Positions 1-26,723 of a stretch of DNA of 26,723 nt are shown piece after piece; within the stretch, counting starts at the first letter, position 1; each line of letters starts with the position of its first letter. Where the stretch lies: the IMG/VR virus record IMGVR_UViG_3300042544_001444, positions 1 to 26,723 of that record, one strand, 5' to 3'. A program made the position numbers and the translations under genes. Source of the stretch: a virus. Below the pieces are notes generated by a model, which searched no databases, was not told the origin of the DNA, and saw only the letters and a list, made by a program, of their open reading frames with translations.

Positions 1-2
1 GA

Positions 3-353
3 GATTGGGATATCATATTGGAAAACTTAAAATTTATATCTACAATCAATCTAAACGATAAACATGTATCGTTCGTGGTTCAAGATACAAATTACATGGA
101 AATGGAAGATTTCTACAATTTAATAATGAATATATTCAATAATAATGTTGATGTTTGTTTTAATAAAATAACGAATTGGGGAACATTTTCGGATAGCGAA
201 TTTAAATTAAAACAAATATGGAGCAGCGAACATCCGGAGTTTTTACTTTTTTTACACCAATTAAATAAAGTAAAATCAAAAAATAGGTGTATTCATAATA
301 TGTATGATATTATAGACGACACTTCCCCAAAAAAGAAAATTAATATAATATAA
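3..353 (+). CDS. C-terminal part of a probable radical-SAM (SPASM/twitch-type) protein, 5' truncated
   Basis: The reading frame is open from the window edge, so the gene starts upstream. An internal TTG at position 18 is not needed as a start. The visible 116 residues contain a FVVQDTNYMEM stretch followed by NWGTFSDSEF and a HPEF segment. This pattern resembles the C-terminal region of phage and bacterial radical-SAM proteins, after the barrel and near the auxiliary cluster region. The CxxxCxxC motif that would confirm the family would lie upstream and is not visible. The stop is 10 bp before the 2OG oxygenase gene, so the two are probably co-transcribed. If the assignment holds, the protein would carry out radical chemistry on a peptide or sugar substrate. 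The substrate is unknown. The call rests on recalled family patterns only. Confidence 0.5.
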   Translation, partial: DWDIILENLKFISTINLNDKHVSFVVQDTNYMEMEDFYNLIMNIFNNNVDVCFNKITNWGTFSDSEFKLKQIWSSEHPEFLLFLHQLNKVKSKNRCIHNMYDIIDDTSPKKKINII

Positions 354-363
354 AAATAATGTA

Positions 364-882
364 ATGATACAAATTTTAAAAAACGTTTTAGATCACGAAA
401 CAAAAATTAAATTAGATAAAATCTGCGATAATTTTGAAAATGAAAATTACGATAAGATAGATTATAAACTAGAAAATCATTATGTGAGATTAATAATTGA
501 TAACTCAATATTGTTAGAATATTTAAATAATTGTAAACGACTTTTAAATGAAGTTTTACCATATAACGACATAAAAAATATAAATTTTGAAGATACGACA
601 TCTTGTATAAACAAAGTAACAACCGAAACAAATAAAAACGATGAATATCATTTTGATATATCGTATTTAACCGTGGTAACATACTTAAATAACGATTTTG
701 AAGGTGGCGAATTTTTATATAAAGAAGGAACAAGTAAAATCGAAATTAAACCAGAAAAAAACATGACATTGGTGATGAATAATAGGTTATTACACAAAGT
801 TATGCCTGTTAGTGATGGAATACGATTTAGCTTAATTACATTTTTTCAACTAAAAGAAAAAAAAGACAAAACTTTAATGTAA
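364..882 (+). CDS. 2OG-Fe(II) oxygenase (prolyl 4-hydroxylase-like)
   Basis: The 172-aa protein has the facial triad of the 2-oxoglutarate/Fe(II) dioxygenase superfamily. The sequence HFD supplies H96 and D98, H144 lies in LLHKVMPV, and R154 in GIRFSLITFF is the expected 2OG carboxylate ligand. The segment FEGGEFLY between the first His/Asp pair and the distal His is typical of P4H-like members. The length fits a single-domain enzyme. These enzymes hydroxylate a substrate while oxidising 2-oxoglutarate to succinate. In phages the usual candidates are proteins, lipids or sugars, and nothing here picks one. It sits between the radical-SAM-like fragment and an SGNH hydrolase on the same strand with short gaps, at the start of the glycan-modification region. 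Confidence 0.85.
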   Translation: MIQILKNVLDHETKIKLDKICDNFENENYDKIDYKLENHYVRLIIDNSILLEYLNNCKRLLNEVLPYNDIKNINFEDTTSCINKVTTETNKNDEYHFDISYLTVVTYLNNDFEGGEFLYKEGTSKIEIKPEKNMTLVMNNRLLHKVMPVSDGIRFSLITFFQLKEKKDKTLM

Positions 883-898
883 TTTAAATTAGAACAAT

Positions 899-1693
899 AT
901 GACACCATTAAAATATTGGAATACGGATAATTTTGAGATATCAACGTATAAATTTCATTTATCGGATAAAATGAATAATTTTTATACCACATCTGGGTCA
1001 GACAATACTGGTTTATGTACATACACATATAATTCTTTAGGATTTAGAGGCGAAGAACCAACTAAAGAGGGATTTAAAGTAATGTGCATCGGTGATTCGA
1101 ATACTGAAGGTGTTGGGGTAAACGATAACGAAACGTGGCCCGCGCAATTTACAAAACTAATATCGAACGGGATAAATCACAATTTTGGAATGGGAGGTAG
1201 GAGCAATGATTATATTTGTAGATGTTTATTAACTTATTATGATGTGATTAAACCGGATTTAGTTTTAATTATGTACACATCACCACATAGAAGGGAAATT
1301 TTTACAAAAGACGGAGGCATTGAACCATTTATACCAACCTCCTCTTGGGGATATTTATCGGACACTGAAGATGGAAAAAAAATACAATCATATAAAACAG
1401 AGTTACAAAACGATAATGAAGATTTTGTAAATTGGTATAAAAACCATTTATTAATAAAATATTTTTTAGAAACAAAAAAATGTAATTGGTTATGGAATGG
1501 ATGGATGATGCCATCAATTGTTTATAATGAATCAAATAGATTTGATGGTAATTATAAGACGTCGTTTGTTGATTTTGGCGTTGATGGAGTGCATCCCGGA
1601 CCAAAACATAATTTATTATATTCAAAAGAATTATTTAATCATATTTACGAAAATTTTAGAGGTTATTTACCTAAAGATTTGATAATTGAATGA
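899..1693 (+). CDS. SGNH/GDSL-type hydrolase
   Basis: The 264-aa protein has the SGNH blocks in order. Block I is CIGDSNTEGVG with the probable nucleophile S67. A Gly/Asn region NFGMGGRSND lies near residues 95-104. The C-terminal DGVH (D229, H232) supplies the catalytic Asp and His. Members are esterases, deacetylases or O-acyltransferase partners, often acting on sugars. An N-terminal stretch of about 60 residues (NSLGFRGEEP) precedes block I, as in many sugar-cluster SGNH proteins. There is no signal peptide, so it probably acts in the cytoplasm or as a virion component. It is followed by a 44-bp gap that holds a promoter-like sequence and then the large glycosyltransferase fusion. It is one of three SGNH-like genes in the window. 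The substrate is unknown. Confidence 0.85.
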   Translation: MTPLKYWNTDNFEISTYKFHLSDKMNNFYTTSGSDNTGLCTYTYNSLGFRGEEPTKEGFKVMCIGDSNTEGVGVNDNETWPAQFTKLISNGINHNFGMGGRSNDYICRCLLTYYDVIKPDLVLIMYTSPHRREIFTKDGGIEPFIPTSSWGYLSDTEDGKKIQSYKTELQNDNEDFVNWYKNHLLIKYFLETKKCNWLWNGWMMPSIVYNESNRFDGNYKTSFVDFGVDGVHPGPKHNLLYSKELFNHIYENFRGYLPKDLIIE

Positions 1694-1701
1694 AATTTTA
1701 T

Positions 1702-1730
1702 TTGACATTTTAAACTATTTTCATTATATT
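1702..1730 (+). promoter_or_regulatory. Promoter-like -35/-10 just upstream of the 907-aa gene
   Basis: TTGACA at 1702-1707 and TATATT at 1725-1730 are separated by 17 bp. Only 7 bp separate the -10 box from the ATG at 1738, so a start at the usual distance would give a leaderless or nearly leaderless mRNA. The stretch ACATTTT, 11 bp, ATTATATTATAC is repeated with identical spacing upstream of the gene at 9164. Confidence 0.55.
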
Positions 1731-1737
1731 ATACTCA

Positions 1738-4461
1738 ATGAAAATACTTGCTCACACATCATTTATTGGTAAGACGGGATATGCAAATCATGCAAAATCT
1801 TTTTTTTGTGCCCTAAACAAATACCATATTGTAAAGGTAAGAAATCTAACTATTGGAGATAGTTGGGATGGTATGAATGATACTCCACATGATGGAGAAC
1901 CATATATGACTGATGAAATGAAGGATATGTTAATTCTTCAGACATTATTTAATGCGGATAAAACGAGATCAGATTATCCTATGTATGGATATAAGAACGA
2001 CTTTATTCCCGACGTACATATCGTATTAGCGGAAACAAACAATTACTATTTCTACGAAAACTATGAAGGTTATAAGATAGCGTACAATGTTTGGGAATCA
2101 ACACGTTACCCCGATAATTTCTTCCAACGATTATCCTATTTCGATGAGGTTTGGGTACCAACGCAATGGCAATTCGATTGTTTAGTTGAACAAGGATATC
2201 CAGCACATAAAATATCAATAGTACCTGAAGGTGTGGATGTTGAAACATTTAAACCGTTAGCTAAAATACCCAAAAAAGATAAATTTAGATTTTTATATTT
2301 TGGTAGATGGGATTATAGAAAAGGAACTACGGAAGTATTAAAAGCTTTTGGTGAAGTATTCTCTGGTAGAACGGATGTTGAAATGATCGCATCGGTAGAA
2401 AACCCATATCCATATGACGGTCTGAATACAACAGAAGAAAGAGTTGAGTTCCATAAGATAAACACTGAGAATATAAAGTTTATCAAGTTCACACCAAGAG
2501 AAGAATATATAAAGTATCTTCAAGAAGGTGATGTCTTTGTATCATGTGCTCGTAGTGAAGGATGGAACTTACCATTAATTGAAGCTATGGCTTGCGGAAC
2601 CCCCTCAATTTATTCAGATTGGGGTGGCCAATTAGAATTCGCAGAAGGTAAAGGTGTACCTGTTAAGATAGATTATTTAAGACCAGCAAATATAGAACAT
2701 AAAGATTTTCCTGGTGAATATTGTGAACCTGATTGGAACAATTTAGGGGAACAAATGTTAAATGTTTTTAACGACTATAAACGTTTTAAATCATTTGCAA
2801 AAGAAGAGGCAAAAGAAATACATGAAGACTTTAATTGGGATACCGTTGCAAAAACGGCATGTAAGGTTTTAGATAATCGATTTGACGATTTTGCATTTAT
2901 AACAACCGGAAACATTGGTTATATGCCAGTGATCGAGGATTTAGTAAAATCTTTATTAGAGTTTTCCAAACGTAAAATTATAGTATATGGTATTGATTGT
3001 GAAGTACCATTTGATTACCCAAATGTAATTAAAAGGACCATTACAACGCCAAAAATATCTGAACATGATAAATGGTACTGGAAACAATGGGCGTGTATTG
3101 AATCTTTAAATGAAGGATTTGAGAACTATGTTTGGATGGACGGAGATGTGGTTGTTAATCATAATGTTGATAACATTAAAAATCACTTCAATGAAATAGA
3201 AAATTACCCAATATCAGATATACACGTACAAGAAGAATTTTTTGGTTGGTACGATAATGGAAATAAATCACAATTATTTAACGAACAAGTTGCGAATGAG
3301 TGGGGAGTACAAAAACAACAACCATACATGCATGTTTGTATGTACATATTCAATAAAGAATGTAAATGGTGGTTTGAGGAAATTGTAAACCATTATGTTT
3401 CACTTATGGAAACCAATCCAAATGATTATAAACGTTTATATCTCTGGAATGATGAGGGTATTGATAATGTAATGAGGTGGAAATATAATTTTAAAAAACA
3501 CTTACCACTATCAAATTTTGACACTTCTTCTTATGATGGTGATGATGGGATGACAAATGAAACACAACATCATTTCTTAAAGTTTTGGAATGAAGAAGGT
3601 CCACAGAACTTTAATAGAATATTTGGATATCAAGCAATACCAAAAGATAAGAATGAAATTATTTATTTCCACGGTAACAAAAATGCGCAAATGTCTAATT
3701 TCATGGTTGATTTTATTAAGATGAAACGTGATAGTAGTTTTTATAAATCGGAACAATTTTATACTGACATTTATAAGTTAGAAAACCTGGGTGACATTAA
3801 AGGTGTTTTAGGTGGAACAATTGAAATTGCAAATAAATACGGATGGGCAAGGGCAATTTATCATGAAATTTTTAACCTATTAGATTATTACAAAGATAGA
3901 AACGTTAAACAAATACATGAAGGGGACATTGTTGTAGATTTGGGTGGTAATATGGGTATTTTTAATAGATGGGCTTATAGTCAAGGAGCGAGTAAAGTAA
4001 TTTCATTTGAACCGGACAGAAGATACTTTAAATTACTTTCATTAAATGCCGATCCTCGCTCAGTTATATTCAATGCCGCGGCGGCCCATGAAATTGGTGA
4101 GCTTAATTTATACGAAAGCAATCACTTGGGAGGATCAAATGTTTTTGGTATTGAAGGTCAGGAAGGTTACAGTGTAAGAACATATACTTTAAATTATCTT
4201 TTTGAAAGTGGGTTGATTGATCATATTGATTTTCTTAAGGTGGACATTGAAGGTGCAGAACATGCAGCGTTTGCTGGTATCAGCGACGAGAATTTACAAA
4301 AAGTAAAAACCATCGCAATGGAATATCACCATAGTCATTTCAATCATGATGAGGAACTTAGGATAAACTTTATTAATAGAATGAATGGGTTAGGGTTCAA
4401 TTCGTACCTATTGTACATGGGCGACAATAATTCTTTACAAATGATATATTTCTGGAGATGA
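1738..4461 (+). CDS. Three-domain fusion: GT4-like glycosyltransferase, DxD glycosyltransferase, FkbM methyltransferase
   Basis: This 907-aa protein joins three enzymes. Residues 1 to about 390 are a GT-B retaining glycosyltransferase (GT4/GT1-like), with IVPEGVDVETF, LYFGRWDYRKG and the E-x7-E motif E274-E282 in SEGWNLPLIEAMACGTP. Residues of about 395-670 look like a GT-A domain, with D468-G469-D470 in VWMDGDVVV as the metal-binding DxD. Residues of about 690-907 are an FkbM-family SAM-dependent methyltransferase, with DLGGNMG (734-740), FEPD, and KVDIEGAE (834-841). It would add two sugars and O-methylate a hydroxyl, making it a compact glycan-assembly machine. Donor sugars cannot be read from sequence. 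The stop overlaps the next methyltransferase start by 4 bp, so translation is probably coupled. The middle domain is the least certain. Confidence 0.88.
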   Translation: MKILAHTSFIGKTGYANHAKSFFCALNKYHIVKVRNLTIGDSWDGMNDTPHDGEPYMTDEMKDMLILQTLFNADKTRSDYPMYGYKNDFIPDVHIVLAETNNYYFYENYEGYKIAYNVWESTRYPDNFFQRLSYFDEVWVPTQWQFDCLVEQGYPAHKISIVPEGVDVETFKPLAKIPKKDKFRFLYFGRWDYRKGTTEVLKAFGEVFSGRTDVEMIASVENPYPYDGLNTTEERVEFHKINTENIKFIKFTPREEYIKYLQEGDVFVSCARSEGWNLPLIEAMACGTPSIYSDWGGQLEFAEGKGVPVKIDYLRPANIEHKDFPGEYCEPDWNNLGEQMLNVFNDYKRFKSFAKEEAKEIHEDFNWDTVAKTACKVLDNRFDDFAFITTGNIGYMPVIEDLVKSLLEFSKRKIIVYGIDCEVPFDYPNVIKRTITTPKISEHDKWYWKQWACIESLNEGFENYVWMDGDVVVNHNVDNIKNHFNEIENYPISDIHVQEEFFGWYDNGNKSQLFNEQVANEWGVQKQQPYMHVCMYIFNKECKWWFEEIVNHYVSLMETNPNDYKRLYLWNDEGIDNVMRWKYNFKKHLPLSNFDTSSYDGDDGMTNETQHHFLKFWNEEGPQNFNRIFGYQAIPKDKNEIIYFHGNKNAQMSNFMVDFIKMKRDSSFYKSEQFYTDIYKLENLGDIKGVLGGTIEIANKYGWARAIYHEIFNLLDYYKDRNVKQIHEGDIVVDLGGNMGIFNRWAYSQGASKVISFEPDRRYFKLLSLNADPRSVIFNAAAAHEIGELNLYESNHLGGSNVFGIEGQEGYSVRTYTLNYLFESGLIDHIDFLKVDIEGAEHAAFAGISDENLQKVKTIAMEYHHSHFNHDEELRINFINRMNGLGFNSYLLYMGDNNSLQMIYFWR

Positions 4462-5129
4462 GTAGCAATTTAGAAAAGTTAGCAATTAAATACGGAACAG
4501 ATAAAAGTTCTGAGGTACATAACTATTGCGTGAAGTATGAAAAATATTTACCGTTCAATAGGTACGATAAATTGAATATTTTAGAGATCGGTGTTTTAAA
4601 TGGTAAATCATTAAAAACGTGGCAGGAATATTATTATAAATCAAATATAATTGGTATTGATATAAATCCCGATTGCGAACAATACAATGATAGAGATAAT
4701 AGAGTACATGTTGAAATAGGATCTCAAGACGATAATGTTTTTTTAAATGATATAATGAGAAAATATGGACCATTTGATATGATATTAGACGATGGTTCAC
4801 ACATGAACGAACATGTTATTTATTCCTTCGAACATTTATTTGAATCGGTTAAATCGGGTGGTATATATGTAGTCGAAGATGTTTCAACATCATATTGGTC
4901 ATGGTATGGTGGAGGTTTAAATGACCCTAAGAGTATGATGGAATATTTTAAGAGATTAGCTGATGACGTCAATTTTAGAGGAATTGAAAATTTAGATAAT
5001 CAAGAAGCTGTATGGTGGAGAAGAGAAGATTTTTTAATACCATACACAAATAAAGTTTTACCCGATTGTAGAACCGATATAGAATCAATAACTTTCCTAA
5101 ATGGAATAATTTTAATAAGAAAAAGATAA
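4458..5129 (+). CDS. Class I SAM-dependent methyltransferase (MycE/TylF-like O-methyltransferase type)
   Basis: The 223-aa protein begins with IKYGTDKSSEVHNYCVKYE, resembling macrolide sugar O-methyltransferases in which this segment precedes the SAM fold. LEIGVLNG (42-49) is the SAM-binding loop. GIDI (66-69) carries the acidic residue expected to bind ribose. DDGSH (111-115) and VVEDV (138-142) match metal-dependent sugar O-methyltransferases. It overlaps the upstream fusion by 4 bp and shares its last base with the next gene's ATG, so all three are probably translationally coupled. The context suggests it methylates a sugar added by the neighbouring glycosyltransferases. The 180-aa protein at 13719-14261 has the same motifs at almost identical residue numbers and is probably a paralogue. 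Confidence 0.85.
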   Translation: MSSNLEKLAIKYGTDKSSEVHNYCVKYEKYLPFNRYDKLNILEIGVLNGKSLKTWQEYYYKSNIIGIDINPDCEQYNDRDNRVHVEIGSQDDNVFLNDIMRKYGPFDMILDDGSHMNEHVIYSFEHLFESVKSGGIYVVEDVSTSYWSWYGGGLNDPKSMMEYFKRLADDVNFRGIENLDNQEAVWWRREDFLIPYTNKVLPDCRTDIESITFLNGIILIRKR

Positions 5130-7246
5130 TGGGATATACACAATTTAATGATGATGTTTTTGTAGTTGACTGCTGGCCTGATAACAAAGAAAAAGAAAAT
5201 GTTTTAAAAAAATTACTTACAAGTTTAAAAGTTTATAATTGTCCTATTATATTATGTGGGCATTACCCAGTTTCACCCGATATACAGGTGTTAGCCGATT
5301 ATTACCTATATGATGGTAATAATGACATCCTATTAGAGAAAGATTTTGAAGAGTACGGTATTAATAGTGATAGATGGACAGACATGAGTACATATAAGAT
5401 AACCAACAAAGTTGATTTTCATCATGACTATGCGATTTGGTTAACGATGAAAAATGCTTTTAATCTTGCTAAACAATTAGGTAAGCAATATATCCATTTC
5501 TTAGAGTACGATAACCTACCAGACGAAATTCAATATCGTCAATCATTCATGGAATATGTTAGAAGTAATGACGCTGTTGTTTATGAATATTCAGAAGGAT
5601 CAACAAAAGAAAATAACCCATACAGTTCGGCGTATATCTTTTCAATTAAGACAGATGTTGCACTTAAAATGATTAGTCTTATTAATAGCAAAGAAGAATA
5701 CTTTAAAGGTAAACCTGATAGCTGGCAATTAGAAAAACAACTATTTCAATCTATTAAGAAAGTAACAAATAGTGTATTTGTTAGTAAGTATATACCTAAT
5801 GATAATGAACTTAATATTTTTGCGGTATGGAATAGGAATGGTATCTTAAAAAATGGCGCACGTTTACAAACATATTTAGGTGTTGATAATGCTGGACAAT
5901 TATTCGTTCATTTTATTTCCGGATTTTCGGAAAAACCAGCAGACAAAGATTATCTCATTGAAATTAACTACGCAGGTTATAAAAAGTTTCATACAGTAAA
6001 AAAGGGCGAGTATAAATTAGAAAGATTAGGCCAATACGAAAAGGGTTTATCTGTTGAGGTATATTATCAAGGAAAGGAAATTTTCAGTCAAGAACTAAAA
6101 GATGAAATGGGTGAGTTTAGAAGAAAGAATAAACTATCAAGAAAAAATGTTAACGCTAATAGACGAACCAATATTCATTTTGTAGATGGTCCATTTGTTG
6201 AAATACTAGAAGACGGGGATTATTTGTATAATGTTCAATTTATCAATAAAAGAAATAATAAGGTTGAGCTTGATTTTAACTTAAAGAGTAATCATTGGGT
6301 TAGATCTTCTAAAAAATATTTTGTCGATTGGTTAATAAAAATTAAAGGTGTCGATAATGATTTTTATCAAGAATATAATATAGATTTAACAAACAAACGC
6401 GTAATGATATGTTTTGAATCTAAATCATTGGGTGACAACCTAGCTTGGATGGATTACGTTGAGAAATTTAGAGTAGATAATAAGTGTGAAGTATTATGCT
6501 CGTCATTCCAAATAGATTTATTCAAAGATCAATATCCAAATATTCAATTTATAACACCTGGTACTAACGTTGATAACATATATGCATTATATCGTTTAGG
6601 GCTATTCTATAATGATAAACGTGAAATTGACTATTCAAGACACGAAACCGACCCTAAAAAAGAACCATTGATGAAAGTAGCGTCAGATATCTTGGGTTTA
6701 ACATATAAAGAATTAAAACCTAAATTGCCTAAATTGGGTAAAAAGAAAAAGAAACTTGTATCTATAGCAATACATTCCACATCACAATGTAAGTATTGGA
6801 ATAATCCAACGGGTTGGCAAGAAGTCGTAGATCATTATAAAGGTAAAGGATACGAAGTTAGACTCTTATCAAGAGAAGAAGATGGATATATGGGAAACAA
6901 ACATCCTAAAGGAATTACGATCCAACCTAAAAGCACCCTTAAAGAATTGATTAAAGTTTTACAAGAATCTGAATTGTTCATAGGAATTAGTAGCGGTTTA
7001 AGTTGGTTAGCTTGGGCGTCAGGAACTCCTACGGTTATTATTTCAGGGTTTACCGACGTTGATTTAGAACCAACAGAAGGAGTTACTCGTATAATTAATA
7101 AAGAAGTGTGTAATAGTTGTTGGTCAAACCATGAATTTGATCCAGGAGATTGGAATTGGTGTCCAATTAATAAGGGAACAAAAGAACAATTTATATGTTC
7201 AAAGGTCATTACAGGTCAAGACGTTATAAATAAAATAGAAATATAA
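5129..7246 (+). CDS. Glycosyltransferase fused to a BAHT/TibC-type autotransporter O-heptosyltransferase domain
   Basis: The 705-aa protein has an N-terminal region (to about 230) resembling a GT-A-like transferase, with YIHFLEYDN near residues 120-128. A linker follows. From about residue 345 it matches the autotransporter strand-loop-strand O-heptosyltransferase family (Aah/TibC): NIHFVDGPFVEIL, then FESKSLGDNLAWMDYVE, HSTSQCKYWNNPTGWQEV, LSREEDGYMGNK and GISSGLSWLAWASGTP. The C-terminal cysteines C661, C664, C678 and C690 (VCNSCW, NWCP, FICS) match those that bind iron in this family. Known members transfer heptose from ADP-heptose to serines of repetitive autotransporters such as TibA. 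The next gene, 71 bp away, encodes a Gly/Ser/Thr-repeat fibre. Targeting of that fibre is inferred. The donor may not be heptose, and the N-terminal domain is loosely assigned. Confidence 0.88.
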   Translation: MGYTQFNDDVFVVDCWPDNKEKENVLKKLLTSLKVYNCPIILCGHYPVSPDIQVLADYYLYDGNNDILLEKDFEEYGINSDRWTDMSTYKITNKVDFHHDYAIWLTMKNAFNLAKQLGKQYIHFLEYDNLPDEIQYRQSFMEYVRSNDAVVYEYSEGSTKENNPYSSAYIFSIKTDVALKMISLINSKEEYFKGKPDSWQLEKQLFQSIKKVTNSVFVSKYIPNDNELNIFAVWNRNGILKNGARLQTYLGVDNAGQLFVHFISGFSEKPADKDYLIEINYAGYKKFHTVKKGEYKLERLGQYEKGLSVEVYYQGKEIFSQELKDEMGEFRRKNKLSRKNVNANRRTNIHFVDGPFVEILEDGDYLYNVQFINKRNNKVELDFNLKSNHWVRSSKKYFVDWLIKIKGVDNDFYQEYNIDLTNKRVMICFESKSLGDNLAWMDYVEKFRVDNKCEVLCSSFQIDLFKDQYPNIQFITPGTNVDNIYALYRLGLFYNDKREIDYSRHETDPKKEPLMKVASDILGLTYKELKPKLPKLGKKKKKLVSIAIHSTSQCKYWNNPTGWQEVVDHYKGKGYEVRLLSREEDGYMGNKHPKGITIQPKSTLKELIKVLQESELFIGISSGLSWLAWASGTPTVIISGFTDVDLEPTEGVTRIINKEVCNSCWSNHEFDPGDWNWCPINKGTKEQFICSKVITGQDVINKIEI

Positions 7247-7287
7247 GGTATTTTTCATAGATTTTATTCACAAAGATAAAAAATCAA

Positions 7288-7296
7288 GTATTTATA
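7288..7296 (+). promoter_or_regulatory. GTATTTATA element upstream of the fibre gene
   Basis: GTATTTATA lies 21 bp before the fibre ATG. The same 9-mer occurs at 8870-8878 before the next virion-like gene. Related forms precede two minus-strand micro-genes: ATATTTATA at 19047-19055 and GTATTTATT at 22187-22195. TATTTATA is the reverse complement of the T4 late promoter core TATAAATA, so its orientation and role are uncertain. Confidence 0.35.
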
Positions 7297-7317
7297 TGAG
7301 TATAACAAAATAACCAT

Positions 7318-8826
7318 ATGAAAATATTTGACGCAAACATCTCGGGATCACTTAACGTATCGGCTTCAGCCCACATTTTTGGCGATCTTACAGTAGACGG
7401 AGTAATAAACGCAACGATTAGTGGTACAACATCAAACGCTATTTCATCATCATTTGCAACTAATGCAAATCTTTTGGATGGTAAAGATTCCACCGAATTC
7501 GCGATAACAGGTAGTAACACATTCAAAGCGAACCAAACAATAACAGGTTCTCTTTATGTTACCGGTGACGTAGTAATTAACGGAACATCATATAATGCCG
7601 CAAGTTCTGGCTCTTCTGGAACTTCAGGATCTAACGGTTCTTCTGGAACCTCAGGATCTAACGGTTCTTCTGGTACTTCAGGTAGTTCTGGATCTAGCGG
7701 TTCTTCAGGAACTTCAGGTAGTTCTGGGTCTAATGGTTCTTCAGGTACTTCAGGTAGTTCTGGATCTAGCGGTTCTTCAGGAACTTCAGGTTCAAGTGGT
7801 TCATCTGGCACATCAGGATCTAGCGGATCAAGCGGTTCGTCAGGTACTTCAGTATCAGTATCGGGAACGAGTAACGTTCTTGTTAAATTTACATCAACAT
7901 CAACAGTTGGTAACTCAACAATTACTGACGATGGTACGACAGTTACAATTGGTGGTAATTTAACCGTTAACGGTACAACAACTACAGTCAATTCAAATAC
8001 GGTTAATATTGGAGATAACATTATAATTCTTAATTCAGACGAAACAAGTACCCCATCACAAAATGCCGGTATTGAAGTAGAAAGAGGAACTTCAACAAAT
8101 GCAAGTTTAATATGGGATGAAACGGCGGATGTATGGGAAGCGGGTTTAGCGGGTGCTGAAGTGGAAATTGTTACAGTTAGTGGTGGTCAAACACTTACAA
8201 ACAAAACAATAAACGCATCTCAATTAGTTGATTCATCAGTAACAAACGCTAAATTAGCTAACTCATCAGTTACAGTAACAGCAGGAACAGGTATGAGCGG
8301 CGGAGGCGCTGTTGCTTTAGGTTCTTCGGTAACATTAACCAACGCAGGTGTAACTTCTGCAGTTGCAGGTACGGGAGTTGGTGTTAGTGCTGGAACAGGT
8401 GCGGTAACAATATCGATCGGACAAGCGGTTGCAACGTCGTCAAACGTTCAATTCAATGCTTTGGGTGTTGGAACGGCAGCGGGAGCAACGGCAGGTCTTA
8501 TTAGGGCAACAAATGACGTTATTGCTTATTTTTCTTCTGATGAAAGATTAAAAGAAAATTTTGAAGTGATTACAAATCCATTAGAAAAGCTACAACAAAT
8601 TAATGGTTATTCCTTTGATTGGGTACCAATGGAAGGTATACATGAGAATGAAGGTCACGATATCGGAGTAAAAGCGCAAGAAATTGAAGTTGTTTTACCC
8701 GAATTGGTAACAACAAGAGAAAATGGTTATAAGGCTGTGAAGTATGATAAGTTAGTTGCTTTATTAATTGAAACTAATAAAGAGTTACTAAATAGAATAG
8801 AGGCTTTAGAAGCTAAAATAAAATAA
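7318..8826 (+). CDS. Phage tail fibre with Gly/Ser/Thr repeats and C-terminal S74 chaperone domain
   Basis: This 502-aa structural protein starts with short beta-rich segments, including NLLDGKDSTEFAITG, common in phage fibres. Residues 96-178 consist almost only of GSSGTSG-type repeats. Residues of about 185-270 (GNLTVNGTTTTVNS, NAGIEVERGTSTNAS) match a segment recurrent in T4-like marine phage structural proteins. The C-terminus from about residue 400 is an intramolecular chaperone of peptidase family S74: SSDERLKEN holds the expected catalytic S407 and K412, followed by IGVKAQEIEVVLPELV, VKYDKLVALLIE and a coiled-coil end. In this family the chaperone drives trimerisation and then cleaves itself off. 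The fibre would sit at the particle surface and bind the host. The repeat offers dozens of Ser/Thr acceptors for the adjacent BAHT-like enzyme. Confidence 0.9.
   Translation: MKIFDANISGSLNVSASAHIFGDLTVDGVINATISGTTSNAISSSFATNANLLDGKDSTEFAITGSNTFKANQTITGSLYVTGDVVINGTSYNAASSGSSGTSGSNGSSGTSGSNGSSGTSGSSGSSGSSGTSGSSGSNGSSGTSGSSGSSGSSGTSGSSGSSGTSGSSGSSGSSGTSVSVSGTSNVLVKFTSTSTVGNSTITDDGTTVTIGGNLTVNGTTTTVNSNTVNIGDNIIILNSDETSTPSQNAGIEVERGTSTNASLIWDETADVWEAGLAGAEVEIVTVSGGQTLTNKTINASQLVDSSVTNAKLANSSVTVTAGTGMSGGGAVALGSSVTLTNAGVTSAVAGTGVGVSAGTGAVTISIGQAVATSSNVQFNALGVGTAAGATAGLIRATNDVIAYFSSDERLKENFEVITNPLEKLQQINGYSFDWVPMEGIHENEGHDIGVKAQEIEVVLPELVTTRENGYKAVKYDKLVALLIETNKELLNRIEALEAKIK
7603..7851 (+). repeat. 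In-frame Gly/Ser/Thr/Asn repeat tract of the fibre
   Basis: The tract encodes G-x-x triplets with x nearly always Ser, Thr or Asn. A perfect 48-bp direct repeat occurs at 7672-7719 and 7744-7791, offset by 72 bp (24 codons). A 23-bp repeat occurs at 7624-7646 and 7651-7673, offset by 27 bp. All offsets are multiples of three, so recombination would change fibre length without a frameshift. The tract lacks the prolines of true collagen. Confidence 0.9.
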
Positions 8827-8837
8827 TTATATTAATT

Positions 8838-8874
8838 AATACTCACCATGTTCTAAAAAAATGTGGTGAGTATT
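8838..8874 (+). terminator. Hairpin after the fibre gene, possible terminator
   Basis: An 11-bp perfect stem pairs 8838-8848 (AATACTCACCA) with 8864-8874 around a 15-nt loop. It lies 12 bp after the fibre stop. The sequence after it (TATAAC) is not a strong T-run, so it may be a weak terminator or an mRNA-stabilising hairpin. Its right arm overlaps the GTATTTATA element at 8870-8878. Confidence 0.5.
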
Positions 8875-8908
8875 TATAACAAAGAACTTTAGTTAAAAGA
8901 AATATATC

Positions 8909-9127
8909 ATGGGTACAGTACCAGCAACGGGAACCGAAGTAAGTATGGGAAGAATAAGTGTAGTTTTAGGTCTAGCATCTACTCCCGGTCAAGTACAGGT
9001 AGGTTTGAATTCAACCTTAGGTGTTGGTCGTAATAGATCTTATTCAGGTGTTGCAAGTATCCCATCAGGTTCAGCTTCACAAGAAAGTTCGGATTTCGGT
9101 GGTTTATCGGGATCAGGTACCTATTAA
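8909..9127 (+). CDS. Small putative virion (fibre/tail-associated) protein
   Basis: The 72-aa protein is rich in Gly, Ser, Thr and Val and lacks charged clusters, a signal peptide or membrane segments. Its layout, PATGTEVSMGRISVVLGL near the start and a SGSASQESSDFGGLSG end, recalls the short 'SSG-x-ISMSDI ... SLSDFYG' modules found at the ends of many phage tail and fibre proteins. This is a pattern resemblance, not a family match. It follows the fibre gene and its hairpin and has a GTATTTATA element 30 bp before the ATG. It may therefore be expressed with the fibre, as a structural partner or fibre-end protein. It could also be a glycosylation substrate, since it carries many Ser/Thr. Confidence 0.6.
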   Translation: MGTVPATGTEVSMGRISVVLGLASTPGQVQVGLNSTLGVGRNRSYSGVASIPSGSASQESSDFGGLSGSGTY

Positions 9128-9128
9128 T

Positions 9129-9157
9129 TTTACATTTTCACCTTTTTTTATTATATT
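9129..9157 (+). promoter_or_regulatory. Promoter-like -35/-10 before the 147-aa gene
   Basis: TTTACA (9129-9134), a 17-bp spacer and TATATT (9152-9157) lie 6 bp before the ATG at 9164. The arrangement matches the one before 1738, including a shared ATTATATTATAC stretch. A start at normal distance would give a leaderless mRNA. Confidence 0.5.
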
Positions 9158-9163
9158 ATACGT

Positions 9164-9607
9164 ATGAATCTTACGTATAAAAAGCACCCCTCAAAATACG
9201 AATTACAGTACGTTAAATGGAACGGAATTAACTTTGATAGAGAAAGACTCATCGAGTTCATGAAACGTCTTAAATTGACGTATTTTTTATCATTTATACC
9301 TTATTACAGGAAAGAATATCAAATATTATATCAGATACTTAATCTATATGATCAAGTTCGTATCAAAGGTCTTTTAAAGGGTGATGAGAATATAGTAAGA
9401 ATGAGCTTTATAGAAAAGTGGGCGAGAATTGCTGCTGTTGATATTCTCCTAACAAACACATATTCAAGACTTACTTATACAACAATTAGTAATCTCCCAA
9501 TTAAAGACTTCCAGCTTTTATCTAAAAGAGTCGAGGAATTAGTAACTGCAGGTAGAAACCTAACATATCAAAGTAACACTATAACAGACAGTACACCAGG
9601 ATTATGA
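9164..9607 (+). CDS. Conserved-looking hypothetical protein, 147 aa
   Basis: I do not recognise this protein. It is basic in its N-terminal third (YKKHPSKYELQYVKWNG, MKRLKLTYF). The middle and end look mostly helical, with IEKWARIAAVDILLTNTYSRL and FQLLSKRVEELVTAGRNL. No signal peptide or clear transmembrane helix is seen; FLSFIPYY is too short. It is the first gene after a promoter-like sequence and its stop overlaps the ATG of the following glycosyltransferase by 4 bp (ATGA). Coupled translation is likely, so a role linked to that enzyme or to the neighbouring virion genes is possible. Confidence 0.7.
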   Translation: MNLTYKKHPSKYELQYVKWNGINFDRERLIEFMKRLKLTYFLSFIPYYRKEYQILYQILNLYDQVRIKGLLKGDENIVRMSFIEKWARIAAVDILLTNTYSRLTYTTISNLPIKDFQLLSKRVEELVTAGRNLTYQSNTITDSTPGL

Positions 9608-10239
9608 GTAAATCAATTAACAACAGTTCAATGTGGGATGTAAAACCACTAAAATTATCAATATTAGTACCAACAAGAGATACAGTTCATAGTCAATTTG
9701 CTTACTGTTTAACTCAGTTATTTAATCTAACTAGAGAATCAGGAATTGATACTTATTTATTCTTTGATTCAAGTACAATATTATTAAATCAAAGAAACAA
9801 TTTAATAAAGAAAGCCAAGGAAGTTAATTCCGATTATGTACTTTGGTTAGATAGCGATATGATGTTTCCACCGACCACCGCATTACGTCTTTTAGAGCAC
9901 AATAAGGACATTGTTGCGTGTAACTACATGAGACGCTCAAAACCTCTTAAAACGGTCGCGTATGCCGATTTAAATGATTGGGATAGTTGGTTACCGATGG
10001 AAATACAAGAAGACCTTGTTAAAGTACAGGGAGTAGGTATGGGATGTATGTTAATGAAATTAGATACGTTCGATAAATTAGAAAAACCATATTTTGAATT
10101 TAGATATAAAGAAAACACCGAAGATTACTTCGGTGAAGACTTTATTTTATTGGGTAAGTTAAGAGAATTGGGTTATGATGTGTTTATCGATACGTATTTG
10201 AGTATGATGGTTAAACACGTCGGTAATTACGCCTTTTGA
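9604..10239 (+). CDS. GT-A-fold glycosyltransferase (family 2-like)
   Basis: The 211-aa protein opens with LSILVPTRDTVHSQFAYCL, a typical nucleotide-sugar-binding start. NQRNNLIKKA (62-71) is followed by VLWLDSDMMFPP, where D83-S84-D85 is the DxD metal and donor-phosphate site. GVGMGCMLMK and YFGEDFILLGKLRELGYDV follow, with the Glu-Asp pair commonly seen at the catalytic base position of this group. The length matches a single GT-A domain without extra modules. The substrate is unknown. It is the last plus-strand gene of this block, and its stop runs 13 bp into the stop end of the convergent minus-strand operon. Confidence 0.8.
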   Translation: MSKSINNSSMWDVKPLKLSILVPTRDTVHSQFAYCLTQLFNLTRESGIDTYLFFDSSTILLNQRNNLIKKAKEVNSDYVLWLDSDMMFPPTTALRLLEHNKDIVACNYMRRSKPLKTVAYADLNDWDSWLPMEIQEDLVKVQGVGMGCMLMKLDTFDKLEKPYFEFRYKENTEDYFGEDFILLGKLRELGYDVFIDTYLSMMVKHVGNYAF

Positions 10240-11339
10240 TCCTTATCGATAATTAACACCGTTAAGTTACCATTTTCATAAACACCCGGACCGTAGTCAT
10301 CAAGAGATACTCTCAATGCATTGATCATATTAAAGTCATCCTGATTTAAATCGTCAGTGACAAAAACTTTAATGTCAACATTATTTATATCTTCAAATTT
10401 AGATTTTAAATCATAGCGAGTAAATGCTTGCTCTCTTTCAACATATTCTGTTGGATATTCATCAATTTCAATTTTATCGAAAAATGGTTCTAACAATTCA
10501 ATGTGTTTATTACTAGACAATTTAACACCAACCATTTTTTTGGTGTAATTAAAATTATCAGTTGTTTGATAATCCATAGCATTAAACATCGGAATACTAA
10601 TACCCCACTTTCTAATAAAATTTCTAATTGAATGTACTTCAATTGCTCCGCGAACGTCTTTCATTTCATCACTGAATCTTGATGTCTGAGAAACAAAATG
10701 ATATGTAATTGCCGAATCACAAGTTTTCAATTCATATCCTTTAAGTTTTGCGCGAATTAAAAAATCATCATCTTCACAGAAACAAGGAACAAAACTAAAC
10801 CCATCAAATCCACCAAGGTCCACAAATGTTTTCTTATAGGCTGACATGAAGAAAACAGCACCATCGTAAAGATTATTACCATCTTTCCATTGTTGGACGT
10901 AGTTCTCAAAATTGACTTGATCAAAGTTATCAAATCCCGTACCTAAGTCTAACAATACTTTACCTGGTCTTTGATGTCCTTTAAAAACTGGAGGTTCTAT
11001 TGTGGTATAGGATAGAATCATATTCTCAGTTAATAATCTTTCTAATGACTCTAAAAATCCTTCACCAATAACCATGTCGTTATGAATAAGAACAATTTTC
11101 TCAGTGTCGACAAGATCAATACCTGCGTTATATGTTTCAGAAAAAGTTAAACGAGTATCGTCATGAAAGAATGATAAGTTATCGTCTTCTAAAGATTCTA
11201 ACCATTCCTTTGTTCCGTCGCTTGATCCACCACTACTAATAACTAATGGTGCTTCGGGATATAACTTACGTAGTCTTTTATAACATTCTGTTGTTAAATC
11301 TAATTTATTGTAAACTGCCAATACAAAGCTTATATTCAT
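10227..11339 (-). CDS. Glycosyltransferase family 2
   Basis: The 370-aa protein has an N-terminal GT-A domain, ISFVLAVYNKLDLTTECYKRL and then VISSGGSSDGTKEWL, the characteristic GT2 opening. H86-N87-D88-M89 takes the DxD position. PCFCEDDDFLIRAKLKGYEL is the usual acidic catalytic segment, preceded by GAVFFMSAYKKTFVDLGGFD. About 100 C-terminal residues beyond the core (YTKKMVGVKLSSNKH onward) are unassigned and could bind an acceptor or partner. It is the last gene of the minus-strand operon, 12 bp after the preceding gene. Its 3' end overlaps the convergent plus-strand gene by 13 bp, and no hairpin terminator is visible there. Donor and acceptor sugars are unknown. Confidence 0.85.
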   Translation of the reverse strand: MNISFVLAVYNKLDLTTECYKRLRKLYPEAPLVISSGGSSDGTKEWLESLEDDNLSFFHDDTRLTFSETYNAGIDLVDTEKIVLIHNDMVIGEGFLESLERLLTENMILSYTTIEPPVFKGHQRPGKVLLDLGTGFDNFDQVNFENYVQQWKDGNNLYDGAVFFMSAYKKTFVDLGGFDGFSFVPCFCEDDDFLIRAKLKGYELKTCDSAITYHFVSQTSRFSDEMKDVRGAIEVHSIRNFIRKWGISIPMFNAMDYQTTDNFNYTKKMVGVKLSSNKHIELLEPFFDKIEIDEYPTEYVEREQAFTRYDLKSKFEDINNVDIKVFVTDDLNQDDFNMINALRVSLDDYGPGVYENGNLTVLIIDKDQKA

Positions 11340-11351
11340 TTTTTTTATTTT

Positions 11352-11927
11352 TTAATTATGTACGTATAATGGTTTAATTATTTTTTTTATTATTCCTTGA
11401 GGATATCTTCGAAGATACTCTTCAACGAATAGACCGTCCGATTGTTCATTAGTGATATCTAATTTAATTTTTTTAGCTAAATCTGTTCTAGACATAAAAT
11501 TACCAATATCAATCATTCCCAATTTAGGAATTGAGTTTAATATAATATACTGATTATTTAACCAATTGTGTACTAAATTACAATAAACAAAGTGAGTATT
11601 ATTATCCGCAAGATTTAAAAACTCTTCTACAAAAATCGGCATATAATAATTATCGTCACCAGTCATAACGACCCACTCTTCTGTTGCATTTTGTAACCCA
11701 TAGTTTCTAGGAGTATGACCCCAATCTTTGTGAGGCCCATTCAATTCGGTAAATCTAATCCTATCATCATTAGAAAAATAATCCTTAACCTTATCGTATC
11801 CATCGTATACGGCGTCAGCAACAACGTGTATTTTCCAGTTAGATGACGTCTGTGAAAATATAGAACTAATTACACCCATTAATTGGTGCGGTCTATTATA
11901 TGTCGGTATTATAAATTCAATATTCAT
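11352..11927 (-). CDS. Small glycosyltransferase family 2 protein
   Basis: The 191-aa protein starts with EFIIPTYNRPHQLMGVISSI, a standard GT2 start, and has HTPRNYGLQNATEEWVVMTGDDNYY, in which G90-D91-D92-N93 sits at the DxD position after the family's RNxG segment. The acidic QSDGLFVEEYLRRYP segment near the end may supply the catalytic base. It is a bare catalytic domain with no membrane segment, so it is probably soluble. It starts 3 bp after the stop of the GT4-like gene and precedes the last operon gene by 12 bp. The sugar specificity cannot be read. Confidence 0.83.
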   Translation of the reverse strand: MNIEFIIPTYNRPHQLMGVISSIFSQTSSNWKIHVVADAVYDGYDKVKDYFSNDDRIRFTELNGPHKDWGHTPRNYGLQNATEEWVVMTGDDNYYMPIFVEEFLNLADNNTHFVYCNLVHNWLNNQYIILNSIPKLGMIDIGNFMSRTDLAKKIKLDITNEQSDGLFVEEYLRRYPQGIIKKIIKPLYVHN

Positions 11928-11930
11928 ATT

Positions 11931-12716
11931 CTAAAATTTTAAAACCTTTTTCCAAAGGTCAAAAATTTCGTCATTAGTTAACGATGAAACTTCGTGAAGT
12001 GTTTGGTCACAACCAAAAAATTTAGTATTAGTGTAATGACATTCATCTTTCACCAAACAAGCGACCTCACCAATTGATGAGTGATACACCCTCCCAAAAC
12101 TATCATACATCTCTTGTTTTGAATTTGTAAACCCAACGAATTCAACATATGGATGATTTTTATATTTCTTTACATTTTTGTTATAATATTGGTCTTCATT
12201 TACTTTACCATAAATTAAAATTTTAGTACATCCATCCTCCAATGCTCTTTCAATAGAACGGTGCGTTTGTTTTCGTTCTTCGACCGTACCAATAATACCA
12301 GCAACTAAATCTAAGTGTGCTTTATCTTTTGGTTGTAGTGGTTCTTTTGGATTTGGTATTGTAGTATATGGTCCGTTATATCTTGAATGATATTTTCTAT
12401 GTTCTTCATGGCTAAAAACTAAATTGTCCCAATATTGAGGGATATCAGCAACTTCAAACCACCATTTTTCATGACAAGCTAACACAACATTTTTAACATT
12501 TGGTCTTTTTTCTAGCTTGTAAAAATGTGTTAATAAAATATCGCTCTTTTCTAATTTTAAATTTTTTAATGAATCTGATTTACATTTGTCTAAATGAAAT
12601 TGATTAGGACCATAGAAGACCGTGTCGACACCTCTTTCGTTAAACATGTTTGTTAGATTTATTAATATGGTTGTTGAACCACCTTCTCCTGAATAACCTG
12701 AAATTATCTTTACCAT
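11931..12716 (-). CDS. GT-B-type glycosyltransferase (GT4-like, divergent)
   Basis: The 261-aa protein begins with KIISGYSGEGGSTTILINL, a glycine-rich acceptor-side loop like that of GT4 enzymes. The second half has VAGIIGTVEERKQTHRSI and then YVEFVGFTNSKQEMYDSF. An E-x7-E pair, E217 and E225, lies in IGEVACLVKDEC at the place where GT4 enzymes hold their donor-phosphate and catalytic glutamates. At 261 aa it is shorter than typical 350-420-aa GT4 proteins, and the N-terminal Rossmann domain appears trimmed. The start is 3 bp after the epimerase stop. It may be a minimal retaining glycosyltransferase. If the shortened N-lobe were non-functional, it could be a degenerate partner protein. Confidence 0.68.
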   Translation of the reverse strand: MVKIISGYSGEGGSTTILINLTNMFNERGVDTVFYGPNQFHLDKCKSDSLKNLKLEKSDILLTHFYKLEKRPNVKNVVLACHEKWWFEVADIPQYWDNLVFSHEEHRKYHSRYNGPYTTIPNPKEPLQPKDKAHLDLVAGIIGTVEERKQTHRSIERALEDGCTKILIYGKVNEDQYYNKNVKKYKNHPYVEFVGFTNSKQEMYDSFGRVYHSSIGEVACLVKDECHYTNTKFFGCDQTLHEVSSLTNDEIFDLWKKVLKF

Positions 12717-12719
12717 AAA

Positions 12720-13712
12720 TTATTTTTTCCAAAATGAATATATACCCTTATCAAGTTCATATGATTCCCAAACGAATCTATCTCTCTTTGGTTGTTTCTG
12801 TGCCCATTCCCACATATGAGTTAAACCTTCAGTTAAATTTGTTTTGTGTTCAAATCCTAATATATCTACCGATTTTTGCCAAGTTGGTATTGAATGTTTT
12901 ACTTCATGTCTTTGTTCTTTGTAGACAACTTCTCCACCGCCGATAACATTACGTATGATTTGATTTGCCTCTAATATTGAGTATTCTTTGATACCTCCTA
13001 AATTGATTATCTGTTTTGAAGCTTCAGGTAAAAACGACGATTTCCATAATGGTTCTAAACTGTCATCAATATAACTAAACGCTCTTGTTTGTAATCCATC
13101 ACCAAAAATTGTCATAGGTTCACCATTCAAATGTTGAAACATCCAAATGCCCAACACATTTCTATATTTATCCCATATGTTCTGTTTAAGACCGTAAACA
13201 TTATGAGGTCTAATAATACACCAATCAAGTCCATGTTGTTCACCAGCGATTTGTATATCCATCTCACAACCATATTTTGCAACACCGTATGGATCAATTG
13301 GTTTAGGTATTTGATTTTCATTAAAAATTCCGCCATCACCATGCCCGTAAACCGCTAAAGTTGAAGTGAATATTAATCTCTTAACGTTATGTTTAATACA
13401 TTCGGTAATAATACGTGATGTTGCAACTAAATTGTTTTGATAGTTATATGTTCTAATGAATGGTGACAAACCTTCCGCGGCGTATGCGGCAAAATGATAT
13501 ACGTAATCAAATTGGTGCTTTTCAAAACATTCAGTTATGTTACCGTTAACTAAATTCATTTCCCACAATTCCACTTTAGAATTAACATTTTCTTTATAAC
13601 CTCCGCTCATATCATCAATACCAACAATCTTAACGTCAGAATGATTTTCAATTATGTAGTCAGCAAGTCTCGATCCCAATAAACCGGCAACACCGGTAAT
13701 TAATATTTTCAT
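12720..13712 (-). CDS. NAD-dependent sugar epimerase/dehydratase (UDP-glucose 4-epimerase-like)
   Basis: The 330-aa protein is an extended short-chain dehydrogenase/reductase. The N-terminal ITGVAGLLGSRLADYI contains the GxxGxxG NAD-binding loop (7-13), and D33-D34 follows the second strand. TSTLAVYG (116-123) and Y142-G-V-A-K146 form the catalytic Thr/Ser-Tyr-Lys set. IRPHNVYG and FGDGLQTRAFSYIDD are signature segments of nucleotide-sugar epimerases, as is the usual 300-340-aa length. It would interconvert a nucleotide sugar for the neighbouring glycosyltransferases, with UDP-hexose the most common substrate. Specificity is uncertain. It lies between methyltransferase and glycosyltransferase genes with gaps of 6 and 3 bp. 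It is the only recognisable sugar-nucleotide enzyme in the window, so most donors must come from the host. Confidence 0.92.
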   Translation of the reverse strand: MKILITGVAGLLGSRLADYIIENHSDVKIVGIDDMSGGYKENVNSKVELWEMNLVNGNITECFEKHQFDYVYHFAAYAAEGLSPFIRTYNYQNNLVATSRIITECIKHNVKRLIFTSTLAVYGHGDGGIFNENQIPKPIDPYGVAKYGCEMDIQIAGEQHGLDWCIIRPHNVYGLKQNIWDKYRNVLGIWMFQHLNGEPMTIFGDGLQTRAFSYIDDSLEPLWKSSFLPEASKQIINLGGIKEYSILEANQIIRNVIGGGEVVYKEQRHEVKHSIPTWQKSVDILGFEHKTNLTEGLTHMWEWAQKQPKRDRFVWESYELDKGIYSFWKK

Positions 13713-13718
13713 ATTTCT

Positions 13719-14261
13719 TTAAAATTTATATACAGCTAAGACATCATCAACTCTATTTTTTATGTGTCTGTTATCAATTATTTCAATGTTATTATGTAAT
13801 TCCGTTAATTTATCAATTGATAAATCAATGTTATTTACATCCTCAATTATATAAATTCCATTTGGATTCATTTTATCTTTTAATATGTTAAAAGAATTTA
13901 TTTGATCATCTATTCTATGACTACCATCATCAATAATAACGTCAAACTTTAAATCACTTAACTCAGTTAAAATCTCTTCAGAGGTAGCGTCACCTATGAT
14001 GATATTATATTTGTTTTCATTAATTAAATCTTTAATATATTGATCAGTAATATCAATACCATATACTGTTGAATTAATAAAATACTCATTCCACATTTTT
14101 AAAGATTCTCCTTGACATATCCCAATCTCTAAAACTACCGAGTTTTCTCTATAGGGTCCTAATAATTTCTCATATTCATTTATATATGTATGCGCAGTAC
14201 CTTTATCACCGTGACCTTCGGGTGATTGATAATTTTCATATATTTCATTTAGTGATTTCAT
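13719..14261 (-). CDS. Class I SAM-dependent methyltransferase, paralogue of 4458-5129
   Basis: The 180-aa protein has a short lead-in with GDKGTAHTYINEYEKLL, then LEIGICQGESLKMW (SAM loop at 44-51), YGIDI (ribose-binding Asp), FDVIIDDGSH (111-115) and GIYIIEDV (135-142). The motif order and near-identical residue numbers match the 223-aa methyltransferase on the other strand, and both resemble macrocin/mycinamicin-type sugar O-methyltransferases. It lacks the C-terminal tryptophan-rich extension of the longer one. The start overlaps the preceding methyltransferase's stop by 4 bp, suggesting coupled translation. Probable function: O-methylation of a sugar in the phage-directed glycan. Confidence 0.83.
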   Translation of the reverse strand: MKSLNEIYENYQSPEGHGDKGTAHTYINEYEKLLGPYRENSVVLEIGICQGESLKMWNEYFINSTVYGIDITDQYIKDLINENKYNIIIGDATSEEILTELSDLKFDVIIDDGSHRIDDQINSFNILKDKMNPNGIYIIEDVNNIDLSIDKLTELHNNIEIIDNRHIKNRVDDVLAVYKF

Positions 14262-14872
14262 ACTTTGTAATAATTTTCTTTTAAATCATTTTCGTTAACA
14301 TATTCTCTCTTTTTCATAATCACTTGATAACCATTATGTACAATATCTAAATATTTGTGATAACCATGATAAAATGCGTCAGCCCCAGTTTTTACTTGTA
14401 AATATTGTTCTTGTTCAAGTCCACCACCATAATCGTCAAATATAATATAACCATTATTTTTCAAACAGTAAAATGCATTTACCGCATCTTCTAAAACATA
14501 TTTTGACATGTGGTTACCATCTATATAAACAAAGTCTAAAAATTCTTTTGTTTTACCATCATGTTGAAAAGTTTTAAAACTATCGGCCGATTCACCTAAA
14601 ATATATGTTACCTTATCTTTATATGGTTTAATGTTATTTTCGATAAATTCATTTGTGTTAATATCCATAATGTAATGATGTGAACCATCTATTTTACAAA
14701 AGTTTTCTAATATGTAAACAGATGATCCGCCATATAGAGCACCAATTTCTAAACATACTCTTGGTTCGTCACCATAATTAGGTAAAAAATGTTCCCACGC
14801 ATCTACATGATTTAAAAAGAAATAACGTTCTCCTTCGGGATATTTAAAATGTTCTGGGTATTGATAACTCAT
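14258..14872 (-). CDS. Class I SAM-dependent methyltransferase (Methyltransf_24-like)
   Basis: The 204-aa protein has VCLEIGALYGGSSVYILENF, with the SAM-binding loop at 41-50, then HHYIMDI (acidic residue for ribose), FLDFVYIDGNHMSKYVLEDA with Y116-I-D-G-N-H121, and GYIIFDDYG (141-149). YIDG-x-H and FDDY are hallmarks of the Methyltransf_24/CmcI-like group, where acidic residues and His bind a divalent metal for O-methylation. It is less similar to the next gene than that gene is to the distant plus-strand copy, so it probably acts on a different position or sugar. It overlaps both neighbours by 4 bp, inside the long minus-strand operon. Confidence 0.83.
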   Translation of the reverse strand: MSYQYPEHFKYPEGERYFFLNHVDAWEHFLPNYGDEPRVCLEIGALYGGSSVYILENFCKIDGSHHYIMDINTNEFIENNIKPYKDKVTYILGESADSFKTFQHDGKTKEFLDFVYIDGNHMSKYVLEDAVNAFYCLKNNGYIIFDDYGGGLEQEQYLQVKTGADAFYHGYHKYLDIVHNGYQVIMKKREYVNENDLKENYYKV

Positions 14873-15489
14873 AATGTATTGTAATAATTGTTTTGTTTTT
14901 CTTGACGTTCTATTGTCTTATGGTGTTGTATACAATATTCCTCATCTAAAGGTAATGACGAAAACTTTTGACCACCTATTATTCTTTCATGTACTTTACC
15001 ATACCAAGTCATACCTTTTCTATAAACTCTACCTTGAGCGTCAGGAAAATTTATCCAACCATTCTCGTTAACCTTCCACCCCCACTTATTTATATGTTCT
15101 TGAGTAATTCCATTAACGGTATTAATACGAGGAACAAAAATCAGATCAACCTTCGGATTTAATTCCAATATTGTTGACAGGTTTTGTACCATATATTCAC
15201 TGATCATTTCATCCGCATCTAATTGGTAGATATAGTCACCAGTACAATACTCATTCAATTTATTTTTCCAATCGGCAAAATTACCATCAAATCCAAAACC
15301 TCTCCATGTTTGCACGTTAGGTTTAATGTTATATGGTAAAAGAAAATCTAATATTTCTGAATTTCCATTCTTTTCATCATATAAAATAACAATCTCATCC
15401 TCAATTCTTTTGTGTTCCAATAGAAACGGGACCAATTTTTTTATTTCTTCTATTTCATTACAAACTGTAATTGCAAAACTTATTTTCAT
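14869..15489 (-). CDS. Glycosyltransferase family 2 (WaaE/KdtX-like)
   Basis: The 206-aa protein starts with ISFAITVCNEIEEIKKLVPFL, then FADWKNKLNEYCTGDYIYQLDADE, where D91-A92-D93-E94 is the DxD metal site. GRVYRKGMTWYGKVHERI resembles the C-terminal signature of the WaaE/KdtX beta-glucosyltransferase-like GT2 group involved in LPS-core sugars. The C-terminus ends in a His/Gln-rich segment (CIQHHKTIERQEKQNNYYN) typical of that group. The size is that of a compact catalytic domain. It overlaps both the upstream small gene and the downstream methyltransferase by 4 bp. The acceptor is unknown; similarity to LPS-core enzymes suggests a heptose- or hexose-containing acceptor but does not show one. 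Confidence 0.8.
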   Translation of the reverse strand: MKISFAITVCNEIEEIKKLVPFLLEHKRIEDEIVILYDEKNGNSEILDFLLPYNIKPNVQTWRGFGFDGNFADWKNKLNEYCTGDYIYQLDADEMISEYMVQNLSTILELNPKVDLIFVPRINTVNGITQEHINKWGWKVNENGWINFPDAQGRVYRKGMTWYGKVHERIIGGQKFSSLPLDEEYCIQHHKTIERQEKQNNYYNTL

Positions 15490-15725
15490 GCTCTTTGTCC
15501 TCCGTTTATTCTTATTGTTAACTCATTTATTATTTCATTATCGATTTCTTCAGCAATTTCTCTAGACAATAATCTTGTTAATTCAGCTTCGGCATTAATT
15601 GCGTAAACTTCAGTCAAGTCATCAACCAACTCAGGTCTCCATTGAGCACGTAGTGTCCTAACAATGTTTTGAATACCTTCAGATTGAATTGTTATACCAT
15701 GAAAAAATTTGAATTCTCTAACCAT
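15486..15725 (-). CDS. Small protein resembling the conserved core of T4 gp23-type major capsid proteins
   Basis: I place the start at the ATG at 15725 (79 aa), which overlaps the upstream stop by 8 bp. A longer frame from 15770 would overlap by 53 bp. The protein reads VRTLRAQWRPELVDDLTEV followed by YAINAEAELTRLLSREIA and EEIDNEIINEL. In T4-like capsid proteins a block of the form LKA-x-x-T-x-ELAQDLKAVHGLDAEAEL-x-x-ILS-x-EI-x-x-EI-x-RE has the same order and spacing. The rest of the capsid protein is missing, and the gene ends soon after this block (RINGGQRA). It may be a captured capsid segment, a capsid-interacting decoy or chaperone, or an independent helical protein. Its place among glycosylation genes is unexpected. 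The resemblance is from memory. Confidence 0.7.
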   Translation of the reverse strand: MVREFKFFHGITIQSEGIQNIVRTLRAQWRPELVDDLTEVYAINAEAELTRLLSREIAEEIDNEIINELTIRINGGQRA

Positions 15726-15957
15726 TTTGTCTTTCTCTTGCAAATAATTTAAAAATTCTACCGTTATCATTAAATGTCATTTCCGCATTACTCGTTGGAC
15801 TCAAACGAATACTACATTCATTAGGGCCTGATGCGAACATAACTGGTTCGTTATCACCAAATTGAAAACAAAACTCAACATTTTCCACTTCAAACCTATG
15901 AGGTGTAAAATATAATTTTGGTGTTTCATCACCTTTAAAAAATTTGAAGTTCATCAT
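15718..15957 (-). CDS. Hypothetical 79-aa protein, translationally coupled in the glycosylation operon
   Basis: I do not recognise it. It reads as a small beta-rich protein, with NFKFFKGDETPKLYFTPHRF, then FCFQFGDNEPVMFASGP and CSIRLSPTSNAEMTFNDNG, without membrane or signal segments. ATGATG at the start overlaps the upstream GT4 stop by 4 bp, and the stop overlaps the gp23-like gene by 8 bp. The three genes are therefore almost certainly co-translated. FKFF near the N-terminus also occurs in the next protein (VREFKFFHG). The two may share a small N-terminal motif or a common partner. It could be a virion or scaffold-like component placed with the gp23-like gene. Confidence 0.7.
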   Translation of the reverse strand: MMNFKFFKGDETPKLYFTPHRFEVENVEFCFQFGDNEPVMFASGPNECSIRLSPTSNAEMTFNDNGRIFKLFARERQNG

Positions 15958-17216
15958 TTAACTTTATTTAGCTTAGGTAATATCAATTTAGTTTGTTGCG
16001 GTATAGATTGAGGTTTAGGAATATATGGTTTTAATATATCTTCAAATTTCTCTTTCATTTTTTGTAAAGAAAACTTCTCTGTATTTTCATGTTTTAATAA
16101 AACACTTTTTGAACTATATTCATTATAATCTTTTTTAACTAATCTCATTACCTCAACAACTTCACCGTAATTAGCGGTAAACCATTTAGAACCTTTTAAA
16201 ATAAACTGATCAACTGCACTATCATCAACATCGGTTAATTGACCGCCTATCAATATAGATTTATCAATAGGTAAAAAATCTTTATGTCCAGACCAATTAG
16301 ATGCAATGACAGGTTTTCCTGACATAGTAAACTCTAGTAATGGTCTACCAAATCCTTCACCTTTTGTGATTGATATCATCGCCTTTATCTTATCATGACA
16401 ATATAAGTCATTCATTTCTTTATTTGTCAAATCACCGAATAATAAATAAATTGCTGGTGGATTTGAAATATCACCAACAACACTCTTAATTCGTTTAATA
16501 AACGACTCTCTTTCTTTGACTGAAAAATTTGACGAAGATGTTTTTAAAACTAATGCGGGTGATTCTTTTTCATCCTTAAAAGCCTCAACAAAACATTTAA
16601 TTAACATACCCACGTCTTTTCTGTCTTGACCTAAATTACCTTTCAACCAATGACCAACAAATAAAAATGCGAAATCTTCCTTTATGTCTAAATTGAATTC
16701 TGAATTGGTTTTATCATTATAAATCTTAGTGTCAATTCCCTCAAATAAAACTTCAATTGGTTTTGTTATTTTATGTTGATTGATTAATTCATTGGTATTT
16801 TTATTGACTTCGTTGTATGATGTGTTTAATAGAATATCTTTGGAAAAATTAGATGTGGTAATAATTAAATCCATTTTATTACAACCATCCACCCAATCTT
16901 TTGGAGCCACAGTAGTCTCAATGCCCGCGGTTATGCCAATATTAAACTTACCGTATCTTTGAAATTCATTTGGTACAGTTACTTGTACATAGAAATCAGG
17001 TAAACCCTCAAATCTAGTTACAATATTACTTTCAATCCATTTATGAAATACGTTATCTGTTTCTAACGCTGTCATTGGAGTTGTTCCCCACATACAACTA
17101 TCAATCTTTATATCAAATAAGTTCATTTGATATAAAGATTCTAATAAATCTCTTGAGTGTGAACCATATCCACTTCTTGTTTTAACCGGCCCTCTAAATA
17201 ATAACGTTGGTTTCAT
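15954..17216 (-). CDS. Glycosyltransferase family 4-like protein
   Basis: The 420-aa GT-B protein begins with LLFRGPVKTRSGYGSHSRDLL, a typical GT4 acceptor loop. It continues with FNIGITAGIETTVAPKDWV and IEVLFEGIDTKIYND, and has the C-lobe signature FLFVGHWLKGNLGQDRKDV. The donor site carries E287 and E295 in GEGFGRPLLEFTMSGKPVIA, the E-x7-E motif of retaining GT4 enzymes. A proline-rich tail (PYIPKPQSIPQQ) follows the fold and may bind a partner. Its ATG shares one base with the stop of the upstream GT4 gene (TAATG), so the two are coupled and may act in sequence. The sugar donor is unknown; GDP- or UDP-sugars are usual. Confidence 0.88.
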   Translation of the reverse strand: MKPTLLFRGPVKTRSGYGSHSRDLLESLYQMNLFDIKIDSCMWGTTPMTALETDNVFHKWIESNIVTRFEGLPDFYVQVTVPNEFQRYGKFNIGITAGIETTVAPKDWVDGCNKMDLIITTSNFSKDILLNTSYNEVNKNTNELINQHKITKPIEVLFEGIDTKIYNDKTNSEFNLDIKEDFAFLFVGHWLKGNLGQDRKDVGMLIKCFVEAFKDEKESPALVLKTSSSNFSVKERESFIKRIKSVVGDISNPPAIYLLFGDLTNKEMNDLYCHDKIKAMISITKGEGFGRPLLEFTMSGKPVIASNWSGHKDFLPIDKSILIGGQLTDVDDSAVDQFILKGSKWFTANYGEVVEVMRLVKKDYNEYSSKSVLLKHENTEKFSLQKMKEKFEDILKPYIPKPQSIPQQTKLILPKLNKVK

Positions 17217-18574
17217 TATACTACTTTATATAAATTAAATCTCTCTCTTGGAGTAAAGTTTTTTATTGTATTTTCAATACCCTCACTCATTGCATCACAC
17301 ATAACCTTTGATGATAAGTTTTTGATTGCCCACTCTCTTCCCTTTAGTCCCCTTTCTTTATTTTCATCTTTAGACCAACCATATACTTCCATAATTGCAT
17401 CTGATACATCATCAACGTTAACTCTATCATCGAAGATATATGGAGTAAGTGGTGACCCATTTAATGTTGTTGAGGTGGACCAAACAGGTAGAACCCATTC
17501 ACCATGTGGAGTACCTTTATAATCTTTTTTATTGTGTAAATTTTCAATGTGTATGTAATCTTTTTCGTTGTATGGAAAACCACATTGATCCTGTAATCCA
17601 CCTGTAACATTAACTATAATAGGTGTTCCGGCCATAATACTTTCAGCGGTACCTAAACCAAATCCTTCATTGTTTGCAATATTAATAGTACAATCGGAGA
17701 TGTTATATAGTTCGTTTAATTTATCCGATTCAATTTTCTTTTCTGAAAATACCACATCATAATCTGGGCATATAACATCCTTAACCGCATATAAATCGGT
17801 ACCGTTGTTATCTATCGGAGTGGTGTGCATTAACAATACACATTTTTCTGATTTTTCTTTTGGTAATTTATCACAAAACAATTTAAAAGAATGAATGACA
17901 TCGGAAGTTTGTTTTCTTCTAATGTTTCTGTTGTTGTAGAATAATACAAACTCATATTCTTTATCACCAAATAATTCTTTTTTTGTTTCGGTTAGATCAG
18001 AAACCAAGGGTTTAAATACATTTTGATTAATACCGTGAGGAACATAACTAATTTGCCAATCTTTTAATGGTTTACGAATACCATCTTCAATTTTACCAAC
18101 ACGATTAACAATACCATATGTTAATTTAGATATACAACCTAACCAATCACAACTTTCATAATAATCTTTATTATAAAGTGGGTCTGGAGTGTTATCCCAG
18201 ATGTGATAATATAAGATAGGAACTTGTTGTCTAATTTCATGTTCGGCATCGTACAACCATTGCCAATAATGCGGATCGGTAAAATGTAAGATAGCATCAA
18301 TTTTAATTTCACTTAAAATTTTTCTTAACATTACAATATCACCGTATGAAGTATAAGGTATAATCTTTAAGTCAGCATCCACCACACCTGTTTTATTTCT
18401 AACATCATCATTTACATCAATCCATTTACCAACCTCAGGATGATTTATACCCGCACCTAATTGAACCCAGTTAAAACGATCAACAGTACCCATAACAATC
18501 TCTCTTGACATTGTTGATATACCCGATGTCATCCTTAGGTCATCGGATAGTAATAAAATTCTTTTTTTACTCAT
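17216..18574 (-). CDS. Glycosyltransferase family 4-like protein
   Basis: The 452-aa GT-B protein starts with RILLLSDDLRMTSGISTMSREI, a GT4-type N-terminus with the Gly/Ser acceptor loop. ISYVPHGINQNVFKPL marks the inter-lobe region, FVLFYNNRNIRRKQTSDVI the phosphate-contact strand, and E303 and E311 in NNEGFGLGTAESIMAGTPII form the E-x7-E pair. The length is typical of GT4. It is the first catalytic gene of the minus-strand operon, starting 2 bp from the stop of the ribbon-helix-helix gene. It may initiate glycan building, but order in an operon does not prove order of action. No membrane segment is seen. Confidence 0.88.
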   Translation of the reverse strand: MSKKRILLLSDDLRMTSGISTMSREIVMGTVDRFNWVQLGAGINHPEVGKWIDVNDDVRNKTGVVDADLKIIPYTSYGDIVMLRKILSEIKIDAILHFTDPHYWQWLYDAEHEIRQQVPILYYHIWDNTPDPLYNKDYYESCDWLGCISKLTYGIVNRVGKIEDGIRKPLKDWQISYVPHGINQNVFKPLVSDLTETKKELFGDKEYEFVLFYNNRNIRRKQTSDVIHSFKLFCDKLPKEKSEKCVLLMHTTPIDNNGTDLYAVKDVICPDYDVVFSEKKIESDKLNELYNISDCTINIANNEGFGLGTAESIMAGTPIIVNVTGGLQDQCGFPYNEKDYIHIENLHNKKDYKGTPHGEWVLPVWSTSTTLNGSPLTPYIFDDRVNVDDVSDAIMEVYGWSKDENKERGLKGREWAIKNLSSKVMCDAMSEGIENTIKNFTPRERFNLYKVV

Positions 18575-18575
18575 T

Positions 18576-18773
18576 TTAAAATTTAGAACCTGTTGTTGAT
18601 AGGTCAGAATAGTTATTTATTGTGTTTCTAAATGATTCGTTCTTTATGTATAAATCTAAAGAGCGATTTACCAATTTTTGTAAATTGATATTACCGTCAA
18701 TCGCATTCACTTTAAATTTTTTATACACATCATCTAAGATGTGCACACTAGTTAATTTTTTTTCTACTTTCAT
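18576..18773 (-). CDS. Small ribbon-helix-helix-like DNA-binding protein
   Basis: I choose the ATG at 18773 (65 aa, MKVEKKLTSVHILDD), not the one at 18791. It leaves a promoter-like TATATT 7 bp upstream, and the conserved part starts there. The sequence KKLTSVHILDDVYKKFKV gives a beta strand followed by a helix, then GNINLQKLVNRSLDLYIKN, the strand-helix-helix plan of Arc/MetJ/ParG-type proteins and of small T4-like phage proteins. Such dimers bind operator DNA through the beta strand. It is the first gene of an operon of about 8.5 kb, so it could autoregulate the glycosyltransferase operon. That is inferred from position; other roles such as DNA binding in the head are possible. Confidence 0.72.
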   Translation of the reverse strand: MKVEKKLTSVHILDDVYKKFKVNAIDGNINLQKLVNRSLDLYIKNESFRNTINNYSDLSTTGSKF

Positions 18774-18780
18774 AATAATA

Positions 18781-18809
18781 AATATATACATTTATATATA
18801 CATAGTAAA
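18781..18809 (-). promoter_or_regulatory. Promoter-like -35/-10 of the minus-strand glycosylation operon
   Basis: Read on the minus strand, TTTACT (18809-18804), a 17-bp spacer and TATATT (18786-18781) lie 7 bp before the ATG at 18773. This matches the spacing seen before 1738, 9164, 20194 and 24181. It implies a leaderless mRNA for an operon reaching 10227, and it supports the shorter start for the ribbon-helix-helix gene. Confidence 0.5.
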
Positions 18810-18813
18810 CCAA

Positions 18814-18843
18814 AAAAATATCGTCTTTATTGACGATATTTTT
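18814..18843 (-). terminator. Rho-independent terminator of the 54-aa minus-strand gene
   Basis: A perfect 12-bp stem pairs 18814-18825 with 18832-18843 around a 6-nt loop (TTTATT). On the minus strand it ends in a run of seven T. It lies 23 bp after the stop of the gene at 18867-19031 and insulates that gene from the long operon. Confidence 0.85.
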
Positions 18844-18866
18844 AATTATCCTTAATAGTGATGATG

Positions 18867-19031
18867 TTAATCTTTAAGTTGGTTCAATTTGTGAACAATT
18901 GCATCAACTATTTGTTGCTGTTGTTCAGGTAATGTTATTGTTTGTTGTGTAGTTTCGTCTACAGTTACTTTAACTTCAGCCGGTTGATTAACAACTTCGG
19001 TACTTTTATTTTTTTTACATCCGCATCCCAT
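18867..19031 (-). CDS. Cys-rich N-terminus micro-protein, 54 aa
   Basis: The protein starts MGCGCKKNKSTEVVNQPAEV, with Cys-Gly-Cys right after the initiator. Thr/Val-rich and Gln-rich segments follow (TTQQTITLPEQQQQIVDAIV), and it ends HKLNQLKD. The C-terminal part can form an amphipathic helix. I do not know its function; the CGC start could bind metal or form a disulfide, and MGCxC resembles an acylation signal only superficially. It is a single-gene unit: a TATAAT at 19045-19050 on its strand precedes it by 13 bp and a strong terminator follows. The size, clean stop, terminator and divergent arrangement with the SGNH-like gene support it being real. Confidence 0.75.
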   Translation of the reverse strand: MGCGCKKNKSTEVVNQPAEVKVTVDETTQQTITLPEQQQQIVDAIVHKLNQLKD

Positions 19032-19056
19032 AGTATTTTCTTTTATTATAAATATT

Positions 19057-19085
19057 TTGGTTTATTATTTTTTATTTCCTATATT
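19057..19085 (+). promoter_or_regulatory. Promoter-like sequence in the divergent region before 19124
   Basis: TTGGTT (19057-19062), a 17-bp spacer and TATATT (19080-19085) lie 38 bp before the ATG at 19124. It sits in the 92-bp divergent gap between the 54-aa minus-strand gene and the SGNH-like gene. The opposite strand carries ATATTTATA and TATAAT at 19045-19055, so the gap probably fires both ways. Confidence 0.4.
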
Positions 19086-19123
19086 TTAATAATACAAAAA
19101 ATAATTTTTAAAATCAATAAAAT

Positions 19124-19810
19124 ATGAAAATAGGTGTACAAGGTTGTTCCCATTCATCTGACACTTATGGACACCCATGGCACTATTATTTAGGTGAAAA
19201 ATACGGTGCCGATATTAAATACGGAGCCTCTTCAGGGTCTGGTAATGAAATTAACATTGAAAAGGTTAAAATGTTAATCAACCGGTATCCAGATATGAAA
19301 ATCTTTATTATACAACTTACAGACCCCACAAGATTTGATTTTGGTATTGATAATATTGACTATGAATGGGAATATAGAGATAAAGAATTGGGTAATCTAA
19401 GACATCACACCATTAGATTAAATAACAATGATGACGAACTTAAAAAACATTTTATAAATGATTATAAAATTCATGATTTTTTTAAGAACCATGTCCTTGT
19501 GTCAGATTTGAATCAAAAATATAAGATATTCCATACCATGATGTCAATACAACATATCTGTGATTTTTATGGGGTCAAACTAATTTTTATTAGTTGGTTT
19601 ATTGATTTACAATTACTTGCAAATGAGATCAATTACGGCGATATTTTAGAAAAGATGAATGTTTTGGATGGAAGTGTGGTAAATTTTATATACAAAAATA
19701 AAATACAAGGAATACCAAATAACGGACATTATGGATCAGAAGAACATAAAAAAATATTTGATGAGTATATAAACCCACAATTATCAAACTGGATTTTGGG
19801 GCGTACCTAA
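19124..19810 (+). CDS. SGNH-hydrolase-like protein
   Basis: The 228-aa protein starts with KIGVQGCSHSSDTYGHPW, a variant of block I in which GDS is replaced by GCSHSSD, so the nucleophile could be S9 or S11. KYGASSGSGNEIN (33-44) matches the block II Gly/Asn region. FIIQLTDPTRFDF resembles block III. The C-terminal NNGHYGSEEHKKIF (H202, H208) takes the catalytic His place, but the usual DxxH Asp is missing or moved. Phage proteins with this GCS-type start are common, and their substrates are unknown. It converges on the DUF192 gene, overlapping its stop end by 27 bp. I regard the fold as likely and catalysis as unproven. Confidence 0.7.
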   Translation: MKIGVQGCSHSSDTYGHPWHYYLGEKYGADIKYGASSGSGNEINIEKVKMLINRYPDMKIFIIQLTDPTRFDFGIDNIDYEWEYRDKELGNLRHHTIRLNNNDDELKKHFINDYKIHDFFKNHVLVSDLNQKYKIFHTMMSIQHICDFYGVKLIFISWFIDLQLLANEINYGDILEKMNVLDGSVVNFIYKNKIQGIPNNGHYGSEEHKKIFDEYINPQLSNWILGRT

Positions 19811-20146
19811 ATACATAGCAACTTTGTCACCCACTCTCCAACCATCACAAGTCCCAGCGGGAAACTCGATAACATGATCACCAATTCCGGTATATCTCGG
19901 CGGATTCATACGATGTGGGTCCGGAGCCTCACAATTGGAATGAATACGATTTATGCGGTTATTAAGAACAAAAACAATATCCAATGGAATGAGACAATTC
20001 TTCATCCAAAAGGAATGATGTCCCTTACCCATCTTGAATACCATACAACCGTTTAATTCTTCTCTACCCATCATACCTCTTTCAATATCCGCAGGTGTGG
20101 ATAAGTACTCGGCGGGGAATGTTTTGTTATTAATGTGAACTGACAT
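19784..20146 (-). CDS. DUF192 family protein
   Basis: The 120-aa protein matches DUF192 throughout. RGMMGREELNGCMVFKMG lies near the N-terminus, then HHSFWMKNCLIPLDIVFV, the most conserved element of the family, and finally HVIEFPAGTCDGWRVGDKV. Bacterial members often have a signal peptide or lipobox; this one starts directly at the domain and has none, so it is probably cytoplasmic. The biochemical role of DUF192 is not established. Its 3' end overlaps the convergent SGNH-like gene by 27 bp. It is a single gene on the minus strand among plus-strand units. No distinct promoter was found. Confidence 0.92.
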   Translation of the reverse strand: MSVHINNKTFPAEYLSTPADIERGMMGREELNGCMVFKMGKGHHSFWMKNCLIPLDIVFVLNNRINRIHSNCEAPDPHRMNPPRYTGIGDHVIEFPAGTCDGWRVGDKVAMYLGTPQNPV

Positions 20147-20158
20147 ATCTATAATTAT

Positions 20159-20187
20159 TTGGAATTATCAAAATATATTATTATATT
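20159..20187 (+). promoter_or_regulatory. Promoter-like -35/-10 before the 68-aa gene
   Basis: TTGGAA (20159-20164), a 17-bp spacer and TATATT (20182-20187) lie 6 bp before the ATG at 20194. The spacing to the start codon is the same as at 9164 and 24181. The -35 matches TTGACA at 4 of 6 positions only. Confidence 0.42.
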
Positions 20188-20193
20188 TAAACT

Positions 20194-20400
20194 ATGGAAA
20201 GTATATTCGGAGGATTAATTGAATTCAATTCGGAAAACGAATTTGATGACTTTGTTAAAGATATTAATGAAACTAACGCCCTCTCAATAATTGAAAAATG
20301 TATTGAGTACGGACACCAAAACAATCTTTACACAGTACAGGAGACGTATTTTATTTATAAATGTTTAAAAAAACTAAAAGATCATGCAAATAAAAATTAG
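20194..20400 (+). CDS. Hypothetical acidic small protein, 68 aa
   Basis: I do not recognise this protein. It starts MESIFGGLIEFNSENEFDDF, is acidic in the first half, and its second half is helical and ends basic (YFIYKCLKKLKDHANKN). No membrane segment or motif is present. It leads a plus-strand cluster of short genes up to the terminator at 21994. Its 3' end overlaps the next gene by 17 bp in another frame. A promoter-like sequence lies immediately upstream and the stop is clean. Small phage accessory or regulatory protein is the best that can be said. Confidence 0.7.
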   Translation: MESIFGGLIEFNSENEFDDFVKDINETNALSIIEKCIEYGHQNNLYTVQETYFIYKCLKKLKDHANKN

Positions 20401-20563
20401 AGAGATTGTTTATATAATGATGATATTAACCGGAATTCTTGTTGAGAGATACGGACTTAAAGGTGCTGATCCGGAATTGACAAAGTATTTTGGATGGGGG
20501 GCGATTAGTCTAGGTTCATTCAACTTAGTTTTAGATTATATAAGAAAACCTAAAAAGAAATAA
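20384..20563 (+). CDS. Small membrane-associated protein, 59 aa
   Basis: The frame runs from ATG 20384 to TAA 20563 and translates to MQIKIREIVYIMMILTGILV at its start. Residues 8-20 are hydrophobic, and GWGAISLGSFNLVLDYI near residues 38-54 is a second hydrophobic segment. The end is basic (RKPKKK). That suggests one or two membrane segments with a positive cytoplasmic tail. It overlaps the preceding gene by 17 bp and the next ATG follows its stop by 1 bp. The overlap and hydrophobic profile support a real gene, though it is short. A phage inner-membrane protein such as a lysis accessory or superinfection-exclusion factor is possible, but nothing specific points to one. Confidence 0.62.
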   Translation: MQIKIREIVYIMMILTGILVERYGLKGADPELTKYFGWGAISLGSFNLVLDYIRKPKKK

Positions 20564-20564
20564 C

Positions 20565-21146
20565 ATGTCAAAACGTACAAAAAAATGGGAGAAGGACTTT
20601 GAGAAAAGGTACTCCAACGCAATCAAGGAACTACAATCATTAGAAACCGAACACAAACAAATGAGGGAAGATAACTCCGACGGTTATTGGTTCAGTCTAT
20701 ACCCAAGCGAATCGTCTATTGACTTCGGCGCTTGTGATAATTACGACGTGAATTATACGAAAGAGAATCAATACAAAGAAAGTGATTCAGAACACGTAAC
20801 AATCACACTTAAATCCGAATTGGGGAGTTTTAGTTTCGATTTTAATTCTTTAAAACAACTTAAAGCATTTAGAAATGATATTATCGAAGAGTGTGATAAG
20901 ATGAATAGAGAGGACGTATCAGTTAGCATTAACACCGACGAATGTGAGGAAGAAGACGAAAGCTGGGAAGACAACGAGGAATCTGAATATACCATTCAAT
21001 GTTCGAGAACTGCAGTACAAACTTGGACACATACGGTAATGGCTAGAAGTGCTTGTGAAGCTTATAGAAAGGCACAAGAAGGTGAGGGTCACGATGAGAA
21101 TGATGACTACGACGATTATGGTGATATAGATTATGAATCAATTTAA
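20565..21146 (+). CDS. Highly acidic hypothetical protein, 193 aa
   Basis: I do not recognise a family. The N-terminus is a charged helix (MSKRTKKWEKDFEKRY) with coiled-coil potential up to about residue 40. The middle (DGYWFSLYPSESSIDFGACD, then HVTITLKSELGSFSFDF) looks like beta strands. Residues of about 125-140 (ECEEEDESWEDNEESEY) form an acidic stretch. A second folded piece (YTIQCSRTAVQTWTHTVMAR then SACEAYRKAQEG) resembles a short domain, and the end is Asp/Glu/Tyr-rich (HDENDDYDDYGDIDYESI). The acidic tail could mimic nucleic acid, as in some phage anti-defence proteins, but that is speculation. The ATG follows the previous stop by 1 bp. Confidence 0.75.
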   Translation: MSKRTKKWEKDFEKRYSNAIKELQSLETEHKQMREDNSDGYWFSLYPSESSIDFGACDNYDVNYTKENQYKESDSEHVTITLKSELGSFSFDFNSLKQLKAFRNDIIEECDKMNREDVSVSINTDECEEEDESWEDNEESEYTIQCSRTAVQTWTHTVMARSACEAYRKAQEGEGHDENDDYDDYGDIDYESI

Positions 21147-21155
21147 AAAAATAAC

Positions 21156-21344
21156 ATGTTAAAAAACTACTATAGAGATTTCTTCGTCTATAAGAAGAAG
21201 CATCATTGGTATATTTTACCGGCCATCATATTTTATTATGACAGATACTCAATTTACGATGACGGTAAAATGGCACCATCTTACGGACTAACAATAAGAT
21301 GGTTACAATATATGGTCGGGTTTCAGTTACAGAAAATTAAATAA
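21156..21344 (+). CDS. Small basic aromatic-rich protein, 62 aa
   Basis: The protein begins MLKNYYRDFFVYKKKHHWYI and contains LPAIIFYYDRYSIYDDG, with a short hydrophobic aromatic segment that may touch the membrane but is too short for a confident transmembrane helix. It ends MVGFQLQKIK. It is rich in Tyr, Lys and His. I do not recognise it. It lies 9 bp after the acidic protein and 3 bp before the SGNH gene on the same strand, so it is probably co-transcribed. The tight packing supports coding. Confidence 0.6.
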   Translation: MLKNYYRDFFVYKKKHHWYILPAIIFYYDRYSIYDDGKMAPSYGLTIRWLQYMVGFQLQKIK

Positions 21345-21347
21345 GTT

Positions 21348-21992
21348 ATGGGGACTGTTTGGACGTTTGGTGATAGTTTAACTGAAGGTTTTAAATCCGG
21401 AGACCTATGGGCAAGAACATATGTTGAGTGGAAAGGTTATATTCCAATGACATATGGTGAAATAGTTGCCGATAGATTTGGTTATCAAATAATAAACCTA
21501 GGTAAAGGAGGATCCGATAATTATTCAATATTTGAAATGTTTTGTAAAAACATAAATAAGTTTGAAGAGGATGATATTGTAATAATAGGTTGGTCGGATG
21601 TGGGTAGATTTAGATTGTCAAATAATAATGGGCACTGGACTTCAATTGTGCCTAATTTTTCAAATAATGTTAATAACATAGATAATATTAATCAAAATAC
21701 GGTCGACCAAATTTTAGTTAATAGAACTTCTGAGATTTATATAAATGAAGTTAATTCTTGGATTAATGTAATTAAAAAATCATTAAATGGGATTAAATTT
21801 GTTAGTTGGTCCACATTTAATAATGGAAAAATTAAAGGTTTATACATTAATGAAAAAATTGAATTGATTCTTAATGAAACGAATGGGGAAATAAAGGACG
21901 CACATTTTAGTGAATTGGGTCAAAAGACGGTCGCAGAACATATTATTAATAATATTAATAACGGAGAAGATTTAAAGCAAAAATTAATATAA
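21348..21992 (+). CDS. SGNH/GDSL-type hydrolase
   Basis: The 214-aa protein starts with TVWTFGDSLTEGFKSGD, the canonical GDSL block I with S10 as probable nucleophile. INLGKGGSDNYSIFEMF (49-65) carries the block II Gly and downstream Asn. DDIVIIGWSDVGRFRL is the block III strand with a Ser/Asp in the usual Asn position. The C-terminal KDAHFSELGQKTVAEHI holds D184 and H186 before SELG; the DxxH spacing is shortened to DxH. No signal peptide is present. It closes the plus-strand short-gene cluster, ending 1 bp before a strong terminator. A role in removing or moving acyl groups on sugars fits the rest of the window but is not demonstrated. Confidence 0.83.
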   Translation: MGTVWTFGDSLTEGFKSGDLWARTYVEWKGYIPMTYGEIVADRFGYQIINLGKGGSDNYSIFEMFCKNINKFEEDDIVIIGWSDVGRFRLSNNNGHWTSIVPNFSNNVNNIDNINQNTVDQILVNRTSEIYINEVNSWINVIKKSLNGIKFVSWSTFNNGKIKGLYINEKIELILNETNGEIKDAHFSELGQKTVAEHIINNINNGEDLKQKLI

Positions 21993-21993
21993 A

Positions 21994-22030
21994 AAAACCC
22001 TGACGTTAGTTGTAATTTTGTCAGGGTTTT
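21994..22030. terminator. Bidirectional rho-independent terminator
   Basis: An 11-bp perfect stem AAAACCCTGAC (21994-22004) pairs with GTCAGGGTTTT (22020-22030) around a 15-nt loop. A/T runs flank both sides, so it can terminate both the plus-strand SGNH gene ending at 21992 and the minus-strand 42-aa gene ending at 22043. Confidence 0.92.
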
Positions 22031-22042
22031 AATAAGGAACAA

Positions 22043-22171
22043 TTATCTTCCTTGTCCACGGTAGTTCTTTTCGGTTCTATCGTGTTTGTTGTGTGTTTTA
22101 GAAGCCTTACCACCCTTTCTTTTCCCAAAGGAAACCTTGGTTGAGGTAATCTTACCTTTCGCTTTCGCCAT
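22043..22171 (-). CDS. Very basic micro-protein, 42 aa
   Basis: The frame reads MAKAKGKITSTKVSFGKRKG, then GKASKTHNKHDRTEKNYRGQ and ends GR. It is about one-third Lys/Arg with several His and no hydrophobic core, so it is probably disordered and nucleic-acid binding, or a small virion-internal protein. It resembles ribosomal-protein tails in composition only. It is a single-gene unit on the minus strand, divergent from the PcfJ-like gene and closed by the shared terminator. GTATTTATT lies 15 bp before its ATG. The terminator, clean frame and absence of another gene here support it. Function is unknown. Confidence 0.75.
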   Translation of the reverse strand: MAKAKGKITSTKVSFGKRKGGKASKTHNKHDRTEKNYRGQGR

Positions 22172-22217
22172 AATTGTGTGTTTTTTAATAAATACACGTA
22201 TATTCTAACTTTTTTCG

Positions 22218-22225
22218 TATATTTG
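22218..22225 (+). promoter_or_regulatory. TATATTTG, Bacteroidota-type -7 element
   Basis: TATATTTG lies 17 bp before the ATG at 22243 and matches the Bacteroidota TAnnTTTG -7 element. The same TTTTnGTATATTTG context recurs at 25639-25646. No convincing -33 TTG is seen at the expected distance. Confidence 0.5.
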
Positions 22226-22242
22226 GTCCCTAAACTTACTTT

Positions 22243-24144
22243 ATGGAAGAAATGCTATTATACCAACGATTTTCTTATGCGAAGATTGTTCCCTATAAAA
22301 ACTATTCTAAAATACCTAGAAAACCAATAGAACATAGCGGGATTCATAAACAGTTAACATATGAAGACAGATATGGTGGTAATTTAACCACGGAATATTA
22401 CGACGGAGACGAGGGAGTTGGTCTATCACCTATGCTCGACCAGGCTAAAAATAAAAATACAAGATTCTTTATTTGGGACGATGAGTACAGAGATATACCC
22501 ATTATCAAATACGCATCTAAACACAAAGTAGACGGTGTTAGTGGTGTATTTTACACCACGAAAGATAGACACATTAAAAAATACTACGCAGAACCATTTT
22601 GTGAAATATTAGTGGTAATTCTTGAAAGATCGATTATAAGAAAAGGAGATAAGGTTACCATAAAAACAAATAGGTTTACTAAAAATAGATGTTTTAATCA
22701 AAAGTATTTTACTAAAAATAGATATACGACATCGCTCACATTTGACATGGAAAAGGGTGATTTTCTAGTCATTCAGAACAACAAAAGAGGTAAAAAGGGG
22801 GTAACTAATTTCAGAAAAAATAGTTTTTATGGTCTGAATGATTTTATCAAAAGCTCAGATGGTCCATTTAAATTTTTAAGAAATCATTTTTCTAAAAATA
22901 ATCGTTTATACAAAGAGTTAGATGCGGTATTTGATGACCAAAAGTTTAATCAAACATTGTATTCTATATTCAATAACATGATTTTATTCCCAACAGATAG
23001 TAAGATGTTCGGTAATTTATTTTATGAAGAAGTAATGAGGTGGTTTATTAATACTAAGAGAATAAAAACACCAAACGATTACAAAGAGTTATTATTAAGA
23101 TATTACCCAACCGAAAAATACTTAAAGAAAAACGATAGAAAATTAATCGCGTCCATATTAGACATCTACCAAATAAAATCTAAAATTACAATAAAGCTTT
23201 TACATGAAAAGCCTAACCTAGATTTGCGTTCACTTATTATCTTATGTTATTTATTCGGAGATCAATATCAAAAGTACATCGGTTCCATCCCTAAAGATAT
23301 GTTCGGTATCATGAACATGAGTAATGATACTGCACCGTCATCCTTAAAAATGATGATATCAATGTCTAACGATTATAAAAATCATGGGTATGATATCACC
23401 GATACAGAAAAAGAAAATCTAGTTAAAGTATTGACCAGCGAACCTGTGAAAGGAGTAACAGTAAATGAAAATTTTATTAGTCTAGTTAGAGATCACTTTA
23501 GAATGTTAAATAGAATACGAGAGTATGACCCAAACATAAGAATGAGAGCAAATAACATGACCAAATTTCACACGGAACACATGGAATTGTCTAAGATAAT
23601 TACACAAATTAAAAAGGGCTGGGTCATGCAATATTTTTATCCGGAAGAAACGGTTAGACAAATACAATTACCAATAAATGTATTCAAATCAATTGATATT
23701 GTTTCTGGAATGAAAGGGACTGACATGGACAATAATATTTTAATATACCCGCACGTATTAACTAGAGAGGAAGAATATGTTGAAGAAGGTAAGTTTATGC
23801 ATCATTGTGTTGCATCGTACGCTGAGACCGACACTTCAATAATCGTATCATTAAGAACCGAGGACAAAAGCGATAGAGTAACTTGTGAATTTAATATATC
23901 GGATGGGAGATTGATACAAGCAAAACATTTCTCAAATGCACAACCACCAAAATATTTTGAACATGCAATTGATGCGATTAGTGATTTAACTAGATTACAT
24001 GCAAGATTTGGTACACTTAATTGGTTGAAAAAAGAAAAAGTACCTATCAAAATAAATGGTGTTGAAATACCATTGGAAAAAAGAGAACCAAGAAGATTGA
24101 TTGATATCTTAAATTTAGACGACGCAGAACCTCTACCATTTTAA
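22243..24144 (+). CDS. PcfJ-like protein, first of a tandem pair
   Basis: The 633-aa protein has a C-terminal PcfJ-like region. LTREEEYVEEGKFMHHCVAS contains H520-H521-C522, and then TSIIVSLR, VTCEFNISDGRLIQAKHFS and a closing helix follow, the usual EG-x-x-MxHCV ... S-x-R ... Q order of the family. The N-terminal 270 residues are unassigned and rich in Lys, Tyr and Phe (RFTKNRCFNQKYFTKNRYTT), suggesting nucleic-acid contact. A middle helical block (LKKNDRKLIASILDIYQIKS, then LCYLFGDQYQKYI) is shared with the next gene. PcfJ is named after a protein of the conjugative plasmid pCF10, and its biochemical role is unknown. The gene has its own promoter-like TATATTTG upstream and is followed after 12 bp by a perfect inverted repeat. 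Confidence 0.75.
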   Translation: MEEMLLYQRFSYAKIVPYKNYSKIPRKPIEHSGIHKQLTYEDRYGGNLTTEYYDGDEGVGLSPMLDQAKNKNTRFFIWDDEYRDIPIIKYASKHKVDGVSGVFYTTKDRHIKKYYAEPFCEILVVILERSIIRKGDKVTIKTNRFTKNRCFNQKYFTKNRYTTSLTFDMEKGDFLVIQNNKRGKKGVTNFRKNSFYGLNDFIKSSDGPFKFLRNHFSKNNRLYKELDAVFDDQKFNQTLYSIFNNMILFPTDSKMFGNLFYEEVMRWFINTKRIKTPNDYKELLLRYYPTEKYLKKNDRKLIASILDIYQIKSKITIKLLHEKPNLDLRSLIILCYLFGDQYQKYIGSIPKDMFGIMNMSNDTAPSSLKMMISMSNDYKNHGYDITDTEKENLVKVLTSEPVKGVTVNENFISLVRDHFRMLNRIREYDPNIRMRANNMTKFHTEHMELSKIITQIKKGWVMQYFYPEETVRQIQLPINVFKSIDIVSGMKGTDMDNNILIYPHVLTREEEYVEEGKFMHHCVASYAETDTSIIVSLRTEDKSDRVTCEFNISDGRLIQAKHFSNAQPPKYFEHAIDAISDLTRLHARFGTLNWLKKEKVPIKINGVEIPLEKREPRRLIDILNLDDAEPLPF

Positions 24145-24156
24145 CTACACATTCCA

Positions 24157-24191
24157 AATAAATCCATGTATATTTTGTACATGGATTTATT
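24157..24191. repeat. Perfect 14-bp inverted repeat spanning the start of the second PcfJ-like gene
   Basis: AATAAATCCATGTA (24157-24170) is an exact reverse complement of TACATGGATTTATT (24178-24191), with the 7-nt loop TATTTTG. It covers a promoter-like TATATT at 24169-24174 and the ATG at 24181. It could be an operator, a start-codon-sequestering hairpin or the terminator of the upstream gene. It lacks a following T-run. Confidence 0.85.
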
Positions 24192-25596
24192 ATTCTCGTA
24201 CTCACAACAAAAAAAAGACAAGAATAGAAAAAAAGAAGATTCTATTAGTCAATGTTTGATGAGATTACATTTACAAAATGAAGAATTGACCTATGAGGGT
24301 ATATTTGATTTTGATTATGACAGATATGGAAAATCAAAACATGTGACATTTGAACACAATTTAATTTTAGATCTTAAAACTGGTGATATCATTGTTATTT
24401 ATAGAATAAAAAATAATTTAGGTACAGATGAAAAAATGTTTAGAAATAGTAATAATGAAAAAAAGAACAATTTTAAATTATTGTTTGATTTAGTTGAAAA
24501 TGGAATTGCACGAGGAGAAAAACGCAGGGGATATTGGGGGGTTAAGTATGAAAGGGCGGTCGAAAAAATATGTGATATCTTTGTCCAACAAATACAACCA
24601 AAATTTAAATCACAATTTCTTAAAGATAAGAATTATAAATTAAAACCTTTTTACAACACCATATATGATATGTTGGTGGATTATCATTTAGATTATAAAA
24701 ACATAAAAGGTCACGATTCGGTTTATTATGATATACAAAATGATTATCCAAAAAAGAAATGGCTTTTAAAAAATGATAATAAATTTTTACCAGCAGTTTT
24801 AGATTATTATGGTATAAAATCGAAATACTTGGTAAAAGAACTAAGTCAAAACTCAAGACAAATACAAATATCTACGTTAAACTATTTTTGTAAATTGTTT
24901 GGGGACAATCACATTGAATATATAAAAAGATTTATCTGGGAAATACATTGCTACGATCTACCACCAAATAAAAAGATACATTATTTAAAAAATGAATCTG
25001 AAAAAGAGTTTTTAATTAAAGTTATAAATGATTGGGAAATAGACACAATTAAAACCGATTCATTAATATATACTTTAAATAAATTATTTTCAATAAGAGA
25101 GCTTTTAGAACAAAGAGGACTTAATTTAAAATTTAAGGCAAAAAACGACAGTGAGTTTGATAATCTTATGGAAACATGGTCAGGACTTAAGTTACATTTT
25201 GCGAGAGGATATAAAGTTAGATATGTGATACCGGAGGACTTTGTGAAAGAAATAGAAGAAGAGATAATTGTTGGGGATTTATCGTTCAAACCTAAAATAT
25301 TATTAACCGAAGATGATTTCAGAATTGAGGGATACAATATGAAAAACTGTATGTCTAAACAATTTGCACACGGAGCAATTTACATGTTTGTCTCCTTACA
25401 ACATAAACGCAAAAAAATCAATTTACAATACAGGAAGGGCAATTTAATACAGTCATATGGTAAGGCTAATACCCCAGTAACTCAATTATTTGAGGAGGCC
25501 ACAAATATTTTAACATCAAGATTTAAAAAGTATCCAACAATTGAATGGAAAAAAGAAAAATATGACTTCTTAACTAATTCACATTCAATGTCTTAA
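24181..25596 (+). CDS. PcfJ-like protein, second of a tandem pair
   Basis: I prefer the ATG at 24181 (471 aa) over the ATG at 24166, because TATATT then lies 6 bp upstream as in other genes here. Both ATGs are inside the inverted repeat. KKKWLLKNDNKFLPAVLDYY then GIKSKYLVKELS and FCKLFGDNHIEYIK align with the matching block of the previous protein. The C-terminal IEGYNMKNCMSKQF then YMFVSLQ and NLIQSYGKA aligns with its HHC region, keeping the Cys (residue 390) but replacing HH with KN. The N-terminus is about 150 residues shorter. This is a diverged tandem duplicate. Loss of the His pair may mean a regulatory rather than catalytic copy. Confidence 0.72.
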   Translation: MDLLFSYSQQKKDKNRKKEDSISQCLMRLHLQNEELTYEGIFDFDYDRYGKSKHVTFEHNLILDLKTGDIIVIYRIKNNLGTDEKMFRNSNNEKKNNFKLLFDLVENGIARGEKRRGYWGVKYERAVEKICDIFVQQIQPKFKSQFLKDKNYKLKPFYNTIYDMLVDYHLDYKNIKGHDSVYYDIQNDYPKKKWLLKNDNKFLPAVLDYYGIKSKYLVKELSQNSRQIQISTLNYFCKLFGDNHIEYIKRFIWEIHCYDLPPNKKIHYLKNESEKEFLIKVINDWEIDTIKTDSLIYTLNKLFSIRELLEQRGLNLKFKAKNDSEFDNLMETWSGLKLHFARGYKVRYVIPEDFVKEIEEEIIVGDLSFKPKILLTEDDFRIEGYNMKNCMSKQFAHGAIYMFVSLQHKRKKINLQYRKGNLIQSYGKANTPVTQLFEEATNILTSRFKKYPTIEWKKEKYDFLTNSHSMS

Positions 25597-25638
25597 TAAT
25601 TTTATTCACATCCATTTTTTATTTTAAAAATATTTTGG

Positions 25639-25646
25639 TATATTTG
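25639..25646 (+). promoter_or_regulatory. TATATTTG, Bacteroidota-type -7 element
   Basis: TATATTTG, preceded by TTTTGG, lies 15 bp before the ATG at 25662. It matches TAnnTTTG and repeats the context seen at 22218-22225. It probably drives the run of small genes up to the IscA-like gene. Confidence 0.48.
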
Positions 25647-25661
25647 TTTAAAGGTTAGAAT

Positions 25662-25826
25662 ATGCAACAAAAAGAATCAAAAACAAACTCACACTTTTGG
25701 ATAAGTTTATTCAAAAGCGCATTAAGACTAACAGCTTGTTGGTTTTTATTTTATCAAATGTTCGGAAACACCGCAATACTATTGGGATTAGCAGAAGTAT
25801 TAGGTATTGCTGAAGAAATATTTTAA
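25662..25826 (+). CDS. Small single-pass membrane protein, 54 aa
   Basis: The frame reads MQQKESKTNSHFWISLFKSA, continues LRLTACWFLFYQMFGNTAIL and ends LGLAEVLGIAEEIF. A polar N-terminus of about 10 residues precedes one hydrophobic stretch (about residues 12-32) and an amphipathic end. It is the first gene after a promoter-like TATATTTG and is followed after 2 bp by another small membrane protein. I do not recognise it. The hydrophobic profile, promoter and tight spacing support a real gene; its role at the inner membrane is unknown. Confidence 0.65.
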   Translation: MQQKESKTNSHFWISLFKSALRLTACWFLFYQMFGNTAILLGLAEVLGIAEEIF

Positions 25827-25828
25827 TT

Positions 25829-26149
25829 ATGAAAAACGAAACAATTTTAAGGGGGTCGCTAGTATTTACGTTATTAATGTTAATATTCATGACATTTGAA
25901 TTTTTTCAAAAAGATGCGATGTATAATGAACTAAAGACATCAACAAGTCATACGATTACGAAAAAATTATATGACAGTTTGTTAAATGAAAATAGAATAT
26001 TGATTAATACAAATGATAGCGTCAGATCTGAATTATTTGTTAAAGAAACAATTATAATGAGATATGATATGGGATTAGATTTCCTAAAAGAAAGAAGACC
26101 TAACGAGCATAATTTAATAATGAATTTTATTAATACACAAACAGAATAA
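25829..26149 (+). CDS. Membrane-anchored small protein with helical ectodomain, 106 aa
   Basis: The first residues (MKNETILRGSLVFTLLMLIF) form an N-terminal transmembrane helix or uncleaved signal anchor (about 9-24), followed by MTFEFFQKDAMYNELKTSTS. The remaining 75 residues are charged and helical (TKKLYDSLLNENRILINTND, LFVKETIIMRYDMGLDFLKE) with coiled-coil character. This plan, one anchor plus a coiled-coil, resembles Rz-like spanins or small phage membrane regulators, but no lipobox or partner gene confirms a spanin. The stop shares one base with the next ATG at 26149. Confidence 0.65.
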   Translation: MKNETILRGSLVFTLLMLIFMTFEFFQKDAMYNELKTSTSHTITKKLYDSLLNENRILINTNDSVRSELFVKETIIMRYDMGLDFLKERRPNEHNLIMNFINTQTE

Positions 26150-26460
26150 TGAAACAGAATAAAGAACAAGAAATTAATTTAGGTAGTGGACATAATATGA
26201 TGATGAAATCCGCTAGGTTAGTTACGTCACATGAAACACTTTACCTAACAACGCCAGAGGATGGCACCATAATGCTAAACGTCAAAATAGAGGCAGATTT
26301 TGACACCGTACCAGAAGAATATCATGAAGTTTTCATGAACATGATGTCCGTGAAATATTTGAATAGAGTATCTTTTGGTGATAACCCATTCTCTCAATGT
26401 TTACCAGTACCTAAACGTAAATGGTATCAATTTTGGAGACCTAAAATTCAAAACTTATGA
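26149..26460 (+). CDS. Hypothetical protein, 103 aa
   Basis: The protein starts MKQNKEQEINLGSGHNMMMK and continues SARLVTSHETLYLTTPEDGT, then MLNVKIEADFDTVPEEYHEV, and ends in a basic aromatic tail (PKRKWYQFWRPKIQNL). The centre looks like a small mixed alpha/beta fold. The Trp/Lys-rich tail could touch a membrane or nucleic acid. I know no family. It shares its first base with the previous stop and its TGA overlaps the next ATG by 4 bp, so the three genes are probably translated together. Confidence 0.7.
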   Translation: MKQNKEQEINLGSGHNMMMKSARLVTSHETLYLTTPEDGTIMLNVKIEADFDTVPEEYHEVFMNMMSVKYLNRVSFGDNPFSQCLPVPKRKWYQFWRPKIQNL

Positions 26461-26606
26461 TGTACATAGCAATTGGTATTATCGGTACAATAATATGGAT
26501 GGCATTTGAAATGTGGAGAGCACCTATGTTAAAGGAAGAGGATGACGGTACTTGGAAAACCATAAAACCAACTAAGTCTTTGAAAGATTTCTTTAAGAGA
26601 AAGTAA
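26457..26606 (+). CDS. Small single-pass membrane protein, 49 aa
   Basis: ATGATG at 26457 overlaps the upstream TGA. The frame reads MMYIAIGIIGTIIWMAFEMW, then RAPMLKEEDDGTWKTIKPTK and ends SLKDFFKRK. Residues 3-19 are a clear hydrophobic helix at the very N-terminus, followed by a charged cytoplasmic tail. Function is unknown. The overlap with the previous gene and the membrane profile make it credible. The IscA-like gene starts 8 bp after its stop. Confidence 0.68.
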   Translation: MMYIAIGIIGTIIWMAFEMWRAPMLKEEDDGTWKTIKPTKSLKDFFKRK

Positions 26607-26614
26607 TTATTATT

Positions 26615-26723
26615 ATGATTACAATTAGTGAAGAGGCGATGCAACATTTAAGTGAGTTGATCACCGAAGAAAAAATTAATATTGACACACATCATCTTCG
26701 TGTGGGTGTAAAAGGTGGTGGAT
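26615..26723 (+). CDS. IscA/HesB-family iron-sulfur cluster carrier, 3' truncated
   Basis: Only the first 36 codons are visible, because the window ends inside the gene. MITISEEAMQHLSELI, then LRVGVKGGG, is the typical N-terminus of A-type carriers (IscA, ErpA, HesB). In the family GGG-CxG with the first of three cluster-binding cysteines follows at once, just outside this window. Complete members have about 105-120 residues and carry or deliver Fe-S clusters. Related genes are known in marine T4-like phages. Here it might support the Fe-S radical-SAM protein at the other end of the window or host metabolism; both ideas are inference. It continues the small-gene operon with an 8-bp gap. Confidence 0.88.
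   Translation, partial: MITISEEAMQHLSELITEEKINIDTHHLRVGVKGGG

Follow-up and report, generated by a model that had tools for sequence, protein, structure and literature searches.

Among described enzymes, the closest to the one reported here are the BAHT proteins TibC of ETEC and AAH of DAEC. Autotransporter heptosyltransferases of this class use ADP-heptose, are dodecameric, and have a TIGR04415 autotransporter encoded nearby. BAHT genes often precede autotransporters, and the members of family TIGR04414 whose substrate is known modify the autotransporters of the producing cell (PMC4358343). In TibC, Arg286 touches the adenine, and its replacement by alanine abolishes or largely diminishes activity; the word "phage" is absent from that paper (PMC4358343). 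Virion glycosylation by phage-encoded glycosyltransferases has been described in mycobacteriophages, where the glycans lie at the capsid and tail tube C-termini (Freeman et al. 2023, as cited in PMC12619734). No account of a phage fibre or collagen-like repeat being modified by a BAHT-type enzyme was found in the open-licence papers searched, in agreement with a first-pass annotation of this DNA, which knew of no such glycosylation of a phage fibre.

Here, we analyzed a linear record of 26,723 bases from a large aquatic phage (IMGVR_UViG_3300042544_001444, positions 1 to 26,723; referred to below as the window), in which a BAHT gene lies beside a gene for a tail fibre with a collagen-like stalk. 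Judging from sequence, we consider it likely that the phage enzyme O-glycosylates the Gly-X-Y stalk of the adjacent fibre. Beyond the earlier reading, the analysis brought out a BAHT branch, shared by phages and bacteria, that is linked to the repeat; an operon of several enzymes; and a concrete doubt as to which sugar is transferred.

Gene layout and the fibre repeat

A megablast search of the whole window against known phages gave no match, and no tRNA genes were found in it. Promoter and terminator scans of the window were near shuffled background, and the T4-type late promoter TATAAATA occurred at chance frequency. The features that bear on the proposed glycan system are as follows.

364–882, plus strand: 2OG-Fe(II) oxygenase (Pfam, 35.5 bits); membership in the glycan system uncertain
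899–1693, plus strand: GDSL/SGNH-like protein, possibly a glycan acyl-modifying enzyme (weak, sub-cut-off Pfam match)
1738–4461, plus strand: GT4 fused to an FkbM-type methyltransferase, 907 aa, proposed to extend and O-methylate the glycan (Pfam/NCBIfam)
4458–5129, plus strand: Methyltransf_24-type methyltransferase, 223 aa (Pfam)
5129–7246, plus strand: probable GT-A + BAHT enzyme, 705 aa
6164–7240, plus strand: BAHT domain proper, from the TibC alignment and a check in 29 relatives and 109 domains
7318–8826, plus strand: tail fibre, 502 aa, proposed acceptor (Pfam Collagen and Peptidase_S74; PHROG tail fibre and baseplate families)
7609–7851, plus strand: fibre repeat (fibre residues 98–178), 27 Gly-X-Y triplets, proposed glycosylation sites

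The Methyltransf_24-type gene overlaps the GT4-FkbM and BAHT genes by 1 to 4 bases, with start and stop codons overlapping, and translational coupling is likely. A GDSL/SGNH-like gene is present in only part of the relatives. A second glycan gene cluster lies at 9604–18574, mostly on the minus strand and convergent with the fibre operon; it encodes GT2-type and GT4-type glycosyltransferases, a nucleotide-sugar epimerase, and methyltransferases, and is kept in close relatives. At 22243–24144 a 633-aa protein carries a PcfJ-like domain (Pfam, 48.6 bits), and related ORFs occur in one phage group (L035–L050).

As the first-pass annotation had stated, a fibre with a Gly/Ser/Thr repeat is encoded 71 bp downstream of the enzyme on the same strand. 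It combines a collagen-like stalk with a C-terminal intramolecular chaperone, the Pfam Collagen (47.8 bits) and Peptidase_S74 (55.7 bits) matches both being above their cut-offs. What had been read as a GSSGTSG-type repeat is thus a proline-free Gly-X-Y tract of collagen-like kind: its 27 perfect triplets (GSS ×16, GTS ×8, GSN ×3) hold 43 serines and 8 threonines, or 51 Ser/Thr in 81 residues. Because proline is absent from the tract, the 2OG oxygenase is unlikely to be a prolyl hydroxylase of the stalk.

The 705-aa enzyme

The analysis confirms that the 705-aa protein ends in a complete BAHT/TibC-type GT-B domain (aa ~346–704). Residues 363–704 match positions 27–372 of the 374 in TIGR04414 (hepto_Aah_TibC) at 280–283 bits, above the curated cut-off of 200 bits, and TibC (4RAP) is the sole solved relative found by sequence (phmmer, E = 3.5e-56). 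An AlphaFold2 model of the protein from a 29-sequence alignment (mean pLDDT 85.8) predicts a TibC-like catalytic fold, with a Foldseek match to 4RAP at E = 6e-33, TM 0.81–0.83 over the target, and 34% identity. The full-length BAHT domain that had been read from the letters is thus borne out by profile and by predicted structure; the four cysteines noted with it, C661, C664, C678, and C690, align with the TibC iron ligands Cys339/342/358/370 and would form a putative iron finger.

Active-site residues were named following PMC4358343 and then checked in 29 relatives and 109 domains. The TibC catalytic base Asp110 is kept as Asp436, and the donor contacts Thr226, Lys230, and Trp305 as Thr551, Lys555, and Trp626; Arg286 is replaced by Leu607 and Pro300 by Ser621. 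The donor pocket, a disruption of which the first-pass annotation had taken to speak against its reading, is kept at Thr551, Lys555, and Trp626 but changed at Arg286. Membership among the LPS heptosyltransferases (WaaC/RfaQ) was rejected on much weaker profile and Foldseek matches and on the presence of the iron-finger cysteines. DNA glycosylation was set aside because the nearest relative modifies protein.

Besides the one non-conserved donor residue, the earlier reading overlooked the two coupled upstream glycan genes and a GT-A-like N-terminal domain (aa 1–~240), which a beta-rich linker joins to the BAHT domain. Modelled alone, residues 1–344 reached a pLDDT of 86.7 and a pTM of 0.80, and Foldseek found only distant similarity (best E ~1e-5), to nucleotide-sugar transferases and to enzymes of the GT-A type, alpha-1,3-galactosyltransferase, LH3, COLGALT1, and glycogenin among them. 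Because the modelled residues match GT-A-type folds at this distance, the protein is probably a GT-A + BAHT enzyme.

In the isolated Microcystis phage Mel-JY01 (PP395634), GT4, GT-A, methyltransferase, and BAHT follow one another in a single 1,227-aa polypeptide, with scores against the window of 397 bits (GT4), 58 bits (GT-A), 80 bits (Methyltransf_24-type methyltransferase), and 353 bits (BAHT). Just upstream of the fusion gene lies an 805-aa ORF with a very long Gly-Thr-Ser tract (L080:635–3052). Further fusions of glycosyltransferase and methyltransferase occur in other phages. The fused forms support a single pathway from first sugar through extension to methylation.

The Mel-JY01 annotation lays a minus-strand gene (739–2298) over the plus-strand Gly-Thr-Ser ORF, and its plus-strand gene at 2519–3052 covers only the end of that ORF. 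Two BAHT domains occur in each of four records (L005, L065, L049, and G047), as separate genes or, in L049, within one protein, which may mean that there are two acceptors or that the glycan is built stepwise. In a further record (L472, G061:100501–120500), a 2,940-aa phage ORF with ~812 uninterrupted Ser/Thr-rich Gly-X-Y triplets adjoins a 1,527-aa BAHT fusion, and a GmhA-like gene is also present.

Pairing of enzyme and repeat in phages

An IMG/VR scan gave 105 BAHT loci and an alignment-based scan at least 592. Most close relatives with the fibre gene on the contig share the order GT4_FkbM, methyltransferase, BAHT, and Ser/Thr-rich Gly-X-Y fibre. As a second approach to the pair, loci were gathered via orf147, the gene downstream of the fibre: where BAHT is present, the fibre has the repeat in 18 of 19 loci, many of the orf147-derived loci being near relatives of one another. 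The exception (L667) has BAHT and a fibre without the repeat, and in the two loci whose upstream sequence is visible and holds no BAHT (L679 and L680) the repeat is missing too. The first-pass annotation had proposed looking for the gene pair in related phages, and by both routes it is conserved.

A degenerate DNA pattern matching Gly-Thr-Ser/Gly-Ser-Ser repeats was also used as the sole criterion for choosing viral records. TIGR04414 was found in 18/50 of these and in 16/33 of those of at least 30 kb (one slightly below the family cut-off), whereas BAHT was found in 0/35 records chosen by a Pro-type collagen pattern and in 0/25 chosen by an arbitrary 14-mer ("random" records). Fisher's test of the Gly-Thr-Ser set against the Pro-type collagen set gave p ~8e-7, for control records that may differ from the repeat-chosen set in base composition and habitat. 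When stretches of at most 20 kb were compared within BAHT-positive records, a Ser/Thr-rich Gly-X-Y tract occurred in 13 of 17 around BAHT and in 2 of 20 elsewhere (p = 5e-5), the control stretches being hand-placed rather than formally randomised.

At 60% identity, 20 of the 33 viral BAHT clusters have a Ser/Thr-rich Gly-X-Y ORF within ~8 kb. In several phages other genes separate BAHT from the repeat gene, and one group (L033–L050) has no such repeat within 8 kb of BAHT, with the repeat held elsewhere in records of the group. By these counts from sequence the pairing of enzyme and repeat exceeds chance. The phage contigs are related, so that the counts are not fully independent, and a habitat or host in common could make the link look stronger than it is. 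The canonical TIGR04415 acceptor repeat was absent from the window, its fibre included, and from 39 other BAHT-phage records (0/40).

Bacterial relatives and the BAHT tree

A tree of 107 domains was computed under a quick model from viral representatives and bacterial BAHT loci, the latter being the 80 that scored best for likeness to the phage alignment. It falls into two halves with 100% SH-aLRT. The autotransporter branch comprises 57 bacterial enzymes, near-copies included, and the three large neighbouring ORFs tested there are AIDA-I or Ag43-like, all with the TIGR04415 repeat. The other branch holds all phage enzymes together with bacterial ones. A Ser/Thr-rich Gly-X-Y tract lies within 3 kb in 12 of 18 bacterial loci of the phage-containing branch, some contigs of which may be viral, and a Gly-X-Y tract in none of 50 loci of the autotransporter branch (p = 2.5e-9).

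The bacterial repeat partners are small and appear to carry signal peptides or lipoboxes; they come from Methylobacter luteus and other Methylococcaceae, a Polaromonas MAG, and gammaproteobacterial MAGs. Judged by eye, partners from different groups seem related neither to one another nor to the phage fibre, the repeat apart; because they otherwise appear unrelated, the repeat is, as far as sequence comparison goes, the common denominator of BAHT partners. At seven bacterial loci (L505:6917–7780, L508, L510, L514, L516, L518, and L502), BAHT adjoins genes for small, apparently exported or lipoprotein-like proteins whose collagen-like repeats are of the Gly-Thr-Ser or Gly-Ser-Ser type, some of these proteins having long acidic tails at the end.

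We lean towards the view that a main BAHT branch, found in phages and in bacteria that include methanotrophs, is devoted to collagen-like Gly-Ser/Thr repeats rather than autotransporters, that much of it, without the ADP-reading arginine, may use another nucleotide sugar, and that in phages it works within a multi-enzyme glycan operon, sometimes one polypeptide, for the fibre stalk.

Donor sugar

At the position of TibC Arg286, every sampled autotransporter-branch enzyme has arginine. Much of the phage-containing branch has Ile, Val, Leu, Thr, Met, or Ala there and some of it Arg, and in most phage relatives the residue is Ile, Val, Leu, Thr, or Ala. A GmhA-like gene was detected in 1 of 39 phage records and an HldE-type gene above cut-off likewise in 1 of 39. 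A phage-made heptose donor was rejected as a general rule, heptose-biosynthesis genes being mostly absent from BAHT phages. Host ADP-heptose would be the simplest donor, and a different nucleotide sugar is possible. Because the adenine-contact Arg286, which confers ADP-sugar selectivity, is Leu607 and most of these phages have no detected heptose-nucleotide genes, the transferred sugar may be other than heptose.

Proposed function and alternatives

We propose that the 705-aa enzyme is a two-domain O-glycosyltransferase that would modify serines, and perhaps threonines, of the fibre Gly-X-Y stalk. Its C-terminal BAHT domain would add the first sugar from a host-made nucleotide donor, in the cytoplasm and ahead of virion assembly, and the N-terminal GT-A domain, the GT4-FkbM protein, and the methyltransferase would then elongate and methylate the glycan. 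The operon of GT4-FkbM, methyltransferase, and GT-A + BAHT genes probably extends and methylates the fibre glycan; we infer the repeat as acceptor, the order of steps, their timing, and heptose or a related sugar. Fibre self-glycosylation is the leading reading because of the synteny, the enrichment, the proximity, the split in the tree, and the lack of the canonical acceptor repeat. The first-pass annotation had suggested a phage that glycosylates its own receptor-binding fibre, by an enzyme whose known relatives place heptose: the pairing at its core is upheld by synteny, two control sets, proximity, the tree, and the missing TIGR04415 repeat, and heptose is unsupported, given Leu607 and the few heptose-nucleotide genes in phage records. 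The consequences that it had suggested for adsorption, protease resistance, or immune-like recognition are likewise unsupported.

The enzyme might instead act during infection on the surface of the host, at the LPS core, the O-antigen, or an autotransporter, for example in superinfection exclusion, with the adjacency of the fibre incidental. Modification of the producing cell's own autotransporters by characterized TIGR04414 members (PMC4358343) would fit such a target, as would the many other glycan genes at 9604–18574, which surface or capsule-type modification would lead one to expect. We nevertheless regard it as unlikely: canonical acceptor repeats are missing from BAHT phages, BAHT accompanies the Gly-Thr-Ser repeat across unrelated records and in bacteria whose repeat proteins differ, and the domain, with its iron-finger cysteines and nearest match to TibC, is unlike an LPS-type heptosyltransferase.

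It is improbable that the operon glycosylates the virion at another structural protein or fibre rather than the adjacent Gly-X-Y stalk. The capsid and tail tube of mycobacteriophages are known targets (Freeman et al. 2023, as cited in PMC12619734), BAHT can stand some genes from the repeat gene, and L667 pairs it with a repeat-less fibre, yet the bacterial partners share with the phage fibre the repeat and little else visible, which points to the repeat itself. A habitat or host-lineage effect, by which BAHT and Gly-Thr-Ser fibres would both be common in large AT-rich aquatic phages with no functional link, could arise from related contigs and from possible differences of base composition and habitat in the control sets, but is very improbable given the proximity within one record set, the recurrence of the pairing in bacterial contigs, and the joint absence of BAHT and repeat in L679 and L680.

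If fibre self-glycosylation is true, the Gly-Thr-Ser tail-fibre repeat, common yet unexplained in phages, is a glycosylation scaffold, a family of bacterial protein glycosyltransferases gains a further class of acceptor, and single enzymes become available to place dense O-glycans on collagen-like sequences. Sugar-coated fibres would also alter the understanding of aquatic phage adsorption and environmental stability.

Comparison with known systems

The window enzyme shares with TibC and AAH the family TIGR04414, the predicted catalytic fold, the residues equivalent to Asp110, Thr226, Lys230, and Trp305, the putative Cys4 iron finger, and a gene adjoining one for a repetitive Ser/Thr-rich protein. 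It differs in having Leu for Arg286 and a fused GT-A-like domain, and it belongs to the other main branch of the tree. The partner of TibC and AAH is a strand-loop-strand autotransporter, whereas that of the window enzyme is a collagen-like fibre; of the hallmarks of the autotransporter heptosyltransferase class, the nearby TIGR04415 autotransporter is absent here.

In chlorovirus PBCV-1, glycosyltransferase and methyltransferase domains occur in one polypeptide, as in Mel-JY01. PBCV-1 encodes a glycosyltransferase for a structural protein of its own, the capsid, as proposed for the fibre of the window, but the fold match to PBCV-1 (2P72/2P73) is only distant (E = 9e-4), and catalytic families and acceptor are other ones. 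With mycobacteriophages the proposed system would share phage-encoded modification of virion proteins, at a fibre stalk instead of capsid and tail tube C-termini (Freeman et al. 2023, as cited in PMC12619734); for mycobacteriophages, neither a BAHT-type enzyme nor a collagen-like acceptor turned up in the papers searched. Bacillus BclA and mimivirus collagen are likewise Gly-X-Y collagen-like proteins that carry sugars (PMC8968730), and the passages on them name no BAHT-type enzyme. The mimivirus collagen is hydroxylated as well as glycosylated (PMC8968730), whereas in the window fibre the likely acceptor is serine in the GSS and GTS triplets.
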